Below are positions 1 through 64,000 of a stretch of DNA of 64,000 nucleotides, in pieces (position 1 is the stretch's first letter; every line of letters begins with the position of its first letter). A program made the position numbers and the translations under genes. The notes under the pieces were generated by a model. The model did no database searches, was not told where the DNA came from, and saw only the letters and a program-made list of their open reading frames with translations. Source of the stretch: Actinomycetospora termitidis (GTDB taxonomy: Bacteria; Actinomycetota; Actinomycetes; Mycobacteriales; Pseudonocardiaceae); contig NZ_JASVWF010000007.1 in the NCBI RefSeq assembly GCF_030286555.1, positions 124,001 to 188,000 on the forward strand, read 5' to 3'.

Positions 1-35
1 CCGCCTCGCCCCGGGAGGACGGCGGCGGCGAGCCC

Positions 36-437
36 GTGGCCGTCGAGGTGTGGTGGGCCGGGAAGGACGCCGGGATCGTCTGGGACGGCCGGGACGTCGG
101 CGTGTGGACCCCGACCCTCGACGGGCCCTGCAACACGCCCCGCCTGCGCCCGGTGCGCGGCGGGCTCGTCACCGCCGGAGAACCGATGTCGGTCACCCGC
201 GGCGCGTTGTTCGCGGACCGCGACTGGGTCGTCGTCGGCGGACGGCGCTTCGTCCTGCACGAGCGCGAGCTCGTCGACGCCCGCGGGACCCGCTGGCCGC
301 TCTCCACGGTCGTGTCCGGGCACCCCGGGGACGTCCGGCGCTTCACGGTGCCGCGTGATCTCGGCCCACGCGGCACGCTGCTCGTGCTCGACCGGCTCTC
401 CCTGCGGGCCCTCGTCGCCGCGTCCTCCGGCGATTGA
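36..437 (+). CDS. Hypothetical protein upstream of dnaG, possibly 5'-truncated
   Basis: A 133-residue protein if the GTG at 36 is used. The frame stays open to the left edge, so the true start may lie outside the window. It is rich in short beta-strand-like stretches and Trp/Val (VEVWW, DWVVVGGRRF) with no signal peptide, membrane segment or motif I recognise. It ends 58 bases before dnaG and runs in the same direction, so co-transcription is possible. Function unknown. The typical high GC at third codon positions supports a real gene. Confidence 0.6.
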   Translation: MAVEVWWAGKDAGIVWDGRDVGVWTPTLDGPCNTPRLRPVRGGLVTAGEPMSVTRGALFADRDWVVVGGRRFVLHERELVDARGTRWPLSTVVSGHPGDVRRFTVPRDLGPRGTLLVLDRLSLRALVAASSGD

Positions 438-495
438 CCTCGAACTGCACGGACGGGCCCCCGCGACCCGCACCCGTCGTCGTAAACTCGCGGTC

Positions 496-2403
496 GTGGC
501 AGGACGGATCCGGGACTCCGACATCGCGGAGGTGCGCGACCGGAACCGCATCGACGAGCTGGTCGGCGAGTACGTCGCGCTGCGGCCGGCCGGGCCGGGG
601 TCGCTGAAGGGGCTGTGCCCCTTCCACGACGAGAAGTCCCCGTCGTTCCAGGTGCGCACCAGCCACAACACCTACCACTGCTTCGGCTGCGGGGCGCACG
701 GCAGCGCCATCGACTTCCTCATGCAGATCGACCAGCTGGGGTTCGTCGAGGCGGTCGAGAAGCTGGCCGACCGGGTCGGGTACCGCCTGACCTACGAGGG
801 CGGCGGTTCCAGCGTCCAGCGCGACCGCGGGACGCGATCCCGCCTGCTCGCGGCGAACAAGCTCGCCGCCGAGTTCTACGCCAACGAGCTCCGCGCGCCC
901 GGCGAGGCGAACACGGCCCGCCAGTTCCTCGCCGAGCGGGGGTTCGACCAGGCGGCGGCCGAGCAGTTCGGGTGCGGATTCGCCCCGGGCGGCTGGGAGA
1001 AGCTGACCAAGCACCTCCTCGCGCAGGGCTTCACCCTCGACGAGCTCGAGAAGGCCGGCCTGTCGGTGCCCGGCCAGCGCGGCCACCGGGACCGCTTCCA
1101 GCGTCGCCTGCTGTGGCCGATCCGCGACCTCGGCGGCGACGTCGTCGGGTTCGGCGCCCGGCGGCTGTTCGACGACGACCGCATCGAGGCCAAGTACCTC
1201 AACACCCCCGAGACGCCCGTCTACCACAAGTCGAAGGTGCTCTTCGGGCTCGACAAGGCCAAGCGGGACATCGCGAAGACCCGGCAGGCCGTGATCGTCG
1301 AGGGCTACACCGACGTCATGGCGATGCACCTCGCGGGCGTGCCCACTGCGGTCGCCAGCTGCGGCACCGCCTTCGGCGACGACCACGTCGCCGTCCTGCG
1401 CCGCCTGCTGCTCGACGACTCGTTCGACCGCGGCGAGGTCATCTACGTCTTCGACGGCGACGCCGCCGGGCAGGCCGCGGCGCTCAAGGCGTTCGACGGC
1501 GACCAGCAGTTCGTCACCCAGACCTACATCGCCATCGCGCCCGACGGCATGGACCCCTGCGAGCTGCGTCAAGCCACGGGCGACACCGCGGTCCGCGACC
1601 TCGTCGCCCGTCGCTCGCCGCTGTTCACCTTCGCGATCCGCTCCATCCTCGACGACTACGACCTCGGCACCGTCGAGGGCCAGACCGCCGCCCTGAAGCG
1701 CTGCGTCCCGTTGGTCGCCCAGATCCGGCAGGTCGAGCTGCGCGACGGCTACGCCCGCCGGCTCGCGGGCTGGACGGGCTGGGCCGACGAGGCGCAGGTG
1801 GTCCGCCGGGTCCGCGAGACGGCGGGGCAGCCCGCCGACCAGCGCCAGAGCTCTTCCCGACGGCGGGTCCGCCCGGTCGAGCCGTCCGGCTCGGCCGAGG
1901 GGCCGCCGATGCCCGGCCGGGACGACCCCCGGTTGCGCGTGCAGCGGGAGGTCCTCAAGGCGGCGCTGCAGGTCCCGGCCCTCGCCGGCCCCGTCTACGA
2001 CACGTTGCCCGAGGACGCCTTCGGCCACGACGGCTACCTCGCCGTGCACCGGGCGATCCTCGCCGCGGGCGGGACGTCGAGCGGCTACTCCGGGGCCTCG
2101 TGGGTCGCGGCGGTGACGGAGACCGTCAGCCCTCCTGCTTACGGGGGACTGGTGTCCGAGCTCGCCGTCGAGCCGATGCAGTCCCGCGAGGCGGACGACC
2201 ACCGGTACGTGTCCTCGATGCTCACCGCCCTGCAGGGGACGCTGGTGGAGCGGCAGGTCGCGGAGATCAAGTCCCGACTGCAGCGGATCTCGCCGGTCAC
2301 CGACGCCGACGAGTACCACGAGCTGTTCGGTGACCTCGTCGCGCTCGAGCAGTACAAGAAGGCGCTGCGCGACCAGGCGATCGGCGGCCAGTGGTCGGCC
2401 TGA
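496..2403 (+). CDS. dnaG: DNA primase DnaG
   Basis: Makes the RNA primers for lagging-strand synthesis at the replication fork. The 635-residue length is normal for actinobacteria. An N-terminal CHC2 zinc finger has C41, H44, C62 and C65 (CPFHDEKSPSF, then HCFGCG). A Toprim domain follows, with the catalytic Glu in VEGYTDVM near residue 268 and the metal-binding DGDAAGQ near 320. The C-terminal region is the DnaB-interacting part. I chose the GTG at 496, which opens the conserved start MAGRIRDSDIAEVRDRN. Longer in-frame reading back to 355 would run into the preceding gene. Host housekeeping gene. Confidence 0.97.
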   Translation: MAGRIRDSDIAEVRDRNRIDELVGEYVALRPAGPGSLKGLCPFHDEKSPSFQVRTSHNTYHCFGCGAHGSAIDFLMQIDQLGFVEAVEKLADRVGYRLTYEGGGSSVQRDRGTRSRLLAANKLAAEFYANELRAPGEANTARQFLAERGFDQAAAEQFGCGFAPGGWEKLTKHLLAQGFTLDELEKAGLSVPGQRGHRDRFQRRLLWPIRDLGGDVVGFGARRLFDDDRIEAKYLNTPETPVYHKSKVLFGLDKAKRDIAKTRQAVIVEGYTDVMAMHLAGVPTAVASCGTAFGDDHVAVLRRLLLDDSFDRGEVIYVFDGDAAGQAAALKAFDGDQQFVTQTYIAIAPDGMDPCELRQATGDTAVRDLVARRSPLFTFAIRSILDDYDLGTVEGQTAALKRCVPLVAQIRQVELRDGYARRLAGWTGWADEAQVVRRVRETAGQPADQRQSSSRRRVRPVEPSGSAEGPPMPGRDDPRLRVQREVLKAALQVPALAGPVYDTLPEDAFGHDGYLAVHRAILAAGGTSSGYSGASWVAAVTETVSPPAYGGLVSELAVEPMQSREADDHRYVSSMLTALQGTLVERQVAEIKSRLQRISPVTDADEYHELFGDLVALEQYKKALRDQAIGGQWSA

Positions 2404-2909
2404 GCCGGCGGCTGGCGGCGGTCCTGCTCGGCCGGGAGCCGACGCCGGACGGTTTCACCGGCACGCTCGAGGGCGAGGAGCGGGTGCTCGCCGACTCCCG
2501 GACCCGCTCCGGGGAGGTAGTCCTCGCGACGGACCTCGGTCTCTGGATCGGTGACCGCCGGGTGCCGTGGCACCTCGTCTCGAAGGCCACGTGGGCGAAC
2601 GGGGCGCTGACGCTGATCGAGGCGTCCGAGTCACGGCGACACGGATCCGTCGTCGTCCTGGCCGACGCCGCCCCGGTGCGGCTGCCGCTGCCCGACCCCG
2701 GCCGCGTCCCGGAGACGGTGCACCGCCGCGTCACCGCGGTCATCTCGACCCGCCAGCACCACGACCTGCCCACCGGCGGCGCCTGGTTCGTCCAGCGCCG
2801 CACCCCGGACGGTATCGAGGTGCACGTGCGCCCCGACCCGGGGACCGACCCCGACGAGGTCGACACCCTCGCCGAGGGGATCGCGGAGAAGCTCGCCCCT
2901 CCGACGTGA
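2391..2909 (+). CDS. Conserved hypothetical protein coupled to dnaG
   Basis: A 172-residue protein whose GTG start lies inside the last codons of dnaG (13-base overlap), so translation is probably coupled. The sequence alternates short beta strands (VVLATDLGLWI, TLIEASES) and ends in an acidic helix. This is compatible with a small PH-like beta-barrel fold, but that is inference. No catalytic motif, membrane helix or signal peptide is visible. Confidence 0.75.
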   Translation: MVGLSRRLAAVLLGREPTPDGFTGTLEGEERVLADSRTRSGEVVLATDLGLWIGDRRVPWHLVSKATWANGALTLIEASESRRHGSVVVLADAAPVRLPLPDPGRVPETVHRRVTAVISTRQHHDLPTGGAWFVQRRTPDGIEVHVRPDPGTDPDEVDTLAEGIAEKLAPPT

Positions 2910-2964
2910 CGAGCGGCCGTGTCGTCCGCGGGGGACGGCACGGCCGCTGTCGTGCACGCGAGTG

Positions 2965-3195
2965 TCAGGCGACGATCAGGTACAGCCCGTAGAGCACGAT
3001 CAGCACGGCCACCGTCAGGCACACCGCCGCGACCGCGGTGCCGGCCCCCGGCGAGAGCGCCGGCTCCGGGCCGTCGGCCCGCGGCGCCCGCGCGGCGAGT
3101 CCGACGATCCCGAACGACACCAGCGCCGTGACCACGATCGCCGCCGCGAAGGAGACGATCGCGACCAGTCCGAGAGAACCCCACGCGATGCTCAT
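2965..3195 (-). CDS. Small two-helix membrane protein
   Basis: A 76-residue protein with two hydrophobic helices (around residues 5-30 and 53-76) joined by a short Pro/Arg-rich loop. I use the ATG at 3195, preceded by a GGGAGA ribosome site. A longer reading to 3243 would overlap the pit gene. It lies 28 bases downstream of pit on the same strand, so it may be an accessory of the transporter operon. Function unknown. Confidence 0.7.
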   Translation of the reverse strand: MSIAWGSLGLVAIVSFAAAIVVTALVSFGIVGLAARAPRADGPEPALSPGAGTAVAAVCLTVAVLIVLYGLYLIVA

Positions 3196-3223
3196 TGCTT
3201 CTCCCGTCGCTTCGCTCGCCCAC

Positions 3224-4366
3224 TCATGCCTGCGCCACCTCACGCTTCTCGTCCGGCGCGACCGGCGACGGGACGTCGTTGACGTTGTCCGCCGTGACCG
3301 GCGTGCGGCGCGAGGCCGCGTAGATGCCGACCGCCACGGCGATCGCGACGACGGCCACGATCACGGTGCCGATGACGCCGGTCGACGCCGCGTAGGCGGC
3401 GACCGCCCCGACGATGGCCGCGGCGGGCAGCGTCAGGATCCAGGCGACGGCCATCTGGCCCGCGACGCCCCACTGCACGCCGGCGATCCGCCGACCCGCA
3501 CCGGCACCGAAGATCGCACCGGTCGCGACCTGGGTGGTCGAGAGCGCGAAACCCAGGTGCGCCGAGGCGAGGATGACGGCGGTCGTCGAGGTCTCGGCCG
3601 CGAAGCCCTGCGGGGTCTGGATGTCCGAGACCCGCTTGCCGAGCGTGCGGATGATCCGCCAGCCCCCGAGGTAGGTGCCCAGGCCGATCGCGAGGCCGGC
3701 GCCGAGGATCACCCAGAGCGGCGGGCCGGAGTTCGGGGCGAGGACGCCCGCGGCGATGAGGGTCAGGGTGATGACGCCCATCGTCTTCTGCGCGTCGCTC
3801 GTGCCGTGGGCCAGGGCGACCAGGGAGGCGGAGACGATCTGCCCGCCCTTGAAGCCCTTCTTCACCGTCTCGTCGTCGGAGCGCTGCGTGCTCCGGTAGG
3901 CGATCACGGTCCCGACGAGCGCGATGACGCCCGCGAGGACCGGCGAGACGACGGCCGGGAGGATGATCTTCGAGAGCAGCGTCCCGAAGTTCACCGCCCC
4001 GGCGCCCGCCGCCACCACGACGGCGCCGATGAGCCCGCCGAACAGGGCGTGCGAGGAGCTCGAGGGGAGTCCCAGCAGCCAGGTCAGGAGGTTCCACAGG
4101 ATCGCGCCGACCAGGCCGGCGAAGATGATGTACGGGTTGATCTTCGTCTCGTCGACCAGGCCGCTGGAGATCGTCTTCGCGACCTCCACGGACAGGAAGG
4201 CCCCGACGACGTTCAGGATGCCGGCGATGAGCACGGCGACCTTGGGCTTCAGAGCCCCGGTCGCGATCGAGGTGGCCATCGCGTTGGCGGTGTCGTGGAA
4301 GCCGTTGGTGAAGTCGAACGCCAACGCCGTCACGACGACGACGATGACGATCAGTGAGATCTCCAT
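3224..4366 (-). CDS. pit: PiT-family inorganic phosphate transporter
   Basis: A low-affinity, cation-coupled phosphate permease of the cytoplasmic membrane. The 380 residues hold about ten hydrophobic helices. The PiT signature near the N-terminus (FTNGFHDTANAMAT, residues about 19-32) has its internal-repeat counterpart in the C-terminal half. An AHGTSDAQKTMG stretch in the middle is also typical of the family. A GGAGGGGG ribosome site precedes the ATG. Its substrate could also include arsenate or sulfate, but phosphate is the usual one. Confidence 0.93.
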   Translation of the reverse strand: MEISLIVIVVVVTALAFDFTNGFHDTANAMATSIATGALKPKVAVLIAGILNVVGAFLSVEVAKTISSGLVDETKINPYIIFAGLVGAILWNLLTWLLGLPSSSSHALFGGLIGAVVVAAGAGAVNFGTLLSKIILPAVVSPVLAGVIALVGTVIAYRSTQRSDDETVKKGFKGGQIVSASLVALAHGTSDAQKTMGVITLTLIAAGVLAPNSGPPLWVILGAGLAIGLGTYLGGWRIIRTLGKRVSDIQTPQGFAAETSTTAVILASAHLGFALSTTQVATGAIFGAGAGRRIAGVQWGVAGQMAVAWILTLPAAAIVGAVAAYAASTGVIGTVIVAVVAIAVAVGIYAASRRTPVTADNVNDVPSPVAPDEKREVAQA

Positions 4367-4518
4367 GCCCTGGCGATCCCCCTCCGAGGTGAACGGGCGC
4401 GGTCACCACGGAAGGTAGGTACGGGACGCAACCACGCCGTTCACCTGCGGGCGAACACCGCCTGAACACCGTCTCCAGGGACCGTAAAGGCCGCCGGAAG
4501 AATCCGGTTGGTCCGGAT

Positions 4519-4788
4519 TCAGCGCCCGTTCGAACCGGCGGAGCGCCCCGGTGCGGCCGGCTCGTGGCCCGTCGAGGGCGACGGCGCGACCTTCTCCTTC
4601 GCCACGGACACGGCGGCCTGCACGGCCTCGCCGGCCTTGGCCTGCGCGACGCCGGCGGCCGCCTGCACCTGGGGGTTGTCGGCGACCCGGCGGTAGGCCC
4701 GGGAGAGCTGCTCGTAGCGCTCCCGCCCCGCCCTGGCGCCCAGCACGTATCCCACGCCCACACCCAGCGCGAACGGCAGCAACTTCAT
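4519..4788 (-). CDS. YtxH-like small envelope protein
   Basis: An 89-residue protein that starts with a short membrane helix (MKLLPFALGVGVGYVLGARA) followed by RERYEQL and an Ala/Lys-rich amphipathic helix. This is the layout of actinobacterial YtxH-domain proteins. I chose the ATG at 4788 over a GTG-type extension to 4821 because the hydrophobic segment begins there. Role unknown. It is the last host protein gene before the prophage. Confidence 0.7.
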   Translation of the reverse strand: MKLLPFALGVGVGYVLGARAGRERYEQLSRAYRRVADNPQVQAAAGVAQAKAGEAVQAAVSVAKEKVAPSPSTGHEPAAPGRSAGSNGR

Positions 4789-4900
4789 GTCCGGATCCTC
4801 CCGACGACGGCGTTGACCCATCCTGCCTGAAGCGGCCGGAGGCCCGTCAGGTACCGTCTACGACTAGAGCGGAACGGCGCCGAACCGGCCCGCAGCACGG

Positions 4901-4973
4901 TCCTCCTTAGCTCAATCGGCAGAGCATGCGACTGTTAATCGCAGGGTTACTGGTTCGAGTCCAGTAGGAGGAG
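4901..4973 (+). tRNA. tRNA-Asn(GTT)
   Basis: The cloverleaf closes by eye. The acceptor stem is TCCTCCT/AGGAGGA. The D arm is GCTC/GAGC. The anticodon stem TGCGA/TCGCA has loop CTGTTAA, with anticodon GTT at 4934-4936. The T arm ACTGG/CCAGT has loop TTCGAGT. The discriminator base is G. CCA is not encoded. This is the host gene that appears to serve as the prophage attachment locus. Confidence 0.96.
4950..4973. other. Inferred prophage attachment site (attL) in the tRNA-Asn 3' end
   Basis: The integrase gene stops 66 bases from the tRNA, and all genes beyond it are phage-like. Actinobacterial tyrosine integrases commonly recombine into the 3' half of tRNA genes, restoring the tRNA with an identical core. 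The second copy of the core is not in the window, so the exact limits cannot be set from this sequence. Confidence 0.4.
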
Positions 4974-4979
4974 CATCAC

Positions 4980-4998
4980 CGCAGGTCACGAACCTGCG
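4980..4998. terminator. Short hairpin between tRNA-Asn and integrase
   Basis: CGCAGGT and ACCTGCG form a perfect 7-bp stem around a CACGA loop. It lies just after the tRNA and just beyond the integrase stop, so it could end either transcript or serve as an integrase arm site. There is no T tract. Confidence 0.35.
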
Positions 4999-5038
4999 AG
5001 AAGCGCGGAAACAACATCATCACCCACTTACTCCCCAC

Positions 5039-6259
5039 TTAGCTCGGGAACGGGCCCGTCTCGCCGACCACCCGCAGGTGTCCGCGATCGTCGTCGCCGA
5101 GCAGCGCGTCGATCGCCGCCGTCGCCTCCGCCGAATCCGCCCGACGCTTCATGTAGTGCTGCTGGGTGATCTCGGTTCGCGAATGCCCCAACCGGTCTGA
5201 CACCTCGCGAGGAGTGAGCCGGGCCGCGTCCAGCGTCGAGGCCACCGTCTTCCGGAACACGTGCGGGGTCACCCACTCGTAGCCGGCCTCGTTCAGCGCG
5301 TGCCGCATCCACTTGCCGACCGTCGTCGGGTCCAGCGGCCCGTCCCCGCGGGCGTTCGGGAACAGCAGTCCCTCCTGCGCGCCGCCGAGCTGCAGCACCC
5401 GCGAGCGCACCATCCGCACCGCCGCGTTCGGCAGGCCGATCGTGCGGCTGCGCGTCTTCGACCCGTCGCCCTGCGCGCCCTCCCCGCGGATCACCAGCCC
5501 CCTGCCCTTCACCCGGATCACGATCGGTCCGACGTCGGCGGTGCGCGCCGCCAGGTCGATCCGGTCCAGACGTGCGGCGAGCGCGTTCCCGATCCGCTCC
5601 GAGGTCGCCAGCATCCACAGCACGATGTCCGGCAGTTCCCGGTCTCGGGCGTACTGCGACTTCGCCAGCTCGAGCAGCAGGTGCGCCACCTGGTCGCGGT
5701 CGAGCGCCTTCGGGTCGGCGCGGCGGGCACCACGGAGCCGGTCGATCGACGGCATCGGGTTGTGCGTCAGCGCTTCCGCCTTCACTGCGGCCTTCGCCAC
5801 GGATCCAATGACCTGGCGGGCCAGCTTCGCGTTGTCACGTGACCGGGCGGCGATCTCGGCGAGCGCGGTGTCGATGCGGGCGGCGGTGAGCTCGCCGGCC
5901 TGCAGGTCCCCGACGCGGGGCTCGAGGTGGTTGCGCCACACAGACCGGTAGGTGCGGGCGGTGTTCGGAGAGAGCAGGTCGTCGTCGGCGTCCCGGTCGA
6001 CGCCGGCGAGCCACTGCTCGGCCAGCGTGCGGACGCGGACGGTGCGTGCGGCCGGGTCGGTGCCGTCGCCGAGCTTCTCCAGCTTGGCCTGCAGCGCTCG
6101 ACGGGCGGCCGTCTTCGACGCGCCGAACGCTTCGGGGCGGGTGACCTTGCCGGTGCGGCGGTGCCGGTAGGAGCAGCGGGCGCGCCACGTCCCGTCCGGC
6201 TTCTCGGTGACAGTGATGTCGGAGTGGGCGCCGAGGTCGAGCGCCAGACGTCCGGGCAC
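5039..6259 (-). CDS. int: Prophage tyrosine-type site-specific integrase
   Basis: A 406-residue tyrosine recombinase that would catalyse phage integration at the neighbouring tRNA-Asn. The N-terminal 60 residues look like an arm-binding domain (TWRARCSYRHRRTGKV). A core-binding helical domain follows. The catalytic domain shows the first Arg in ATSERIGNALAARL, the H-x-x-R box in PHVFRKTVAST, GHSRTEITQQH, and the nucleophile Tyr in QQHYMKRR. It starts at GTG 6259 with a GGGAGG ribosome site. The gene lies next to attL and reads toward it, the usual arrangement in actinophages. Confidence 0.95.
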   Translation of the reverse strand: MPGRLALDLGAHSDITVTEKPDGTWRARCSYRHRRTGKVTRPEAFGASKTAARRALQAKLEKLGDGTDPAARTVRVRTLAEQWLAGVDRDADDDLLSPNTARTYRSVWRNHLEPRVGDLQAGELTAARIDTALAEIAARSRDNAKLARQVIGSVAKAAVKAEALTHNPMPSIDRLRGARRADPKALDRDQVAHLLLELAKSQYARDRELPDIVLWMLATSERIGNALAARLDRIDLAARTADVGPIVIRVKGRGLVIRGEGAQGDGSKTRSRTIGLPNAAVRMVRSRVLQLGGAQEGLLFPNARGDGPLDPTTVGKWMRHALNEAGYEWVTPHVFRKTVASTLDAARLTPREVSDRLGHSRTEITQQHYMKRRADSAEATAAIDALLGDDDRGHLRVVGETGPFPS

Positions 6260-6325
6260 GGAGCCTCCCGGGTAGGGCGTGGGGAGGTCTCAGGCTAGCG
6301 GGCGAGATCGCCGTAGGGTCGCCGC

Positions 6326-6571
6326 ATGACAACGGCCCTGATGCTCTTGGCAGCTCTCGAGGATAACGACCTCACCGAGACGCAGTGACGGCGGGTTCGC
6401 GGCGTGCTGTCAGCGGCCCGGGAGCTCGCCGAGCTCGGCCCCCACGAGTACCAGGCGCAGGAGGACGGGATGGTCGAGCTGCGCGAGGCGTGGGCACGGC
6501 TGGAGCAGTCGCTGCCGGGCGCCACCAACCTATTCGCGGCACGCGACATAGACGCAGGTCAGGGCGCTTGA
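6326..6571 (+). pseudogene. Possible small gene interrupted by an in-frame TGA
   Basis: Reading rightward, ATG 6326 opens 20 codons (MTTALMLLAALEDNDLTETQ). TGA at 6386 follows, and then the same frame continues with coding-like codons to TGA 6571 (ARELAELGPHEYQAQ, EAWARLEQSLPG). The second part could start alone at GTG 6404, giving 55 residues. Third-position GC is high on both sides of the TGA. The start of the other-strand peptide copy at 6591-6622 partly conflicts with it. It may be a decayed gene, two short genes, or chance. Confidence 0.35.
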
Positions 6572-6590
6572 CAGCCGCTCCCATGCGCTG

Positions 6591-6622
6591 CGGCGCATGT
6601 GGCCTAGGAGCAGTTATCAGGT
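6591..6622. repeat. 32-bp repeat, copy 1 (right of the integrase region)
   Basis: Matches 8546-8577 with three mismatches; the shared core begins CGGCGCATGTGGCCTAG. On the minus strand both copies encode the similar peptide ITAxRPHAP. At copy 2 that peptide is a proper 32-aa gene. Here it lacks an ATG or GTG start, so this copy looks like a decayed duplicate lying just downstream of the terminal tail gene. Confidence 0.7.
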
Positions 6623-6628
6623 CGAGCG

Positions 6629-7264
6629 TCAGGCCGCGCGAGCGTGGATGCGCGGTGCGATCGCCGTCCCGCCGCCGGAGGTGTTGAACGTGGCGGGCGC
6701 GGCGCCGGTCACTCCGGTCATCGCGTAGCCGAGGATGTTCGCTCCGGAGCCGGGCGCGGCACCGAGCGCGATCGGGAGCGGCGGGAACCAGCCCGCGACG
6801 GTACGCATCGTCGGCTGAGTCGTGGTGACGGTCTGTGTGGCGCCGCCGACCCAGTACACCCCGGGCGGCAGGGTGAGGGCGATGGTCAGTTCCTGGACGG
6901 CGACGCTGTCCCCGGCGATCTGCCCGGCGTCGAGCACCAGCGCGCCGGGCCGGGAGCCGCCGTCGTCGCCGTAGATCGCGATGCGGTACTTGCTGCCTGC
7001 CTCGCCGGCCGCCGTGACCTCGGCGCCGATCCGGGCCAGCGACAGCGTCTTGCGCACCACCCACGGGGTGACGCGCAAGGTGCCCGTGGTGGTCTGCGCC
7101 GTCGCTGAGGAGCTGGGCGAGTTCAGGAACACGTAGTTCGCGGCGGCGACGTCGGGCCACGGGAACGCGGCGGACAGGATGTCGTCCTCCTGCCCCTGCA
7201 GCCGGGGGCGCTGCGCGGCGGGAACGGCGGCCGGTCCGTGCTTGCTCCATCGACGGGGTGCCAT
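6629..7264 (-). CDS. Phage tail/fibre accessory protein, last gene of the virion operon
   Basis: A 211-residue protein starting at ATG 7264 (MAPRRWSKHG), overlapping the stop of the SGNH gene by one base (TGATG). The central part (YRIAIYGDDGGSRPGALVLD) is a beta-rich pattern often seen in tail fibre or receptor-binding proteins of actinophages. No enzyme motif is visible. Its position after the SGNH hydrolase suggests a distal virion component or adhesin. That role is inference. Confidence 0.65.
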   Translation of the reverse strand: MAPRRWSKHGPAAVPAAQRPRLQGQEDDILSAAFPWPDVAAANYVFLNSPSSSATAQTTTGTLRVTPWVVRKTLSLARIGAEVTAAGEAGSKYRIAIYGDDGGSRPGALVLDAGQIAGDSVAVQELTIALTLPPGVYWVGGATQTVTTTQPTMRTVAGWFPPLPIALGAAPGSGANILGYAMTGVTGAAPATFNTSGGGTAIAPRIHARAA

Positions 7265-8484
7265 CAGAAGCCTCCGACTCCGAGCGCGGTGAGATTGAGG
7301 ACGTCGGCGGCGCCGATCCGGAAGCGGGCGGCGACGCCGGTGGGGACGATGCAGGTGAACCACAGCGACAGGCCGGTGGCGCCGGACGGGACGGCGACGA
7401 CGAGCCCGATGTCGCCGGGCGCCTCGTCGAGCGGCGGGATCGGGACCTGCGCAGCGAGTGGGGTGCCGTTGTTGACGATCTGCAGCTTGAACGATGCGGT
7501 CTGCGGGTCGGTGAGTGCAGCGGCGGCGTAGCCGGTGACGTCGATGACGTCGATGGAGGCGGCCATCAGTAGCAGGTCCCCGACCGACCAGCCGGACCCG
7601 AGGCTCGTCGCGAAGGTGCGGGTGCCGCCGGAGGTGGTGCCGTCGAAGTACATCTCGGCCCACTGCCCGCCGGCGGGGAGCCGGCCGGTGACGTCGGGGA
7701 CCGTCGAGTAGGTGGGGGCGGTGCCGGTGCCGCCGGGCTGCTCGAACCAGCTGGTGCGGTTCCCGGGGAACAGAGGGTTCGTGACGAGACTGACCGAGGT
7801 CTTCGCGACGACCAGTGGCGACTGCGGGGTCATGACCCGGCGGACGGCCGCAGCGAACGCTTCGGCGATGACCCGGTGCCCGGCGGTGTTCGGGTGGGTG
7901 TTGTCCCCGGAGTCGTACGCAGCGAGCATCGCCCCCGACGTGGGGTCGACCAGGGCGGCGTTGACCTCGGCGAGCTGCACCCCGGCGCCGGGCGCCCACG
8001 CCCGCAGCGCCAGATTGTAGGCCACGACGGCCTGATGGATCGCCGACGACGCGGCGGCGCCGCGTGGCGGCACCGTGCCGACGACGAGCGGGACGCCGGC
8101 GCGGCGGCAGCGGGCGGCGATCGCGGCGACGTTGCTCATGAAGGTGGCCGTCGAGACGCCCTGCTGGGCGTCGTTGGTGCCCGCGAGCAGCGTCATACCC
8201 TTGACGTCGGACCCGAGCAGTGCGTCGATCCGGGCGAGCATCTGGTCGGACCGCTGCCCGGCGACACCGCCGTTGATCGAGTACGCGACCCCGGCGGCGG
8301 GGGAGGCGGGGGTCAGCGGCGCGACGTAGGCGGTGCCGACGAGATGGGGCAGGTACGCGGTGAAGCTGCGCCCGACCGCGGCGGAGGAACCGTTCGTGAT
8401 GGAGTCCCCGAGGAACCCCCAGGCCCGCCCGCCGAGCAGCGAAGCCGTGGACTTGTTGACGGCTGGCGCGTCCAGAACGCCCAT
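7264..8484 (-). CDS. Tail-associated SGNH/GDSL hydrolase
   Basis: A 406-residue protein. Its N-terminal two thirds is an SGNH esterase/lipase fold: block I FLGDSITNG with nucleophile Ser28, block III AGTND, and the catalytic DNTHPN near residue 207. The C-terminal 150 residues are a beta-rich domain (WFEQPGGTGTAPTYS onward) that may bind sugars. In tailed phages such proteins sit on tail fibres and de-esterify cell-envelope glycolipids or glycans during adsorption. The start is ATG 8484 with an AAAGGCGG ribosome site. The TGATG coupling to the next gene supports joint production. Confidence 0.85.
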   Translation of the reverse strand: MGVLDAPAVNKSTASLLGGRAWGFLGDSITNGSSAAVGRSFTAYLPHLVGTAYVAPLTPASPAAGVAYSINGGVAGQRSDQMLARIDALLGSDVKGMTLLAGTNDAQQGVSTATFMSNVAAIAARCRRAGVPLVVGTVPPRGAAASSAIHQAVVAYNLALRAWAPGAGVQLAEVNAALVDPTSGAMLAAYDSGDNTHPNTAGHRVIAEAFAAAVRRVMTPQSPLVVAKTSVSLVTNPLFPGNRTSWFEQPGGTGTAPTYSTVPDVTGRLPAGGQWAEMYFDGTTSGGTRTFATSLGSGWSVGDLLLMAASIDVIDVTGYAAAALTDPQTASFKLQIVNNGTPLAAQVPIPPLDEAPGDIGLVVAVPSGATGLSLWFTCIVPTGVAARFRIGAADVLNLTALGVGGF

Positions 8485-8485
8485 G

Positions 8486-8584
8486 TCAGGCCGCCTTTCC
8501 GGAAAGTCGCAGGTGGGAGGGCTTGACGACGCCACCCATGGCGCCCGGCGCATGTGGCCTAGTAGCGGTTATCGGGTGGCTCAT
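8486..8584 (-). CDS. 32-aa peptide gene of the tail cassette
   Basis: Begins MSHPITATRPHAPGAMGG and ends in LRLSGKAA. Its ATG overlaps the stop of the preceding tail gene (TGATG), and its stop lies two bases before the SGNH start, so it fits the operon exactly. The peptide is basic and has no membrane segment. A decayed copy of the same peptide lies on the far side of the SGNH/tail pair (6591-6622). Function unknown. Confidence 0.55.
   Translation of the reverse strand: MSHPITATRPHAPGAMGGVVKPSHLRLSGKAA
8546..8577. repeat. 32-bp repeat, copy 2 (inside the 32-aa gene)
   Basis: Partner of 6591-6622. The two direct copies bracket the SGNH hydrolase and the terminal tail gene, so homologous recombination between such repeats could exchange the cassette. 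Similarity at peptide level continues beyond the 32 bases into a VK-x3-LRL stretch. Confidence 0.7.
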
Positions 8585-8967
8585 CACGCCACCGCCGGGG
8601 CCGGGCGGACGGTGACCCGCCCGTTCGCGTCGCGGGTGACCGCTGCCTGCGTGACCGTCCTCGTGGGCCCGCCGGACGGGGCGTAGGTGATCGTGTACGC
8701 GTCGATGGCGCCGAGCGCGGCGCCCGTGGCGGCGGTCGTCGTGGTGTAGGTGCCGGTCACGCCGTCGGGCCACGCCACTGGGCCGGTGGTGTAGGCGCCA
8801 TTGCCGTCCACGCTCGGGGCGGCAGTGAACCGCCACGCCTCGGAGAGCGTCCAGGCCCGCAGTCGGGTGGCCTGGTCCGACACTTGGCGGGCCGCCTGGT
8901 CGGTCTGCTGCGCCCAGCCGTACCAGTCAGTGCTCCCGGAGGCCGGGAGCGGGACGGGCATGCTCAT
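8584..8967 (-). CDS. Hypothetical virion protein
   Basis: A 127-residue protein starting at ATG 8967 (TGATG with the major-tail paralogue upstream). The N-terminal helix is Trp/Gln-rich (STDWYGWAQQTDQAARQ). A Thr/Gly-rich beta segment follows (TGTYTTTTAATG). Composition and position suggest a minor tail or fibre-attachment protein, but no family is recognised. Confidence 0.6.
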   Translation of the reverse strand: MSMPVPLPASGSTDWYGWAQQTDQAARQVSDQATRLRAWTLSEAWRFTAAPSVDGNGAYTTGPVAWPDGVTGTYTTTTAATGAALGAIDAYTITYAPSGGPTRTVTQAAVTRDANGRVTVRPAPAVA

Positions 8968-9629
8968 CACTGACCTCCGAAGGTCGAGGTGCCGAAGGGG
9001 GAGGTGCCGAACGCGCCCGGCGGCGGTGGCACGTAGTCGGGGTCGCCGCCCGGGAAGGACAGAACGACAGCGCAGCGGCGCTTGCCGTCCGGGAACGGCT
9101 GCCCGCGCTCGTCGAACGCCGTCTTCGTCGCCGAGCCCGTGTAAGACACGCCGAGGCCCTCCTTGTACTCAGGGCCCTCGAACGTCAGCGGCCCCAGCTG
9201 GAACCGGTAGATACCGATCACGAAGTCCCGGACTCGGCCCTGCGTGTCCCGCGCCGGCAGCTTCAGCAGCAGCGGGCACGGGGGCAAGTTGTTGTCGAGC
9301 TCGTGCCACAGGTCGGCCCGGTACGACGTGGACGCCCCCGAACCGGTGACGACGGTGGGGCGGCCGGTGAGCCGCTCGTAGGTCTTGAACCCAAAGTAGC
9401 CCGAGAGCACCTCGATCTCGACGTAGTTGATCCACTGCCAGCGGGAGAGCGTGTCGTCGTCGCCCTCGTTGGCCCAGTCGTCGTCGTCGACGTCCAGGCT
9501 GGCCTCCCGCACCCCGTACACGTCCCAGCCGCCCTCGGTCACCGCGGTGCGGTGCAGCGCGGCCCGGAAGCTCTCCGTGCCGTCGAGGAGCTGCACGTGC
9601 GAGAGCGAGAAGCCCTCCACGATCGACAT
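8967..9629 (-). CDS. Second major tail tube-like protein with C-terminal extension
   Basis: A 220-residue paralogue of the major tail protein at 26055-26651. They share long identical stretches (YGVREASLDVDDDDW, SRWQWINYVEIEV, GYFGFKTYERLT, YRADLWHE). This copy adds a C-terminal tail of about 28 residues, Pro/Gly-rich with repeated FGTS motifs. It lies 17 kb from the normal tail-tube position, between the lysis genes and the fibre cassette. It may form a minor tail ring, decorate the tube or cap it, or be a spare variant. The ATG at 9629 has a GGGAGGAG ribosome site. Confidence 0.85.
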   Translation of the reverse strand: MSIVEGFSLSHVQLLDGTESFRAALHRTAVTEGGWDVYGVREASLDVDDDDWANEGDDDTLSRWQWINYVEIEVLSGYFGFKTYERLTGRPTVVTGSGASTSYRADLWHELDNNLPPCPLLLKLPARDTQGRVRDFVIGIYRFQLGPLTFEGPEYKEGLGVSYTGSATKTAFDERGQPFPDGKRRCAVVLSFPGGDPDYVPPPPGAFGTSPFGTSTFGGQ

Positions 9630-9673
9630 GCGGTTCTCCTCCCGGTCAGGCCGGTGTCACGGGGTGCGGCGGG

Positions 9674-10033
9674 TCAGCCCTGGTAGGTGCCGGGTGCAGC
9701 GCTCGTGATGAGCGGGACGCCGTCGGCGTTGCGCGGCGACTCGAGCGGGGTGACCTTCGGCTCGGCCGTCTTCGCCACCCCGAACGAGGCAGCCACACCG
9801 GTGCCGATGGTGATCAGGCCGGCGACGACGGCGACGATCGTGGAGGTGGCGTCGGCGAGCACCGGCAGCGCACCGGAGGTGGCGTAGCCCAGCTCGTTGA
9901 TCGCCTCGGCCTGCTGCGAGTTCAGCACCCCGAGCACGACGAGGGTCTGCACGACCCCGAGCACTCCGGAGATGCCGGACCCGACGACCTTCACGGCGTC
10001 GGTGATCGGCTTGGGGCGGGAGACGTCGCTCAT
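9674..10033 (-). CDS. Holin candidate, two membrane segments
   Basis: A 119-residue protein with a short charged N-terminus (MSDVSRPKPITDAVK), two hydrophobic helices (about residues 14-40 and 63-84) and a hydrophilic tail. Size, topology and place directly downstream of the endolysin fit a holin that permeabilises the membrane at lysis. Other membrane genes nearby (10944-12172) are rivals for that role, so assignment is by context. Confidence 0.6.
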   Translation of the reverse strand: MSDVSRPKPITDAVKVVGSGISGVLGVVQTLVVLGVLNSQQAEAINELGYATSGALPVLADATSTIVAVVAGLITIGTGVAASFGVAKTAEPKVTPLESPRNADGVPLITSAAPGTYQG

Positions 10034-10043
10034 GGTGTGGCTC

Positions 10044-10712
10044 CTAGCGGTAGTTGGTGGCGCGGAAGGTGGCGGGCCCGGAGATGCCGTCGGCGGTGAT
10101 GCCGCGGAACGCCTGGACCTTGCGGACGAACGCCTCGGTGGCGGGCCCGTAGTCGCCGTCGTCGACCAGCGAGCCGAAGCGCGAGTAGGAGCGGCGCAGG
10201 AACCGCTGCCAGGCGGCCACCTCGGGGCCCTTGCTGCCGCGGCGCAGCACCCCGACACCGGAGGTCGCCGGCGCCGCCGGTGCGGGCGCTAGGGGGGCGC
10301 CGAAGTTCCACGCAGCGTCCGAGTCGAACCCGGCGACGTCGCGGGAGTACGAGGTGTGCACGTGGTGGTCGTGCGGGTTCGACCCGGAGTAGGCCTTCCA
10401 GCCGGAGAAGTCCGGGGCGGTGATCCGCCGGTTGTAGATCACGTAGCCGCCGCCGGTCAGCCGCGGGTCGCCGGCCGCGCCCATCTGGCGAAGCTTCTCG
10501 GCGTACCAGCCCGGGTCGATGCCGTCGACGTCGATGTCGTCGGCGCGCACCACACCCTGACCGGCGACGACCACCCAGGGGTTGTGGTCGGAGTTCCGAG
10601 TGGCGTGCGCGGCATCGCCAATGGTGCCGTCGGACGTCTTGTCCCGTCCCGGCCAACGGGCGTTCACGGCCTCCTTCTTGCGGACCAAGGCCCGCGCAAG
10701 ACGCCACGACAT
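10044..10712 (-). CDS. Endolysin: M15-type peptidase with peptidoglycan-binding domain
   Basis: A 222-residue lysin. The N-terminal 140 residues resemble D-Ala-D-Ala carboxypeptidase or L-Ala-D-Glu peptidase domains of actinophage lysins: zinc-ligand-like residues in ATRNSDHNPW, the DDIDVDGID region and the NPHDHHVH motif. After a Pro/Ala linker, a C-terminal peptidoglycan_binding_1 domain (LRRGSKGPEVAAWQRFL, DGDYGPATEAFVRKVQ, DGISGPAT) holds the enzyme on the wall. No signal peptide, so export depends on a holin. Start ATG 10712 is coupled to the preceding gene by TGATG. Confidence 0.85.
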   Translation of the reverse strand: MSWRLARALVRKKEAVNARWPGRDKTSDGTIGDAAHATRNSDHNPWVVVAGQGVVRADDIDVDGIDPGWYAEKLRQMGAAGDPRLTGGGYVIYNRRITAPDFSGWKAYSGSNPHDHHVHTSYSRDVAGFDSDAAWNFGAPLAPAPAAPATSGVGVLRRGSKGPEVAAWQRFLRRSYSRFGSLVDDGDYGPATEAFVRKVQAFRGITADGISGPATFRATNYR

Positions 10713-10942
10713 CACTGGCCGCCCGTCGGCGCGTCCACGTACTCCTCGGAGGCGTACACCCACGGGTCGTCGTGGTCCTGCTGGCCCGCCGTGTCGGCGC
10801 GCGGCTCCTGGCCGTCCTGCGGATCGGTCACCGGAAGCTCCTCGGTCGGGGTGTCGTGGCCGTGCAGGCGGTGCCGACCGCCTGGTGGGCGGCGCTCGGC
10901 GAACAGAGCGGCGAAGATCGGCGGATCGTGATGGGTGAACAC
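10712..10942 (-). CDS. Small acidic hypothetical protein upstream of endolysin
   Basis: A 76-residue, Asp/Glu/Pro-rich soluble protein starting at GTG 10942 and overlapping the endolysin start. No motif or membrane segment. Its position in the lysis cassette is the only clue. It might regulate lysis or simply provide translational coupling. Confidence 0.55.
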   Translation of the reverse strand: MFTHHDPPIFAALFAERRPPGGRHRLHGHDTPTEELPVTDPQDGQEPRADTAGQQDHDDPWVYASEEYVDAPTGGQ

Positions 10943-10943
10943 G

Positions 10944-11342
10944 TCACGAGGCCCTCCGGCCGGGGCGGATGGTCGTGGCGACGCCCTCGACGACCGTCGT
11001 GCCGCGCTCGTGGACCATGCGGCGCCACTGGAACGTCGCGATCACCCACAAAGCGACGAGCGTGAGCAGGCAGCAGACGATGTACACACCGAACCGCCAC
11101 GAGATCGACTCGCGGCCCAAGCTGTCGACCGAGGCGAGGGCGAGCATGGCGATCAGCCCGCCGTGGCTGGTGCCGATGAGGGCAACGTGCAGCGGCAGCA
11201 GCCCGTAGCCGCGGGGGGCGGCGCGGAACGCCCGCCAGTGGATGGCGACCACGACGGCGATGGCACCGACCACCAGCGAGCCGAGCGCGATCACCGCCCA
11301 CCGGGCGACGTCGGAGAGCAGGAAGCCTGCCGCGGCGATCAC
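10944..11342 (-). CDS. Membrane protein with three predicted helices, lysis region
   Basis: A 132-residue protein starting at GTG 11342 (GTGA overlap with the next upstream gene). Hydrophobic helices lie near residues 12-33, 45-68 and 82-104, with a basic C-terminus ending RPGRRAS. Together with three neighbouring membrane genes it forms a cluster upstream of the endolysin. It could be a holin, an antiholin or a lysis regulator. Not assigned to a family. Confidence 0.6.
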   Translation of the reverse strand: MIAAAGFLLSDVARWAVIALGSLVVGAIAVVVAIHWRAFRAAPRGYGLLPLHVALIGTSHGGLIAMLALASVDSLGRESISWRFGVYIVCCLLTLVALWVIATFQWRRMVHERGTTVVEGVATTIRPGRRAS

Positions 11343-11482
11343 CCGGCCACCGCCCGCAGCATCAGCAGCGCAACGGCGACCGTCCACGCCAAGCACAGCA
11401 GCGTCGTCACCGGCCGGGTGGGGTGCACCCACGCCAGAGCCCGCAGCACCAGCACGACCAGTCCCGCCATCGGCGGCGTCAC
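11339..11482 (-). CDS. 47-aa membrane protein
   Basis: Starts at GTG 11482 and overlaps both neighbours by four bases (GTGA), which is the main reason to call it. It is mostly hydrophobic, with two possible helices (AGLVVLVLRALAWV and LLCLAWTVAVALLML) around a short Pro/Arg turn. Likely part of the lysis membrane cluster. Confidence 0.55.
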   Translation of the reverse strand: MTPPMAGLVVLVLRALAWVHPTRPVTTLLCLAWTVAVALLMLRAVAG

Positions 11483-11712
11483 GGCTTCGCCAGCTCGTCC
11501 GTCTTCTCGTCGTCCTCCGGCGGCGGCTCCTGCGGCCCGAGCTTCCCGGTGAGCTTCACGAACGCGCGGTCGGAGATCAGTGACGCCGGCAAGCCCAGCA
11601 TCAGCGCGGCCAACGCCAAGATGACCTCCCGCGGCTCCGGCGAGATCACCGTCTCGTAGAAGGACAAGCCGAGGCCGCCGAGCAGCATCGCCACGTCCCG
11701 CGCGAGCTTCAC
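11479..11712 (-). CDS. Small membrane protein, lysis region
   Basis: A 77-residue protein from GTG 11712 with a GGGACGGGGG stretch just upstream. Two moderately hydrophobic segments (ARDVAMLLGGLGLSFYE and ILALAALMLGLPASL) precede a charged C-terminal tail (PPPEDDEKTDE). The pattern is seen in small actinophage membrane proteins next to lysins. Function not established. Confidence 0.55.
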   Translation of the reverse strand: MKLARDVAMLLGGLGLSFYETVISPEPREVILALAALMLGLPASLISDRAFVKLTGKLGPQEPPPEDDEKTDELAKP

Positions 11713-11749
11713 CAGCAGCCCCCGTCCCAGCTTCGAGCAGCACGAGACC

Positions 11750-12172
11750 TCACTCTCGCCACAGGTGGTGGAAGTACGTCGCAACGAGCAGGTGCCCGGC
11801 GGTCGGCAGAGCTGTGACCAGCGGGCCAACGAGAGCGGGGGAAGGGGCGACCCCGCCCGGCGGTGCGGGGAGCGGCGGTCCGGACGGCTCAAGCAGCGCG
11901 GCGACGAACCCGGCGACGTAGAGCGCCCAGGCGACGGTGCCGACCGTGGCGACGAGCCACACAGCGGTTCGGGAGGTGGCCGCGGCGGCGAGCAGCGCGA
12001 CCCCGATGGCGAGACTGCCCCAGCCCCACAGCTCGAATCCGCCGTAGGCCCGGATGGCGCGGAAGCTGGGGGAGGAGACGCCGCCTTCGCCGCCGAGCAG
12101 CAGCAGCGCCCCGTGGAGGCCATCGAACACGGCCATGCCCAGCAGCAGGCGCGGTGCGAGCGGCTTACTCAC
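11750..12172 (-). CDS. Four-helix membrane protein, lysis region
   Basis: About 140 residues if GTG 12172 is used. ATG 12136 is an alternative that removes 12 residues. An upstream GTG at 12208 lies inside a strong hairpin and is unlikely. Four hydrophobic stretches are visible (ALLLLGG, WGWGSLAIGVALLAA, VWLVATVGTVAWALYV, VGPLVTALPTAGHLLVA). It is the first gene after a terminator, so it needs its own promoter, which I cannot identify. Function unknown. Confidence 0.55.
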   Translation of the reverse strand: MSKPLAPRLLLGMAVFDGLHGALLLLGGEGGVSSPSFRAIRAYGGFELWGWGSLAIGVALLAAAATSRTAVWLVATVGTVAWALYVAGFVAALLEPSGPPLPAPPGGVAPSPALVGPLVTALPTAGHLLVATYFHHLWRE

Positions 12173-12202
12173 GCAGGCGGCGCGCACATCAGCGGCGAGC
12201 AG

Positions 12203-12246
12203 GGGCACGACCCGGGATGCTCACGGGACCATCCCGGGTCGTGCCC
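12203..12246 (-). terminator. Strong terminator after the tail-tip genes
   Basis: A perfect 17-bp stem, 12203-12219 pairing with 12230-12246, around a 10-base loop. It lies downstream of the leftward tail genes (last stop at 12274). There is no T run. Actinobacterial terminators often lack one. It separates the tail genes from the lysis cluster. Confidence 0.75.
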
Positions 12247-12268
12247 GGTTCGCTGGGGAGCGGGGCTC

Positions 12269-12283
12269 GTTCGTCACACGGCG
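12269..12283. repeat. GTTCGTCACACGGCG motif, copy A
   Basis: Exact 15-mer shared with 26762-26776 and 33679-33693, all in the same orientation. This copy overlaps the stop codon of the 12274-12501 gene and lies 23 bases before the 17-bp terminator stem, as read leftward. Confidence 0.65.
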
Positions 12284-12501
12284 GGCTCGCGGTCCACGGG
12301 CGGCGCGAACGTTCCCGGATCTCCGCCGCGCAGCGGGCCCGGCTGCTGCTGCCGCAGCGTCTCCAGCTCGGCGTGCAAAGCCCGGTTCTCCAGCGTCAGC
12401 CCCGCCACCTGGTGATGCAGCGCGGCCAGCTGGGCTCCGTAGACGTCCTGGACGTCCTCCATCGCCACGCGCTGTCCCTCGGGTGCGGTCGGTGCGGTCA
12501 T
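12274..12501 (-). CDS. Small coiled-coil protein
   Basis: A 75-residue protein with a central heptad-like helix (VQDVYGAQLAALHHQVAGL, then ENRALHAELETLRQQ) and a Pro-rich tail. The ATG at 12501 overlaps the preceding stop (ATGA). A coiled coil next to tail-tip genes suggests a structural or chaperone role. That is inference only. Confidence 0.6.
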   Translation of the reverse strand: MTAPTAPEGQRVAMEDVQDVYGAQLAALHHQVAGLTLENRALHAELETLRQQQPGPLRGGDPGTFAPPVDREPAV

Positions 12502-12725
12502 GCCGTCTCCTCGGTGGTGAAGTCGCTGTAGACCGGGTCCAGCCCCAGCAAGTGCTTGGCGTACATGTCCTCGACGGCGGTCGGGAGCCGCGGCCCCTGA
12601 CCGTCCCCGAGCGGTGGGCGCGCAGCCGAGTCCTCGGCGAGGTCCCCCGGCGTCGGTGGTGGCGGCACGAACGTGTCGAACAGCGACGTCCGTGGCGGCG
12701 GCAGCTCGAGCGGGTCGCCGCTCAC
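12498..12725 (-). CDS. Small Pro-rich hypothetical protein after the tail-tip gene
   Basis: A 75-residue protein from GTG 12725, overlapping the tail-tip stop by four bases (GTGA). It is Pro/Asp-rich (TFVPPPPTPGDLAED) and ends DFTTEETA. No domain recognised. Compositionally it may be a flexible adaptor. Confidence 0.6.
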   Translation of the reverse strand: MSGDPLELPPPRTSLFDTFVPPPPTPGDLAEDSAARPPLGDGQGPRLPTAVEDMYAKHLLGLDPVYSDFTTEETA

Positions 12726-15700
12726 GTCTTGATCCCCAGCAGGAGCCGGATCGGCTTGAGCTGCTTGGCGAGCTCCACGTTCACCATCTCCTTTGTCGCG
12801 GAGGCGGGGAGCACCTCCTTGCTGCGGCCGACGAGGCTGGCGATGGTGCGCCGGTTCCCATCGACGATCTCGGTGAGCTCCTCGATTGCCCGCCACAGGA
12901 TCCCGGCGAGGTCGTGGGCGCCGAACCCGCCGGCGCGGGTCAGCCACGGCGGCATCCGGTCGGCCATCGGCCCCACGAACCACTGCTCGTCGCTCTGGTC
13001 GCGCCGCCGGTACACCTGCGACGGGTTGGACCGCAGCAGCTCGAGCGCCGAGAACCGGGCCGGGTAGGTGGCGCCGAGGTCGAACTCGCGGATGTCGCGC
13101 TTGCCGCTGGTGAAGGACTGGTTGGTGAAGCTGATCCCGCGCATCTGCGCGTACGACACGTTCGTGCCGGAGTAGGGGTCCTGCGTCTTGAGGACGTCGA
13201 CGTAGACGTCGCCCCAGTTCGAGGTGTTGAAGTGGTCGATGCCGATGCCGGCGGCCCCGATGAACGCCCCGGAGCGGATCCACATCACCGGGTAGCGGCC
13301 GAGGGTGCCGCGGTAGGACTGGTCGGTGAGCAGGAACTGGCAGTAGGGGTGGTCGATGACGGTGCGGCCGAGCACCGCGTCGACGTCGGCGGCCGGGGTG
13401 CTCGTCGGGTTCCGGGTGATCACCACCTGGTGCTGCAGCGACGAGAACGTCAGGTCGTTCGCGCCGGCGCCGGTGAGGTGGAACTTCGACGGGGACATCG
13501 ACACGACCGACCCGGCGAGCGCCAGCGTCGACGGGGTCCGCACGAACGAGTCCGACGGGAACACCGTCTGCAGCCCCGGCAGGAGGCCCTGCGGGGTGTA
13601 CGAGGTAGTGGTGAGCTCCAGGTAGCCGGTGCCGGTCGGGTAGCGGACCTTGATAGCCCCCGAGAGTTCGGCGGCGGTGATGGTGCCGCCGAACTTCGCG
13701 GAGCCGGTCTCGCCGTTGATCTCGACGGTGGTGATCCCGGCCTCGTCGAGCGCCCCGAAGTAGGCGTAGCCCTTCCCGCCGCCCGCCCGGCCGTACAGCC
13801 CGACGGTGGACACCCCGTTCGCGACCGTGGGCGTGCGGATCGCGCGGCCCACCACCATCTCGGCGTTCATGGTGCCCGCGGTCAGCTTCGACACCGACGC
13901 GTTCGCGATCTTCGCGTCGTCGACGGCGAGGTCGGCGATCAGCACGTTGGTCTGCGCGCGGCGCAGCTCGATCCCGTCGACGCGCAGCGTCTGCCCGCTG
14001 GTGATATTCCACGCGACCAGGTAGATCGTCACCGAGTCGATCTGCCCGGAGCGCAGGTCGGGTCGGTTCACTCCGAGCGTGAGCCTGCCCTCGAACTGGA
14101 ACCAGCCGTCGTGGGTGAACCCGCCGGACTTTGACACCGCAGCGGCGAAGATTTCGCGGTCGGAGTCGTCGCGCCACGAGGCGATCAGCGCGAGCCCCGG
14201 CTGGTTGGTGCGTGACCCGACGAGCTTGGCGCGGCCGACGGCGTAGAACACGTCGCCGCCCTTCGACGGGCGCGTCTTGAGCAGGTCTAGCCGCTGGTAC
14301 GTGCCCGCCGACGGGGGCGCGGCGAGGTCGAGCACCCAGCGGCCGTCGAACGCCGGCGACGCGACGTTGCGGATCTCGGCGGAGAGCACGTCGACCACGG
14401 ACTGGGCGCCGTCGGTGCCGGAGCCGATGCGGATGCTGATCGCGAGGTGGGTGGCGCCGTTCGGCATCGCCGCCGGGGTGTCGAAGCTCAGCCCGGCGCC
14501 GCCGGTCGGGGCGGTGCTCGAGGTGCCGCGGATCCAGATGACGCTGGTGAACTCGCCGCCGGTGCTCGACAGGTTCGACTGCCGCAGCAGCACGTCGTTG
14601 GTGATGCCGTCGGACTCGGACCCGTCGTAGGCGCGGGCCTTGTAGGTGCCCGACGCCGAGTCGTAGCGGCGCGCACCGAACCCCATGTACACCGGCGTCA
14701 GGCCGGAGACGGCGACGCTGTCGACCTGCACCTTGAACCGCACCTCGAGCCGGTACATGGTGCCCGCGTCGAACGCTCGCGGCCCGGGCCCGCCGGTGGT
14801 GGTCCACAGGGCGTGCAGGCTGCCCGTCTTGCGGGCGGCGTCCCCGACGACGGTCGGGGCGGGAGCGCCCGACCACGCTCCTGCCGGGTAGGTGGACACC
14901 ACCGGCGGGGTCGCGAGGCCCACGTCGGTGAACGTGGTGCCGGTGGCCTTCCCCGGCGTCCACGTGCCGGCGTCGGGGGAGGTGGAGAACAGCCCGGCGA
15001 GCGCGTCGGCGCGGTAACCGTCCCGCTCGAAGCTGCCGTCCGGGACCATGTTGTCCAGGTCGTTCCAGGCGATGGTCTCCGGGTTCACCGACCGGTCGGG
15101 CAGCCCGGAGGCGAACACGTCGGCGGTGGCGCCAGTGGCCTGCGCCGAGCAGGTGGCCGCCCGGTTGCCGACGTTCCCGGCGACGTCGACCGGCACCAGC
15201 CGCACATAGTGGGTGTCGCCGACCGACCCGTAGATCAGAGTCGAGGCGGTGTTCCGGCCGACCACGGTCATCGTGGTGATCAGCGTTCCCGCGGTGGGGG
15301 TGTAGCCCGACGCGGTGGAGCGGTGCACCTCGACGGTGCGCACGTCGTCCGGGTTGAACGCCACCCCGCCCTCGGCCTTGCCGTCCCACTCCACCCGGAT
15401 CGTGTTGTACATCGACGTCGTCACGATCGGGGCGGTCGGCCGCTGCGTCGGGGCCACAGTGTCGACCGCGGCACGCACGTCCAGGCTCTGCCACGCCGAG
15501 ACGTTGTAGGCGCCGTCGACCGCCCGAAGCCGGAAGCGGTACAGGTAGCCGGGCCGCAGCCGCTCGATCGACGCCACCGTCTGCGTGGTCTGCGGAATCT
15601 CCCGCCAGAACCCCGACACCTGGTCCTGCGCGAACTCAAGGTCCTGGTACGCGAGCTCGTACCAGGCGACGTCGGTGCTGGTGCTCGCCGTCCACGACAG

Positions 15701-17641
15701 CCGGATCGTCGACGACCCGAGGTAGAGCCCGTCGGTGAGCGCGAACGACGTGGCGGTCAGGTTGCTCGGCGGCTGCGGCGGGGTGAAGTCGCCGGCCTCG
15801 TCGTAGTCGCTGGACAGCCCGGTCCCGGCCGCGACCTGCGCGTAGATCGACTTCGGGATGTAGAGGACGTCGTAGGCGGTGCCCGCGGCCACCGTGATCG
15901 GCCGGTAGCCGAGCTCGAGGAACTTGTCCCACATCTCGACGGGAGTGGCGGCCTTGACGATTCGCAGCCACTTCTCGGAGGTGTCGATCGACACCAGGTC
16001 GGCGCCGTTCGTGGCCGCGGTGAGCACATCCCGGGGCACGTAGACGACCGCGTCCGGGTCCTCCGGCAGCGGAGCGTCCGGCTCGCCGTCGCCGTCCTCG
16101 TCGACCTGGTTCATCGCGACCGGCGTGTAGCCGAGCTCGAGCAGCCGCGCCCACACCGTGCCGGTGACGCTGGAGCGCACCACCCGCACCAGCTCGATGC
16201 CGCCGCCGGTGGAGGACACGTCAGCGCCGGCCTTCACCGCGACCAGCACCCCGCGGGGCACGTAGATCGACGGATCGGTGGGCTGGTCGTCGTCGCCGTA
16301 GATGCCGCGGAAGCCGAGCTGCAGCAGCTGGTCCCACTGGGCCTGGGTGAGCTCGGACTTCTTGACCCGCACCGTGTCGACCGCGGCCGAGTCGGTGAGC
16401 TTGTCGTAGGTGACGATCGGGGCGTTGTACAGGCCGCCGTCCATGGACTGGCCGGTCAGCTGCTGCAGCCGCTCGAGGGAGCGGGCGAGTTCCTCGTCGG
16501 CGTCCATCATGCGGTCGCCGAACGCAGCCGACCCGGTGACCTCGCCGCTGGCGTCCTGGTTGATGGTGAGCGCCCGCACCCGCATCTGCCGGTCGCGGCC
16601 GTTCACCCGGACCTGCAGGACGTCGCCCTTACCCCAGTTGATCAGCGGGAGGGGGCCGTCGCCGAGCGCGAGCTTGTAGGCGTAGGCGTCGCGGGCCCGG
16701 TTCGTGAGCGCCAGCGACCCGGACGCGATCGCGCGCAGCTGCGACTCGGACTCGACCTGCTGCTGGGACAACCAGCCCTCGCGGGGCCCGAACCGGTCGA
16801 ACGCGGACTGGTTAGTCTCCGAGAGCAGCAGCGGGATGCCACCGGAAGTGGTGCCGGTCTCGTCGCCGCGCTGCTCGCCGCCGCCGGGCTGCGTGTCCGG
16901 GTCGCTGTTCGGGAGCTCCCCGTAGGCCCACATGATCGAGCGGGCGTCGCGGGTCGAGGAGTTCCACGGCCCATCGAGCAGGTCCCGGCCACGCAGCAGC
17001 ATCCCGTCGGCGACCTGCGACCGGTCGGCGCCCTGGTTGCCGTAGGCGTAGAGCCGCAGCGTGGTGCCGTCCATGCGGGCGGTGGCGGTGCGCCGCGAGT
17101 TCCAGGTGGTGACGACGTCGAGGATCGTCTTGCCGGCCTCCACGTACTCCCCGGCGAGCGGCGCCCACGTCGCCCCGGACGAGTCGAGGTTGTCGGTGAA
17201 CCCCAGCTGCACCCACGTGAGGACCCCGCGGGCCTGGCAGCGTTCAATCAGCGTCCGCAGCGCCTTGCCGGGGGTGGTGAGCCCCAGGGCGACCCCGCCG
17301 GTGTCGCCGAGCCCCAGGTCAGGGAGCACCACCCCGTAGGCGAGCTGCCCGAGCACCGACAGCGCCGACCAGGCGACCGTCTCCTCCTCGAGCACCTCGT
17401 CTCTGCCGGAGTCGTCGAGGACGAACCGCATGTCCGGGTACTCGACGCCGCCGACGAGCAGCGCGACGGTCACGATGTGGTCGAGCAGGTCCGCGGACTC
17501 GTGGCGGGCGTCGTAGGTGAACGCGATCGAGTTGGGTTCGCCGTCGGTGCAGGTGAGGTCGATGGTGGAGACCTCGGTGAGCGGGCGGCCGTAGGCCCCG
17601 TCGGGGCCGACGATCTGCAGGCGCAGCGCGGGGAAGCTCAT
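12722..17641 (-). CDS. Tail-tip / central fibre protein with internal repeats and FN3-like domains
   Basis: A 1639-residue protein starting at ATG 17641, overlapping the Dit stop. The N-terminal 400 residues look like the baseplate hub domain of siphovirus Tal/Gp37-like proteins (RVNGRDRQMRVRALTINQDASGEV). Residues about 430-610 hold three copies of a W-x2-LLELGY...Y-x-P module. Fibronectin type III-like domains follow (PPSNLTATSFALTDG; PGYLYRFRLRAVDGAYN; TIRVEWDG). The last 600 residues are beta-rich, fibre-like and probably receptor-contacting, ending in helices. It would form the tail tip below the distal tail ring. Confidence 0.85.
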   Translation of the reverse strand: MSFPALRLQIVGPDGAYGRPLTEVSTIDLTCTDGEPNSIAFTYDARHESADLLDHIVTVALLVGGVEYPDMRFVLDDSGRDEVLEEETVAWSALSVLGQLAYGVVLPDLGLGDTGGVALGLTTPGKALRTLIERCQARGVLTWVQLGFTDNLDSSGATWAPLAGEYVEAGKTILDVVTTWNSRRTATARMDGTTLRLYAYGNQGADRSQVADGMLLRGRDLLDGPWNSSTRDARSIMWAYGELPNSDPDTQPGGGEQRGDETGTTSGGIPLLLSETNQSAFDRFGPREGWLSQQQVESESQLRAIASGSLALTNRARDAYAYKLALGDGPLPLINWGKGDVLQVRVNGRDRQMRVRALTINQDASGEVTGSAAFGDRMMDADEELARSLERLQQLTGQSMDGGLYNAPIVTYDKLTDSAAVDTVRVKKSELTQAQWDQLLQLGFRGIYGDDDQPTDPSIYVPRGVLVAVKAGADVSSTGGGIELVRVVRSSVTGTVWARLLELGYTPVAMNQVDEDGDGEPDAPLPEDPDAVVYVPRDVLTAATNGADLVSIDTSEKWLRIVKAATPVEMWDKFLELGYRPITVAAGTAYDVLYIPKSIYAQVAAGTGLSSDYDEAGDFTPPQPPSNLTATSFALTDGLYLGSSTIRLSWTASTSTDVAWYELAYQDLEFAQDQVSGFWREIPQTTQTVASIERLRPGYLYRFRLRAVDGAYNVSAWQSLDVRAAVDTVAPTQRPTAPIVTTSMYNTIRVEWDGKAEGGVAFNPDDVRTVEVHRSTASGYTPTAGTLITTMTVVGRNTASTLIYGSVGDTHYVRLVPVDVAGNVGNRAATCSAQATGATADVFASGLPDRSVNPETIAWNDLDNMVPDGSFERDGYRADALAGLFSTSPDAGTWTPGKATGTTFTDVGLATPPVVSTYPAGAWSGAPAPTVVGDAARKTGSLHALWTTTGGPGPRAFDAGTMYRLEVRFKVQVDSVAVSGLTPVYMGFGARRYDSASGTYKARAYDGSESDGITNDVLLRQSNLSSTGGEFTSVIWIRGTSSTAPTGGAGLSFDTPAAMPNGATHLAISIRIGSGTDGAQSVVDVLSAEIRNVASPAFDGRWVLDLAAPPSAGTYQRLDLLKTRPSKGGDVFYAVGRAKLVGSRTNQPGLALIASWRDDSDREIFAAAVSKSGGFTHDGWFQFEGRLTLGVNRPDLRSGQIDSVTIYLVAWNITSGQTLRVDGIELRRAQTNVLIADLAVDDAKIANASVSKLTAGTMNAEMVVGRAIRTPTVANGVSTVGLYGRAGGGKGYAYFGALDEAGITTVEINGETGSAKFGGTITAAELSGAIKVRYPTGTGYLELTTTSYTPQGLLPGLQTVFPSDSFVRTPSTLALAGSVVSMSPSKFHLTGAGANDLTFSSLQHQVVITRNPTSTPAADVDAVLGRTVIDHPYCQFLLTDQSYRGTLGRYPVMWIRSGAFIGAAGIGIDHFNTSNWGDVYVDVLKTQDPYSGTNVSYAQMRGISFTNQSFTSGKRDIREFDLGATYPARFSALELLRSNPSQVYRRRDQSDEQWFVGPMADRMPPWLTRAGGFGAHDLAGILWRAIEELTEIVDGNRRTIASLVGRSKEVLPASATKEMVNVELAKQLKPIRLLLGIKT

Positions 17642-18453
17642 GCCGTGTACCACCTGCGGCGTCCGGTGACGTTGATGCGGGAGGCTCCGCCGGCCTGCTC
17701 GATCGCGATGGTGAGCGCGGGGTTGCCGGGGTAGGCGCGGATCGGGAGCATCGGCACCGCCGACCAGGACACCCGCGGCAGGTAGTTGATGGTGCCGCCC
17801 TGGTACTTGGCGGTGTACGCCTTCGTGTCGATGATCAGCTTGGAGGCGGGGAGGTCCCCGGACCAGGCCAGCCACTCGCCACCTGGCTCGGTGATCCGCA
17901 CGTTGCGGCCCGGCCCGGTCACGGTGATCACGGTGTCGGTGACCGGCAGCGGCGACCCGCCCGCCCCGGGAACGGTGACGGTGGTGCCGTTCGCGATCGG
18001 CGTGTCGGCCAGCGTGAACGGAGTGACGTCCTCCCAGCACCCGGCCGGGACGATCACGTCGAACTCGACCTCGGCTCGGGTGCCGCCGGCCATCGTGTCC
18101 GGGTCGGGGCCGCCCGCGAGTTCGGCGTAGCAGCGCCGCCCGGTGTCGGTGTCCACCAGCTCGGTCAACGTGCCGGGGGGGCGCAGCGCGTGCAGCAGCG
18201 TCTCGTAGCGGGCCTTGAGCAGCGCCCGAGCGTCCTGGTTGCGGGGCATCGACCCGTCCGGGGCGCAGCCCAACAGCCACACCTCAATCGCGAACGACAG
18301 CTGGTCGAGCCGCTTCCCGGGCCGCCACACCGACCCGTCCCGCCCCGGGATGGCCAGGTTGTCGCCGCGCGGCTCGGCCGCGGTCCACCGCGAGCCCTTC
18401 GTGCGCACGTTCCAGGTGAGATCCCCGGCGAGCCCACCGAGCGTCAGCGCCAT
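17638..18453 (-). CDS. Distal tail protein (Dit-like)
   Basis: A 271-residue protein from ATG 18453 (TGATG with the tape measure stop). Order (tape measure, this, tail tip), length and sequence fit a siphovirus Dit ring: FAIEVWLLG and a conserved MPRNQDARALLKARYETL helix, then a beta-sandwich (VEFDVIVPAGCWEDVTPFT). Dit joins the tail tube to the tip. A much longer open frame extends upstream inside the tape measure gene but is non-coding. Confidence 0.82.
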   Translation of the reverse strand: MALTLGGLAGDLTWNVRTKGSRWTAAEPRGDNLAIPGRDGSVWRPGKRLDQLSFAIEVWLLGCAPDGSMPRNQDARALLKARYETLLHALRPPGTLTELVDTDTGRRCYAELAGGPDPDTMAGGTRAEVEFDVIVPAGCWEDVTPFTLADTPIANGTTVTVPGAGGSPLPVTDTVITVTGPGRNVRITEPGGEWLAWSGDLPASKLIIDTKAYTAKYQGGTINYLPRVSWSAVPMLPIRAYPGNPALTIAIEQAGGASRINVTGRRRWYTA

Positions 18454-21400
18454 CAGCCCGTCCTCTCCATCAGCGCCGCCACCCCGCGGCGGGCGACCTG
18501 ACGCCCGGCGGCCTGCAGCTTCGCCGACCCGGCCTCCGCCTTCGGCGAGATGATGTTGTTGGTCTGGTTGACCGTGAACCCGCGCGGTCCGCCGCCGTCG
18601 CCGAAGTCCGCGGCGCGCGCCATCACCGGCGTGTAGTCGCCGGCCAGCGCGGACAGCTCGGCCGGTGCGACCGCGCCGAGCATCCCGGACACGTCCACCG
18701 GCGGGCGTCGCTTCCCGAGCACCTGCGCCTCGGTGAACGCGTACTCGGGGCGGCCCGTGTCGTTGCGGTACCAGCTGCCCGCGCCCATCCGGCCGCCACG
18801 GTCCCGCTTGTTCGCCCGGACCCGCGCGATGGCGTTCTGCACGCCCTGCGGGGTCAGCTTCGGGCTCCCGGTCTCGACCGACCCGTCCTCGTAGCGGGTG
18901 CCGATCGGTCGGTCCGTTGCCGCGTTGTACGGCCGCCAGTCCCCACCGCCACTGGCGGCGCCTGCCGAGCTCGCTGCGGCTGCCGCTGCGGCGACCCGCT
19001 GGGCAGCGGCCACGATCTGGTCGGCCGACGCGTTGATCGTCGAGGACGCCGAGCTCGTGGTCCCGGCCATCGCGTTGGACGCCGTGGAGATCGCCGACGT
19101 CGCCCGCTGCGTCGACGACGTCCTGAGCTGGTCCGCCTGCTGGTAGGACGCGGCGATCGTCTGGTTCGTGCTCGACGTCGCCGACGCGGACGCGCCGAGC
19201 GTGGCCTGCAGGGAGCGCAGTGCCGGCAGCACCTGCCCGAGCGTCGCCGAGACGATCGGGACCATCCCGGTGGCCGACAGGGTCTGCAGCCGGGTCTGCC
19301 ACGCGGTGAGCTGCGCAGTGAGCACCGCGACCGCCGCCTGGATCGCGCGCAGCTGCTCCGGGGAGAACGCGCCACCGCTCGCTGCGGCCCCTGTGCCGCC
19401 CGCTGCGGGCACGGAACCACCCGCCGAGGGTGTCGACACCGGGGCGGCCGGGCTCGCGCCCTTCCCGAGGACCAGTGCCAAGTCCTGCTTGGACGGGTAC
19501 AGCGCTTCTGCGTCGTCGTTCGGGTCGCCCCGGTAGCCCATCGCGAGCAGCTGGTCCCAGGCGGTGTCCGGGATCGACCCGTACTTCACCTGTACCGAGC
19601 CGCCCGCGGCCATCCCGGGGGGCAGCACCTCGTCCCCCCGCCCGGAGTTGATCAGCTCCAGGGCGGCGCGGTGGCGCTTCGAGTCGCGGCGGTTCACCAC
19701 GAACTCGTCGGACATCAGCAGCCGGTGGTGCTTGTCCTGCCGACCGGAGCCATGCACCGGGCCGGGCTTGCGGCGCAGCGGGGTCGGCCCGCCCGACGCC
19801 ATGCCCTCGACGGGGCCGCCGGTCGCCATGCCCTGCACGACCCCGCCGGCGGCCATGCCGCGAGGGCCGGGGGCGATGTTGCCGCCGCCGCCCATGCCGA
19901 GGGCCCCGGCGATCGCGGACGCCGCCGCCTGCGCCTTCCCGACGAGCCAGTCGAGGGCGGCCACGGCGATGTCGACGGCGCCCTTCACGGCGCTGGCGAA
20001 CCCGCGGGCCGCGGCACCGATGGCGTCCGACACCGACTGCACCACACCTTGCGCGGTCGTCCACGCCCCGGAGAACACACCGCCGAGGAAGTCGACGATC
20101 GTCTGCAAGATCGTCTTGATGGTGTTCGTGACGGTGTCGACGATCGTGCGCCACGCGTCGGCCGCCGTCTGCAGCACGTTGCGGGTGGTGTCCGAGATCG
20201 TCTGGAAAATCTGAGCGAAGAAGTCGCGGAGGGCGCCGAGCCCGGTCTGCAGTGCCTGCCACGCCGTCTGGGCGATGGTCTGAACGCCGGTCCAGAAGGT
20301 CTGCCACGCCGTGGTGAGGGTCGTGGTGAAGGTGGTCCACAGCGTGGAGATCAGCGTGGTGAAGGCCTGCCACCCGGTCTGCAGCAGCGTCCACGCGGTC
20401 TGGGCCGCGGTGGTGATCCCGGTCCAGAACAGCTGCCAGGCCATCGACAGGGCCGTGGTGAAGGTGGTCCAGAGAGTCTGGAGCAGCGTCCAGCCGACTT
20501 GCAGGGCGGTGGTGAGCCCGGTCCACGCCGTCTGGGCAACGGTCGTCAGCCCGGTCCAGAACAGCTGCCAGCCGGTGGAGAGCGCGGTGGTGACGGTCGT
20601 CCAGAGGGTGGTGAGGAAGGTCCACCCGGTCTGAACGGCGGTCGTGATGCCGGTCCAAGCGGTCGACACGATGGTGCCGAGCCCGTTCCAGAGCGTCGAC
20701 CAGGCGGTGGAGATGCCCTGCCCAGCCGTGGAGAACAGGCCCGTGACCGTGGTCCACCCGGTCGACACGGCTGCGGTGATGCCGGTCCACATGCTCGAGA
20801 AGAACGTCCCGACCCGGCCGAGGTCGGTGGACACCCCATCGACCACGCGCTGCGCTCCGGTCGAGAACGCCGACCCGACCTGCGACCAGAACCCGGGGGC
20901 CTCCGCAGCGCCCTGCTGCACCGGCTCGCCGATCTTCCCGCCGAGCTGCATCAGCGGGACCCCGGCCGCGGCCACGGCATTCTCGGACCCACCGCCGAAG
21001 AGGCCGGTGATCCAGTTCCAGCCGTCGCGGAGCGTCCCGCCGACGGACTGGATGAACTCCAGCGCCTTGGCGTTCATCGTCGCGACGAACCCGGTGAAGC
21101 CGCCCTGCTGCTCGCCGAGCTTCTGCAGAGCGAACGCGGTGGCGTCCGCGCCGGCCTTGTTCGTGCCGTCCCAGCCGGCCTCCCAGGCCTGCTGGTACAT
21201 CTCGGCGGAGACCTGCCCGGAGGTGACGATCCCGGAGCCGCTCGAGGCGGCGGTCTCGACCTGCTTGGCGGATTCCTCGCCGAAGGTCTGCGTGAGCCCC
21301 TTCTGGATCTCCGTCTTGTGGTCGGCGTACTCCTTCATGACGGCCCGGTCGCCGTCGTACAGCGTCTTGATCGTCGCAAGGGCGGTGCCGACGTAGGGGA

Positions 21401-24400
21401 TGATCGACAACCAGGCGTTCTGCGCCGCTGAGGACAGCAGCGTGCTGCCCGCGTCGATGTGGCCCTTGGCGTCGGTGATGTAGCCGTCGCCGGTGACCCG
21501 GCCCTGCTCCTGGGCCTTGGACAGGGCGTCGGAGCCCATGATGGTCAGGCCGACCCCGGCGGCGATCCCGAGCAGCGACCCACCGCCGCGCAGCGCGCCG
21601 CTCATCCGCGTCAGGAACCCGGTGCCGCCCTTGGCGCCCGCCGCTCCGGCGCTGTTCGCGACCGCCCCACCGAGCCCGGCGGTCGCTGCGGTGCCGGCGG
21701 CTGTGGTTGCGGGCGCGCCGCCGCGGAGCCGGGTCCCCAGGTTCGTCAGGAACCCGCCACCGGCCTTCGTGCCCGCCGCACCTGCTGATGCCGCCGCGGC
21801 GCCACCGAGGCCTGCGACGGCTGCTGTGCCGGCTGCCGTCGTGGGAGCCGTGCCGCCCCGCAGGCGGGCTCCCATCCGGGAGATGAACCCGCCGCCTGCC
21901 GTGTTGCCGGCTGCACCCGCGCGGGTCGCGGCGCCGCCGAAGCCGCCCATCAGCGCCCCGAGCGCCCCCGTGATGGCGCCGACCCCGCCGCGCAGCGCCC
22001 CGGTCAGCTTCGAGAGGAACCCGCGCCCGGCGTTGCCGCCGTGCGTGCCGGCCTTCTCCGTCGCCGCCTTGCCGCCGGTCTCGATCGGGGCGGTCATCGC
22101 GTTCGCGATGCCGCCGGAGTTCGGCGACAGCCCCTGCTGCAGGGTTCGCGGGTACTCCCGGCCAGCCTCTGTGCCGGCCTTCCCCGCTGCGGCCTTGCCC
22201 TTCGCGCCCGCGTTCGTCGCGAGCCCCTCAGCCGCAGTCCCGGCCGCCGCGGCGCCGCTCTTGATGCCCTCGGACAGCGTCTTCGGGTACTGGCGGCCTG
22301 CGGTGGCCCCGGCCTTTCCGAGCTCACCGGTGGCCGCGGTGGTCCGCTTCGCCGCGTTCGTGGCGGTGTTCAGCGCCGGGGCGCTCGCGGCGACCTCGCG
22401 GGTGAACGTCTTCGTGTCGGTAGCGGCCTTCTTGCTCGACCCGGCGAGGGTGTCGAGCTCCTTACCCTTCTTCTTGTCCAGCGGGATCTCGCGGGTCAGC
22501 GGGTCGATCGTCTTCCCGACGGCCTTGCCGAAGGTCCCGATCTCCTTCTGCGCCTTCCGGGCGCTCTTCGCCGTGTTCCCGAACATCATCGACAGGCCGA
22601 GTCCGGCCTTGCCGCGGGCCAGCAGCGCCAGGCCCTGAGCGAAGACGCGGACCGCGACCACGGCGGTGGACAGGCCACCGGCGAGCAGGGCGGCCCCGGC
22701 GACGATCGCGGTGAACATCGTGATGATGCCGACGCCGTGCCCGATGATCGACTGCACAGGGGCGGGTAAGGCGTTGAACGCGGCGGTCAGCCCGTTGATC
22801 GCGCCCGCGGCGAGGGCGGCGACCACGCCGAGCCCGCGTAGCGCCCCGCCAAGCACGGTCCCGACGAGCGGGCCTGCGTTGCCGAGCGCGGACAGCAGTT
22901 CGCCGACGCTGACACCGAAGGAGTCCAGGCCGGGGCGGGCGGTGTTGATCGCGTCGCCGACGCCGTCGAACAGGTCCGCCAGTCCGGGCCCGACTCGCGT
23001 GGCCAGCGACGCGATCGCAGGCACCAGATCTTGGCCGATGGTCATCGCCGCGGCCTTGAGCGCCGGCATCAGCGCGACCGCCGCCTGGTGCATGTTCGCG
23101 AAGAACGAGGTCAGCGTCGCCTTGCCTTCGGCGCTGGTGACGAACTCACGCATCGCCCCGGTGACGGTGCGCAGCACGTCGAAGAAGCCGCGGCCCTGCT
23201 CCTGGCCGATCGTGAACACGGTGCCGAGGACGACGGCAAGGTTCCCGAGGCTGACCCCGAGGTCAGCTGCGGCGGCCCGGCCGAGGTCCATCCACTTCTT
23301 CAGGGACCCGTCGGCGGCGGCCTTCTGGATGAACTCGTCGAACCGCTTCGTCAGCCCGACGAACCCCTCGGCCAGGCTCGGCATCTGCTCCGAGGAGACC
23401 CGGAACAGGGTGAGGAACGCGGACGCCAGGTTCTTCGCGCCGGGCGCGGCCTTCTCGAGGGCGAGCGCGAGGTTGCCGAGGATGCCGCGGACGGTGTCGA
23501 TCTGACCGCGCTGGTTCAGCCAGTCCAGGGTGCTCTTGGCGACACCGTTGAACGCCCGCGCTGTGCGCTGCAGGGCGTCGTGGACCAGCGGCAGGTAGTT
23601 CGCGCCGATGTCCTTCAGGGCGGGGCCGAGCCCACCGACCAGCGCTTCCTGCGTGTCCTTCTTGATTGCCTGCAGGGCCGGCGACCACGTCCACAGGGCC
23701 TTCGCGGTCTCCTGGGCCTGCGGGCCCATCTCGGCGATCGCCTTGTTGAACGCGTTGAGGTCGCCGGAGGCGACGGCGGACATGACGTCCCCGAAGCCCT
23801 GCAATCCGATCTTGAGGGTCGCGACGCCGAGCCCGGCCGCACCGAGCACACCGGGCAGCAACCCGGCCAGCCCGGACAGCTGCCCGATCGCGGCACCGAG
23901 CGCCACGATCCCGCCGACCGCCATCCCGGCGCCGCCGCCGAGCGCGCCGAGCGCGGTGACCACGCCTCCGGCGATGGTGGCGAACCGCAGCAGCTTCGAC
24001 CCGGAGCGGTCGGTGTCGGCCTCGAGCTGGATGAACTCCTTGCCGGCCTTGCTGGCGGCCTTGCCGTGCCGCTCGTGGGCGCCCGCGGCCTTGTCGGACG
24101 CCTGTGCGACCTTCTCGACCTCAACCGAGGTCCGCTGCGCCGCCTTCGCGACGCTGTCCTCGGCCTCACCGACCGCGCGTGCCGCCTGCTCCTGCTTGCG
24201 GCGCGCCGCGGCCAGCTTCTCCTCGAGGTCAGCGATCTGCCCGGCGTCGGCCTTGCCCTTCGCCCGCGCCGCAGCGAGCTTCTCCTCAGCGACCCGCACC
24301 CGCCCGGCGGCGTCCTCCTGCCGCTCCTGAGAGCGCAGCAGCACCTCCTGCGCGGCGGCGGCGTCCTGCCCGGCGCGGGATAGCGCGCGCAGCCCGTCGC

Positions 24401-25016
24401 CCTGCTCGGTGTAGCGGCGGACCAGGTTGTCCCCGGCGCCGTCGAGCTGCCCGAACCGCTGCGACAGCGTCCCCAGGTCGCCGGCGGTGGTGTCGACGTT
24501 GCGGCCGAGGTCGCGCTGCACGTCGGCCATCTCGGCGAGCACCGAGCGCAGCTTCGATCCGCGGTCCGAGGCCCGGTCGAAGCTGGACCCCATGCGGTCG
24601 CCGAGCGACTCCGACGCCAGCGCCGCCGCCTCCAGCTTCGCCGCGGTCTCCACCGCCTCGTTCCCGAGGCCCTTGAGCGCCCGCTCGGCCCGCTTCGCGG
24701 ACTTGGAGACGTCGTCGAGCTCGTCCGCGAGATCGTCCGCGGCCTCCGCGGCGAGCTCCATGCCCGCCCCAGCGTCGACGGCGGCATCGGCGAGCCCGTC
24801 GAGGTCCCGCTTCGCCTTCGCCGCCGCCTTCGCGAACCGGTCCAGCCCCTTCCCGGCCTTGTCGGCGGCCCCGTCGATCAGCTCGAGCGCGACGCCGGTG
24901 TCCTCGGCCTCGTCCTTCAGGTCGCGTAGCTCGTCGCGGGATTTCGCCGCTTCCTTGCGCAGGCGGGAGAAGTCGGCGATGGCCCGGAAGATCGCGGTGC
25001 CGGCGTCAGCTGCCAC
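18453..25016 (-). CDS. Tape measure protein
   Basis: At 2187 residues it is the largest gene here, as expected for a tape measure; at about 0.15 nm per residue it implies a tail of roughly 0.3 micrometres (inference). The N-terminal 330 residues are coiled coil (SRLRKEAAKSRDELRDLKDE). A hydrophobic segment follows near 350-400. An Ala/Gly region repeats GGGFLTNLGTRLRGG-type units. Residues about 1390-1600 carry Trp at roughly 11-residue spacing (TAWQLFW, TLWTTFTTAL), typical of siphovirus tape measures. Near residue 1820 there is one copy of the WDQLLAMGYRGDPNDD module also found in the tail-tip protein. GTG 25016 has a GGAGG site. Confidence 0.95.
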   Translation of the reverse strand: MAADAGTAIFRAIADFSRLRKEAAKSRDELRDLKDEAEDTGVALELIDGAADKAGKGLDRFAKAAAKAKRDLDGLADAAVDAGAGMELAAEAADDLADELDDVSKSAKRAERALKGLGNEAVETAAKLEAAALASESLGDRMGSSFDRASDRGSKLRSVLAEMADVQRDLGRNVDTTAGDLGTLSQRFGQLDGAGDNLVRRYTEQGDGLRALSRAGQDAAAAQEVLLRSQERQEDAAGRVRVAEEKLAAARAKGKADAGQIADLEEKLAAARRKQEQAARAVGEAEDSVAKAAQRTSVEVEKVAQASDKAAGAHERHGKAASKAGKEFIQLEADTDRSGSKLLRFATIAGGVVTALGALGGGAGMAVGGIVALGAAIGQLSGLAGLLPGVLGAAGLGVATLKIGLQGFGDVMSAVASGDLNAFNKAIAEMGPQAQETAKALWTWSPALQAIKKDTQEALVGGLGPALKDIGANYLPLVHDALQRTARAFNGVAKSTLDWLNQRGQIDTVRGILGNLALALEKAAPGAKNLASAFLTLFRVSSEQMPSLAEGFVGLTKRFDEFIQKAAADGSLKKWMDLGRAAAADLGVSLGNLAVVLGTVFTIGQEQGRGFFDVLRTVTGAMREFVTSAEGKATLTSFFANMHQAAVALMPALKAAAMTIGQDLVPAIASLATRVGPGLADLFDGVGDAINTARPGLDSFGVSVGELLSALGNAGPLVGTVLGGALRGLGVVAALAAGAINGLTAAFNALPAPVQSIIGHGVGIITMFTAIVAGAALLAGGLSTAVVAVRVFAQGLALLARGKAGLGLSMMFGNTAKSARKAQKEIGTFGKAVGKTIDPLTREIPLDKKKGKELDTLAGSSKKAATDTKTFTREVAASAPALNTATNAAKRTTAATGELGKAGATAGRQYPKTLSEGIKSGAAAAGTAAEGLATNAGAKGKAAAGKAGTEAGREYPRTLQQGLSPNSGGIANAMTAPIETGGKAATEKAGTHGGNAGRGFLSKLTGALRGGVGAITGALGALMGGFGGAATRAGAAGNTAGGGFISRMGARLRGGTAPTTAAGTAAVAGLGGAAAASAGAAGTKAGGGFLTNLGTRLRGGAPATTAAGTAATAGLGGAVANSAGAAGAKGGTGFLTRMSGALRGGGSLLGIAAGVGLTIMGSDALSKAQEQGRVTGDGYITDAKGHIDAGSTLLSSAAQNAWLSIIPYVGTALATIKTLYDGDRAVMKEYADHKTEIQKGLTQTFGEESAKQVETAASSGSGIVTSGQVSAEMYQQAWEAGWDGTNKAGADATAFALQKLGEQQGGFTGFVATMNAKALEFIQSVGGTLRDGWNWITGLFGGGSENAVAAAGVPLMQLGGKIGEPVQQGAAEAPGFWSQVGSAFSTGAQRVVDGVSTDLGRVGTFFSSMWTGITAAVSTGWTTVTGLFSTAGQGISTAWSTLWNGLGTIVSTAWTGITTAVQTGWTFLTTLWTTVTTALSTGWQLFWTGLTTVAQTAWTGLTTALQVGWTLLQTLWTTFTTALSMAWQLFWTGITTAAQTAWTLLQTGWQAFTTLISTLWTTFTTTLTTAWQTFWTGVQTIAQTAWQALQTGLGALRDFFAQIFQTISDTTRNVLQTAADAWRTIVDTVTNTIKTILQTIVDFLGGVFSGAWTTAQGVVQSVSDAIGAAARGFASAVKGAVDIAVAALDWLVGKAQAAASAIAGALGMGGGGNIAPGPRGMAAGGVVQGMATGGPVEGMASGGPTPLRRKPGPVHGSGRQDKHHRLLMSDEFVVNRRDSKRHRAALELINSGRGDEVLPPGMAAGGSVQVKYGSIPDTAWDQLLAMGYRGDPNDDAEALYPSKQDLALVLGKGASPAAPVSTPSAGGSVPAAGGTGAAASGGAFSPEQLRAIQAAVAVLTAQLTAWQTRLQTLSATGMVPIVSATLGQVLPALRSLQATLGASASATSSTNQTIAASYQQADQLRTSSTQRATSAISTASNAMAGTTSSASSTINASADQIVAAAQRVAAAAAAASSAGAASGGGDWRPYNAATDRPIGTRYEDGSVETGSPKLTPQGVQNAIARVRANKRDRGGRMGAGSWYRNDTGRPEYAFTEAQVLGKRRPPVDVSGMLGAVAPAELSALAGDYTPVMARAADFGDGGGPRGFTVNQTNNIISPKAEAGSAKLQAAGRQVARRGVAALMERTG

Positions 25017-25019
25017 GGG

Positions 25020-26023
25020 TCATCCTCCGCTCGGTGGTGCCATCCCGAACCGTCTGATCACGGCCTCGGTCGACGGGAGCTGCTTGGGCCCCGGGGTGGC
25101 CCGGCGCGCGGACAGGAAGCTGACCTTCGCGGCGGCCTTCGCGGCGCCCTTGTCGCCCGCGGCGGCGCGGACGTGGGCGACGAGCTCGCGGGTCATCCGC
25201 TCGGCCAACGTCACCTGCAGGGTGTGCTCTTCGCGGCGTTCGGCGAGGATCACTGACCGCAGTTGCCGCAGACGGGCGGGGGTGAGGGCGAGCACCTGCT
25301 CGTCGGACCAGCCGTAGCGGCCCTGCACCAGCGCGAACGTCCGCGCCCACGGCCGGCGCGCCCACTCCTCGTTCTCCCCGGTCAGGTCCCGCGCTTGCCG
25401 GTCCGCCAGAGGGCCTGCAGCCCTCGCACCATCTGCTGCAGGTGTTTTCCCAGGCGCGCGAACTCGTCCTTCTCCTGGACGATGAGGACACCGGCGATGT
25501 TGAGGAAGTCCTCGATCGCGGGGTTCTCGACGGCGGCGGTCAGCTCGTTGTGCTGGGCGGGGTCGCGGGCCTCGACGACGGCGCGGGTGAACGCGGTGAG
25601 TTCCGGGCCGGCTTCGGGCAGCGCGATCAGCGCGAGACCGATCATCTTCTCGTCGGTCATGTTCGCGAAGTCGAGGCGGGCGAGGTTCGATCCGAGCCCG
25701 GCGGAGACGACCTGGGCGAGCAGCATCAGCTCGCGCAGGTTGATGCGCCGCACCCGGGCGGGGATGCCCGCCACGGTGAGCGTGGCCGGGTCGGGGAGGA
25801 TCGTGGGCAGGTCGCCCTCGTCGCCGTCCTCGGTCTTCGGCTGCTCGGCGGTGGGTGCGGTGACCGGCTCCGGGGCGGCCGGGGGCTGCTCCGGAGCCGG
25901 TGCACCAGCGGGGTCCGGCGCTGCGGGGCTCGAGGTCGCGGCGTCGGGTGCCACGGCCTGCGCCCCGTCCGGGGAGGGGGCCGTGGGGTCCTGGGGGACG
26001 GTGGTGTCGGTGGGGGCGGTCAT
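25020..26023 (-). CDS. Tail assembly chaperone fusion (gpG-T type) made by -1 frameshift
   Basis: Reading gpG from 26023, ribosomes can slip back one base at GGGAAAA (plus coordinates 25445-25451, zero frame G GGA AAA) and continue in the -1 frame to the stop at 25020. The -1 frame has no stop from the slip onward and encodes a plausible junction (ADRQARDLTGENEEWARRPW) before the T domain (LVQGRYGWSDEQVLALTP). The fusion would be about 334 residues. This is the classic chaperone layout between the major tail and tape measure genes, first described for lambda G/GT. Confidence 0.85.
25382..26023 (-). CDS. Tail assembly chaperone, unshifted product (gpG-like)
   Basis: A 213-residue protein from ATG 26023. 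The first 75 residues are Pro/Ala/Glu-rich and probably disordered. The rest is helical (INLRELMLLAQVVSAGLG, AIEDFLNIAGVLIVQEKDE). It lies directly after the major tail gene and before the tape measure. As in other siphoviruses it should coat the tape measure during tail assembly and be absent from mature virions. Confidence 0.85.
   Translation of the reverse strand: MTAPTDTTVPQDPTAPSPDGAQAVAPDAATSSPAAPDPAGAPAPEQPPAAPEPVTAPTAEQPKTEDGDEGDLPTILPDPATLTVAGIPARVRRINLRELMLLAQVVSAGLGSNLARLDFANMTDEKMIGLALIALPEAGPELTAFTRAVVEARDPAQHNELTAAVENPAIEDFLNIAGVLIVQEKDEFARLGKHLQQMVRGLQALWRTGKRGT
25445..25451 (-). other. Ribosomal -1 slippery heptamer GGGAAAA
   Basis: Minus-strand reading is CTG GGA AAA CAC, so the heptamer G GGA AAA sits in the correct zero-frame register for a -1 slip (X XXY YYZ). 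It is 20 codons before the gpG stop, the expected place. It is a rare A-run in this GC-rich gene, which adds weight. Confidence 0.8.
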
Positions 26024-26054
26024 GCCGCTCTACTCCCTACGTCGAAGAGGTGGG

Positions 26055-26651
26055 TCAGGCGGCGGTCGAGATGATCGCCGCGCAGCGCTTCTTGCCGTCC
26101 GAGAACGCGGCCCCGGTCTCGTTGTAGAGCGTCTTCGTCCCCGAGCCGTTGTAGGAGACGGAGAAGCCCTCCTTGTACTCGGGGCCCTCGAAGCCGATCG
26201 GGCCCGGCTGGAACCGGTAGATGCCGATGACCAGGGAGCGGACGGTGCCGCGGGAGTCACGCGACGGCATCTTGAGCAGCAGCGGGAACGGCGGCAGGTT
26301 GTTGTCGTCCTCGTGCCACAGGTCCGCGCGGTAGATCGTGGCCGCGCCCGTCCCGGACGAGGTGGTGGCCCGCTTGGTGAGCCGCTCGTAGGTCTTGAAG
26401 CCGAAGTAACCGGCGACGACCTCGATCTCCACGTAGTTGATCCACTGCCAGCGCGACAGGACGTCGTCGTCGCCCTCGTTCGACCAGTCGTCGTCGTCGA
26501 CGTCGAGCGACGCCTCGCGCACGCCGTAGATGTCCCACCCGTCCTGCGTGGTGTTCGTCTTCGTCAGCGCGGCCTCGAAGGTCTCAGAGCCGTCGAGGAT
26601 CTGGGCGTGGGAGAGGGAGAACCCCTCGACGTTCATCAGCGGCGTGGTCAC
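26055..26651 (-). CDS. Major tail tube protein
   Basis: A 198-residue protein from GTG 26651 with a GGAGG site. Its canonical place directly upstream of the tail chaperones and its length identify it as the tail tube subunit. Strongly conserved segments (SLDVDDDDW, RWQWINYVEIEV, FGFKTYERL, EGPEYKEGFSVSYNGSG) are shared with the second copy at 8967-9629. This one lacks the Pro/Gly-rich C-terminal extension. It should polymerise around the tape measure. Confidence 0.85.
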   Translation of the reverse strand: MTTPLMNVEGFSLSHAQILDGSETFEAALTKTNTTQDGWDIYGVREASLDVDDDDWSNEGDDDVLSRWQWINYVEIEVVAGYFGFKTYERLTKRATTSSGTGAATIYRADLWHEDDNNLPPFPLLLKMPSRDSRGTVRSLVIGIYRFQPGPIGFEGPEYKEGFSVSYNGSGTKTLYNETGAAFSDGKKRCAAIISTAA

Positions 26652-26761
26652 CGTGGAGCCTCCGGGGCGTCAGTCGGGCGAGCCCGCGGGGCTCTACCGG
26701 TCGACGGGCAGGGTCGCCCCGTACCGCGCGCTGCCGCCCGGATCGCCCGCGTGCGGGCACC

Positions 26762-26776
26762 GTTCGTCACACGGCG
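26762..26776. repeat. GTTCGTCACACGGCG motif, copy B
   Basis: Second exact copy of the 15-mer. It lies in the 164-base gap between the major tail gene and the rightward membrane gene at 26816. Same orientation as copies A and C. Confidence 0.65.
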
Positions 26777-26790
26777 GCCGGTAACACCGG

Positions 26791-26812
26791 ACGGGCGGGC
26801 GACGACGCCCGT
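26791..26812. terminator. Hairpin before the rightward membrane gene
   Basis: ACGGGCG and CGCCCGT form a 7-bp stem with an 8-base loop. A smaller CCGGT/ACCGG hairpin is just to its left. It could end transcription or shield the start of the 26816 gene. No T tract. Confidence 0.35.
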
Positions 26813-26815
26813 GTC

Positions 26816-27163
26816 GTGCCCTTCCGGTTCCAGGTCGGCCTGCCCGGCCCGTTCGTCTGGTCCCCGCGCCGCAGCAGCGGCGATGGTGGGCTGCGCTACG
26901 TCACCGGACCCGGCCTGGAGCCGCACGAGCGTGTCGCGTTGGCCCGCGACATGTACGCCGGCGCCCGCCGGGTCTACTGGGTGCTCGGGATCGGCTGGAC
27001 GGTGTGGTCGTGGGTGTTCGTCGTCCTGTGGCTCACCCAGGGCCGCCCGACGTTCGTGGGCTGGTCGCTGGTGGTGTGGCTGATTCCGATCGCAGTGCTC
27101 GCGCTGTTCGTGAAGGGTCGGCACGCCGACATGCGCCGCGAGGAACGCGACGCCGGTCTCTAG
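26816..27163 (+). CDS. Rightward membrane protein inside the leftward virion operon (moron candidate)
   Basis: A 115-residue protein on the opposite strand to all neighbouring virion genes. After a soluble N-terminus (VTGPGLEPHERVALARDMY) come two membrane helices (about 60-77 and 85-104) and a basic, likely cytosolic tail (GRHADMRREERDAGL). Its stop overlaps the stop of the convergent gene at 27160. A lone, oppositely oriented membrane gene in a prophage tail operon is the usual signature of a lysogenic-conversion or superinfection-exclusion moron. Function is inferred from context only. The GTG start is uncertain because no ribosome site is visible. Confidence 0.7.
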   Translation: MPFRFQVGLPGPFVWSPRRSSGDGGLRYVTGPGLEPHERVALARDMYAGARRVYWVLGIGWTVWSWVFVVLWLTQGRPTFVGWSLVVWLIPIAVLALFVKGRHADMRREERDAGL

Positions 27164-27357
27164 AGGTCCCCGAGGTACTCGCCGAGCACGTTCCAGGTGT
27201 GCACCACGTCGCGGCCGCGGGCCTTCGTGCAGTCCCGGCACTTCACCTCGAGCACGTTCCCCGGCTGCACCACCTGCACGTCCGGGTCACGCTGCCGCAG
27301 ACGCATGAACAGCCGGCCCGGGTTCACCGGGCAGCGGACATCGACCGCGTCGCTCAC
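27160..27357 (-). CDS. Com-like zinc-finger protein
   Basis: A 65-residue protein from GTG 27357 (GTGA overlap). The pattern DVRCPVNPGRLFM and LEVKCRDCTKA resembles the small treble-clef proteins related to Mu Com, a translational activator of mom. The first knuckle here has one Cys rather than two, so metal binding may be altered. Role unknown. It lies next to glycan-modification genes, which is suggestive given Com's role in Mu. Confidence 0.55.
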   Translation of the reverse strand: MSDAVDVRCPVNPGRLFMRLRQRDPDVQVVQPGNVLEVKCRDCTKARGRDVVHTWNVLGEYLGDL

Positions 27358-27674
27358 CCTGGCTCCCCGGCCCGACGCACCGGTTTCGCAGCCAGCATGT
27401 CCCGCACCGTGGGCAGCTCCCCGGTTGTCGACGCCGTGACGCCCTCCAGGCGCATCCGGAGCTCGGCGACCTCGCGCTCCAGCTCGTCGTTGCGGCGCTG
27501 CAGGTTGCTTCGGGCCAGCGCCACCAGCGCCTGATGGTCGTCCGGTGCCCCGCGGACCGGGACCACGGTGCGGACCGCGCGGAACGCGCGCAGCCCCGTG
27601 CGGACCACCGCGGCCTCGTCGGTGTCCTGGTCGACGAACAGCTCCACGACGAGCACCGACCCGGCCGTGTTCAC
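27354..27674 (-). CDS. Hypothetical protein with C-terminal coiled coil
   Basis: A 106-residue protein from GTG 27674 (GTGA overlap with the glycosyltransferase stop). The N-terminal half alternates beta strands (SVLVVELFVDQDTDEAAVV). A helix rich in charged heptads follows (LQRRNDELEREVAELRMRL). It may be a scaffold or partner for the adjacent glycosyltransferase. Not recognised. Confidence 0.55.
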   Translation of the reverse strand: MNTAGSVLVVELFVDQDTDEAAVVRTGLRAFRAVRTVVPVRGAPDDHQALVALARSNLQRRNDELEREVAELRMRLEGVTASTTGELPTVRDMLAAKPVRRAGEPG

Positions 27675-28783
27675 GCCCGGCCCACCAGACGTAGCAGCTC
27701 CCCGACCTGGCGGTCCCAGCCGAGCGACGCGGCCACGAACCGGGCGCCGGACGCGCCCTTGCGTCGGCGGTCCTGCGGGTCGAGTGCGGCCTCGCCCATC
27801 AGCTCGGCGACGTGCGAGGCGTCCACCTCGACGTGCATGGCGTCGCCGTCGCCGGTCGCGACCTCCCGGTAGTCGGCGGCGTACGAGTGGTCGGGGTGCA
27901 TCCACGTCTCGTGCCCGCCCCACGGCGCGGCGATCACCGGCATCCCGGTCGCGAGGGCCTGCACCGCGGGCTTGTTGACGCCCTCCCCGCGGGACGTGGA
28001 CACCCAGCAGTCCACGGTCTGGTACCAGTCGAGCTCCTGGCGCTGCGACCACGGCCCGACGTGCACGACGACGTCGTCGCGGGCCGCGGCGCGGGCCCGG
28101 CACTCCCGCGGGTCCCCGGCCACGTGCAGCTCGAGCCGGGAGTCGAGGCCCGGGTACATGGCCCGGAACCCGTCCCACGCCTTGAACAGCGTCGCCGGGT
28201 CCTTCCGGCCGCCGAGCACACCCTCGCAGCCGAACACCACCGGTGCGCCCGGGTCACGGTCGCGGCGCAGCTCCGGCCAGTCCTCGATCCGCAGCCCCGG
28301 GGTGAGCACCTCGATCGGCACGTGCGGGTCGAGCGCGGCGAACGCGTCGACGTTCATCGGGCACGTCACCAGCAGCAGGTCCAGCCACCCCTTCGGCCCG
28401 GACACCGCCCGCCGGGGACGGCGGGACCACAGATGCCCGGCGGCCTGGTCCGGGTCCTCCGGGTCGTACCAGTCGCCGAGCCACCCGGTCTGCGCCGGCG
28501 TGGACTCGCACATCGTCCAGCCGATCAGCTTGTCGCCCCACCCGGAGAACTCCCACGGGGTGATGTCGGCGGGCGGGTTGTACAGCAGCACCGCGTCGTA
28601 TGGCGGGGCGAGGGTGCGGGTCATCAGCGCCGCGACCTCGGGGGGCACCGGCGGCAGGATCGACGACGGCCACAGGTCGACCTGCACCCCGGCCTCGATC
28701 AGCGCCCGCACCAGCCCGATCACGTCCTGCCCGTATCCGGACAGGCTGTTCGCAGGGCCGTGCACCAGCATCCGCAGGGTCAT
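27671..28783 (-). CDS. Glycosyltransferase (GT4-like, GT-B fold)
   Basis: A 370-residue enzyme from ATG 28783. The N-terminal half begins LRMLVHGPANSLSGYGQ, a typical GT-B nucleotide-fold opening. The C-terminal half has the donor-binding pattern VFGCEGVLGGRKDPATLFKAW, then CWVSTSRGEGVNKPAVQALA and GMPVIAAPWGG, matching the GT4 E-x7-E region. It would transfer a sugar from a nucleotide donor. Being embedded by 4-base overlaps in the virion operon, its likely target is a capsid or tail protein. That is inference; modification of host glycans is the alternative. Confidence 0.82.
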   Translation of the reverse strand: MTLRMLVHGPANSLSGYGQDVIGLVRALIEAGVQVDLWPSSILPPVPPEVAALMTRTLAPPYDAVLLYNPPADITPWEFSGWGDKLIGWTMCESTPAQTGWLGDWYDPEDPDQAAGHLWSRRPRRAVSGPKGWLDLLLVTCPMNVDAFAALDPHVPIEVLTPGLRIEDWPELRRDRDPGAPVVFGCEGVLGGRKDPATLFKAWDGFRAMYPGLDSRLELHVAGDPRECRARAAARDDVVVHVGPWSQRQELDWYQTVDCWVSTSRGEGVNKPAVQALATGMPVIAAPWGGHETWMHPDHSYAADYREVATGDGDAMHVEVDASHVAELMGEAALDPQDRRRKGASGARFVAASLGWDRQVGELLRLVGRA

Positions 28784-29430
28784 CGGGCCTCCGAGACGAG
28801 CCAGTAGTGGTTGCGGTGCCCGTAGTCGCCAGGCGCGTAGCCGGGGTGCTGGATCACCGCGAGACGCGGATAGAGCGGGGCGAGCATCGACTCGATGGCG
28901 TGACCGCGACGCCGGTCGTGGACCTCGATGTAGAACGCGGGCCGGTGCTCGGAGAACATCCGCAGCCCGCCGGCCACGACACGCTCCTCGTGCCCTTCCA
29001 CGTCGACCTTGACGAAGTCGGGGGCGTAGCGGCGACCGAGCACGTCGAGGGTGGTGGCGGGGACGGTGCGCCACCCGGTGACCTGCCCCCAGCCGAGCCC
29101 GCCGTCCGAGCTCCACGCTCCGTCGCCCACGAAGTCGGGCGACGTCAGCTGGCCCTTCGCGATGTGGCTGGTCTGCTCGGCGAGCCGCACCTCCCCGGGC
29201 CGGTCGGACACGGCGGCGTCCACGACGGTGACGTTGGGCAGCGCGAGCCGATAGATCAGCGCCACCGACTCGACGCACGGCTCGAATGCCATGACCCGCT
29301 CGAACCGCTCGGCGAGCTCGGCGGTGAGCCGGCCCTGGTTGGCGCCGACGTCGAACGCCAGCCGTCCAGACGTGGCGGCGAGCCACTCCTCGACTGCGGG
29401 CGGGTCGATCTCGGACTCGACGATGCTCAC
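28780..29430 (-). CDS. FkbM-family methyltransferase
   Basis: A 216-residue SAM-dependent O-methyltransferase. Motif I is LAFDVGANQGRLTAEL, the acidic post-I residue is in VMAFEPC, and the FkbM signature DFVKVDVEGHEERVV is followed by AFYIEVHDRRRG. FkbM enzymes commonly methylate sugars. Paired by a 4-base overlap with the glycosyltransferase, it probably caps the transferred glycan. It starts at GTG 29430. Confidence 0.88.
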   Translation of the reverse strand: MSIVESEIDPPAVEEWLAATSGRLAFDVGANQGRLTAELAERFERVMAFEPCVESVALIYRLALPNVTVVDAAVSDRPGEVRLAEQTSHIAKGQLTSPDFVGDGAWSSDGGLGWGQVTGWRTVPATTLDVLGRRYAPDFVKVDVEGHEERVVAGGLRMFSEHRPAFYIEVHDRRRGHAIESMLAPLYPRLAVIQHPGYAPGDYGHRNHYWLVSEAR

Positions 29431-29623
29431 CGGCGTCCCCTCGCGGTGCGGCCGCGGCGCTTCTTCGCGGGGAGGCGGCGGTACCTCACGACCTTGCCGC
29501 CCGGCGTCTTACGGGCGTGGCGACGAGCCCAGGGCTGCTTCGTGGCGAAGGCCCAGCTGGTCGCCACTGAGCCTTGCTGTAGAAGCGGGACGAGCCGCCT
29601 CCACTGCGCTTCTTCTTCGGCAT
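29427..29623 (-). pseudogene. Small basic virion-type gene split by a frameshift
   Basis: ATG 29623 has an excellent AAGGAGGT ribosome site and reads MPKKKRSGGGSSRFYSKAQW, then runs out of register to a stop at 29486. The -1 frame continues the expected protein (WAFATKQPWARRHARK, KVVRYRRLPAKKRRGR) to the stop at 29427. Joining needs one base more or two fewer near the run after AQW. The second half could start alone at GTG 29567 (46 residues). The slip site is not a recognised heptamer, so a mutation, assembly error or unusual recoding is possible. Confidence 0.6.
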
Positions 29624-29641
29624 CAGTGGGTGACCTCCTTC

Positions 29642-30151
29642 CTAGTCGCGCCCGTAGCTGAGCTGCAGGGCGTAGGTGGTGGTGACCATCGCGGCCTCCC
29701 CGAAGTTCCTCCCCGACCCGTCCGGGTTGTCCGCGTCGTGCCAGTTCGGCTCCGTCCAGCGCTGGCAGGTGACGACCAGCAGCCCCGGGTCGGAACCGAC
29801 CGCGCCCCAGCGGACGCCGCGGATGCCGCCGGGCGGGTGGAGCTCGCGGTCCACCGCCCGGTACAGCGCCCACGCGTTGTCGATCGCGTCCCCGGCTGCC
29901 TTCTCGAGGCGGCCGTGGCCGTCGTCCTCGCGGGAGCAGTCGGCCCAGCACTCGACGCGCAGCAGCTGAAAGGCGGGCGTGTTCACTGGGTTGGGCTGCG
30001 CCCAGCCGCCGTCGGGGGCGACGACGACCGCACGGGTGCCCTTCTGGTCGACGTGCTGGTCGAGCTTGTACTTGAACACGCGGCCCTGCACGTAGCCAGT
30101 CACGGCGGGGCGCGAGAGCAGCTCGCGGCGCGCGGCGGGGGCGAGCTCCAT
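29642..30151 (-). CDS. Tail terminator-like / neck protein
   Basis: A 169-residue protein from ATG 30151 (TGATG). Beta-rich with GYVQGRVFKYKLDQHVDQKG, a Cys-containing VECWADCSRED segment and FGEAAMVTTTYALQLSYG at the end. Position between neck genes and the tail module, and size, fit a tail terminator or tail completion protein. No decisive motif seen. Confidence 0.6.
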   Translation of the reverse strand: MELAPAARRELLSRPAVTGYVQGRVFKYKLDQHVDQKGTRAVVVAPDGGWAQPNPVNTPAFQLLRVECWADCSREDDGHGRLEKAAGDAIDNAWALYRAVDRELHPPGGIRGVRWGAVGSDPGLLVVTCQRWTEPNWHDADNPDGSGRNFGEAAMVTTTYALQLSYGRD

Positions 30152-30567
30152 CAGGCCCACCCCCGGACCTGGCGCTCGAGCCCGGAGCCGATCGCTTCGA
30201 TGAACGCAGGGTAGGCCTCGGCGAAGGCGAGGGCGGGCGCATCGTGGTCGGTGCCAGCGTGCCGGCGGAACCGCTGGATGTTCGGCAGGCCGAACTCCTG
30301 CTGTGCGTAGTGGTACCCGGTGTCCGGGTTGCGGGCCGGCCACAGGATGCGGCCCTCGATCTGCCAAGCCCCGCGGGCCTGGGTAGTCGAGTAGGAAGTG
30401 GCCCGGAGCTGCCCGGTGTCGACGTGGGTGTGCCCGCGAGCGGCCTCGAGCATGAGGTGCGTGGCCTGTGCCCAGTCGTCGTGCATGTCCCGGGCGCGGC
30501 CGAGGTTCGGTAGCTCGCGGATCCAGGTGTCGATGGCGCCGCCGACGTCGATGCGGCTACGTGGCAT
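30151..30567 (-). CDS. HK97 gp10-like neck/tail completion protein
   Basis: A 138-residue protein from ATG 30567. It contains HTHVDTGQLRATSYSTT, matching the H-x-DTG-x-L-R signature common in HK97 gp10-type tail completion proteins. The helical C-terminus (AEAYPAFIEAIGSGLERQV) also fits. It would join head and tail. Confidence 0.72.
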   Translation of the reverse strand: MPRSRIDVGGAIDTWIRELPNLGRARDMHDDWAQATHLMLEAARGHTHVDTGQLRATSYSTTQARGAWQIEGRILWPARNPDTGYHYAQQEFGLPNIQRFRRHAGTDHDAPALAFAEAYPAFIEAIGSGLERQVRGWA

Positions 30568-31042
30568 CGTCGACCACCCGCTGCATCCGCAGCTGCGTGC
30601 CGCCCGCACCCGGCTCGACCGCGGTGATCTCCCACCGGTGGCCGTCGTCGTCCCAGGCGACGGCGGTCTCGGTGAGGTCGAGGCTCACGGCGCCGGGGAG
30701 CAGCGCCGTGACCGTCTCGAAGCTCTGGCCGGCCTGATCCGAGGTCTCGGTGCGCCCCCGGTTGAGGGCGAGGCCGCGGTTGTCGGCGGACACCTGCGCC
30801 TTGCCGGACCACACGTCGGCCCAGCCGTAGAGGGCAGTGCCGTCGGCGTCCCGCCCGCGCTCGCCGCGCTGGCGGACCAGCAGCTGCCAGCCGCCCATCG
30901 CGGGCGTGTACTCCTCGTCCCCGCCGTCCTCGCTCAAGCACGCGGGGGTGCCGCACGGTCCTACCCGGTCGTCGTCGAGCAGGACCCGCGCGGCGTGGCC
31001 GATGTTGCGGCCCCAGGGGTCGTCGCTCAAGGCGATCCTCAT
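30557..31042 (-). CDS. Head closure/adaptor-like protein
   Basis: A 161-residue protein from ATG 31042 with a GGAGGGAGGGG ribosome site. Beta-rich throughout (WQLLVRQRGERG, GWADVWSGKAQVSA, HRWEITAVEPG). The place immediately after the major capsid gene suggests a head-completion or stopper protein. No family assigned. Confidence 0.55.
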   Translation of the reverse strand: MRIALSDDPWGRNIGHAARVLLDDDRVGPCGTPACLSEDGGDEEYTPAMGGWQLLVRQRGERGRDADGTALYGWADVWSGKAQVSADNRGLALNRGRTETSDQAGQSFETVTALLPGAVSLDLTETAVAWDDDGHRWEITAVEPGAGGTQLRMQRVVDDAT

Positions 31043-31071
31043 GACCCCTCCCTCCTGGAGGTGGGCTGCGA

Positions 31072-32199
31072 TCAGACGGGGGCGAGCGCCGCAGCCGCGG
31101 GGTCGCGGACCGTGACCTGCACCGTCTTGTCGATGTTCGGCATGGTCGGGAACATGACCGCGGCGGCCTTCGTCCACTCCGACGGCGGCTCGTCCTTCGA
31201 GTAGACCTGCCCGACGATGCCGGGGGCCTGCGTCGAGTAGCGGGAGTCGAGCAGTCGGGACTCCGCGGTCGGACCCCACAGCTTGTTGCCGACGGTCTGC
31301 GCGGGCAGCAGCGTGATCTTCTCCGGCTTCGTGCACGCCAGCGTCGCCAGGGTGCCGTCCGGGTTCTCCTTCTTCACCGTCACCCGGTACGGGTCCGGGG
31401 TCGGCAGGGAGAACTGCTGCAGCGCCTGGTTGACCTCGGCCGGCGACAGCGGCCGGTTGGGGGCGTTCTGGTCGAACATCCAGCCCTTGATCTGCGCGGA
31501 CTGGCAGAGGTGGATGATCGTCGACGGGTCGCACAGGAAGCGGACGGGCCGCTCGCCGGTGCGGTCGAACATCCAGTCCGACAGGTTCTGCAGGTCCGTG
31601 AGCGGCGTCGAGTCGGCGTAGTCGGTCCACACCGGTCCGAGGAACCCGTTGTTCGCGAGGTCGGCGTTGGCGCCGTTCTTGCGGGTCACCAGGTTGAACC
31701 GCTGCTCGGCGGGGTGGCCGTAGTCGAAGCGGATCTTCACGCCGCCTTCGTCGAACACCACGGCGGGCTCAGTGAGCGCCTGCATCGTCAGCCACTCGGC
31801 GGTGGCCTGAATGCCGCGGACGTGCCGCTCGAGGTCCGAGTAGACGCCGCGGATCGCGGCCTGCTCGTCCTGGGTGCCAGCTCGCGGGTTGCGGTACCGG
31901 CGGATGATCTCCTTCTCGGAGATGCGGGACTTCCGCTTGATCGGCGGCAGCTCACCGGTCAGCCGCTCCCCGGCGCCCGGACGCCCACCGAGCGGCGCCT
32001 CGGCGTCCCACGAGATGATGTCGGCCATCACCGGGAAGTCGTTGACGCCCTTGAGGTACTCGAAGACGATGTCGTCGATCTGCTGCGAGGGCGCGAACTC
32101 CTCGGAGCGGTAGGTCGGGTCGACCTTGAGGTTGCGGATGAAGCCCAGCAGCACGCCCGGCTGGAACTCCTCCAGCAGGTGTAGTGGGGTACCGGCCAT
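31072..32199 (-). CDS. Major capsid protein (lambda gpE type)
   Basis: A 375-residue protein from ATG 32199. Pattern typical of Phage_cap_E: LLEEFQPGVLLGFIRN, basic SEKEIIRRYRNPRAGTQDEQ helix, and a C-terminal VYSKDEPPSEWTKAAAV...P segment. It follows scaffold and decoration genes in the lambda order. It should form the HK97-fold icosahedral shell. Homology is by motif and context, not by search. Confidence 0.9.
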   Translation of the reverse strand: MAGTPLHLLEEFQPGVLLGFIRNLKVDPTYRSEEFAPSQQIDDIVFEYLKGVNDFPVMADIISWDAEAPLGGRPGAGERLTGELPPIKRKSRISEKEIIRRYRNPRAGTQDEQAAIRGVYSDLERHVRGIQATAEWLTMQALTEPAVVFDEGGVKIRFDYGHPAEQRFNLVTRKNGANADLANNGFLGPVWTDYADSTPLTDLQNLSDWMFDRTGERPVRFLCDPSTIIHLCQSAQIKGWMFDQNAPNRPLSPAEVNQALQQFSLPTPDPYRVTVKKENPDGTLATLACTKPEKITLLPAQTVGNKLWGPTAESRLLDSRYSTQAPGIVGQVYSKDEPPSEWTKAAAVMFPTMPNIDKTVQVTVRDPAAAALAPV

Positions 32200-32245
32200 G
32201 ATCGGTTTCTCCTGACGGTTCGGGTCGGCTGCCGGGGGAACGGGC

Positions 32246-32653
32246 CTACTGGAAGATGAAGCGCGGGGTGAGCGCCGTCTTGGCGGTCGCGTCGAGGCCG
32301 GTGAGCCGGGCCTCCTTCACGGAGCCCTGGATCATCAGGCCGGCGACGGTGTCGCCGCCGTCGACGCGGATGTCCCCGGCGAACAGCACGCCGACCGCGG
32401 CCTGGCGGCCGTCGGAGGCGCCGGAGGCGTAGGGCCCGTACTTCCCGGTGGCGGTGATCTTGCCCATGACGGTGCCGCCCTTGACGACCTTTTTGCCGTC
32501 CGAGTTCGCGGACACGGTGGCCGGGTCGATCGTGATGCCGCCCTGCTTGACCGTGTAGCGCTCGGAAGCGAGGAAGTCGACCTGGTAGCCCAGGTCGATC
32601 GGGTCGTGCCGGTAGCCGGGCGTGTAGCCGCCGCCGGAGTTGTACTGCGCCAT
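32246..32653 (-). CDS. Head decoration protein (lambda gpD-like)
   Basis: A 135-residue protein from ATG 32653. A beta-rich region (AVGVLFAGDIRVDGGD and AGLMIQGSVKEARL) corresponds to gpD-type decoration proteins, which trimerise on the capsid shell after expansion. It sits between scaffold and major capsid as in many gpE-type phages. Confidence 0.8.
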   Translation of the reverse strand: MAQYNSGGGYTPGYRHDPIDLGYQVDFLASERYTVKQGGITIDPATVSANSDGKKVVKGGTVMGKITATGKYGPYASGASDGRQAAVGVLFAGDIRVDGGDTVAGLMIQGSVKEARLTGLDATAKTALTPRFIFQ

Positions 32654-32670
32654 GTCCGCTTCTCCTGATC

Positions 32671-33525
32671 TCAGGTGGTGGCCGTGCCCGTGGTGGCCTT
32701 GTGGCCGTTGGCCTGGTTGAACTCCTCGGCCATGGCCCGCGCCCGGCGGATGGCCTGCTCCTCGCTGCCCGCGGCAGCCCCGGTCGCCCCGGCGGCCGAC
32801 GAGCCGCCTCCCTGGCCCTTGCCGGCGCCCTCGACGATCTGGCCCTTGCGGCGCAGGTAGCCGACGGTTTCGGTCTGCACGGCCTTCCGGAACGACTCGA
32901 TGTCGGCCGTGGCTGCCTTCGCGGCGTTGCGGGCGGCCCGCTCCGGGCGCTGCCCGTCGGCGAGGTTGTCGGCGAGGTAGCGACGCCCGATGCCTTCGGC
33001 GAGGCTTCGGTACTCGGCTCCGGCGCCGTCGGGGCGCAGCTCGCGGAGCTCGGACCGCAGCTCGAGGTCGGCTTCGCGCTGGTCGGCGCGCGACGGGCCG
33101 TCGTCGTCCCGGTCGGAGCGCTGCCGGTCCTGGCCCTTGTCGTCGCCCTTGCCCTGCTGGTCGTCGTCGCGCTGGCCCTTGCGCAGCTGCTTGCCCTGCG
33201 CGTTCACGAGCCGGTCGGCGATCTGCTGGGCGTACTGCTGCATGGCCGGGGCGAGCATGTCGGCGACCTGCTTGAGCTGGCCCTCGGAGAGGTCCCCGCT
33301 CTTGCTGTCGTCCTGCTTGCCCTGGTCGTCGCCCTTCGTGTCCTGTTGGCCCGTCCCGGTCCGGTCCGTGCCCTTGCCGCCGAGAAGCGAGTCGAGATGG
33401 GCGTCGGACTGGCCGGAGCCGCCCTTCCCGCTGTCGCCCTGCTTGCCGTCGTGTGCGCGCTGCTCGGTGCCGGCGTCGCCCTTGGCGCCGTCGGTGCCGG
33501 ACTGCGTGCTGGCGTCGTCCGCCAC
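32671..33525 (-). CDS. Capsid scaffolding protein
   Basis: A 284-residue, highly charged, Gln/Asp/Lys/Gly-rich protein starting at GTG 33525. A disordered first half (QGKGDDKGQDRQRSDRDDDG) is followed by coiled-coil helix (LELRSELRELR, ESFRKAVQTETVGYL). Such composition, upstream of decoration and major capsid genes, is typical for scaffold that directs procapsid assembly and leaves before packaging. No protease active site is visible. Confidence 0.8.
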   Translation of the reverse strand: MADDASTQSGTDGAKGDAGTEQRAHDGKQGDSGKGGSGQSDAHLDSLLGGKGTDRTGTGQQDTKGDDQGKQDDSKSGDLSEGQLKQVADMLAPAMQQYAQQIADRLVNAQGKQLRKGQRDDDQQGKGDDKGQDRQRSDRDDDGPSRADQREADLELRSELRELRPDGAGAEYRSLAEGIGRRYLADNLADGQRPERAARNAAKAATADIESFRKAVQTETVGYLRRKGQIVEGAGKGQGGGSSAAGATGAAAGSEEQAIRRARAMAEEFNQANGHKATTGTATT

Positions 33526-33678
33526 GGTGGCCTCCTCGGTGACGTCCCATCACGTCCCGTTCGGCCTGCCGGGCCCCACCAGCGGTTCCCTGTCGCAGAC
33601 GCGCCCGTCGGGGATCGTCGGGCGGTCACGATCCACACGGGGTCGCGGGTGCGCCCGTGCTGCGAGCAGGGCGGGCGG

Positions 33679-33693
33679 GTTCGTCACACGGCG
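33679..33693. repeat. GTTCGTCACACGGCG motif, copy C
   Basis: Third exact copy, in the 294-base gene-free gap 33526-33819 upstream of the scaffold gene. It lies 13 bases left of a 10-bp hairpin. Apart from these two elements I see nothing in the gap. Confidence 0.65.
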
Positions 33694-33706
33694 TCGAGCA
33701 GCACAA

Positions 33707-33742
33707 CGCCCCCGGGTAGCTGGCCTCCAGCGCCCGGGGGCG
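33707..33742 (-). terminator. Terminator hairpin between the small-gene cluster and scaffold
   Basis: CGCCCCCGGG pairs perfectly with CCCGGGGGCG across a 16-base loop. Leftward transcripts from the cluster at 33820-44783 pass through it before the scaffold gene, so it could tune head-gene expression. No T tract. Confidence 0.6.
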
Positions 33743-33819
33743 AGGGCGGACGGCGGGCGACTATGCCGGCGGTCGGGTGTCGAGGCGTCCCACGACAGGC
33801 GCCCGTCCGTGCGGCGAGC

Positions 33820-34080
33820 CTAGCGCGGTCGGTGGGTGAGGATGCCAGCGTAGTCGGACAGCGGCGCCGAGCACGGCGGGCGCAGCACCTGCCCGTCGCA
33901 GCCCGGTCGGCAGCACTCGTAGAGCCGGTGCCCGTGGGGGGCGGAGGCGCGCACCGCCGGGCAGTTGCACGGCTGCCAGCCGACGGTGAACAGCGTGACC
34001 CCGTTGACCGGGCGTCCCCAGCGGCAGCCGTTCGGGCACCGCTCCGGCGGTATCTCGACGACCTCGCCTCCGTGCGGCAC
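33820..34080 (-). CDS. Cys-rich small protein, probable zinc binder
   Basis: An 86-residue protein from GTG 34080. Seven or more Cys lie in paired spacing (ERCPNGCRWG, QPCNCPA, ECCRPGCDGQ, PPCS). That spacing suggests one or two zinc knuckles and possible nucleic-acid or protein binding. Upstream start options run into non-coding sequence. Function unknown. Confidence 0.55.
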   Translation of the reverse strand: MPHGGEVVEIPPERCPNGCRWGRPVNGVTLFTVGWQPCNCPAVRASAPHGHRLYECCRPGCDGQVLRPPCSAPLSDYAGILTHRPR

Positions 34081-34222
34081 GACGGCGAGGGTAGGTGAGG
34101 TGTGCGCCCCGGCGCAGGACGTCGGGTGGGCGAAAGACGGGCCCACCCTCTGGCGACGTCCTTCGCTCCTCTGCCCGGGGTGGGCTCCGGGGGAGGTGAC
34201 GTTGACGCCGGGGCGCGAGGTA

Positions 34223-34441
34223 TCAGGCTGGCGGGTCCCAGAGCAGCTCACGGGTGCCGCCGCCGGGCTGGTCGACGTAGACCTTCCGACCGTCGCGCTG
34301 TGCCTCGCTCAGGACGTCGTAAAGCTGGACGGCCCGGTTCATCGTGTCGGCGTGGCCGAGCCCGTCGCGGGCGGACGCCGCCTTGAGTGCCGCCTCCGCC
34401 TTTGGGATCAGCGGGACTTGAATTGTGGACGACGTGATCAT
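34223..34441 (-). CDS. Ribbon-helix-helix-like small DNA-binding protein
   Basis: A 72-residue protein from ATG 34441 with an AGGAGGA ribosome site. A beta strand (SSTIQVPLIPKAEAAL) precedes two helices (KAASARDGLGHADTMNRAV, YDVLSEAQRDG). This is the strand-helix-helix order of Arc/MetJ regulators. One of three such proteins in the prophage. Confidence 0.6.
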   Translation of the reverse strand: MITSSTIQVPLIPKAEAALKAASARDGLGHADTMNRAVQLYDVLSEAQRDGRKVYVDQPGGGTRELLWDPPA

Positions 34442-34617
34442 GGCTTCCTCCTGTCGAGCAGTCGTTCTCCTCGAGCCACCTCGCGGCGCAGCCACCCGGG
34501 CAGCTCCTCGAGCGTGGCGGCGTGCGACGTCCACGACTGGGCGGCCACCCGCACCTCGATGGTTGGCTGGGCGGCGTGCAGGGCACGGCCGACACGCCGG
34601 GACAGATCGGGGCTCAC
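34438..34617 (-). CDS. 59-aa hypothetical protein
   Basis: From GTG 34617, overlapping both neighbours by four bases (GTGA, ATGA). The sequence is amphipathic (TIEVRVAAQSWTSHAATLEEL) and ends in a basic helix (WLRREVARGERLLDRRKP). It is called on coupling. No domain recognised. Confidence 0.5.
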   Translation of the reverse strand: MSPDLSRRVGRALHAAQPTIEVRVAAQSWTSHAATLEELPGWLRREVARGERLLDRRKP

Positions 34618-34889
34618 GCGCGCCGCCACGGGATATCCGTGCGGCCGACCCGGATGACCGTGCCGGGGGCGATCTTGCGCGGGCCGTACACGCGCGTGCT
34701 CAGCAACGGTGGACCACCGTCCGGTCGAAGCGTGGTGCCGTTCGTGGACCCCAGATCCTCCACGAAGACATCGCCGCAATCGTCCTCGAACACGCGGCAG
34801 TGCCGGTTGGAGACGTACGGGTCGTCGCTGATTCGCACGTCGCAGGACTCGTCCGTGCCGAACACGACCGAGCGCACGTCACTGCTCAC
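34614..34889 (-). CDS. FHA-domain protein
   Basis: A 91-residue protein that is almost entirely one forkhead-associated domain: SSDVRSVVFGTDESCDVRI, then the phosphothreonine-binding SNRHCRV and VEDLGSTNGTTLR. FHA domains bind pThr peptides in Ser/Thr kinase signalling, which is abundant in actinobacteria. There is no kinase gene in this phage region, so the ligand would be a host-phosphorylated protein. It starts at GTG 34889. An FHA-only gene among virion and toxin genes is unusual. Confidence 0.88.
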   Translation of the reverse strand: MSSDVRSVVFGTDESCDVRISDDPYVSNRHCRVFEDDCGDVFVEDLGSTNGTTLRPDGGPPLLSTRVYGPRKIAPGTVIRVGRTDIPWRRA

Positions 34890-35166
34890 AGCTGCACTCT
34901 GGCCAGAACGTCAGCGACCACGGCGCATGGTGGCCCTCGCAGCCGCATGTCTCGGTGCAGCGCCCGACGCCGTGCTTCCCGTTGTCGCCGACCGGGCGGT
35001 GTTCGTTGATCTGCCGGAGCATCTCGTTCAGCGTGCCGATTGCCGCCATCGACATGTCCCGATCGAGACCGGCTTTGACGCGCTCAGCGAGCGCGGCCTG
35101 CGCGAGGCACAGGTGCTCCTGCACCGTCTTCGGCACCTCGGTGCTGCCGGCGTCGACAGGGTTCAC
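34879..35166 (-). CDS. Hypothetical protein with Cys/His-rich C-terminus
   Basis: A 95-residue protein from GTG 35166 (GTGA). Helical N-terminal two thirds (VQEHLCLAQAALAERVKAG, LNEMLRQINEHRP). The end holds five Cys and two His (GRCTETCGCEGHH, WPECSCEQ), a likely zinc site. Function unknown. Confidence 0.55.
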   Translation of the reverse strand: MNPVDAGSTEVPKTVQEHLCLAQAALAERVKAGLDRDMSMAAIGTLNEMLRQINEHRPVGDNGKHGVGRCTETCGCEGHHAPWSLTFWPECSCEQ

Positions 35167-35492
35167 CGTGTCCACCGCCTGACGTGTCCCCGCTCGACGG
35201 CCAGCTCGGCGGAACGACGACGGAGGAAGGCGTGGTGGTCCTGCTCGGCCTGGCTGATCTGCACGGACATCGGCGGCCACATCGGAGGGCCGGACGGGCG
35301 GCTCATCGCCCCGCGGACCGCATCTGGGCCCGATGCCAGCGCCTCCACAAGGACCTTCGCGATGGCGCGGGACCGCGCCTCCTGCTCCTCGATGTCCGCC
35401 CACGGCAGCGCGCCTGTCATCTCGTCGTGGTCGTCCATGCCGAACGGGCGGGCGGCGTGCCCGACCCGTCGTCGTCCTCGCCTCTGCCTCAT
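35163..35492 (-). CDS. Hypothetical helical protein
   Basis: A 109-residue protein from ATG 35492 (ATGA overlap). Acidic helix after a basic start (DDHDEMTGALPWADIEEQEA), ending in a charged helix (EQDHHAFLRRRSAELAVER). No recognised domain. It lies between the ADP-ribosyltransferase-like gene and the Cys-rich gene. Confidence 0.5.
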   Translation of the reverse strand: MRQRRGRRRVGHAARPFGMDDHDEMTGALPWADIEEQEARSRAIAKVLVEALASGPDAVRGAMSRPSGPPMWPPMSVQISQAEQDHHAFLRRRSAELAVERGHVRRWTR

Positions 35493-35866
35493 GGTTCCTC
35501 CACTGCGAGTGCGGTCCGGTTGACGACGAGCACGGTCCCGTCCGGGTAGCGGACCGCGTCGTAGCCGAGAGCGGCGGCCAGACGCCCCGGGTCCTCGGTA
35601 AGCACGCGTAAGCTGCGCTGCTCCCGCTCGGTGAGCGTCGCCAGCTCCTGCGCGCGGCGGGCCAGCAGTTCCTCGACGCCGACGAGGCGGGCGCCGGCCA
35701 GCGGCACCGCCCTCACCACGACGCCGCCATTCCCTGCGTACTGCCGGGCCGTGTCCGCGTCCTCGGTCGTGTAGATGCCGACGCCTCCAGCGCCGCGGCC
35801 GAGGTGCGCAGGTCCGCGCACGAAGGCCTCGGCGTAGTCGGCTGCACGCCTCGCCGGGGCGGTCAC
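35489..35866 (-). CDS. ADP-ribosyltransferase-like small protein
   Basis: A 125-residue protein from GTG 35866 (GTGA). The order of elements resembles phage ART-like domains: AFVRGPAHLGRGAGGVGIYTTED (first Arg and glycine turn), ARQYAGNGGVVVRAVPL, then a C-terminal LAAALGYDAVRYPDGTVLVVN strand pair. A clear catalytic E-x-E is not visible, so it may be inactive, divergent or a binding domain. It is encoded two genes after the MuF-ART fusion, suggesting functional linkage. Confidence 0.5.
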   Translation of the reverse strand: MTAPARRAADYAEAFVRGPAHLGRGAGGVGIYTTEDADTARQYAGNGGVVVRAVPLAGARLVGVEELLARRAQELATLTEREQRSLRVLTEDPGRLAAALGYDAVRYPDGTVLVVNRTALAVEEP

Positions 35867-36018
35867 GAGCGAGATACCCGGGCGACGTACTCGCGCCACG
35901 CCTGCACGCCCTGCTCCAGCAGGATGCGCGTCGCCTCCTCCGAGGTGGACACGTCGGGCTCGACAGGCTGGAGGTCGTCCTCTACGAACCTGTCGGCTGG
36001 ATCGTTCGGGCCGGTCAC
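35863..36018 (-). CDS. 51-aa protein directly after the MuF-ART toxin gene
   Basis: Starts at GTG 36018 inside the toxin stop codon (GTGA) and ends in the start of the ART-like gene (GTGA). Acidic N-terminus (PADRFVEDDLQPVEPDV), then a helix (ATRILLEQGVQAWREYVA). Size and position would suit a toxin-binding factor, but there is no homology evidence. Confidence 0.55.
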   Translation of the reverse strand: MTGPNDPADRFVEDDLQPVEPDVSTSEEATRILLEQGVQAWREYVARVSRS

Positions 36019-37376
36019 GGTGCCTCCGGGGGAAGTGCGACGACGTAGAGCACCCGCTGAGTGCCCCGGCGCTCTTCGGACTGCACGAGGTAGCGGGTGC
36101 CGTGACCCAGAATCAGCTCGTCCTCGTCGGCCTTGAACGTGACCCCGGTGCCACGGACGACGATCGCCGGAGTTCCGGCGGGCACGGTGATGTTCAGCAG
36201 GATGGACGCGGTGCTGAACTCGTCAGCCGCGGTGCCGAGGTTCGTCGACTGGTAGCCCGCGCCGACGAACACGTCGCCTGGCGACAGGTCGTCGGGCACG
36301 TTGCTGCTGACGCCCCGGGCCACCTGCACGTTCGCCGGCACCGAGTACGCCGCCAGGAGGCTGTCCAGGTTCCGGATGTCGTCCTCGGCCCACTCGTTGA
36401 CCCACGACGCCCCGAAGCGCAGCCGATCGTTGATACCGACGTAGGTGCCGCCCACGTAGTCGGACAGCGAACTCCGCTGCTCGTAGGTCGAGGTCACGTT
36501 CTCGCGGTAGTGCTCGACGAGCTCGGCCGGCGTGTAGCTCCTCTTCGGCTTCACGACGGACGCGGAGGAGGGCTCTCCGGCGATGCCGCGGTGCAGGGTG
36601 GTGCCCGAGTTCGCGGCCTCGGCGCGGAAGCGCTGCTGGTCGACGACCACGGGCTCTCTGGTCCATCGCTGACGGCGCAGCAAGATCCGCATCACCTCGT
36701 CGTCCTCTGCCGTCGAGTGATGCGCTCGGTTCAGCTCGGCGGCGGTGTCGACCCACTCGCGCAGCGTCGTCCGCTGCGGTGCGATCGGCGCGGGGAGCGG
36801 GCCGTCGCCCTCGCGGCGGACGTCGCGGCTTTGAGTCGACTTTGGCGTGGACGACAGTCCGTCACTGCTCGCAAAGCCCTGGCCTCGCTGCTGGTCACGC
36901 AACGTGCCACGCTCGGTGCCCCGACGGGCCTCCCGCTCGCGGCGCCTACGCTCCCGCTCCTCGCGTCGGCGCCGCTCGACGTCTTGCTGCACTTCGCGGC
37001 GACGCTTGCGGCGCTCGGTGCGCGACGGCCTGCGTTGCTCGGGCGGCTCCTCACGGGCCCGCTCTTCGGCCTGCACCTCGGCCTGCTCTGCGCCGTGCGG
37101 CTCCACGTCCCCAGGGACCACCAGCACGACCAAGGTCCGACAGTGATCATGGAACGGCGGGTCCATCTGCGGGCCGATGAGGGTGTCGAACTCCTCGTCC
37201 ATCCCGACGATCGGGTTGTCGGCGGCGAGAGCCAGGCAGATGTCGGAGGTGCGGTTGTCGATGACGTGGATGAGGCCGCGCTTGAGCTCGCGGATGGTGA
37301 ACCGCCCGGAAGCCATCGTCTCCTGCGCGCGCTTCTCGGCCCTCTCGAAGGCGAGCGACTGCCCGGGGGTGCTCAC
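36015..37376 (-). CDS. MuF-type minor capsid protein fused to an ADP-ribosyltransferase toxin domain
   Basis: A 453-residue protein from GTG 37376. Residues about 1-95 are the C-terminal part of a MuF domain (VIDNRTSDICLAL, PPFHDHCRTLV). A highly charged helix follows (about 110-175, Arg/Glu runs). The C-terminal 150 residues form an ART exoenzyme domain: R354 in QVARGVSS, STN at 377-379 in AGYQSTNLG, and E418/E420 in ADEDELILG. This R-ST[S/N]-ExE triad marks Arg-directed ADP-ribosyltransferases. MuF fusions of this kind are known polymorphic toxins carried in temperate phage heads. It would be packaged and injected with the DNA. Confidence 0.85.
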   Translation of the reverse strand: MSTPGQSLAFERAEKRAQETMASGRFTIRELKRGLIHVIDNRTSDICLALAADNPIVGMDEEFDTLIGPQMDPPFHDHCRTLVVLVVPGDVEPHGAEQAEVQAEERAREEPPEQRRPSRTERRKRRREVQQDVERRRREERERRRREREARRGTERGTLRDQQRGQGFASSDGLSSTPKSTQSRDVRREGDGPLPAPIAPQRTTLREWVDTAAELNRAHHSTAEDDEVMRILLRRQRWTREPVVVDQQRFRAEAANSGTTLHRGIAGEPSSASVVKPKRSYTPAELVEHYRENVTSTYEQRSSLSDYVGGTYVGINDRLRFGASWVNEWAEDDIRNLDSLLAAYSVPANVQVARGVSSNVPDDLSPGDVFVGAGYQSTNLGTAADEFSTASILLNITVPAGTPAIVVRGTGVTFKADEDELILGHGTRYLVQSEERRGTQRVLYVVALPPEAP

Positions 37377-38023
37377 GCCCGGGCTCTGTTCCAGCCGTCC
37401 ATGCCGGTCCGCAGCAGCTGGTTGGTGACCGAGATGGTGGCGTCCCGCGCACCGCGACGCACCGGCGCCTCCAGGCCCCACACAGCGCCCCGGGTGCGTG
37501 TTCCGGGCAGTGGCACCCGGTCACGGGCGCATAGCCGCGACACCAGCGCCGGCGGCTGCTCGGCGTACACGACCCAAAGCCGCTTCTGCTCGGTGACCTC
37601 GTCGTCGACTAGGAACCGGGCTCCCTCCAGGCGGTCCGCGACCGAGGTGTAGCCGTCCCGCTCGATCGGCCCGGCCGCCTCCCGCGCCGCCGTGATCCCG
37701 AGCTCGGCGGCGGCACGCTCCGCATCGTTCCGGGCGAGCGTCCCCAGCTGGTCGGCGACCAGGCCCAGCGCGCGCTCACGGGTGAGGGCCAGCAGGTCCC
37801 CGACCGGGGGCAGCAGTACCCGCACCAGCCACCCGGACTCGGGCAGCAGGTCGTCCCGCAGCAGCCCCTCCCGGTCCTGCCCGGCTTCCCCGATCCGCTG
37901 GGCGACCGCGCGGGCGACCCGCTCCATGCGCTCGTCGAGGGCCCGGAAAGCGGCGTCCTCCATCTCGAGGAGTTCGTCGGCGGTGGACATGGCGGCGGCT
38001 CGGATGCGGTCGGCCGTGGTCAC
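37373..38023 (-). CDS. MuF-like minor head protein, N-terminal half
   Basis: A 216-residue helical protein from GTG 38023 (GTGA). It ends in ISVTNQLLRTGMDGWNRARA, typical of the helix before the MuF Cys-containing core. That core is found in the next gene, so the MuF protein appears to be split in two overlapping genes. It should contact the portal inside the head. Confidence 0.7.
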   Translation of the reverse strand: MTTADRIRAAAMSTADELLEMEDAAFRALDERMERVARAVAQRIGEAGQDREGLLRDDLLPESGWLVRVLLPPVGDLLALTRERALGLVADQLGTLARNDAERAAAELGITAAREAAGPIERDGYTSVADRLEGARFLVDDEVTEQKRLWVVYAEQPPALVSRLCARDRVPLPGTRTRGAVWGLEAPVRRGARDATISVTNQLLRTGMDGWNRARA

Positions 38024-38367
38024 GCGCAGCAGCCGTCGCAACCGTGCGTCATCTGCGCCGACACCCAGTCGTCGGGAGTCACTGGCTCCGGCGGCTCGCC
38101 GTCGAGGCCGTGCATCCCGGAAGCGGCCAGCGCGCGCCAGTACGCCTGCTGGTCCGGGTCGGGGTGGCCGATGCGGTGCTCGCAGGTGCGCTCGAAAATG
38201 CCGCGGTCAGCGCGCCAGTGCAGGCGCATCCCGCGCATGGAGTGCTCGGTGGGCGAGTGCACGATGCACGTCCGGCCTGCACATTCGTCGGGGTCGTGCG
38301 TGGTCATGACCCGCACGTGGTCGGGCAGCACGGAGATGGTGGCGCCGTCAATCAGGACCGTGCTCAC
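38020..38367 (-). CDS. Hypothetical protein between portal and MuF
   Basis: A 115-residue protein from GTG 38367 (GTGA). It has scattered Cys/His (DECAGRTCIVHSP, ERTCEHRIGHPDPD, HGCDGCCA), which could bind zinc. The end CDGCCA is unusual. Not assigned. Confidence 0.55.
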   Translation of the reverse strand: MSTVLIDGATISVLPDHVRVMTTHDPDECAGRTCIVHSPTEHSMRGMRLHWRADRGIFERTCEHRIGHPDPDQQAYWRALAASGMHGLDGEPPEPVTPDDWVSAQMTHGCDGCCA

Positions 38368-38735
38368 TCGTCGTCCTCCGGTTCGTCGGTGGCCCGCGCC
38401 AGCAGCTGCTCCGCCCCCGACACCTCGGGCAGCATCAGCGGGTTGCCGAGCAGGGCCGCGCGGCATCGGGCCGCGTTGTGGTTCAGGTAGGACACCCGGG
38501 ACCAGCCGTTGGGCTTCACCTCGTGGCCGCCGAGCTGGTACCAGCGGCCGGCGATCCGGCCGGGGCGCTTGAGGGGCACCACGAAGGTGCCGCAGTCGTC
38601 GCACGGGCGGGGACGGCCCAGCACCTTGGCGGGCCTGCCGCCCCCGTCGGCGGTGACTTGACCGGGGGCGACCTTCGCGGAGGGCCAGCGCATCCGCACG
38701 GCCTTGCAGAGGTCCTGGGCGTAGGCGAGGGTCAC
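38364..38735 (-). CDS. Hypothetical protein with CxxC
   Basis: A 123-residue protein from GTG 38735 (GTGA). Basic N-terminus, then RPCDDCGTFVVPLKRPGR, a C-x2-C zinc-ribbon half, and NHNAARCRAALLG. Acidic tail. It is small and probably nucleic-acid-associated, but not recognised. Confidence 0.5.
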   Translation of the reverse strand: MTLAYAQDLCKAVRMRWPSAKVAPGQVTADGGGRPAKVLGRPRPCDDCGTFVVPLKRPGRIAGRWYQLGGHEVKPNGWSRVSYLNHNAARCRAALLGNPLMLPEVSGAEQLLARATDEPEDDE

Positions 38736-38908
38736 TCCTCGGCCTCCAGTCGCTTCTCGGCGTCGTCGAGGTCCAGCGCGAGGGTGCGGACCCCGCGGCG
38801 GGCCTGCTCGCGGCCGTACGTCTCAGCCACGGCAGCGGAGACCACGCGCGGGTTGATCCATGCGCCGTTGTGAGGCGAGCGATGCACGACCAGCCACGAG
38901 TCGCTCAC
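38732..38908 (-). CDS. 58-aa hypothetical protein after portal
   Basis: From GTG 38908, overlapping the portal stop by four bases. N-terminal beta stretch (DSWLVVHRSPHNGAWI) then an acidic helix (LALDLDDAEKRLEAEE). Called on coupling and composition. Confidence 0.5.
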   Translation of the reverse strand: MSDSWLVVHRSPHNGAWINPRVVSAAVAETYGREQARRGVRTLALDLDDAEKRLEAEE

Positions 38909-40851
38909 CGCTCGCTCCGCCCGTTCGCGTTCGCCCCGACGGCTTGGTCCCGCCCGGACGGTGGCCGGGCGTCGCCCGTGGTGCGCCCTGCCTGCGCCGT
39001 GGAGCTGCTGCCACCGCGGATGGCGCCCGTGCGCCCCGCCGCAGCGTCCTGGCCGCTCTGAGCGGACGTCTGGGCGCCGAACCGGCCGCCCTCGCCGAGC
39101 CCCGTCGCCTCCATCCGCTTCTGCGCCTGCTCGACCGCCTTGGCGCCTTCCTCGTCCAGCTCCTCCTCGTTGCGGTCGATCCAGTCCTCCGGCCGGCCCC
39201 GCTCGCGCCACATGCCGCGGCGGGACAGGGCCTTGGCGTTGAAGTCGTCCCGGAACTTGGCTTCGTCGACGATCCACCCGGTACCGAGTGACACGATGAT
39301 CCGCCGGTTCGGGTACGGGTCGGTGTCGCCGCGCGCCCCGGTGGTCGGGCGGTCGCCCTCCTCGGTGCCGAGCTCGGCGTTCGGGTCGGCGGTGGCCGGG
39401 TCGTCGTCGGCCGGGTCGGGCGGGGTGGTTGCCCCGGACACCCACGCGGCGTGGCAGTCGACCACCACGCCGAGGAGACGCTTGATGTCCCGGATCAGCA
39501 GGGTGCGGATGCGGGCGAACGTGCCGGCGTCCTTCTGGTTGAGAATCTCCAGGGCGTAGCCGGACACCTGCCCGGTGTCGGCGACCGCTTCGGCATCGGA
39601 GCGGCGCAGCCCGAAGCTGCCGTACAGGGCCTCCAGCAGCACCTTGCGCTGGTGCTCGATCATCTGCGGGTCGGTGGGCAGCGACAGGGCGGTGGCGTTC
39701 ACCTGGCCGGGGAAGATAGCGGCGTCCAGGACGTCGCGGCGCACCACCTGCTCTTTCCCGGCGCCCTGCCCGCCCGGCACCGCACCCGGCGGCATGACCT
39801 CCCCGGTGAGCACCACCGTGGAGTGGCTGTTGGCACGGGCGATCAGGAAACTGAGCTGCTCGACGGCGTTGTAGCGGTCGGCGTGCCGCATCACCTGCTC
39901 GGTGATCAGGCTCGAGCCGCGGGTGTCGCGCAGGTCGCGGTGCTCCACTCGGATCACCCACCACGGCAGCACCGGGGAGCCCCACTCGATCACCTCGGCG
40001 GGGCGCTCGGCGATCTCGTCGCCCTTGTCAATGATGTACACCCGCTCCACGCAGCGCCGCTCCCGCGGGCCGTCGGTGTCCGGGTCGCCGGCCGCGCCCT
40101 CCGGGGCGTCGGAGAGCACCCACTCGCGGCGGATGGTGCACTGCTCCGGCTCCCCGTTCCCGACCCCTCCCGGCACGACCCGCCAGTCCATCTGATCCAC
40201 CAGGACCCGCTCGAGGCGGTCGGGGTGGTCGTCGACGAACCGCATCTCGACCTGCTCGGAGTTCCACAGCTCCAGCCACGCGTGCTGCTCGACGTTGTCC
40301 CAACGGACCAGCACGGGCACGTCCCCGGCCTTCCCTGCTTCGCGGAGCAGGGTGGCGATGGTGAGCTGGTCGTCGTCGTCGTCCCCACCGGACAAGGCGG
40401 GGGACGCGGCCAGGCAGGAGTCGATGATGGTCTGGACGGGGTCGGTGCGGCGGTCGTCGCGGTCTGAGTCGCCGCTCGGTCGCTTCCCGTCGGCGCTCGA
40501 CTCGACGGTGAACCCGTCGGCGAGACGGTCGGCGATGAAGTCGACGCACTCGGCGAGCTGCGTGGAGTAGGCGTGGCGACGCAGGTGCTCGGGCAGGTGG
40601 AACAGGTCAAGTGCGGCGCGGGCGATGCCCTTCTCGCCGGGCGAGCGGATGTCCCCGCCCTGCTTGCGGACCTCGGCCATGCACAGCGCGTTGTCCAGGT
40701 CGTACTGCTCGCCGGCGTAGTAGAGCCGGCGGCCTTTGATGCCGTCGCGGCGCTGGTTCTCGAGGTCGGCGAGGTAGTCCTCGCGGGTGGCCCAGCGCTG
40801 GTTCTGGTCGGCGACGGCGGCACCGGTGGTGGGCTGCACGGCGGTGGTCAC
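38905..40851 (-). CDS. Portal protein (SPP1 gp6-like)
   Basis: A 648-residue protein from GTG 40851. It has portal-like features: RRLYYAGEQYDLDN, FIADRLADGFTVE, VMRHADRYNAVEQLSFLIA, a long helix-rich crown with RTLLIRDIKRLLG, and an acidic/Gln-rich C-terminal tail. It forms the dodecameric channel at one capsid vertex and docks the terminase. Gene order (terminase, portal, MuF) supports this. Confidence 0.88.
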   Translation of the reverse strand: MTTAVQPTTGAAVADQNQRWATREDYLADLENQRRDGIKGRRLYYAGEQYDLDNALCMAEVRKQGGDIRSPGEKGIARAALDLFHLPEHLRRHAYSTQLAECVDFIADRLADGFTVESSADGKRPSGDSDRDDRRTDPVQTIIDSCLAASPALSGGDDDDDQLTIATLLREAGKAGDVPVLVRWDNVEQHAWLELWNSEQVEMRFVDDHPDRLERVLVDQMDWRVVPGGVGNGEPEQCTIRREWVLSDAPEGAAGDPDTDGPRERRCVERVYIIDKGDEIAERPAEVIEWGSPVLPWWVIRVEHRDLRDTRGSSLITEQVMRHADRYNAVEQLSFLIARANSHSTVVLTGEVMPPGAVPGGQGAGKEQVVRRDVLDAAIFPGQVNATALSLPTDPQMIEHQRKVLLEALYGSFGLRRSDAEAVADTGQVSGYALEILNQKDAGTFARIRTLLIRDIKRLLGVVVDCHAAWVSGATTPPDPADDDPATADPNAELGTEEGDRPTTGARGDTDPYPNRRIIVSLGTGWIVDEAKFRDDFNAKALSRRGMWRERGRPEDWIDRNEEELDEEGAKAVEQAQKRMEATGLGEGGRFGAQTSAQSGQDAAAGRTGAIRGGSSSTAQAGRTTGDARPPSGRDQAVGANANGRSER

Positions 40852-41189
40852 GAGGCGGCTCCATACAGGGCGAGGTGGGCGGCGTAGGCGTCGACAGCGG
40901 CCCTGGCCGCGACCTGCCAGGGGGCGCGCATCGCGGCGGACGCGTCCTCCCACGGCGGGGGGACGGCGTTGAGGTCGCGGAGCAGGTGGCTGCGTGACAG
41001 GCGTCCTCGGGACACCTCGTAGGCGGCTGCGGCGGCGGACTTCAGCGCGGCATCGTCGAACGTCACCGGCGCACCCCCCGCCCGTGCTTCGAGGTGCCCG
41101 TCGGCCCTGCCCCGGCGGTACGCGGGGCCACGGCTCTTCGCGTCGACCGCCACCGAGCAGACGAGGCGACGCAGCAGCAGCCGAATCAC
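40848..41189 (-). CDS. Hypothetical protein upstream of portal
   Basis: A 113-residue protein from GTG 41189 (GTGA). Very basic N-terminus (IRLLLRRLVCSVAVDAKSR) followed by Ala-rich helices (DDAALKSAAAAAYEVSRG, APWQVAARAAVDAYAAHLAL). Not recognised. Confidence 0.5.
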   Translation of the reverse strand: MIRLLLRRLVCSVAVDAKSRGPAYRRGRADGHLEARAGGAPVTFDDAALKSAAAAAYEVSRGRLSRSHLLRDLNAVPPPWEDASAAMRAPWQVAARAAVDAYAAHLALYGAAS

Positions 41190-41296
41190 TGGCCCTCCGT
41201 CCCGGCCGACGGCTCAAAGAGGTCGGCCAGTACGACCTGCGTCTGCGGGGTCACGTCCACGTCTCGCTCGGCCTCGTTGGGCTCCGGGGCGGTCAC
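41186..41296 (-). CDS. 36-aa peptide gene
   Basis: Acidic peptide starting VTAPEPNEAERDVDV from GTG 41296, overlapping the previous stop, and ending in the start of the next gene (GTGA at both ends). It is supported only by this precise coupling and codon use. Function unknown. Confidence 0.45.
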   Translation of the reverse strand: MTAPEPNEAERDVDVTPQTQVVLADLFEPSAGTEGQ

Positions 41297-41607
41297 GAGT
41301 GACCACCGCCGACGCGGTCGTACGTGCGCTCGAAGATGTCGGGCTTACACGGGTACTGCTCGCCCTTGACGCCCGTGATGATCCAGTCGCCGGGGCAGAC
41401 GATGTGACCACCTTCGAGCGTGTCGATCCAGCCGTGGTCGTACATCTGCCTAAAGCAGTGGCCGCAGACCTCGTTCCCCGACACGTCGGGGTGGCGGTAA
41501 TACCTGACCACCTCGCCCTCGGTCTCCGCTCCGCCGTCGTCCGGATGATCGCCATTGCGCATCCACTTCGCGGCCTCGATCTCGACAGGCTTCTTCCGGA
41601 ACTTCAT
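41293..41607 (-). CDS. Phage-type conserved protein, PGDWII motif
   Basis: A 104-residue protein from ATG 41607. It begins KFRKKPVEIEAAKW and ends HIVCPGDWIITGVKGEQYP, CKPDIFERTYD. This combination is common in small conserved proteins of many actinophages and other phages. C-x2-C-like EVCGHCF adds a possible metal site. Biochemical role unknown. Confidence 0.7.
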   Translation of the reverse strand: MKFRKKPVEIEAAKWMRNGDHPDDGGAETEGEVVRYYRHPDVSGNEVCGHCFRQMYDHGWIDTLEGGHIVCPGDWIITGVKGEQYPCKPDIFERTYDRVGGGHS

Positions 41608-41894
41608 TGCTGGTCCTCTCGTCGTGGGGCGGGGATCATGGCCGCGAGGTTCAGCGGCGTCGTCGGGGGCGTGTCGTCGTGCACCCGCGCTGGGCGACGT
41701 TGCGGCATCGGCCCGGCGATCCGCTGCGCTTCCCGGGCGCTGGCACCGCCCGCGATCGCCGCGAGGCGTGCGCGCTTCCAGCCCAGCAGCTCCTCCTGGT
41801 GCTGCTGCTCGGCGACGAGCGCCTGCTGGCGGGCGTGTCGTTCCTGACGAGCGGCGGCACGCTCGGAGCGACGTCGACGCGAGTGCCGGCCCAT
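41604..41894 (-). CDS. Basic hypothetical protein
   Basis: A 96-residue protein from ATG 41894 (TGATG). Arg/Gln-rich helix (HSRRRRSERAAARQERHAR, ALVAEQQHQEELLGWKRAR) suggests DNA or RNA contact or a coiled coil. No family recognised. Confidence 0.5.
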   Translation of the reverse strand: MGRHSRRRRSERAAARQERHARQQALVAEQQHQEELLGWKRARLAAIAGGASAREAQRIAGPMPQRRPARVHDDTPPTTPLNLAAMIPAPRREDQQ

Positions 41895-42085
41895 CAGTGC
41901 TCGCCCTCCGGGGTGACGAAGCCGCGGTAGCTGTAGGCAACGCCGTCCTCGTCGAGCACGTACTCCACGGAGCGCGCGTCGGCGTCCAAGCACGCGACGA
42001 CGGTCGGGAGACGGCCGGACGGGTCGAGCTCCACGTCGACCGAGCCCTCGTCGTGCGGGCCGCCGTGCAGCGGGACCGTCGGCAT
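41894..42085 (-). CDS. 63-aa hypothetical protein
   Basis: From ATG 42085 overlapping the TerL nuclease stop (TGATG). A GTG one codon upstream is also possible. Beta-rich (SVDVELDPSGRLPTVVACL, VEYVLDEDGVAYSYRGFV). Not recognised. Confidence 0.5.
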   Translation of the reverse strand: MPTVPLHGGPHDEGSVDVELDPSGRLPTVVACLDADARSVEYVLDEDGVAYSYRGFVTPEGEH

Positions 42086-43050
42086 CACTCACGCCCCTGC
42101 TGCAGCCCGGTGGCGATCTCCCCGACCTGGCCGAGCATCAGTCGCATCCCCCACCAGCAGTGCCAGAACGCCATCACGCAGTCGTCGTGCTCTCCGGAGC
42201 CCTGCAGCTTCCCGTCCTCCCAGCCGAACGCCTCGAACTCGGCAAGGAGGGTCTCGACGTCGTCGAAGCCACGGCCGTCGCGGCGGTACGGGAACGACCA
42301 CCTGCGGTTCGTGAAGTCGACGATCATCCCCGGGACACCGGACTGCAGGTCGCGTTTCTGCCCGGCCGCGTGGTGCGACATGACCGGGACCGTGGTGCCC
42401 TCCTGCAGCGACTGCCGGTACACGATCTGCATGGCGTCGCCCTCGATCACATCCAAGTCAGTGGAGTAGCGGTGGTGGTGCTGCTCGACGAGCGCGACCT
42501 GCTGCGGGTACGACATCCGCTGGTGGCGTTCGATGTCGATGACCCGGTGCGGCTGGCGGCCCATCCGGTCCCCGACCGCGGTCACCTTCACCAGGTAGTC
42601 GCCGCCGACCTTCTCCGACCACGCCATGTCCCACCCGGACACGACCACGAACCGGTCCCCGTCGTACTCGGGCTTGCGGTAGTGCGGCAGGCACTCCAGG
42701 CCCACCTCGAGCATCGGGGCCATGAGTTCGCGGGGGAACAGCGACGACTCCGACGAGCGGGGCGACGTCTGAATCTCGCGGTCGAACAGCAGCGGCCCGA
42801 TCTCGCCGCGCTTCGCGTTCAGGCAGCGGGTGTTCTCCGGGCAGGTGGCGCACGGCAGCTCGCGACGCACCTGCGGCTGCAAGGCGGGAGGGGCGGCCTC
42901 CACGGTGTCGATGCACGTCTGCAGAGCGATCGCCGGCCAGCGGGCCGACCACAGGCTGTGCCGCACGTTGACGGGCTCGGAGGGCGCGCGGGTGTCGGCC
43001 TGCGGGTCGTCGGCGGGCCCGACGACGGTGCGGCCGAGCACGGCGGTCAC
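42085..43050 (-). CDS. Terminase large subunit, nuclease half
   Basis: A 321-residue protein from GTG 43050. It shows the RNase H-like nuclease layout of TerL: first acidic residue in RFVVVSGWDMAWSEKVGGDY, ending with VDFTNRRWSFPY and ...DCVMAFWHCWW, where the last Asp is catalytic. It also holds a Cys cluster (CATCPENTRCLN). The ATPase half is the separate gene at 43226. Together they should cut and package the genome. The split by a 60-aa gene is unusual. Confidence 0.82.
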   Translation of the reverse strand: MTAVLGRTVVGPADDPQADTRAPSEPVNVRHSLWSARWPAIALQTCIDTVEAAPPALQPQVRRELPCATCPENTRCLNAKRGEIGPLLFDREIQTSPRSSESSLFPRELMAPMLEVGLECLPHYRKPEYDGDRFVVVSGWDMAWSEKVGGDYLVKVTAVGDRMGRQPHRVIDIERHQRMSYPQQVALVEQHHHRYSTDLDVIEGDAMQIVYRQSLQEGTTVPVMSHHAAGQKRDLQSGVPGMIVDFTNRRWSFPYRRDGRGFDDVETLLAEFEAFGWEDGKLQGSGEHDDCVMAFWHCWWGMRLMLGQVGEIATGLQQGRE

Positions 43051-43229
43051 GTGAGCGCTCCGAGGTGCGTGGAGCGGGCGACGACCTCGCCTTGGTGCGC
43101 GATGAGGAACGGCATCAGCTCGTCGGGTCGGGTCGTGCAGGGGAACGGTGTGTACTCCCACAGCACGTGGTCGGCTTCGGCGTCGGTGAGGCCGGGGACC
43201 ACGCTGTGCACCAGCTCGATGAACGTCAT
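43047..43229 (-). CDS. 60-aa protein between the two terminase halves
   Basis: From ATG 43229, overlapping both terminase genes by four bases. Helical, with LVHSVVPGLTDAEADHVLW and ELMPFLIAHQGEVVARS. It may be a spacer, a linker subunit of a three-part terminase, or an unrelated insertion. No homing-endonuclease or intein motif. Confidence 0.6.
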   Translation of the reverse strand: MTFIELVHSVVPGLTDAEADHVLWEYTPFPCTTRPDELMPFLIAHQGEVVARSTHLGALT

Positions 43230-43996
43230 GCGATCTCGACCGCCCAGGTGCCGCCGACGCGCTCGGCGGGCGCGCACTCCGCGGAGTACCGACGGAAGTG
43301 GTAGCGCGAGTTGTCCCGCATGGACATCAGCAGGTCGGACGCGTGGAACGGCGTGCCGACGAGGTGGATCACGGTGGCCGGCATCGTGACCATGGCCGTG
43401 GTGCCCCACATCCGCGCGGGCCGGGTGGTGCCCGGGTGGGCCATGTTGGCGACCGTGCCGAACCACCAGCGGGCCGTCTTGCGGCGCTGGTGCTCGGTGG
43501 CGGTGCCCTCGTCATCGAGCACGTCATCACCGATGATCACGTCGGGGTGCGCGGATCGGACCCGCTTCCCGGCGCCGGCCACGGTGATCCGGGCGCCGTT
43601 CGCCAGGACGAGGTCGTCAGCCCGGTCGACTTCGGCGCCGTCGACGAGCTCGGGGGCCACGGCTTCGATGGCGGTGCGCACGCGCGCGAGCAAGCCCTTG
43701 GCCTGATCAAGGGTCTGCGAGAAGCCGTAGGTCCACAGGCCGGGCGTGTAGACGGACCGCCAGGTGGTGGCGTTCTCGAAGAACGTGGCCGTCTTGGCGT
43801 GCTCCCGCGGCGCGACGACGGCGAGGCGGCGCTCGGTCTGGGCAAGATCGCACCACTCGTAGTGGAACGGGGCCATCGTGTAGCCCAGCTTGTGCTCGGC
43901 GAACGTGGCGAGGTCGGCGGCGCAGGCCAGCTCGAGGAGCTCGTCGGTGTCGACGTCGCCGAGCAGGCCGAGGTCCAGATCGGGGGTGAGGGTCAC
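43226..43996 (-). CDS. Terminase large subunit, ATPase half
   Basis: A 256-residue protein from GTG 43996. Walker A-like VVAPREHAKTATFF (the P-R-x-H-x-K-T form found in actinophage terminases), adenine-binding APFHYEWCDL, Walker B VIIGDDVLDDE and the coupling TTAMVTMPATVIHLVGTPFH. The motor would dock at the portal and drive packaging with the nuclease protein. It ends where full-length TerL would continue, confirming a genuine split. Confidence 0.85.
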   Translation of the reverse strand: MTLTPDLDLGLLGDVDTDELLELACAADLATFAEHKLGYTMAPFHYEWCDLAQTERRLAVVAPREHAKTATFFENATTWRSVYTPGLWTYGFSQTLDQAKGLLARVRTAIEAVAPELVDGAEVDRADDLVLANGARITVAGAGKRVRSAHPDVIIGDDVLDDEGTATEHQRRKTARWWFGTVANMAHPGTTRPARMWGTTAMVTMPATVIHLVGTPFHASDLLMSMRDNSRYHFRRYSAECAPAERVGGTWAVEIA

Positions 43997-44088
43997 CAGG
44001 GCCACCACCCGAGGCCGGCGAGGACCGCGCAGGCGAGGATGAGGCAGCAAGCGCCGCGGAGCAGGACGTCGCGGGGGGCGGGGGTCAT
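43993..44088 (-). CDS. 31-aa single-helix membrane peptide
   Basis: ATG 44088, stop overlapping the TerL ATPase start (GTGA). Short basic N-terminus then GACCLILACAVLAGLGWW. Overlap at both ends supports translation. Function unknown. Confidence 0.45.
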   Translation of the reverse strand: MTPAPRDVLLRGACCLILACAVLAGLGWWPW

Positions 44089-44171
44089 CGGGCGATCACC
44101 GGGAACCGCCAGGTAGCCCAGGCCATGAGCACAAGCCACGACAGGTCGAACACGGCAGCGGCGGCGGTCAC
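44085..44171 (-). CDS. 28-aa single-helix membrane peptide
   Basis: GTG 44171, stop overlapping the next start (ATGA). Contains VFDLSWLVLMAWATW. The two adjacent tiny membrane peptides are likely a pair. Confidence 0.4.
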   Translation of the reverse strand: MTAAAAVFDLSWLVLMAWATWRFPVIAR

Positions 44172-44446
44172 GCGGTGGTCCCGTTGGTGCGGCCGTCGAA
44201 GGCGTGGTGGACGACGACAGCCCCGATGTGCGCGCCCTCGCGGTGCACCTGCACCGAGGGGCGGCAGGGGCACTGCACGAGCCGCGGGCGGCCGCCGGTG
44301 TCGATCGCGAACCAGCGGTGCGGGCTGGTGTAGCCCTCGCCGTGCTCGCCGAGGTAGCCGCCCGGCACGTCATGAAGCACCGAATCCCACAGCGGCACCA
44401 CGTCGGCGACCTTGGTGGCGTCGGACAGCTCGATGACCTCACCCAC
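44168..44446 (-). CDS. Hypothetical protein upstream of terminase
   Basis: A 92-residue protein from GTG 44446, overlapping the preceding gene by 8 bases. Mixed beta/alpha (VADVVPLWDSVLHDVPGG, HIGAVVVHHAFDGRT) with a CPC motif. Not recognised. Confidence 0.5.
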   Translation of the reverse strand: MGEVIELSDATKVADVVPLWDSVLHDVPGGYLGEHGEGYTSPHRWFAIDTGGRPRLVQCPCRPSVQVHREGAHIGAVVVHHAFDGRTNGTTA

Positions 44447-44783
44447 GGGCCGGCTCCCTGATGGTGGTGCCGCAGGCGGCGCAGCGTTCGGTGACGCCCC
44501 ACAGCTCGCGGCGGTGGATGGGGTGCAGGCAGGCGCCGGTGAGCATGCGGGTGGTGACGTTGCGGGCCGCGCCGAGCGTCGGGCCGCCCCCCGAGGGGAC
44601 GGGGGCGGCCCGACGTGCCGCCTGCTCGGCGGCGTCCCCGTCAAGGGCGTCCTCGAACAGCAGCTTTCCGAGCCCGGAGATGGTGACGCCGCGGCGGCCG
44701 GCGAGTTCGGCGACGGCGGCTTTCATGCCGTCGGGCAGCGAGATGTTGACGAACTCGCGGCCGTCTTTCGACGCCACCCGCAC
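44439..44783 (-). CDS. Ribbon-helix-helix regulator with C-terminal zinc motif
   Basis: A 114-residue protein from GTG 44783 (a second GTG two codons on is possible). The N-terminus is a ribbon-helix-helix domain (REFVNISLPDGMKAAVAEL, ISGLGKLLFEDAL). The C-terminus holds CLHPIHRRELWGVTERCAAC, which could bind zinc. It is the first gene after a palindromic operator-like site (44797-44814), so it may be autoregulated and control the terminase-head operon. Confidence 0.65.
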   Translation of the reverse strand: MRVASKDGREFVNISLPDGMKAAVAELAGRRGVTISGLGKLLFEDALDGDAAEQAARRAAPVPSGGGPTLGAARNVTTRMLTGACLHPIHRRELWGVTERCAACGTTIREPARG

Positions 44784-44796
44784 CCCCTAGATGATG

Positions 44797-44814
44797 ACTC
44801 GCTGCGTCGCCAGT
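44797..44814. promoter_or_regulatory. Operator-like palindrome, variant 1
   Basis: ACTCGCTGCGTCGCCAGT. Its right half GTCGCCAGT plus following AGTC is identical to the perfect palindrome at 61859-61876; the left half differs at three positions. It lies 13 bases upstream of the start of the leftward gene at 44783. Confidence 0.6.
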
Positions 44815-44867
44815 AGTCGGCGAGAGGCTAGCAGGAGACGTCACACGGGGCGATCAGGCGCGGGCAC

Positions 44868-45002
44868 CTAAAGCCGCGAGTCGCGGTCGACCTTCCGCAA
44901 TGTCCGCTCGGCTTTGACCTGGACCGCGCCCGCGTAGATCAGTAGCAGGATCGATAGGCCGACGCTGCTGATCATCAGCCACGAGAAGAGCACGACGCTC
45001 AT
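44868..45002 (-). CDS. 44-aa membrane protein
   Basis: ATG 45002 overlaps the preceding stop (TAATG). One hydrophobic helix (FSWLMISSVGLSILLLIYAG), then a basic tail (QVKAERTLRKVDRDSRL). Reads as a short single-pass protein with cytosolic tail. Function unknown. Confidence 0.5.
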   Translation of the reverse strand: MSVVLFSWLMISSVGLSILLLIYAGAVQVKAERTLRKVDRDSRL

Positions 45003-45094
45003 TACGCCTTCCGTTCCCAGCCTCGCGCGAGCGCGAGCAGCCCGGGGGAGTCCGGACCGAGGGTGCGGTGGGTGTGCCAGAGGCGGCGGATCAC
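45002..45094 (-). CDS. 30-aa basic peptide gene
   Basis: GTG 45094 inside the preceding stop (GTGA), ending in TAATG shared with the next gene. The sequence starts VIRRLWHTHRTLG and is basic. Supported by coupling only. Confidence 0.4.
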   Translation of the reverse strand: MIRRLWHTHRTLGPDSPGLLALARGWERKA

Positions 45095-45360
45095 GGGGTC
45101 ACGTCCAGCTCAGCGGCACGGCGGCGCAGCACCGTCGGCAGCGATTGCATGGACCAGCACTGGTTCTCGACGTCCTCGGCCCAGCTCCGCAGCTCGGCCG
45201 CCACGACCGGGGCGGCGATCGCGCGCACGTAGTCGTCCGTCTCCCGCATCATGCCGCTGAGGTCCGCTAGGTCGCGGTGCACGTCGTCGTAGTGGCGTTC
45301 CAGTGCCGTCACGGCCTTGTCCGGCACGGCCAGCCCCACGCCCTCGGTCGTCTTGCTCAC
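45091..45360 (-). CDS. Hypothetical helical protein
   Basis: An 89-residue acidic helical protein from GTG 45360 (GTGA). Heptad-like helices (ALERHYDDVHRDLADLSGMM, VENQCWSMQSLPTVLRRRA). No family recognised. Confidence 0.55.
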   Translation of the reverse strand: MSKTTEGVGLAVPDKAVTALERHYDDVHRDLADLSGMMRETDDYVRAIAAPVVAAELRSWAEDVENQCWSMQSLPTVLRRRAAELDVTP

Positions 45361-45551
45361 GGCTTCCTCCTGTCAATCTCGGGGGTCCAGCCCACAGGCA
45401 TGCGGGTCACGGCGTAGGCGAGGCAGCGCCGAGCGAACTCGGACAGGTTGCCGCCTGACTCAGCTTCGGCGCGCTCCTCCAACTTCTCGCGGCCGGTGGC
45501 GCCGACCCGTACGTTGATCGGCCGGCGCAGCGGGCCGGGGCGAGGGCTCAC
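45357..45551 (-). CDS. Ribbon-helix-helix DNA-binding protein
   Basis: A 64-residue protein from GTG 45551 (GTGA). Strand INVRVGATG, helix REKLEERAEAESG and helix NLSEFARRCLAYAV match the Arc/MetJ/CopG order. It may control the head operon from a nearby operator. Third member of this family in the prophage. Confidence 0.65.
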   Translation of the reverse strand: MSPRPGPLRRPINVRVGATGREKLEERAEAESGGNLSEFARRCLAYAVTRMPVGWTPEIDRRKP

Positions 45552-45769
45552 GCCAGCTCGCCGTCGACGATCTCGCGAAGGACGAGGATGAACACCTCTG
45601 CGTTGTCGAGGTCGGGGCGCTCGTCGCACAGGTCGAGAGCCCGAGCGTTGGCGACGTCGCGGCCAACGCCCAGCCCTTCGGCGATCGCGAGGAAGTTTTC
45701 GACCTCGAGCAGCGTGGCGCGCTGGCGCTTGCGGGCATCGGCGGTGGCGGTCGTGGAGTCCGTCGTCAT
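45548..45769 (-). CDS. Small helical protein with leaderless-type start
   Basis: A 73-residue protein from ATG 45769, lying only 8 bases after a promoter-like TAGTGT, so its mRNA may be leaderless. Helical and acidic (LLEVENFLAIAEGLGVGR, AEVFILVLREIVDGEL). Not recognised. Confidence 0.6.
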   Translation of the reverse strand: MTTDSTTATADARKRQRATLLEVENFLAIAEGLGVGRDVANARALDLCDERPDLDNAEVFILVLREIVDGELA

Positions 45770-45810
45770 GTGTATGACACTACCGCACGCCTACTCGTTG
45801 TGTCACACAC
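45770..45810 (-). promoter_or_regulatory. Promoter with inverted GTGTxTGACAC operators
   Basis: Read leftward: GTGACA (45801-45806), 18-base spacer, TAGTGT (45777-45782), then ATG 45769. GTGTATGACAC at 45770-45780 and, on the other strand, GTGTGTGACAC within 45798-45810 overlap the -10 and -35 elements respectively, so a dimeric repressor could block both. Confidence 0.5.
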
Positions 45811-45816
45811 TATTGC

Positions 45817-46449
45817 CTACTGGATACGTCCCGAGTCGCCGTCCGAGGCTTCGATCACCTGGTGCTGCTTGCGGCGGGCCAGGATCGGCGCCAGCACCCG
45901 TGCCACCTGCCGCGCTTCCGAGTCGTCCAGGTCCAGCAGCGCCGCCAGCGACCGGCCGGCGCCCGGGGCCACGTCCGGATCGCCCTGCGTCGGCGGGTTC
46001 ACCTCCTCGAGCGGGGCGTGTTTCGCGCCGGACAGGTCGGCGATCCGGTCCACCAACTGCATCGCCCGGTCCGTCGCCCACATGTCGACGCCCTTCTCCC
46101 GCGGCGCCCCGTGCTGGTCGAGGCCCATCGCACCCGGCCACACCTTGGCGAGCAGCCGCTCGTAGCGGGCGAGGGCTTCGCGGCGGTACTCGGCGGCCGA
46201 CTGCATGGGCATGTGCTCGAGCAGGCGCTTGACCGCGACGTAGGCGGCCTTGGCGTCGTAGTAGCCGCAATCGGGGTGTTCGGCGACGTCGGCCCAGGTC
46301 AGGCCCCGCGTCTTGAGGTCGAGGGCGCGTCGGGCGCGGAGCTGGTCGCGGTAGCGGGCGGCGGTGGTGTTGACCTCGCGGACGAGCTCGTCGGACGGGC
46401 CGTGTGGTCCGTCTTCGGATGGTTCGTGCTGCTCGTCGGGGTTTGCCAC
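45817..46449 (-). CDS. Terminase small subunit candidate
   Basis: A 210-residue protein from GTG 46449. An N-terminal HTH segment (LDLKTRGLTWADVAEHP, then YYDAKAAYVAVKRLLE) is followed by a helical oligomerisation region (AEYRREALARYERLLAKVW, DRAMQLVDRIADLSG). This matches small-terminase-like proteins of actinophages, and it is the first gene of the leftward virion operon. It should recognise the packaging site. The terminase large genes are 2 kb away. Confidence 0.68.
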   Translation of the reverse strand: MANPDEQHEPSEDGPHGPSDELVREVNTTAARYRDQLRARRALDLKTRGLTWADVAEHPDCGYYDAKAAYVAVKRLLEHMPMQSAAEYRREALARYERLLAKVWPGAMGLDQHGAPREKGVDMWATDRAMQLVDRIADLSGAKHAPLEEVNPPTQGDPDVAPGAGRSLAALLDLDDSEARQVARVLAPILARRKQHQVIEASDGDSGRIQ

Positions 46450-46487
46450 GGGGGTGATGGTGCCCGACCGTCGGGCGGGTTGCTCTG

Positions 46488-46505
46488 ACTGGCTACGTCG
46501 CCGGT
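46488..46505. promoter_or_regulatory. Operator-like palindrome, variant 2
   Basis: ACTGGCTACGTCGCCGGT differs from the perfect 61859 palindrome at two positions. It sits in the 139-base divergent region between the small terminase (leftward) and the 46589 gene (rightward), one base before a TTGACT hexamer. Confidence 0.65.
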
Positions 46506-46506
46506 A

Positions 46507-46536
46507 TTGACTTGCTGCGCGGGCGTGCGCGAGTGT
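46507..46536 (+). promoter_or_regulatory. Candidate promoter of the rightward operon
   Basis: TTGACT (46507-46512), 18-base spacer and GAGTGT (46531-46536). The -35 is good, the -10 weak, as would suit control by the abutting palindrome. An independent 15-base palindrome (46462-46476, GCCCGAC/GTCGGGC) lies in the leftward leader of the small terminase gene. Confidence 0.4.
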
Positions 46537-46588
46537 GAGCGGGCACGGCAGGCCGGATCGACCGGCCGCCACTCGCTGGAGGTTTCTG

Positions 46589-47092
46589 ATGACCGTCACC
46601 GACGGGCTCTGGCTCACCACGACCGAGGACCCCGCCGTCGACGCAGCTGTCCGGACCTTCGCAACGACTGCGCAGTGCGTCCGCCTCGGAGACGTGCTGC
46701 CTCAGGTTGGCACCGTGACCGAGATACAGCGCTTCGGCGGCCAGCTCTACATCGAGGGCACCCGCAACATGGTCGTGAAGATGCCCAACAGCCCCGTCAC
46801 TGTGACCCGCGCGCTCACCTCGCCTCAGGCTGCCACACTCGAGGAGCAGGGCCAGGAGCTCGCGGAGCTGCGGGCGCAGGTGGAGGGCCGGCCGATCGCG
46901 GCTGCGGTGGTGGAGGACGACGGCCGGGTGCGGCTGGTCGACGAGCGGGCGCGGACGGTGCGCGAGTTCGTGGCGCTGTACGGCTCGGAGTCGGTGGACG
47001 CGGCGCTGCTGGCGTGCGGGTTCCGGCGCACCGAGGAGTGGGCCGTGAACAAGCTGGGCTGTCCGGTGGCGCGGATCGCGTCCGTGCGCTGA
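46589..47092 (+). CDS. First gene of the rightward operon, unknown function
   Basis: A 167-residue protein from ATG 46589 with a TGGAGG ribosome site. The N-terminus is beta-rich (DGLWLTTTEDPAVDAAVR, EIQRFGGQLYIEG). A coiled-coil segment follows (EEQGQELAELRAQVEG), then a C-terminal helical domain (TVREFVALYGSESVDAALL). It is divergent from the virion operon and next to an operator-like site, so it may be a regulator. No known DNA-binding motif is clear. Confidence 0.6.
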   Translation: MTVTDGLWLTTTEDPAVDAAVRTFATTAQCVRLGDVLPQVGTVTEIQRFGGQLYIEGTRNMVVKMPNSPVTVTRALTSPQAATLEEQGQELAELRAQVEGRPIAAAVVEDDGRVRLVDERARTVREFVALYGSESVDAALLACGFRRTEEWAVNKLGCPVARIASVR

Positions 47093-47181
47093 GCAGCCAG
47101 CAGTAGTGCGGCGACTGACGACGTCGTTGGACCATGGAGCCACCCGGCGATGGTCGCCGGGGTCGATGAAGGAGAGCAGCG

Positions 47182-47319
47182 ATGGGCTGGAGCACGCGGA
47201 CTCGCGAGGGCGACAAGCCGGCGAACGTGGCGCGGCGGTCGCGGGAGTCCCGCGAGGCGCACGGCGCGCACTGCCGGTGCGTGACCTGCAAGAACGAGCC
47301 GATGCCGGGTCGGCGATGA
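47182..47319 (+). CDS. 45-aa Cys-containing basic protein
   Basis: ATG 47182 with an AAGGAGA site. Arg-rich (ANVARRSRESREAHG) with HCRCVTCKNEP, a likely zinc knuckle. Its stop overlaps the next start (ATGA). Confidence 0.6.
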   Translation: MGWSTRTREGDKPANVARRSRESREAHGAHCRCVTCKNEPMPGRR

Positions 47320-47510
47320 CCGTCGAGGTGGCGGTCGCGGCGTCCGACGTGGCGTGCTGGGCGTACCCGTCGGTGGACGGGGACGAGCCGTTCCTGCGCT
47401 TCGCGTGCCTGATCTGGGCGATGCAGCGGGCGCTTGACCAGGCGCGGGAGGACTACCCGGAGGTCGGGCCGTGCATGAGCTGGGGCGCAGGGATGCGCTA
47501 CGGGCTGTGA
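47316..47510 (+). CDS. 64-aa hypothetical protein
   Basis: ATG 47316 overlapping the previous stop (ATGA). Mixed sequence (CWAYPSVDGDEPFLRFACL, WAMQRALDQAREDYPEVG). It is coupled to the HTH gene by GTGA. Not recognised. Confidence 0.55.
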   Translation: MTVEVAVAASDVACWAYPSVDGDEPFLRFACLIWAMQRALDQAREDYPEVGPCMSWGAGMRYGL

Positions 47511-47686
47511 GCAGGCAACCGGCGCGGCTGCTGTCGGCGGCCGAGGTGGCGGCGTGGCTCGACGTGGACGTGTCGACGCTGCGCCGCTGGAGGGCCGCCG
47601 CGCGCGGTCCGAAGTGGTCCCGGGTGGGCCGGGACGTCAGGTACGCGAGGGAGGACGTGAAGAAGTGGCTGGAGACGAGCAGGTGA
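47507..47686 (+). CDS. MerR/excisionase-type HTH protein
   Basis: A 59-residue protein from GTG 47507. It is a complete HTH_17 domain: LLSAAEVAAWLDVDVSTLRR, WRAAARGPKWSRVGRDVRYA, then VKKWLETS. Such proteins act as excisionases or small regulators. As the prophage needs an Xis, this is the best candidate in the window although it is 41 kb from the integrase. Confidence 0.78.
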   Translation: MSRQPARLLSAAEVAAWLDVDVSTLRRWRAAARGPKWSRVGRDVRYAREDVKKWLETSR

Positions 47687-47693
47687 GCAAGCG

Positions 47694-47927
47694 ATGACAC
47701 TGGCGATGGGCCGCGAGGAGCGGAAGCTGCTGTCGCCGACCGCGACCGGGCCATACGGCGCCGTGTGGCGCTCGGACCCGCCCGAGGTCTGGGAAGTCAC
47801 CCTCACGCACGAGGGTGTGGATCACTGGACGCAGATCGAGCCGCTGCCCGGCCCGCAGGCCGTGGCGATGGGGCAGGCGATGCTGGCGGCCGGGTGCCGC
47901 GACCTGGACGACGGGGAGCAGGGGTGA
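47694..47927 (+). CDS. 77-aa hypothetical protein
   Basis: ATG 47694. Contains ATGPYGAVWRSDPPEVWEV and an acidic end (GCRDLDDGEQG). The stop overlaps the next start (GTGA). Not recognised. Confidence 0.55.
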   Translation: MTLAMGREERKLLSPTATGPYGAVWRSDPPEVWEVTLTHEGVDHWTQIEPLPGPQAVAMGQAMLAAGCRDLDDGEQG

Positions 47928-48124
47928 GCACGCGAGCGACGGCCGCCGCGCTGCTGCCTGTGGCGGTTGTGGTGCTGTTCGTCGCGGCAGGTGCAGGCGT
48001 GCTCGGCGTGTTCTACCCGATGATCGGGTGGGCGCTGGTCGCCCTGTTCGTCGGCGGCGGCGTGACCGCGCTCGTGCTGGGGGAGCGGGACCGTCGTCGG
48101 GCGCGTCGAGGCGGTGAGCGGTGA
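47924..48124 (+). CDS. 66-aa membrane protein with two helices
   Basis: GTG 47924. Two hydrophobic segments (LLPVAVVVLFVAAGAGVLG and IGWALVALFVGGGVTALVL) and a basic tail (ERDRRRARRGGER). It resembles the small membrane Spd-type proteins that accompany transfer ATPases in actinomycete mobile elements. Confidence 0.6.
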   Translation: MSTRATAAALLPVAVVVLFVAAGAGVLGVFYPMIGWALVALFVGGGVTALVLGERDRRRARRGGER

Positions 48125-48378
48125 TGGGCTGGCTGAGCAACGCGCCCGTCGCGCGGGGCGCCCGGAGCGCGGGCGTGAGTTCCATCCCGATCTCGAAGCT
48201 GTACGGGTCGCACTCGCCCGACGAACACCGGGTGAAGCCGTGGCGCGGGTCGTGCCCGCCGATCACCGTGGAGCGCAACGGTCGGCGCTATCGGCTCGTC
48301 GACGGGGCGTCGCGGGTGGAATCCGCTCGACGGGCCGGTGCGCGCACCATCCGCGCCGAGGTCTGGGAAACGGCGTGA
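48124..48378 (+). CDS. ParB/sulfiredoxin-like domain protein
   Basis: An 84-residue protein from ATG 48124 (TGATG). SIPISKLYGSHSPDEHRVKP is followed by PPITVERNGRRYRLVDGASR and VESARRAGARTIRAEVWETA. This is the ParB N-terminal fold pattern: a variable [I/V]xV strand, a nucleotide-contacting DGxxR and xxxAxxxG-x-xxIxAxV. It has no HTH, so it is a ParB-like nuclease or nucleotide-binding fragment. Confidence 0.68.
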   Translation: MGWLSNAPVARGARSAGVSSIPISKLYGSHSPDEHRVKPWRGSCPPITVERNGRRYRLVDGASRVESARRAGARTIRAEVWETA

Positions 48379-48662
48379 GCCGCGACCCGGACGGCGTCAG
48401 CCACCACGAGATGGTCCACGCGCGGGCGTGCCGCGGGGAGCGGCTGCCCGTTAAGTGGGTGCGGCGCGGCCGGGAGCTCGTGGTCGAGTCTCACGTGCCG
48501 TGGGGCCGGAAGGGCAAGGCCCGCGCGGCGGTTGCCCTCATGGCCGGAGGGCTCGCCGGCGGAGGCGATGGCGCCGGAGACATCCATGCAGCCGAGGGCC
48601 TGGCCCGGGAAGCGGGCGTCGACGTCGCCGAGATCAGGCGTCGGGCCAAGCGGTACCTGTAG
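48375..48662 (+). CDS. 95-aa basic hypothetical protein
   Basis: GTG 48375 (GTGA). Starts SRDPDGVSHHEMVHARACRG, then a basic stretch (VPWGRKGKARAAVALMAGG). C-terminal EAGVDVAEIRRRAKRYL is helical. Not recognised. Confidence 0.55.
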   Translation: MSRDPDGVSHHEMVHARACRGERLPVKWVRRGRELVVESHVPWGRKGKARAAVALMAGGLAGGGDGAGDIHAAEGLAREAGVDVAEIRRRAKRYL

Positions 48663-48671
48663 CGGTACTCC

Positions 48672-48717
48672 ACTCCGGTACCGGTCCCGCGAGCTGTGTG
48701 ACGACCGGTACCGGAGT
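48672..48717. repeat. 15-bp perfect inverted repeat around GGTACC
   Basis: ACTCCGGTACCGGTC (48672-48686) and GACCGGTACCGGAGT (48703-48717) flank a 16-base loop and are followed 8 bases later by TTTT. It can fold as a terminator/attenuator, or serve as a two-site operator, since each arm contains the palindrome CCGGTACCGG. Confidence 0.65.
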
Positions 48718-48727
48718 CCCGTACCTT

Positions 48728-48757
48728 TTCAGATATGGAAAGCCACACGGCTACTCT
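48728..48757 (+). promoter_or_regulatory. Candidate promoter for the HTH gene
   Basis: TTCAGA, 18-base spacer, TACTCT. The start would be at or near GTG 48766, giving a leaderless transcript. Confidence 0.35.
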
Positions 48758-48765
48758 CCCGCGCC

Positions 48766-49038
48766 GTGACGAGCCGGGAGGAGCAGAGCGCCTTGACCGG
48801 CCTATCGGCGCTGCTGGCGCGCGACCTGACGACGGCGGACCGCGAGGAACTGATCGCGGGAGTACGGCAGTCCGAGCTGGTACTGGACGAGGCCCCGGTC
48901 TGGACGGGCCGACTGCTGGAGGCCCTGCACGACACGGGGATGTCGTGGCCGGAGATCGAGCGGGCCACTCAGCTGCCGGTCGGGACGGCGTACCGACGGT
49001 TCAAGCAGTACCGCGAGGGGCGCGACGCGGCTGGCTGA
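48766..49038 (+). CDS. HTH DNA-binding protein
   Basis: A 90-residue protein from GTG 48766. The first part is acidic and helical (LLARDLTTADREELIAGVR). A helix-turn-helix near the C-terminus reads MSWPEIERATQLPVGTAYRR followed by FKQYREG. It resembles the small regulators that precede transfer genes in actinomycete mobile elements, and could be the operon's own repressor. A TTG further on is an alternative start. Confidence 0.62.
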   Translation: MTSREEQSALTGLSALLARDLTTADREELIAGVRQSELVLDEAPVWTGRLLEALHDTGMSWPEIERATQLPVGTAYRRFKQYREGRDAAG

Positions 49039-49685
49039 CCGTCGCCCTCGGGGCGGTCCTGCTCGGGGCGTTCGTCGTCTCGGCGTCGTCGACCTGGCAG
49101 CTCGGAGAGCGCCACCACCTCGGTGACCTGGCCCGGGTCGCGCTGATCGCGATGCTCGAGGTCGGGTCGATCACCGGGGCGTCGCTGTACGTCTCCACCC
49201 GCGACCGCCGTACCCGGGTGCGGGCGGGCCTGCTCGTGGCCATCGCCACCGGGGTGGCCGCGACCGGCGGGGTGCAGGCGTACGGCTTCCTGATCGGCCT
49301 GTCGGTCGCCGCGGTCCTGCTGCTGATGGTCGAGGTGATCTCGCGGTACTGGCACGAGACGGGACCGGTACCCGCGGAGCAGCCGCAGGCGCCCAGCGAG
49401 GAGCCGCCGACACCGGTCCAGGTGCCTGCCGAGCGGCCCGCGCTGGTGTCGCTGCCCGGTACCGGGACCGACGACACCACGCCGGTCCCGGTACCGAAGT
49501 CGACGACCGGTCCCGCCCGCGCTCGGGCGACGAAGGCGAAGCACTCGGACGAGGTCGTGGTGGCGTGGCTGCGTGAGCAGCTCGCCGACCCGCAGGCGAA
49601 GGACCCGACCGTGGACGCGGTCGTGGAGAGGTTCTCGACGGGGCGCACCCGAGCGGTGCGGCTGTGCCAGGAGGCGAAGGCGTGA
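49035..49685 (+). CDS. Membrane protein with C-terminal DNA-binding-like domain (SpdB/DUF2637-like)
   Basis: A 216-residue protein. No ATG, GTG or TTG lies near its N-terminus. A CTG at 49035 overlapping the HTH stop (CTGA) gives the coupling seen throughout this phage. Otherwise an internal GTG of the HTH gene would be used. Four helices span about residues 3-110 (VALGAVLLGAFVVS; ARVALIAMLEVGSITGASLY; RAGLLVAIATGVAATGG; FLIGLSVAAVLLLMVEVI). A Pro/Thr linker leads to a compact helical domain (SDEVVVAWLREQLADPQAK, VVERFSTGRTRAVRLC). The architecture resembles the DUF2637/SpdB proteins next to conjugal FtsK-like genes. Confidence 0.65.
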   Translation: MTVALGAVLLGAFVVSASSTWQLGERHHLGDLARVALIAMLEVGSITGASLYVSTRDRRTRVRAGLLVAIATGVAATGGVQAYGFLIGLSVAAVLLLMVEVISRYWHETGPVPAEQPQAPSEEPPTPVQVPAERPALVSLPGTGTDDTTPVPVPKSTTGPARARATKAKHSDEVVVAWLREQLADPQAKDPTVDAVVERFSTGRTRAVRLCQEAKA

Positions 49686-50143
49686 TGACCAGCAAGACGA
49701 TGTGGGTGGGCGGCGTCAAGGTCACGGCGTCGAAAGCGGGCGGCACTCTCGGTGCGGCGCTTGTCGCCGGCGTGCTGGTGGTGGCCGCGCTCGCCCTGGT
49801 CACGCGGCTGCTCGGGTCGACAGCGATGGGGTTCGCCGCCGCGAACGCTGCGGTGTCGTCGGCGATCGGGCTGGTCGGCGCGGTCGGGGCGATCGTGCTG
49901 ATCGTGGCCGCGGTCGCGACCGCCGTCGGGTGGGTCGTGACCGCCCCGAGGCGGGCCCGGGAAGCGGCCCGGTGCGCGGAGTTCCGCCGCACCCAGCAGC
50001 AGTCCCGCGCCACCACCGCGGTCCGGGACCGGACCCGCACCGAGCAGGTCCCCGGGCGGCCTGCGCAGGCACTGCCGGCCGGTCAACCGGTGCGGGTGGA
50101 GGCGGTGCGCCTCAACGAGCTCGACCGGGTCCGCGAGCGGTGA
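49685..50143 (+). CDS. Membrane protein with two helices
   Basis: A 152-residue protein from ATG 49685 (TGATG; a GTG one codon earlier is possible). Two hydrophobic segments (LGAALVAGVLVVAALALVT, AIGLVGAVGAIVLIVAAVAT) and a long basic cytosolic tail (RAREAARCAEFRRTQQQSR). Likely a partner of the transfer ATPase. Role inferred. Confidence 0.6.
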   Translation: MTSKTMWVGGVKVTASKAGGTLGAALVAGVLVVAALALVTRLLGSTAMGFAAANAAVSSAIGLVGAVGAIVLIVAAVATAVGWVVTAPRRAREAARCAEFRRTQQQSRATTAVRDRTRTEQVPGRPAQALPAGQPVRVEAVRLNELDRVRER

Positions 50144-50601
50144 GCACGCGGCGGCGCCCGCGTCCCCCGACAGGGGAACGAGAGGGCATGTGGCGGAAGT
50201 TCGGGCGGCGCTCGGCGAAGGTCGGGAAGTTCGGCTGGAAGCACCGCAAGCGGGTGTTCGGGCTGGTCGCCGCGTTCGCGTTCGTCTACGTCGCCGTGTA
50301 CTTCGCCTACGTCGGGACGGTGTCACTGGTGCAGGTGCTGGTGCTGGTGACGGCGTTGGTCGGGGCTGGGCTGGCGAAGCACCACGAGAACATGGCGTTC
50401 CGCCGGCACATGGCCGACCACCAGCCGCAGCCGTCGTGGCGGGAACGCCGCGAGTGGGCACGCGGTCACGGCCACCGGGCACCGCACCGCACCCCGGAGC
50501 CCGCGCCCGGCACGATCTATGTGCGCTCGCACCGACGGGACGGTGACGGGGTCGAGGCCTACACCCGCGCCGCCCCCGGTCGAGGTGAGGAGGCGTCGTG
50601 A
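50140..50601 (+). CDS. Membrane protein with basic flanks
   Basis: A 153-residue protein from GTG 50140 (GTGA; ATG 50188 with a good ribosome site is an alternative). Basic N-terminus (WRKFGRRSAKVGKFGWKHRK), two hydrophobic segments (VFGLVAAFAFVYVAVYFAYV, VSLVQVLVLVTALVGAGLA) and a His/Arg/Pro-rich tail. It is coupled to the FtsK-type gene by GTGA. Confidence 0.6.
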   Translation: MSTRRRPRPPTGEREGMWRKFGRRSAKVGKFGWKHRKRVFGLVAAFAFVYVAVYFAYVGTVSLVQVLVLVTALVGAGLAKHHENMAFRRHMADHQPQPSWRERREWARGHGHRAPHRTPEPAPGTIYVRSHRRDGDGVEAYTRAAPGRGEEAS

Positions 50602-52679
50602 GTGCGCCCGACGAGCAGCAGCAGCGGCCGGTGTCGACGGCGCTGGTCAAGGTCGGCAGCAAGGCGCTGGAGAAGGTGTCCGATGCGCCCGGGGCGGCCG
50701 TGGTGAAGGTCGTCGACGAGGTGCAGCGGTCTTACGTCGGGGTGATCGCGTTTGCTGCGGACCTGCGGGCGTGGCGGACCGTTGCCGTGCGCCGCGCCGA
50801 GTACTACGAGGCGAAGCGCCGCGCCGACGCCGGGGCGGGCAAGCACCCCAGTCCGAGCGACCTCACGAAGATCGAGCAGGACCAGGCGAAGCGGACCCTC
50901 AAGCTGGCCGCGGCGGTCGCCGGTACTGCGGTACTGCTGTTCGCCCTGTCGGTGTCGCAGTACCAGTGGGACCCGTGGCTGTACCTCGCCGGCGGGGTCC
51001 CGGTGGTCCTGCTTATCGCGGGCCGGTACTACCGGGCGCGGTGGGTGACCGCGCTGGCGCCCGTCTCCGGTCCCGTGCTGCTCGCGCTCGGTATCGAGGG
51101 CCTGCGGTGGTGGCCGTCGGTGATCGCGGCGGTACTGGTCGCCCTGGCCTGCGAGTACCGCGGCAGTCTCGTCGCGCCGCCCGCGCCCGCTGGTCCTGGT
51201 ACCGATAAGGCCCGTCCGGGGGTGTCGCTGCCGAAGCTCTGGGAGACAGTTCGGCTGCGACTGCTCCAGGAGCGCATCACAGCGCGCCATCAGCACACCC
51301 GCCTGCTCGTCGTCGATGGCGTCGAGGTCGGTGCAGCGTTTGGGCTCACGACCCACGAGCCGATGACCGACAAGGCGGTGGCGGCAGTGGCCCGTGAAGT
51401 CCACGTCGGGCAACGGTGGGTCCGCTACGTTCACCCGGCCGACGAGCCGGTCGGCGAGCTGCTCGTCTACTGGCAGAACCCGCTCGAGAACACGCCCCCG
51501 CCACCCCAACGGCGATTCGGGGACCTGCGCTACGGGCGCCCGTTCTCGGTGGGCAGAAACGACGTCGGCGCCCTCGACGAGCTCGTGCTGGCCTACACGC
51601 TCTTCCTCGTGTTCGGACATTCCGGGTCCGGCAAGTCGTCGGTGGTTCGGCTGATGATCGATGCCACGGAGGAGATGCCCGATGCCGATCTGTACGGCAT
51701 CGACACCATCGGGGCGTCGCTGCTCGGTGCTCAGCAGAAGCGGCTCGGGCGCGGGCGGGTGGCGTGCGGGCCGGAGCAGCTCGAGGAGGCGCAGGCCATC
51801 CTCGATCACCTGCTCAGCGAGGCTCGCCGCCGATCGATGGCGCTCGCTGCGGGCGAGGACTACGACGAGGACGGGGCGGTCGACGATCGCTTCCTGGTCG
51901 ACGACTGCGACGGTCGCCGCGGGATCGTGCTCGTGATCGGTGAGTACGCGAACTTCTGCCAGTTCGAGTTCTTGGTGACCCGCCTGCTCGATCTCGCGAT
52001 GGTGGCCCGCAAGCACGCGATCACGATCATCGTGGAGTCGCCGACGCTAGCGAAAAGCCAGCTTGGCGACGGCCGCGCCTACCTGGCACAGGCGATGGTG
52101 AAGATCGCGATGGCGTGTTCTAACCACGACGTTGTGCAGGGGCTGGGGGAGTCGCTGCTCGACCAGGGGTGGCGTCCCGACAAGCTGCAGCCGGAGTCCG
52201 AGGGGCGACGCAACGACGCCGGCATCGGCTACGTCTACGGGTCGGGTCGCAACCAGCCGCGACTGACCGGGTTTCATCCGATGGATCCGGATGAAGCCGC
52301 CGAACGACGGCGGGCGCGGCGGATCGACCGGAACGCCTGGTACGTGGGCCGTACACCGCCCGTATCTACCTCCATGCGAGAGGTGAACCCGCTTGACGCG
52401 GTGGAGGTGCCCGAGCCGCTGGCGACGCTGGCAGGGCTGGCGGAGGAAGGCGACGTGCACACTGCGGCGCTCCTCGAGGCCCTGCCGGACGGCTGGACGG
52501 CACGGGGCGTCGCGGACGCGCTACGGCCGCACGGGGTCCCTGTGGGCAACGTCGTGCGTGGTGGCGTCCAGCGCAAAGGATATCGCCGTGACCAGGTGGT
52601 TTCCGCCGTCCAGGCCCTGGATGACGTGCCGTCCACGGACGGACGGGGACGGATCGTGAAGAGCGAGAGGACGGTGTGA
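50598..52679 (+). CDS. FtsK/SpoIIIE-type DNA translocase (TraB/TraSA-like)
   Basis: A 693-residue protein from GTG 50598. Two to three N-terminal membrane helices (about residues 107-205; VAGTAVLLFALSVS, AGGVPVVLLIAGRYY) anchor it. The ATPase core has Walker A GHSGSGKSSVV (about 341-351), Walker B IVLVIGEYANF (about 441-451), a conserved TIIVESPTLAK segment, and a C-terminal helical domain (AALLEALPDGWTARGVADAL) like a DNA-recognition winged helix. In actinomycete integrative elements such proteins move double-stranded DNA between cells. In a phage it could also act in DNA partition. Confidence 0.88.
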   Translation: MSAPDEQQQRPVSTALVKVGSKALEKVSDAPGAAVVKVVDEVQRSYVGVIAFAADLRAWRTVAVRRAEYYEAKRRADAGAGKHPSPSDLTKIEQDQAKRTLKLAAAVAGTAVLLFALSVSQYQWDPWLYLAGGVPVVLLIAGRYYRARWVTALAPVSGPVLLALGIEGLRWWPSVIAAVLVALACEYRGSLVAPPAPAGPGTDKARPGVSLPKLWETVRLRLLQERITARHQHTRLLVVDGVEVGAAFGLTTHEPMTDKAVAAVAREVHVGQRWVRYVHPADEPVGELLVYWQNPLENTPPPPQRRFGDLRYGRPFSVGRNDVGALDELVLAYTLFLVFGHSGSGKSSVVRLMIDATEEMPDADLYGIDTIGASLLGAQQKRLGRGRVACGPEQLEEAQAILDHLLSEARRRSMALAAGEDYDEDGAVDDRFLVDDCDGRRGIVLVIGEYANFCQFEFLVTRLLDLAMVARKHAITIIVESPTLAKSQLGDGRAYLAQAMVKIAMACSNHDVVQGLGESLLDQGWRPDKLQPESEGRRNDAGIGYVYGSGRNQPRLTGFHPMDPDEAAERRRARRIDRNAWYVGRTPPVSTSMREVNPLDAVEVPEPLATLAGLAEEGDVHTAALLEALPDGWTARGVADALRPHGVPVGNVVRGGVQRKGYRRDQVVSAVQALDDVPSTDGRGRIVKSERTV

Positions 52680-52852
52680 TGGACGGCGATGTGGACGCCG
52701 CGGTCGCGGAGGCGTTCGAGGACGGCTGGAATCAGGGCTTCACCGCGGCCGGCGGGGGCTGTTCGTGCCCGCACCGCGACGGCTGCCCCGCGGGCGGCCA
52801 GGACGAAGCGCCGTCGTGGTGGCGCCGATGGCTGGATGCGGTGACGTCGTGA
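52679..52852 (+). CDS. 57-aa protein with Cys/His pair
   Basis: ATG 52679 (TGATG with the FtsK-type gene), stop overlapping the next start (GTGA). It contains FEDGWNQGFTAAGGGCSCPH and RDGCPAGG (possible zinc site), then PSWWRRWLDAV. Function unknown. Confidence 0.6.
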   Translation: MDGDVDAAVAEAFEDGWNQGFTAAGGGCSCPHRDGCPAGGQDEAPSWWRRWLDAVTS

Positions 52853-53358
52853 GCCCGCTCGGATGGGTGATGCTGATCGCGCTCGTGCTGGCGTTCCTGG
52901 CCGGGGCCTATCTCGGGGTGCGCTACGGTGCCGCGCTGCCCGGCAGCGGCCCCGTCGTGCCCGCGCAGCGGCGCCCTGCGGCCCGCGACGGGGGTACACA
53001 GGTCGATCTCACCGACCGACAGACCGCGGTCTACCTGTTCTTCGGCCTCTACCAAGGCCGCCGGGACGTGCTGCTGTACGTGGGGATCGCGGCGAACCCG
53101 CGCAAGCGGGCGGAGCAGCACGCCGAGTCGAAGGCCTGGTGGGGCGACGTCGACGACGTGGAGGCGTGGTGGCTCGGGAACCGCCACGTGGCGTGCGGGG
53201 TGGAGTGGGCGCTGATCCGCTACCTGCGACCGGTCTACAACACGGCCCCGGGCGGCCAGGACGACGCGTACTCGCGCGACCTGCCACCGATCGAGCCGGC
53301 TCGATTTCGGCTTCCGTCGCGCACCACAGCGCGGGTCCGGAGCGCACTGATCCGCTGA
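52849..53358 (+). CDS. Membrane-anchored GIY-YIG nuclease
   Basis: A 169-residue protein from GTG 52849. One N-terminal membrane helix (VMLIALVLAFLAGAYLGV), then a GIY-YIG domain: AVYLFFGLY, VLLYVGIAANPRKRAEQH, WWGDVDDVEAWW, and the metal-binding Glu in GVEWALIRYLRPVYN. Similar GIY-YIG proteins occur beside transfer genes in actinomycete elements, where they may nick or protect DNA. Last gene of the rightward operon, followed by a strong terminator. Confidence 0.85.
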   Translation: MSPLGWVMLIALVLAFLAGAYLGVRYGAALPGSGPVVPAQRRPAARDGGTQVDLTDRQTAVYLFFGLYQGRRDVLLYVGIAANPRKRAEQHAESKAWWGDVDDVEAWWLGNRHVACGVEWALIRYLRPVYNTAPGGQDDAYSRDLPPIEPARFRLPSRTTARVRSALIR

Positions 53359-53363
53359 GACGA

Positions 53364-53398
53364 CGAAGGCCCGGCACCTACTCGGTGCCGGGCCTTCG
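53364..53398. terminator. Bidirectional terminator between convergent operons
   Basis: A perfect 15-bp stem (CGAAGGCCCGGCACC / GGTGCCGGGCCTTCG) with a TACTC loop, between the rightward operon end at 53358 and the leftward operon end at 53411. Confidence 0.85.
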
Positions 53399-53410
53399 TG
53401 CTGCTCGAGG

Positions 53411-53494
53411 TCAGCGCTTCTTGCTCTTCTTGCCGCGGTTCGCCTTGAGGCGGCGGTCCGCCGATGTGCCCTTCGAGGGGCGGCCCTTGGCCAT
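53411..53494 (-). CDS. 27-aa basic peptide gene
   Basis: ATG 53494 to TGA 53411; MAKGRPSKGTSADRRLKANR then lysine-rich. Very basic, so possibly nucleic-acid binding. Supported by composition and position between two terminators. It is short, so confidence is limited. Confidence 0.4.
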   Translation of the reverse strand: MAKGRPSKGTSADRRLKANRGKKSKKR

Positions 53495-53496
53495 GG

Positions 53497-53664
53497 TCAG
53501 AAGTCCCCGGCCAGCTCGGCCTTCGCGGCCGGGCTCGGCCCGTGGGTTCGCTCGTCCCACTGCTCGGCGATGAGGTCGCGCAACTCGTCGTCGCGTTCCC
53601 GCTCGACGGGTCGGGCCTGCGCCTTCGTGGCCGGCTTCTTCTCGGTGTTGTGCTGCTCGGCCAT
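53497..53664 (-). CDS. 55-aa charged protein
   Basis: ATG 53664. Lys/Glu-rich (EQHNTEKKPATKAQARPVER) and helical (DDELRDLIAEQWDERTHG). No domain recognised. Confidence 0.5.
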   Translation of the reverse strand: MAEQHNTEKKPATKAQARPVERERDDELRDLIAEQWDERTHGPSPAAKAELAGDF

Positions 53665-53715
53665 GCGGCCCTCCGGCGTCGTGAGTGACAGACCTGCCCA
53701 CCGTGACCACGGAGC

Positions 53716-53756
53716 CGCTCCCGGGCCTCCAGTGCGAACGTGGAGGCCCGGGAGCG
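53716..53756 (-). terminator. Strong hairpin in the leftward operon
   Basis: A perfect 16-bp stem (CGCTCCCGGGCCTCCA / TGGAGGCCCGGGAGCG) with a 9-base loop, followed on its right by a CGTCACACG half of the repeated 15-mer. It lies 11 bases downstream of the leftward gene ending at 53767. Confidence 0.8.
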
Positions 53757-53766
53757 TCACACGCGA

Positions 53767-53949
53767 CTACCTGCTGGGGTAGCTGAGCGCGTCCACCGTC
53801 TGCTGCGACTGCTCGAGCTGCGTGCGCAGTTCGTCGCGGGTGGCGTCCGGGGCGTCGAGCACGGCGCGGTCCCGGTTCGCCTGGTCGGCTAGCGAGCGCC
53901 GGACTGCGATACCGACGTCGAACGGGCGCGGTTCCTCGTTGCTGGGCAT
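53767..53949 (-). CDS. 60-aa hypothetical protein
   Basis: ATG 53949 with a GGAAGAG site. Helical and acidic (RSLADQANRDRAVLDAPDAT, ELRTQLEQSQQTVDAL). It is the last gene before the 16-bp hairpin. Function unknown. Confidence 0.55.
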   Translation of the reverse strand: MPSNEEPRPFDVGIAVRRSLADQANRDRAVLDAPDATRDELRTQLEQSQQTVDALSYPSR

Positions 53950-54022
53950 GGTCTCTTCCTCTCCGCACCGGGACCGTCCCGGCGCACGGGCGGGACCGTG
54001 GAGGAAGAGCGATCGGTCCCGC

Positions 54023-54532
54023 TCACGGCCTGTGGGGCATCGTGGTCCGGTACCGGTCTCCGTGTTCGTCGAGGTGGTACCAGCCGTCCCGGTACCGGAC
54101 CGGCACGGTGAGCGGGTCGGCACCATGCGGCAGCGACCAGCCGTACTCCCGCGCTTTGCCATTCTTCTCGGTGTGCGCGCGGCCGTGGCAACCGGCGGCA
54201 TTCCCAGGACCGCAGAGGCTGATCGCGTTCTGCACGACGTCGAGGAGCTTCGACCCGCCCGCGCCCTTGAACACGCGGTGGTGCGCGTCGAGCGGGACAC
54301 CGTTGCGACCGCATCCGAGGCACGCCCACCCGTCGCGGACGTGGGCGAGCTGCTTCACCTGCGCCCAGGTGGCCAGCTGGAGGCGCTGTGCCGCCCGCTG
54401 CGGCGTCGGCCGCCGCTCGCTGGGCGGGGAGGCTCGGGGGAGTGGCACGGAGCGCGCCAGGCCCGATTCTCGGGCGAGGTCGGTGTGGGCGGTCAGCGGC
54501 TTGGTCCTCTTCGGCGGGCCGCTGCGCTTCAT
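54023..54532 (-). CDS. HNH endonuclease
   Basis: A 169-residue protein from ATG 54532 (ATGA). Basic Pro-rich N-terminus, then [20 protein letters not shown] with [13 protein letters not shown] and [19 protein letters not shown]. These give the two CxxC-type zinc pairs and the HH...N...H active site of HNH nucleases. It lies in the early operon, so a recombination or DNA-processing role is more likely than packaging. Confidence 0.85.
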
Positions 54533-55068
54533 GCGGTGGTGCGCGCGTCGTAGGCGTTAAGAACCTCGGCAGGCAGGCGCCCGCGAGCACCGACGTCCCA
54601 GCCGTTGCGCGCGGCCCACTCGCGCACTGCTGCAGAGTGGCTGCGGTCCGGCCGCGGGCGGTCCTGTCGTTGAACCGGGGTCGTTCGTCGAACCAGGCGG
54701 CGGCTCTGAGTCCGCAGGTGCAGTTCGCCGCCCCACACCCCGGGTAGGTCCCAGCCTTCGGTAACGCACTCGCTCGCGACCGGACACTTCCGGCAGTAGC
54801 GGATGATCGCGTCGCGCGCGGACTCCATGCTGCTGCGAGTGTTCTCGTAAGGGTCGACGTCGAAGATGCGAGGGTCCGCTTCCGCGCACGCGGCGGCGTC
54901 GATCCAGCGCCCGATCGGGCTGTCGAAGTAGCCCGGGTCCTCCGATGCAAACGGGTCGACGGTGGGCGTGAAGGTGCCCTGCGGTTGCACGGCGGCGATG
55001 CGCCCGCCGCCACGCAGGTAGCGCCACGTGGCGTGGGTGAACTTCTCGATGCGCGCTTCGGAGGTCAT
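54529..55068 (-). CDS. WhiB-type iron-sulfur regulator fused to an Lsr2-type DNA-binding tail
   Basis: A 179-residue protein from ATG 55068. The WhiB core has C61, C92, C95 and C101 ([27 protein letters not shown]) and the GVWGG turn at 110-114, expected to hold a 4Fe-4S cluster. After a basic linker, residues 146-173 ([20 protein letters not shown], then AEVLNAYDA) match the C-terminal domain of Lsr2, including the RGR minor-groove-binding loop at 162-164. WhiB proteins normally bind the main sigma factor, while Lsr2 silences AT-rich DNA. I know of no standard protein with this fusion. Confidence 0.85.
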
Positions 55069-55430
55069 GGTGTCTCCACCACGAACCACATGCCCGGCTC
55101 GCCCTTGCCCGCCGGCAGCAGCACCGGCATCCGTCGCTCGACGAGCTCCGGAGTGTCGTCGGAAGTGACGCCGACGTCCACCATGCCGTCGATCAACGGC
55201 TTGAGCAGCGGAGCCAGGTTCTCCGCGCCGTCGCGGCGCCGGTTCACCTTCGGGCGCCACTCCAACCCGACCGTGACACGCTCGTGCCGCCCGACCTTCG
55301 CAGCCTTGACCAGCCACCCGGCGTCGCGACGCACCTCTGCGATGACCCGATCGCGGGCCTGCCGCACGAGCCGCTGGTTGGCGTGCAGCGGAGGGGACGG
55401 GTACGGGAGCTTGATCCGGTGCGTGGTCAC
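55065..55430 (-). CDS. RusA-like Holliday-junction resolvase
   Basis: A 121-residue protein from GTG 55430 (GTGA). The RusA pattern is clear: [20 protein letters not shown] and VGVTSDD, with acidic residues D67, E70, D81 and D91-D92 in metal-binding positions. RusA enzymes cut four-way junctions and help phage recombination and packaging. It is flanked on both sides by WhiB genes. Confidence 0.85.
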
Positions 55431-55864
55431 GACGCCCCGCCCTTCGGCGCGTAGCCGGACCCAGGGCACTGCACCCTCGTGCCACCGCCAGCAGGCACCC
55501 AGTGCAGCCTCAGCATCCCGTCGGAGCGCAGACGACGGGTCACGTCGCACCAGCCGCAATGCCCCGACGCGCCGGGCGTGGCGGACTCGACCCGGCCGCC
55601 GTACTGCGCCTCCAGGTCGGCCAACGTCCACGTCTGGTTGCCGGTGCCCGCGTGGTACTCCCCGCCCCACACCCCGAACGGGCGGCGGACCCCAGCCTTC
55701 GCGTCCCCTCGGCACTGCACCATGACCGGGCAGCCCTGGCAGAACTGGCGGATGGTGGCCGCCGCGGTCAGACCGGGCCGCTCCGGGAAGAAGCGGCGCA
55801 GGTCGGCGCCCCGGCACGCCGCGGCCAGCCACCACTGGCCGTCCACGGCCTCCTCCTGCTCCAT
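55427..55864 (-). CDS. WhiB-family regulator with C-terminal zinc ribbon
   Basis: A 145-residue protein from ATG 55864 (TGATG). WhiB core: C17, C42, C45 and C51 ([31 protein letters not shown]), GVWGG at 64-68. The second half has C103, C106, H121 and C133 ([19 protein letters not shown]), a likely zinc ribbon replacing the usual basic tail. It would bind the host sigma factor or DNA to redirect host or phage transcription. Confidence 0.85.
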
Positions 55865-56157
55865 CACTGCGTGCACTGCCCCTCCTCGACCGGCACGATC
55901 GACCGTCGGGCACCGGGCTGGCGTTCGATGCGGCCCTGCTCCTCGAGCACGTCGAGGTGGTGGCGCACGGTGCGCCGGGACACCCCGACGTGCGCGGCCA
56001 GCCGCTCCTCGGACACCGTGGTGTCGCGGGCGATCACCTCGCGGATCCCGTCGAGCACCTGCTCGGCGGTGCATTGCATCTCGCGGGCGGCCCGCACCAC
56101 CGCGGGTCGCCCGTGCTCGGCGGCGAGACGGCCGAGCTCATCGCTGAGGTCAGCCAC
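55864..56157 (-). CDS. Winged helix-turn-helix regulator
   Basis: A 97-residue protein from GTG 56157. The C-terminal half has SEERLAAHVGVSRRTVRHHL and DVLEEQGRIERQPGARRS, a DeoR/MarR-like winged HTH. The N-terminal half is helical. Possible early-operon regulator or replication-associated factor. Confidence 0.75.
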   Translation of the reverse strand: MADLSDELGRLAAEHGRPAVVRAAREMQCTAEQVLDGIREVIARDTTVSEERLAAHVGVSRRTVRHHLDVLEEQGRIERQPGARRSIVPVEEGQCTQ

Positions 56158-56245
56158 GGCCCTGCACCCATTCCACGGCGCACGACGCGCGGTGCGCGAC
56201 GTCGAGGTAGGCGCAGCCGAGGGCGGCTGCCAGGTGGCGGATCAC
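56150..56245 (-). CDS. 31-aa peptide gene
   Basis: GTG 56245 (GTGA), overlapping the winged-HTH start by 8 bases. Sequence VIRHLAAALGCAYLDVAHRA then CAVEWVQGRG. Supported by coupling only. Confidence 0.4.
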   Translation of the reverse strand: MIRHLAAALGCAYLDVAHRASCAVEWVQGRG

Positions 56246-56718
56246 GCGGTCTCCTCGAACAGATCGATCTGGACGTAGCGCTCGACCAGGGGCGGCCACC
56301 AGCCGCGACGTGCCGCCTCGAGCGCGCTGGACGCGGCGCAGTAGCGGCCAAACCACTCCTCGTGCTCGGCGATCCGTTCCGCCGTCGGCTTCGGCCAGAG
56401 CGGGTACCGGCGGCCCTCGACTGAGGTCTCGACGTACGCGCGGTAGGCCGATTGGAGTCGGGCCGAGCCGTCGTCGGTGCGCGCCTGCGCGGCCAGCTTC
56501 ACCAGCGCCTTGACCGGCACGAGGCCTTGACCGTGCCCCGGGTGCCGGTACTCGACCTTGCCGGCGTCGATGCACCACCGGACGCCGTTGGCCTGCAGTG
56601 ACCCGGCGGCAGAAGCAGTCAGTGCCGAGCGCGCTTGCTCCGGATCGCCGTGGGCGATCGACAGTAGGTGCACCGCCCCGACGACCTCCCGGGCTAGCCA
56701 CTGCTCGACGCCGGTCAC
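56242..56718 (-). CDS. Hypothetical protein of the early operon
   Basis: A 158-residue protein from GTG 56718 (GTGA). Alpha-helical N-terminus (VEQWLAREVVGAVHLLSIAH), then ANGVRWCIDAGKVEYRHPG, and an aromatic C-terminus (RRGWWPPLVERYVQIDLF). No family recognised. Confidence 0.6.
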   Translation of the reverse strand: MTGVEQWLAREVVGAVHLLSIAHGDPEQARSALTASAAGSLQANGVRWCIDAGKVEYRHPGHGQGLVPVKALVKLAAQARTDDGSARLQSAYRAYVETSVEGRRYPLWPKPTAERIAEHEEWFGRYCAASSALEAARRGWWPPLVERYVQIDLFEETA

Positions 56719-57191
56719 GCCGGTACCGCCGACGAGAGCTTCCGACGCGCCTGGGCAGCAGTGAGGCCAGCAGCCCGGCCCGCTGCGTACTTGGCGCGCT
56801 GCGCCTGGCGATCGCACTCAGCGCAGTAGCGCTTGCCGTTGGGGCGGACGCGGACGTTGCGCGGCACCGTCCAGTCGTGTCCGGCACGACGACAGGAGGT
56901 CTGCCGCTCGCGGATACGCCGCTGGTTCTCGGCGTGGGTGACCGGCTCGAGGTGGCCGGGATAGACGCACAGGGGCGTGACGCAGAGGTGGTCCAGCTCG
57001 GGTGTCTTGTCCGGGATCGGCCCCACGAGCAGCTTCCACGTGACGCGGTAGGCGGGCTGGTCGCGCCCGTCGTGGCGCACGTAGGGATACCCGGCGTCGT
57101 TCACCCAGCCGCCAGTCCACAGCCAGTGCCCATCGGCAACGGTGATCTTCTCGACCAGCCGGGCGGGGAGGTCGGTCACGGTGAAGCTCAC
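56715..57191 (-). CDS. HNH_3-type homing endonuclease-like protein
   Basis: A 158-residue protein from GTG 57191. It shows the HNH_3 pattern HWLWTGGWVNDAGYP, AYRVTWKLLVGPIP, LDHLCVTPLCVYPGHLEPVT and THAENQRR. A C-terminal Cys pair (RYCAECDRQAQRA) resembles a zinc ribbon. Proteins of this type are often free-standing homing nucleases in phages. Confidence 0.85.
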   Translation of the reverse strand: MSFTVTDLPARLVEKITVADGHWLWTGGWVNDAGYPYVRHDGRDQPAYRVTWKLLVGPIPDKTPELDHLCVTPLCVYPGHLEPVTHAENQRRIRERQTSCRRAGHDWTVPRNVRVRPNGKRYCAECDRQAQRAKYAAGRAAGLTAAQARRKLSSAVPA

Positions 57192-59689
57192 GCGGTCTCC
57201 TCGAGCAGGTCGAACATGGTGGGCATGTCGCGTCGGCGGTCCTCGGCCTGCAGGTACTTGACGCCGTCGAGGAAGTAGCCGGGGTTCAGCTCGGCGGCCC
57301 GGCCGCGGCGGCCTGCCTTGAGGGCGCGCAGCGGGACGGTGAATAGCCCGCCGAACGGGTCGTAGACGAGGTCGCCCGGGTTGGAGAATCGCTCGATCAG
57401 CCGGTCGACGATGTCGAACTGCAGCGGGCAGACGTGCATCGCTTGTGCGCGCCGTGACTGTTCGGTGTTCAGCGTCGCGAGCCGGTTGATGTCGTGCCAC
57501 ACCTCGGGATGCCACGACCCCGGGGCCAGGGACATGAACGTGGCCGGCAGCCGGTCGCGGGCCTCCAGGTGCTCGCCGACCTGCACGTGCGTCTCGTAGT
57601 CGTAGACCTCGTGGAGGGTCTGCTCGGTGAACAGGCGGGACAGCTGCTCGGGGGGCAGGGCGGCGAGCTCGTCGGCGGTCAGGTGCCGGTTGCCGCTGGA
57701 GCGCCAGAACGCGTGGGCGTCGACCTGCCAGCGTGCGCGGGTGTACGTGGCCTTGTCGTGGCGGACCGGGGTGTCGGCGTAGCCCTTGGTGCGGTCGGTC
57801 TGCGGCTTGTGGAACAGCAGGATGTACTCGGGAGATCCGGCGCCCATCTTGGTGGCATCCTTCGCCATCTCCGACCAGCCGAGCCGGTAGGTCTGGTTGT
57901 TCTCCCGGACCACGTCGGTGACGACGGTGATCATGCCGAGGTAGTCGAAGCCGTGGCGGATGCCGTGCATGAGGGCTTCGGCGTGGAAGGGGGAGACGGT
58001 GGGAATGCCGGCGCCGGTGACGGCGCCGAACAGGATGCGGTCCTTGACGTGGCAGGCGTAGACCCGCCCCGGGGCGAGAACGCGGTGCAGCTGCGGGGTC
58101 AGGTAGTCCATCTGCGCCCAGAAGTGGGCGTTGTCGTCGGTGTGCCCGAAGTCTTCGTAGGCCGGGGTGTACTCGTAGTGGTTGGAGAACGGGATCGACG
58201 TGACGATCAGGTCGACCGACCCCTCGGCCATGCTCGAGGTCTCGGCGACGGTGTCGTTGAGCGCCACAGTCCAGCCGTCACCGGCAGCTTCGACCCGCTC
58301 CACGCCCATCGACCGGATGAGGGCGTCGGTGATCGCCGAGGTGTCGAGCCCGAACTCGCGGATGACGTCGGACATGCGGTCAGTGAGCTCCTCGTGCTTG
58401 GCCCACTTGTCCCGCAGCACCCGCACGACCTCGCGCTCGGCTTCCGAGTAGACGACGTCGACGCGGACCGGGAGGGGCTGCTGGAAACGCTGCAGGCGAT
58501 GGACGGCCTGAACGAAGTCGTTGAACGAGAACCCAACGCCGACGAAGACGGCGCGGTGGCAGTGCCGCTGGAAGTTGCACCCGGAGCCGGACAGCTCCGG
58601 CTTGGTGGCGAGCAGCCGCTCGCGGCCCTCGGAGAAGTCGACGATCCGCCGCTCGCGGGTCTCAAGGTCGAGAGTGCCGTACACCTCGCACACGTCGGGG
58701 ATCGCGGCAGCGAGCGCGCGGCGCTCGTCTTCGAGGTTGTGCCACAGCACGAAGTGGTCGCTGGGCGCTTCCGCGACGAGCTCCGCGGCCTTGGCGACCC
58801 GCTCGGAGAGCGAGTCGCGCTTCTCGCGGGCGGCCTGGGTGACGCTAAGCGCGCCGCCGCGGAACAGCTGATCCTGCCCGTCCCGCTCGGTGTTGGAGTC
58901 GGTGTGGTCGACGGCGAGCTCGTGCCAGCGGACGTCGAGGTCGGGCAGGTCGTATCCGTCGTCGGGGTACCCGAGGTCGGAGGGGCGCTGCAGGAACACG
59001 CCCCAGGTGTTGAGCCAGAGCCAGAACTCGCGCCGCTTGTGCGGGTAAAGCGTGAGGTTGTTGGCCTTGGTCGAGTCCCGCTGAAAGAACCGGGTGAGGG
59101 CCTGGCCGGTGTCCATGACGCCGAGGAACCCGGCGTAGTGGATGAGTTCCTTGTGGCGGTTCGGGCTAGGGGTGGCGGTGGCGACGAACCGGTAGGGGAC
59201 GTCGTCGAAGAGGGTGAGGAACGTCTGGTACGTCTTCGACCCGAAGGATCGCAGGCATGACGCCTCGTCGAGGCTGACTGCGGTGAACAGGGTCGGATCG
59301 AGCCGGCCGTCGCGCACCGACTCGTAGTTGGTGACGTACAGACCGGGACCGTCGACCTGTTCGGTCCGGCGCACAAACGTGACGTCCTGGTCGAGCATGG
59401 CGGCGTCGCGTGCGAACTCTTGGCGGACGCCGAGCGGGCACACGATGAGCGCACGCCCGCCGGCCCGCTCAAGGATGAGCCGCACGGTCTCGATCTGCAT
59501 GACCGACTTGCCCAGCCCGAAGCGGGCGAAGATGGCCCGACGGCCGCCGTGAACGGCCCACACCACGATGTCGCGCTGGTGGGGCAGCAGAATCGGATGG
59601 ACCTCGCTCGGGTCGACGTCGAAGCCGCAGGCGCTGTCGAAGGCGACCTTCTGCTCGAGGAAGTCGCGGTAGCTGACGGCGGCGGTCAT
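57188..59689 (-). CDS. SF2/SNF2-like helicase fused to a DNA methyltransferase
   Basis: An 833-residue protein from ATG 59689. The N-terminal half is a Snf2-type helicase: ILLPHQRDIVVWAVHGGRRA, Walker A ARFGLGKSVMQIE, DEAS box in VSLDEASCLRSFG, motif III VATATPSP, motif VI region VQAVHRLQRFQQ. The C-terminal part is a beta-type amino-methyltransferase: catalytic TSIPFSNH (a variant of S/D/N-PPY with Ile for the first Pro and Phe for Tyr), and SAM-binding DPFGGLFTVPLRALKAGRRG near the end. Such an enzyme could modify phage DNA against host restriction or take part in replication. Confidence 0.85.
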   Translation of the reverse strand: MTAAVSYRDFLEQKVAFDSACGFDVDPSEVHPILLPHQRDIVVWAVHGGRRAIFARFGLGKSVMQIETVRLILERAGGRALIVCPLGVRQEFARDAAMLDQDVTFVRRTEQVDGPGLYVTNYESVRDGRLDPTLFTAVSLDEASCLRSFGSKTYQTFLTLFDDVPYRFVATATPSPNRHKELIHYAGFLGVMDTGQALTRFFQRDSTKANNLTLYPHKRREFWLWLNTWGVFLQRPSDLGYPDDGYDLPDLDVRWHELAVDHTDSNTERDGQDQLFRGGALSVTQAAREKRDSLSERVAKAAELVAEAPSDHFVLWHNLEDERRALAAAIPDVCEVYGTLDLETRERRIVDFSEGRERLLATKPELSGSGCNFQRHCHRAVFVGVGFSFNDFVQAVHRLQRFQQPLPVRVDVVYSEAEREVVRVLRDKWAKHEELTDRMSDVIREFGLDTSAITDALIRSMGVERVEAAGDGWTVALNDTVAETSSMAEGSVDLIVTSIPFSNHYEYTPAYEDFGHTDDNAHFWAQMDYLTPQLHRVLAPGRVYACHVKDRILFGAVTGAGIPTVSPFHAEALMHGIRHGFDYLGMITVVTDVVRENNQTYRLGWSEMAKDATKMGAGSPEYILLFHKPQTDRTKGYADTPVRHDKATYTRARWQVDAHAFWRSSGNRHLTADELAALPPEQLSRLFTEQTLHEVYDYETHVQVGEHLEARDRLPATFMSLAPGSWHPEVWHDINRLATLNTEQSRRAQAMHVCPLQFDIVDRLIERFSNPGDLVYDPFGGLFTVPLRALKAGRRGRAAELNPGYFLDGVKYLQAEDRRRDMPTMFDLLEETA

Positions 59690-60852
59690 GCGTCGCGCAC
59701 CGCGTCGCCGCCGGGGAACCGGACGGTCATGACGGTGTGGCGGTAGCTGTCGTGGACCTGCCCGTCTTCGCCGGCCGGGCGCACCAGGATTCGACCGCGA
59801 CCGACGTCGAGCCGCACCGCCTGGTCGCCGCACGCCTGCAGGGCATCCCGCAGGTACTCGTCCCTGATCTGCACGGCAACGGAGTCGCCTTCGTGGTGGA
59901 GCACGTCGGCGTGGTGGGCGGCGTCCCCAACACCCTCGCCGGAGGCGGTCACGGCGATCTCGTCGGGGGTGAAGGTGAGGACGAGGATCGAGCTTGAGTC
60001 CATGGAGACGGCGGCGCGCTGCGCGGCCTCCCTCAATGCGGCGGTGCGAACAACTGCGGTGGCGCGGTGCTTGAACCCCGGGGCGTCGGGCCCGATGTCG
60101 AGGGCACGCCAGCGAGGGAACTCTGCGCCAATCAGCCGACCGGACATGCTGCGTTGCGCGGTGCTGAACCCGAGGATGCCGTCGTCGGAGCGGACCGACA
60201 CCTGCCCGGTGACCCCAGCGGCGGCGGTGACCGCCAGCTTGAGCAGGGCGGACGGTGCCAGGTGCTCTGCGAGCTCGCCGACGGATGGCGTCCAGGTCGT
60301 GTCGCACACGGCCAGCCGGTAGCGGTCGGTGGCGGCCATGGTGAGCGCCGTGCCGGACGCGGAAATGGCAGCGCCGGTGAGCATCTGCAGGGTTTCGTCG
60401 CGGCTGGTGGCCGGCAGCACCCGATCGATGGAGGCCGTCAGTGCGTCCGGCTCGATTTCGCCGACCACCGGGGCCATGTCGGGCAGCGCCGGGTATTCGG
60501 AGGCCTGCAGCAGAGGCATGGTCCAGCGAGTGCGTGGCCCGGCGGTCACCACCATGGTGTCGTTCTCGACGGCGAGAGTGACGGCCTGCTCGCCGAAGCC
60601 GAGCGCCTTCGACACGGCTGCGAGCAGACGGCCGGGTACGACAACGCGCTCGGGCTCGTCGACGCTGACAACGCCGGAGCCGAGCCGCCCGCGGGCGCAC
60701 AGATCGTAGTCGAACGCGGCCAGCTCGACGTCGTGCTCGGTGGCGTCCACGACGATGCCGCCGAGGATCGGCACCGGGGGGCGGGCGGGCAGGGCGCGGC
60801 TGATCCAGCCGGTGGCGGACGCGAGGGCGCCCGCGGTGATGGTGGCCTTCAC
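59686..60852 (-). CDS. dnaN: DNA polymerase III beta sliding clamp
   Basis: A 388-residue protein from GTG 60852. Three repeated domains: PVPILGGIVVDATEHDVEL, then VVVPGRLLAAVSKALG; LQMLTGAAISASG with MAATDRYRLAVCDTTW; and GFKHRATAVVRTAALREAAQ. DnaN forms the ring that tethers polymerase to DNA. A phage-encoded bacterial-type clamp suggests it uses a DnaE- or PolI-type polymerase that lies beyond the window, or recruits the host one. Confidence 0.88.
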   Translation of the reverse strand: MKATITAGALASATGWISRALPARPPVPILGGIVVDATEHDVELAAFDYDLCARGRLGSGVVSVDEPERVVVPGRLLAAVSKALGFGEQAVTLAVENDTMVVTAGPRTRWTMPLLQASEYPALPDMAPVVGEIEPDALTASIDRVLPATSRDETLQMLTGAAISASGTALTMAATDRYRLAVCDTTWTPSVGELAEHLAPSALLKLAVTAAAGVTGQVSVRSDDGILGFSTAQRSMSGRLIGAEFPRWRALDIGPDAPGFKHRATAVVRTAALREAAQRAAVSMDSSSILVLTFTPDEIAVTASGEGVGDAAHHADVLHHEGDSVAVQIRDEYLRDALQACGDQAVRLDVGRGRILVRPAGEDGQVHDSYRHTVMTVRFPGGDAVRDA

Positions 60853-61043
60853 TGGTCGTCGTCCTCGGGGTCGGCGGGGTACTGGAGCTCGACGGGCGCC
60901 GGTTGACGGTCGCCGTGGTCGAGGGCGGTCAACGTGTGCTGCTCGGTGACCTGGCCGTCGGGGGTGAGGCGGTGCATGGGTCCGCGGGGCCACTCGACGT
61001 AGACCGCGTCGTCGGAGACGTGCACTGCGGGCTGACCGCTCAC
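60849..61043 (-). CDS. 64-aa hypothetical protein
   Basis: GTG 61043 (GTGA). Beta strands (AVYVEWPRGPMHRLTPDG) then an acidic tail (YPADPEDDDQ). Coupled to dnaN. Function unknown. Confidence 0.55.
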   Translation of the reverse strand: MSGQPAVHVSDDAVYVEWPRGPMHRLTPDGQVTEQHTLTALDHGDRQPAPVELQYPADPEDDDQ

Positions 61044-61297
61044 CGGGCCACCACCAGCACGTCGCGGCCGGCGGGCGTGATCCGGAAGTAGAGCGTGCCG
61101 TCTGGGGTGACGCGGTACTCCTCGGCGAGTCCGCGGCGGGCGCAGGCGCGTCCGTAGCGGGACGGTGCGCGGCGCTCGGTGGGCAGGGCCACCCACGGCT
61201 CGCCCTGGGCGCCCTTCTCCAGCGCGACGGCGTGACGCAGGGCGCGGAGCATGTTGCGGCTCGGGCGACGCTCGCAGGGCCGCAGGGGGCGGCTCAC
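61040..61297 (-). CDS. 85-aa basic hypothetical protein
   Basis: GTG 61297 (GTGA). Arg-rich N-terminal helix (NMLRALRHAVALEKGAQGEP) and a winged-helix-like end (RGLAEEYRVTPDGTLYFRIT). It may bind DNA. Not recognised. Confidence 0.55.
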   Translation of the reverse strand: MSRPLRPCERRPSRNMLRALRHAVALEKGAQGEPWVALPTERRAPSRYGRACARRGLAEEYRVTPDGTLYFRITPAGRDVLVVAR

Positions 61298-61812
61298 GCC
61301 GGAACCCCGGCGAGGTCGAGGAGCGGTCGGCCGACGTGCTCGGTGTCGACGCCGAGGGTGACCCGGAGGGCGTCGCGCTGCAGGTGCAGCGGCACGCCGT
61401 AATCGTTGAGCGCCCACAGCTCCCAGCCGTCATCGTGGGGCAGCAGCGGCAGGAACAGCCGCAGGTCGGCGGCGAGCTGCTCGGGGAGGTCGCGGAGGCA
61501 CACGCGCAGGGCGAGCACGTCGAGGCCGAGCCACTGTTCGAGGGCGTCGTACAGCTCGGTGACGCCGGGATAGGTGTCGGGGTGGAGCTCGCCGGCGGTG
61601 GGGCGGAACGCGGCGATCCGAATGCCCCAGGTGGTGGGGACGGTGCCGATGATGATGCCGCTGGCCGCGGGCTGGAGTGCGGCGCGCGCCATGGCAACGC
61701 CGATGGCGCAGTGCGCGCGAGTGCCGTCTTCGCGGTCGGCAATGAGACGGCCGACGCACTGTCGGTAGGTGGGCATGGTGGTCAGCCAGTCGCTGACGCG
61801 GTCACGGTTCAC
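61294..61812 (-). CDS. Hypothetical protein, first gene after the operator at 61859
   Basis: A 172-residue protein from GTG 61812. It is mixed alpha/beta, begins NRDRVSDWLTTMPTYRQCVG, and holds ALQPAASGIIIGTVPTTWG and PHDDGWELWALNDYGVPLH. No family recognised. It probably opens the operon that includes dnaN and the helicase-methyltransferase. Confidence 0.6.
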   Translation of the reverse strand: MNRDRVSDWLTTMPTYRQCVGRLIADREDGTRAHCAIGVAMARAALQPAASGIIIGTVPTTWGIRIAAFRPTAGELHPDTYPGVTELYDALEQWLGLDVLALRVCLRDLPEQLAADLRLFLPLLPHDDGWELWALNDYGVPLHLQRDALRVTLGVDTEHVGRPLLDLAGVPA

Positions 61813-61858
61813 GGGGAGGGTGCCTTTCGGGCGTGGGGATGCACCGACTCTAACACTG

Positions 61859-61876
61859 ACTGGCGACGTCGCCAGT
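61859..61876. promoter_or_regulatory. Operator-like perfect 18-bp palindrome
   Basis: ACTGGCGACGTCGCCAGT is fully self-complementary. Leftward it covers the -35 region of a candidate promoter whose -10 could be TAGAGT, 17 bases further on. It lies between dnaB (ending 61893) and the leftward gene starting at 61812. Two variants sit at 44797 and 46488. Confidence 0.72.
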
Positions 61877-61892
61877 AGTCATTTGGGAGATG

Positions 61893-63245
61893 TCAGTAGG
61901 ACCACGAGGGGGCGAGCGATTCGACGCGGCCCAGGTGCATGCGGTGCGCCACCGTGACCACGCCCTTCGGGCCGTTGCGGTTCTTGACCACGTGCACGTC
62001 GAGCTCGCCGGCCCGCGGCGAGTCCCGCTCCCGCGAATCGGGGCGGTCCAGCATCAGCACGATGTGCGCGTCCTGCTCGAGCGCGCCGGACTCTCGGAGG
62101 TCGGAGAGCTGCGGCGTCTTGTCCTGCCGGTTCTCGATGCCGCGGTTGAGCTGGGAGAGAACCACCACGGGCATGTCGAGCTCCTTCGCCAGCAGCTTCA
62201 TGCCGCGCGAGAAGCCGTCGACCGCGACGCGACGGTCGCGCTCAGCGCGGCCGTCGGTGGAGTCGAGCAGCTGCAGGTAGTCGAGGAACACGATCCCGAG
62301 TCCGTCGGTACGGGCCATCGCGCGGGCGGTGGCCCGCACGTTCGACAGGCTGGCCTCGAAATCGTCCTCGATGGCCAGCGGTAGCTCGGCCACCACTTTG
62401 CCCGCGTCGAGGTACTTGCCGCGGTCGGTCTGGTCGAGACGTCGGCCCTCAATGGCGTCGATGCGGACCTGCGCTTGCGCGGCCACGAGCCGGTTCGTGA
62501 CCTCGGGGCGACTCATCTCGAGCGAGAAGATCACGGCGGGGTGGCCGCCGTGGGCCGCGCGCAGTGCCCACGCGGTCATGAACACGCTCTTCCCGACGCC
62601 GGGGCGGGCGGCGACCACGATCATCTGACCGGGGAGCACACCTCTGCCGCCGCCGAGCATCTCGTCGAGGTCGGGCAGCCCGGTGAGCACACCGGAGGTG
62701 AGGGGCTCGTCGTAGGCGGCGAGGTGTTCCTCCATGAAGTCGCTGACCCAGGTGCCGCGGGCGGCCTGCCGGTGCGGTGTCCCGGCCTGGTCAAGAGCTT
62801 CGCGGGCGCGGTCGTAGAGCTCGCCCACGTCGGCCTGGGACTGCGTGCCGAGCTGACGCAGCCGTGCGCCGAGGTCGGCGAGTCGGGCACGGGCTGCGTG
62901 GTCGGCGACGATCCCGCACCAGTGCTCGGCTAGACCCGGGGACCACTGTGACTCGCTGTAAAGCGTGTGCAGGATCGTCGGCCCGCCAAGCGCTGCCAGC
63001 TCGCCCTGCCAGTCCAGCTTGGCCATCAGCGACACGAGGTCGGTGGGGCGGTCGGACTCCCACTCGCCGACCAGCGCGCAAAACAGAGCGCCGTGAGCGG
63101 GTCGGTAGAAGTCGTCGGGGTTGAGGAGACCGTCCGCCGTCGCGATGGCGTCGCGGGACAGCAGCATGGCGCCGAGCACTGCCCGCTCGGCGGCCAGGTC
63201 GCGCGGGCGGTCGTCGTCGTACTCGTCGACGGTCGACTCGCTCAC
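61893..63245 (-). CDS. dnaB: Replicative DNA helicase, DnaB type
   Basis: A 450-residue protein from GTG 63245 (GTGA). N-terminal domain AAERAVLGAMLLSRDAIATA. The RecA-like core has Walker A AARPGVGKSVF (about 214-225), Walker B GIVFLDYLQLL, VVVLSQLNRGIENR and a C-terminal VKNRNGPKGVVTVAH. It unwinds DNA at the phage fork. Host DnaG is a likely partner. Confidence 0.95.
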   Translation of the reverse strand: MSESTVDEYDDDRPRDLAAERAVLGAMLLSRDAIATADGLLNPDDFYRPAHGALFCALVGEWESDRPTDLVSLMAKLDWQGELAALGGPTILHTLYSESQWSPGLAEHWCGIVADHAARARLADLGARLRQLGTQSQADVGELYDRAREALDQAGTPHRQAARGTWVSDFMEEHLAAYDEPLTSGVLTGLPDLDEMLGGGRGVLPGQMIVVAARPGVGKSVFMTAWALRAAHGGHPAVIFSLEMSRPEVTNRLVAAQAQVRIDAIEGRRLDQTDRGKYLDAGKVVAELPLAIEDDFEASLSNVRATARAMARTDGLGIVFLDYLQLLDSTDGRAERDRRVAVDGFSRGMKLLAKELDMPVVVLSQLNRGIENRQDKTPQLSDLRESGALEQDAHIVLMLDRPDSRERDSPRAGELDVHVVKNRNGPKGVVTVAHRMHLGRVESLAPSWSY

Positions 63246-63694
63246 GACGCCGCACCACCCGAGATGGCTCGCAGGTCAGCGGACCGCAGCGCAGCCGTGA
63301 TGCGCTCGCGGCCCTGGTGTCCCTCGATCCACGCCGCCAGGTAGCGGGCGTGGTGGTCAGTAGCGGCCTGGCGCATGAACGCCTGGTACTCGGCGTGCGA
63401 TCCGCGCAACACCTCGTTGGGTACGTCCGGCTCCTGGTAGCAGTCGCGGGCCTCTTGGCGGAGCTCGCGGTAGGCCTGCGTGATATGGCCCGGCTCCAGC
63501 CACACCCCAGGGCGCTCGTTGCGGAACCGGATGATGGCGCGGCGGGCGAAGTCGGCTGACGGCCAGCCGGCGTCCTGTGCGATCGCGAGCCATGTGCGCA
63601 CGTCGAGCTCGCTGATCGTGCGACGATCGGTCGCGGCAACCAGCTCGAGCAGGTCGACCATGGTGTCCCAGTCGTCCTCGGTCCAGACAGTCAT
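63242..63694 (-). CDS. Candidate helicase loader / replisome accessory protein
   Basis: A 150-residue protein from ATG 63694 (TGATG), directly before dnaB. Helical throughout (ELVAATDRRTISELDVRTW, AYRELRQEARDCYQEPD). Small acidic proteins between the initiator and DnaB in phages are commonly loaders. No motif confirms this. Confidence 0.5.
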   Translation of the reverse strand: MTVWTEDDWDTMVDLLELVAATDRRTISELDVRTWLAIAQDAGWPSADFARRAIIRFRNERPGVWLEPGHITQAYRELRQEARDCYQEPDVPNEVLRGSHAEYQAFMRQAATDHHARYLAAWIEGHQGRERITAALRSADLRAISGGAAS

Positions 63695-64000
63695 CAGAAG
63701 CCTCCGGCTTCGGCGTAGGGCGCGGTGTCCCCGCGTTGGGATGCGACCCGGAGTGCGGGCTGCTCGGGCTCGCCAGGTCGGGGGTTGCGTCGCAGGGCCG
63801 AGACGGCCGCGACGGCGGATTCAGTGGCCGACGGGCGGGCCGAGGGGCTGCCGGGGCGGTGACGGGCGTGCTGGTCGATGGCCTGCTGCTCGCGGTCGCG
63901 CATCCGGTTGCGCCAGGTGCGGGACCAGCTCGTCTTGCGGGCGTCCTTGCCGGCGCGGGCCAACCAGTAGTCGCGGAACTCCTCGGTCAGCTTCGTGCCG
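63694..64000 (-). CDS. Replication initiator-like protein, cut by the window edge
   Basis: Open from the right edge to the stop at 63694, at least 101 residues. The visible part begins TKLTEEFRDYWLARAGKD, then TSWSRTWRNRMRDREQQ. This F-x-x-YW...W-x-x-TWRNW/R pattern is typical of the C-terminal region of phage replication initiators and DnaA/DnaD-like origin proteins. A TTG at 63963 is not the true start. Followed by loader candidate and DnaB, which supports the assignment. Confidence 0.6.
   Translation of the reverse strand, partial: GTKLTEEFRDYWLARAGKDARKTSWSRTWRNRMRDREQQAIDQHARHRPGSPSARPSATESAVAAVSALRRNPRPGEPEQPALRVASQRGDTAPYAEAGGF

Follow-up and report, generated by a model that had tools for sequence, protein, structure and literature searches.

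The window analysed here is a 64,000-nt stretch of Actinomycetospora termitidis (NZ_JASVWF010000007.1, positions 124,001 to 188,000, forward strand), whose own numbering is used for all coordinates. A prophage of 65.4 kb runs through it, with ends set by a 37-bp tRNA-Asn att repeat: attL (4939..4975, + strand) corresponds to the 3' end of tRNA-Asn, and attR, an identical 37-bp copy, lies outside the window at 70310-70346 (6310-6346 in L057). The att site in the window adjoins a gene for a tyrosine integrase (5039..6259, - strand; PF00589, 66.3 bits). Att repeats, integrase, terminase, portal, capsid and tape measure together identify the element as a tailed prophage. A Pfam scan of eight prophage proteins, which used no RepSA profile, gave no AICE-type replication protein (RepSA, RepAM with DUF3631, or Prim-Pol), and no close sibling prophage was found within the genus.

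Embedded in this prophage is an operon of 15 plus-strand ORFs (46589-53358), all free of in-frame stops. At eleven of its 14 junctions the ORFs overlap, by 4 bp in ten cases and by a single base pair in the eleventh; the other three junctions are gaps of 89, 7 and 103 bp. The virion genes on one side and a replication module (DnaB, sliding clamp, helicase/methylase) on the other are all leftward, which bears out the description, in an earlier sequence-only reading, of a single rightward operon opposed to its neighbours on both sides. The left border of the cassette is formed by a minus-strand gene (45817..46449) whose best PHROG match is family 645, named RNase E, and which from its position can be read as the terminase small subunit.

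The first gene, o1 (46589..47092), belongs to no Pfam or PHROG family and is followed by two small ORFs with no assigned function, o2 and o3 (47182..47510). Next come an excisionase/MerR-type HTH_17 protein, o4 (47507..47686), which matches PF12728 with 43.7 bits for a cut-off of 27, and the pair formed by o5, with no assigned function, and o6, a 66-aa protein with two TM helices (47694..48124). A weak ParB-N-like fragment is encoded by o7 (48121..48378; PHROG 3.7e-5, under the Pfam cut-off), while o8 (48375..48662) has no Pfam or PHROG family and o9 (48766..49038) encodes a small HTH protein (PHROG 3.3e-4, Pfam sub-threshold). Three further membrane proteins, o10 (49035..49685), the multi-TM o11 (49685..50143) and the two-TM o12 (50140..50601), lead to the FtsK/SpoIIIE-like ATPase o13 (50598..52679), whose start overlaps o12 by 4 bp. 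The operon ends with a small ORF, o14 (52676..52852), and a GIY-YIG nuclease with an N-terminal TM helix, o15 (52849..53358; PHROG 8.8e-11, Pfam sub-threshold), whose catalytic-type residues align with those of five relatives. The inventory proposed from the sequence alone, namely an Xis/MerR-type HTH, a ParB-like domain, a second HTH regulator, four small membrane proteins (here o6, o10, o11 and o12, by predicted TM helices) and a membrane-anchored GIY-YIG protein, was thus recovered at the scores given.

Two further sequence features deserve mention. Between the converging operons, a perfect inverted repeat (53363..53399) with a 5-nt loop closes the cassette; its stem, earlier described as a 15-bp terminator, measures 16 bp. 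A terminator scan made no call on this stem and called a weaker site at 53398-53417, overlapping the stem end; the repeat is probably a bidirectional terminator. Upstream, the largest gap within the operon (48663..48765, + strand, 103 bp) marks the start of a GGTAC/CGGTAC motif cluster (48651..51204) that holds 20 copies of CGGTAC, both strands counted. Inside the gap, two 15-bp arms (48672-48686 and 48703-48717) form a perfect inverted repeat with GGTACC at its core, which is itself a candidate operator or clt-like site. CGGTAC was the most clustered of 374 six-mers, the motif having been picked after looking, and occurs 14 times in coding genes versus a mean of 6.1 after synonymous shuffling. 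The GGTAC-repeat cluster as a whole, in which inverted repeats occur in pairs, is likewise a candidate for an operator or for a clt site.

The protein encoded by o13 comprises a membrane N-part, a RecA-like motor (residues ~255-585) and a C-terminal winged helix (~605-675). A TM helix is predicted at residue 99 in the N-part, which is modelled as helical with low confidence, whereas the winged helix is modelled in an HHH-EE-H arrangement at a pLDDT of about 80 and also aligns with AICE-like relatives, which have it in common with o13. Sequence and fold matches in the PDB include FtsK motors, the conjugation protein TcpA and EccC/EssC, as well as, at lower Z, HerA-type defence motors. The sequence-only reading had considered both Walker motifs intact; this holds for Walker A (GHSGSGKSS) but not for Walker B, whose sequence is VLVIGEY, with DEY or DEF taking the place of GEY in relatives. 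The Asp found in 60 of 62 aligned proteins is replaced by Gly at residue 448, and the following Glu449 is retained. The activity of o13 is therefore in doubt, and the copy in the window may work slowly, depend on a partner or be in the course of decay. The match to PF01580 stays below threshold (16.1 bits versus a cut-off of 24), short of the Tra component in the AICE definition of PMC3218068 (int, Rep or Prim-Pol, and a PF01580 Tra).

Phylogenetic analysis placed o13 in a clade whose other members are FtsK-like proteins of phages, of AICE-like elements and of plasmids, pFP1 among them, with support of 97/96 in a 25-row tree and 98/93 in a 20-row tree. A grouping with housekeeping FtsK, part of what the sequence-only reading had named as its refutation, was rejected in two trees (AU p 0.007 and 0.039), and a grouping with housekeeping FtsK plus EccC was rejected in the first of them (p 0.025); a separate strong FtsK_SpoIIIE match is present elsewhere in the genome. 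The classical TraB of pJV1 and the Tra of pIJ101, FtsK-like as o13 is, fall outside the clade, the latter being attached to host FtsK and EccC by a weakly supported branch. The o13 branch is very long (2.15-2.41), and identity to every protein in the alignment of relatives and in the 20-row tree is below 30%. A search for close relatives was positive in one of 18 genomes of the genus, the source genome itself; the protein library returned o13 alone among 7995 candidates scored, and direct queries of viral contigs returned none. Matches were found in 89 phage records (Stanwilliamsviridae: LukeCage, Yaboi and others), with identities under 31% in the 50 matches listed. Judged on these features, o13 corresponds to a TraB-type translocase in its non-housekeeping FtsK/SpoIIIE motor, its membrane N-part and its winged helix but not in Walker B; it differs from plasmid and AICE motors by that lost Asp and by its location in a phage genome.

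The likeness of o10 to DUF2637/SpdB proteins is only remote. Three TM helices are predicted by the TM rule used and four helices appear in a low-confidence model, followed by a Pro-rich linker and a helical C-tail; the start is uncertain, being a CTG at 49035, and a 246-aa database model begins further upstream. No match to Pfam PF10935 (DUF2637) was obtained. With an HMM built from 20 DUF2637 sequences, o10 ranked second of 417 (14.4 bits), and hhalign gave 34-37 versus control maxima of 25.1 and 23.7. With a seven-sequence subfamily HMM it ranked seventh (4.9 bits), hhalign giving 29-35, and the best score of the reverse search was 2.5 bits; probabilities were 17-73%. Profile comparison is thus only suggestive of membership. 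In genomic terms, o10 is the third gene upstream of o13.

A second prophage of the genus, in genome G006 (contig 9, about 57 kb, inserted in cpaF with the split gene at its borders), carries a serine integrase, terminase, portal, capsid, tail sheath, baseplate and endolysin. An o10 homologue lies directly upstream of a TraB-type gene and, as in the window, in opposite orientation to the virion genes; the contractile tail, serine integrase and motor of another clade with intact Walker B set this prophage apart. In viral contigs (L202-L210), for which we infer a Streptomyces host, a TraB-like motor sits beside a membrane protein and close to terminase, portal or capsid genes, as typed with PHROG. 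A membrane gene in the SpdB position was matched in 7/9 loci, and TerL, portal, protease or capsid near the TraB-like gene in 5/9, each nine-locus list including two contigs that supplied queries. Unlike in the window, these cassettes are co-directional with the virion genes, and the motors are of a different lineage; the five whose Walker B was read have it intact. The plasmid pFP1 has, upstream of its same-clade motor, a DUF2637 gene. LukeCage encodes an FtsK-like DNA translocase of the o13 clade, but in the stretch read all its annotated genes point in one direction and no such cassette is annotated.

The Streptomyces plasmid-phage pZL12 (phage ZL12, GQ919031) is also a tailed-phage genome with an FtsK-like gene (pZL12.71c, profile E 2.3e-12), near which a membrane-protein-like gene and a GntR regulator are annotated; no DUF2637 or o10 profile match was found in it. 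It is of the plasmid type, encodes ParA/ParB and has a motor only distantly related to o13. The prophage of the window, in contrast, is integrated at a tRNA gene; its motor is divergent, its cassette runs in reverse orientation and includes a gene for a membrane GIY-YIG protein. The idea of a phage/conjugation hybrid is already known, pZL12 being a published precedent.

The clade of o13 and the pairing of o10 with a TraB-type gene in G006 therefore support the proposal, made from the sequence, of a conjugation-type module in a prophage. We favour, with a probability of roughly 55%, the reading that the operon is an AICE/plasmid-type transfer module, carried as a reverse-oriented cassette of an otherwise ordinary integrated tailed prophage. 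The limits and gene content of the prophage, the shared winged helix, the PDB matches, the viral contigs and the FtsK-like gene of pZL12 also speak for it. The Walker B loss, the long o13 branch without a close relative in the searches described, the position of classical TraB outside the clade, a DUF2637 relationship that Pfam does not reach, a clt site that is no more than a candidate, the lack of a close sibling prophage in the genus and the negative result for AICE-type Rep or Prim-Pol among eight prophage proteins argue against it. Such a module, captured from an AICE or plasmid, could carry phage DNA from cell to cell or through the mycelium. After excision, the winged helix of o13 would bind repeated sites on circular phage DNA, for which the GGTAC cluster is a candidate; the motor and its Spd-like partners would then move double-stranded phage DNA across membranes, and the element would reach neighbouring cells or travel along the mycelium without a virion.

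The most serious competitor, with perhaps one chance in four, is that a captured TraB-type cassette has decayed or been repurposed, so that this copy no longer translocates DNA and persists either as a remnant or with a function in regulation or at the membrane. The Asp-to-Gly change beside a persisting Walker A and Glu, the long branch and the presence of the ATPase in a single one of 18 genomes of the genus all point that way, but neutral decay is difficult to reconcile with 15/15 open and tightly coupled ORFs, Glu449 and the winged helix are retained, and pJV1 TraB likewise lacks Asp at the aligned position, where it has Glu. Improbable in our view is a partition or septum-clearing module, in which motor and membrane proteins would secure the excised or plasmid-state phage in the mycelium rather than transfer it. 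FtsK-type motors do clear DNA at septa, and the ParB-like fragment in o7 fits this role. PMC4170104 also links spd genes to plasmid stability. However, the prophage is integrated at tRNA-Asn and in that state does not depend on partition, the ten cassette proteins scanned gave no ParA-type match, and the same-clade pFP1 motor belongs to a plasmid, where a DUF2637 gene is its neighbour. Equally improbable is superinfection exclusion or defence by a membrane nuclease and translocase acting on incoming DNA: reverse orientation is often seen for lysogenic accessory genes, o15 is TM-anchored with catalytic-type residues and HerA-type motors are among the fold matches, but for the ten proteins scanned PADLOC returned only weak partial matches (small HTH protein 1.9e-6 as the best, nuclease 3.5e-5, motor 0.0011), and inspection by eye of the genes called in the G006 cassette turned up nothing GIY-YIG-like.

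Returning to the transfer-module reading, a broader and more tentative proposal is that tailed temperate actinophages captured double-stranded DNA conjugation modules from AICEs or plasmids repeatedly and kept them as a working second route, one genome spreading both by virions and by cell contact through the mycelium; it counts at least three motor lineages, those of the window, the contractile-tailed G006 prophage and the Streptomyces-type phage group, and we consider it possible though short of even odds. The G006 prophage and the viral contigs open this question to comparative testing. AICE surveys that, as in PMC3218068, discard a locus when int, rep or tra is missing would overlook such prophages. 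The cassette in the window, part of a virus dormant in a soil actinomycete, is like the gene cluster by which actinomycete plasmids push double-stranded DNA between cells, and similar clusters occur in some other actinomycete prophages, so such viruses may also spread by cell contact. If the modules work, virion receptors alone would not set the spread of these phages, and the boundary between temperate phages and conjugative elements would be porous in integrated actinomycete prophages, beyond the plasmid-phage pZL12.

The integrated prophage carries an operon in which a motor of TraB-type architecture is accompanied by membrane proteins, and this arrangement recurs in other prophages. The prophage itself, in a source genome of 6.56 Mb, was delimited to 65.4 kb by two copies of a 37-bp direct repeat corresponding to a tRNA-Asn 3' end (4939–4975 and 70310–70346, window numbering) together with the tyrosine integrase that adjoins this repeat. 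PHROG matches support its terminase (two genes), portal, capsid, 2187-aa tape measure, sliding clamp and DnaB. The capsid protein shares 41–42% identity with its counterparts in Arthrobacter phages, KellEzio and DanielleIgnace among them; relatives were found in two of the 18 genomes of the genus, namely the window genome itself and a 26% partial match, and none when it was used as a query against the viral contigs.

Several other genes of the prophage deserve a description. The terminase large subunit is split into a nuclease gene and an ATPase gene with a small gene between them (42085–43050 and 43226–44008), as it is in KellEzio and DanielleIgnace. A glycosyltransferase-like gene (27671–28783) sits amid the virion genes, and in the Arthrobacter relatives, too, a gene annotated as a glycosyltransferase lies downstream of capsid. 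The C-terminal part of a head-type protein (36015–37376) matches an ADP-ribosyltransferase PHROG (5.1e-9), and Gordonia phages match this same part. Finally, a helicase-methyltransferase fusion (57188–59689) finds counterparts of 59–77% identity in 80 loci kept out of 152 viral-contig stretches; these loci were dropped as sibling prophages, having mainly that single gene in common with the prophage.

The operon (46589–53358, + strand) lies between the end of the terminase genes and the replication module, in the orientation opposite to both. Its 15 ORFs contain no internal stop, 11 of their 14 junctions overlap, and it ends on a 16-bp perfect inverted repeat. At 0.720, its GC content matches the remainder of the prophage (0.717), so that composition gives no sign of a recent arrival. 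The GIY-YIG protein o15 displays catalytic-type residues and a predicted transmembrane segment. A GIY-YIG gene (39% identity over 77 amino acids) is also present in one viral contig, L206. No TraB-like or DUF2637 match was found in loci L088 and L089, which hold other GIY-YIG relatives.

The motor, o13 (50598–52679, + strand), is a TraB-type FtsK/SpoIIIE-like translocase. The sequence-only reading, which proposed a conjugation-style module within the prophage, described a real feature and read it well for the most part, including the intact Walker A motif, and erred in also taking Walker B as intact: the sequence there is VLVIGEY. In an alignment of 62 proteins including that of the window, nine rows of which span just 24–40% of the columns, the Walker B position is Asp in 60 proteins, Glu in pJV1 TraB and Gly in the window motor, and the Glu that follows it is conserved in all 62; tree inference used another set of rows. 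The Gly may inactivate the motor, slow it or retune it. Close relatives of the motor are restricted to the protein itself, both among the 18 genomes of the genus and among the 7995 candidates scored in the protein library, and none was found with the motor as a direct query against the viral contigs. A profile search of the library added six proteins of 1232–1346 amino acids, two of them named EccC-type and two FtsK/SpoIIIE family in their source. Readings of the motor or cassette as a housekeeping FtsK, an EccC or a defence system are disfavoured. In the tree tests, which involve long branches, p was 0.007 and 0.039 for a grouping with housekeeping FtsK and 0.025 for one with housekeeping FtsK plus EccC. 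Among the sequences compared, the label "AICE-like" reflects recombinase and GntR-like genes read by eye in a few motor relatives, only the upstream neighbour was examined for the tree rows labelled AICE, and the pFP1 motor is an ORF translated under an unannotated match. Transfer experiments have reportedly been carried out with pFP1/pFP11.

The membrane protein o10 (49035–49685, + strand) raises the question of its relationship to DUF2637. A low-confidence model (pLDDT 49), too poor for use, shows a membrane part of four helices, a linker rich in Pro and a helical tail. A Pfam search of o10 gave no DUF2637 call. With a 20-sequence DUF2637 HMM built here, drawn from 24 loci minus L061, L062, L066 (apparently misread) and L086, o10 ranked second of 417 proteins, after a true DUF2637 protein; it ranked seventh with a 7-sequence subfamily HMM, and the reverse search with o10 against DUF2637 reached 2.5 bits at best. 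Profile comparison gave scores of 34–37 (probability 48–73%) against the 20-sequence set, with control maxima of 25.1 and 23.7, and 29–35 (17–58%) against the subfamily. In view of these mixed scores and of the Pfam result, o10 is termed DUF2637-like, in architecture and position, rather than a member of the family. Three proteins encoded on short contigs show 60–76% identity to it over 46–66% of its length. The o10 family occurs in four of 390 family genomes, counting the window genome itself and one weak match, and as a query it found no relative in the viral contigs. Matches in genomes G133 and G497 are weak, and the neighbourhoods of loci L214 and L215 were judged unrelated by eye.

A second occurrence was found in another genome of the same genus, G006, where an o10 homologue (29% identity; E 3e-9 in a small set) lies directly upstream of a TraB-type gene. 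The pair belongs to an integrated unit of ~57 kb interrupting a host cpaF-type gene (T2SSE family), a contractile-tailed prophage located at 1815.2–1872.6 kb of contig 9 (loci L222, L219, L218 and L216) that encodes a serine integrase, terminase, portal, capsid, tail sheath, tape measure, baseplate and endolysin. Here too the pair is oriented against the virion genes. Its motor belongs to a clade other than that of the window motor and has an intact Walker B. A nested element may reside inside this prophage. A 10-bp match near the cpaF junction was too short to be named the att core. With an E cut-off of 1e-10, the G006 motor has matches in 298 of 386 family genomes, some of which may be due to other FtsK-type proteins. 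Thirty of these loci were read, G006 among them, and in 12 the upstream neighbour scores with the DUF2637 or o10 model (E up to 0.05).

The viral contigs constitute a third group. A profile scan returned six loci, and a query taken from one of these returned nine distinct loci. A TerL, portal, protease or capsid was matched in five of the nine (L202, L203, L205, L208 and L209), L202 and L203 being the source contigs of the marker queries, typed by PHROGs. Seven of the nine, two of them query contigs, gave a match for a membrane gene at the SpdB position (1–3 transmembrane segments by the analyst's rule). The two SpdB-position proteins searched against Pfam (L176, L191) gave no match, and those of the viral contigs did not score with the DUF2637 HMM. 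One TerL family sought in the six profile-scan records was absent, and other TerL families are present in two of them. In several of the contigs L202–L210 (IMG/VR), the SpdB-position protein and TraB-like genes lie upstream of terminase, portal or capsid genes. L202–L210 are possibly a group of phage/AICE hybrids, and their homologue in S. coeruleorubidus suggests a Streptomyces host.

Among 374 six-mers that are about equally abundant in the prophage, CGGTAC, a motif picked after looking, shows the strongest clustering. One 2.66-kb stretch from 48639 holds 20 copies, versus six in its next-best stretch and 16 for the best other six-mer; five operon genes contain 14, against a mean of 6.1 under synonymous shuffling (SD 1.9, maximum 13, n=500). 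A 15-bp perfect inverted repeat with a GGTAC-type core precedes o9, the gene of a small HTH protein, in the larger of the operon's two long gaps. This candidate site may be an o9 operator, a clt-like site or both. A smaller GGTACC cluster lies outside the cassette, in replication genes (54.0–56.7 kb; 54049–54096 and 56403–56727).

Transfer by such a cassette would begin with prophage excision; the motor would load onto repeats, double-stranded DNA would pass with the help of Spd-like proteins, and integration would take place in the recipient. The motor profile detected an FtsK-like gene (2.3e-12) in the genome of the Streptomyces plasmid-phage pZL12, a published precedent for the combination of a tailed phage genome and conjugation. 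In the open-licence literature searched, no description was noticed of a comparable cassette carried by an integrated prophage of the Pseudonocardiaceae. Within the literature searched, three aspects are new: the cassette is integrated and lies in reverse orientation, it recurs in an unrelated prophage of this genus, and its Walker B is unusual. It is this recurrence that gives the cassette a fair interest.
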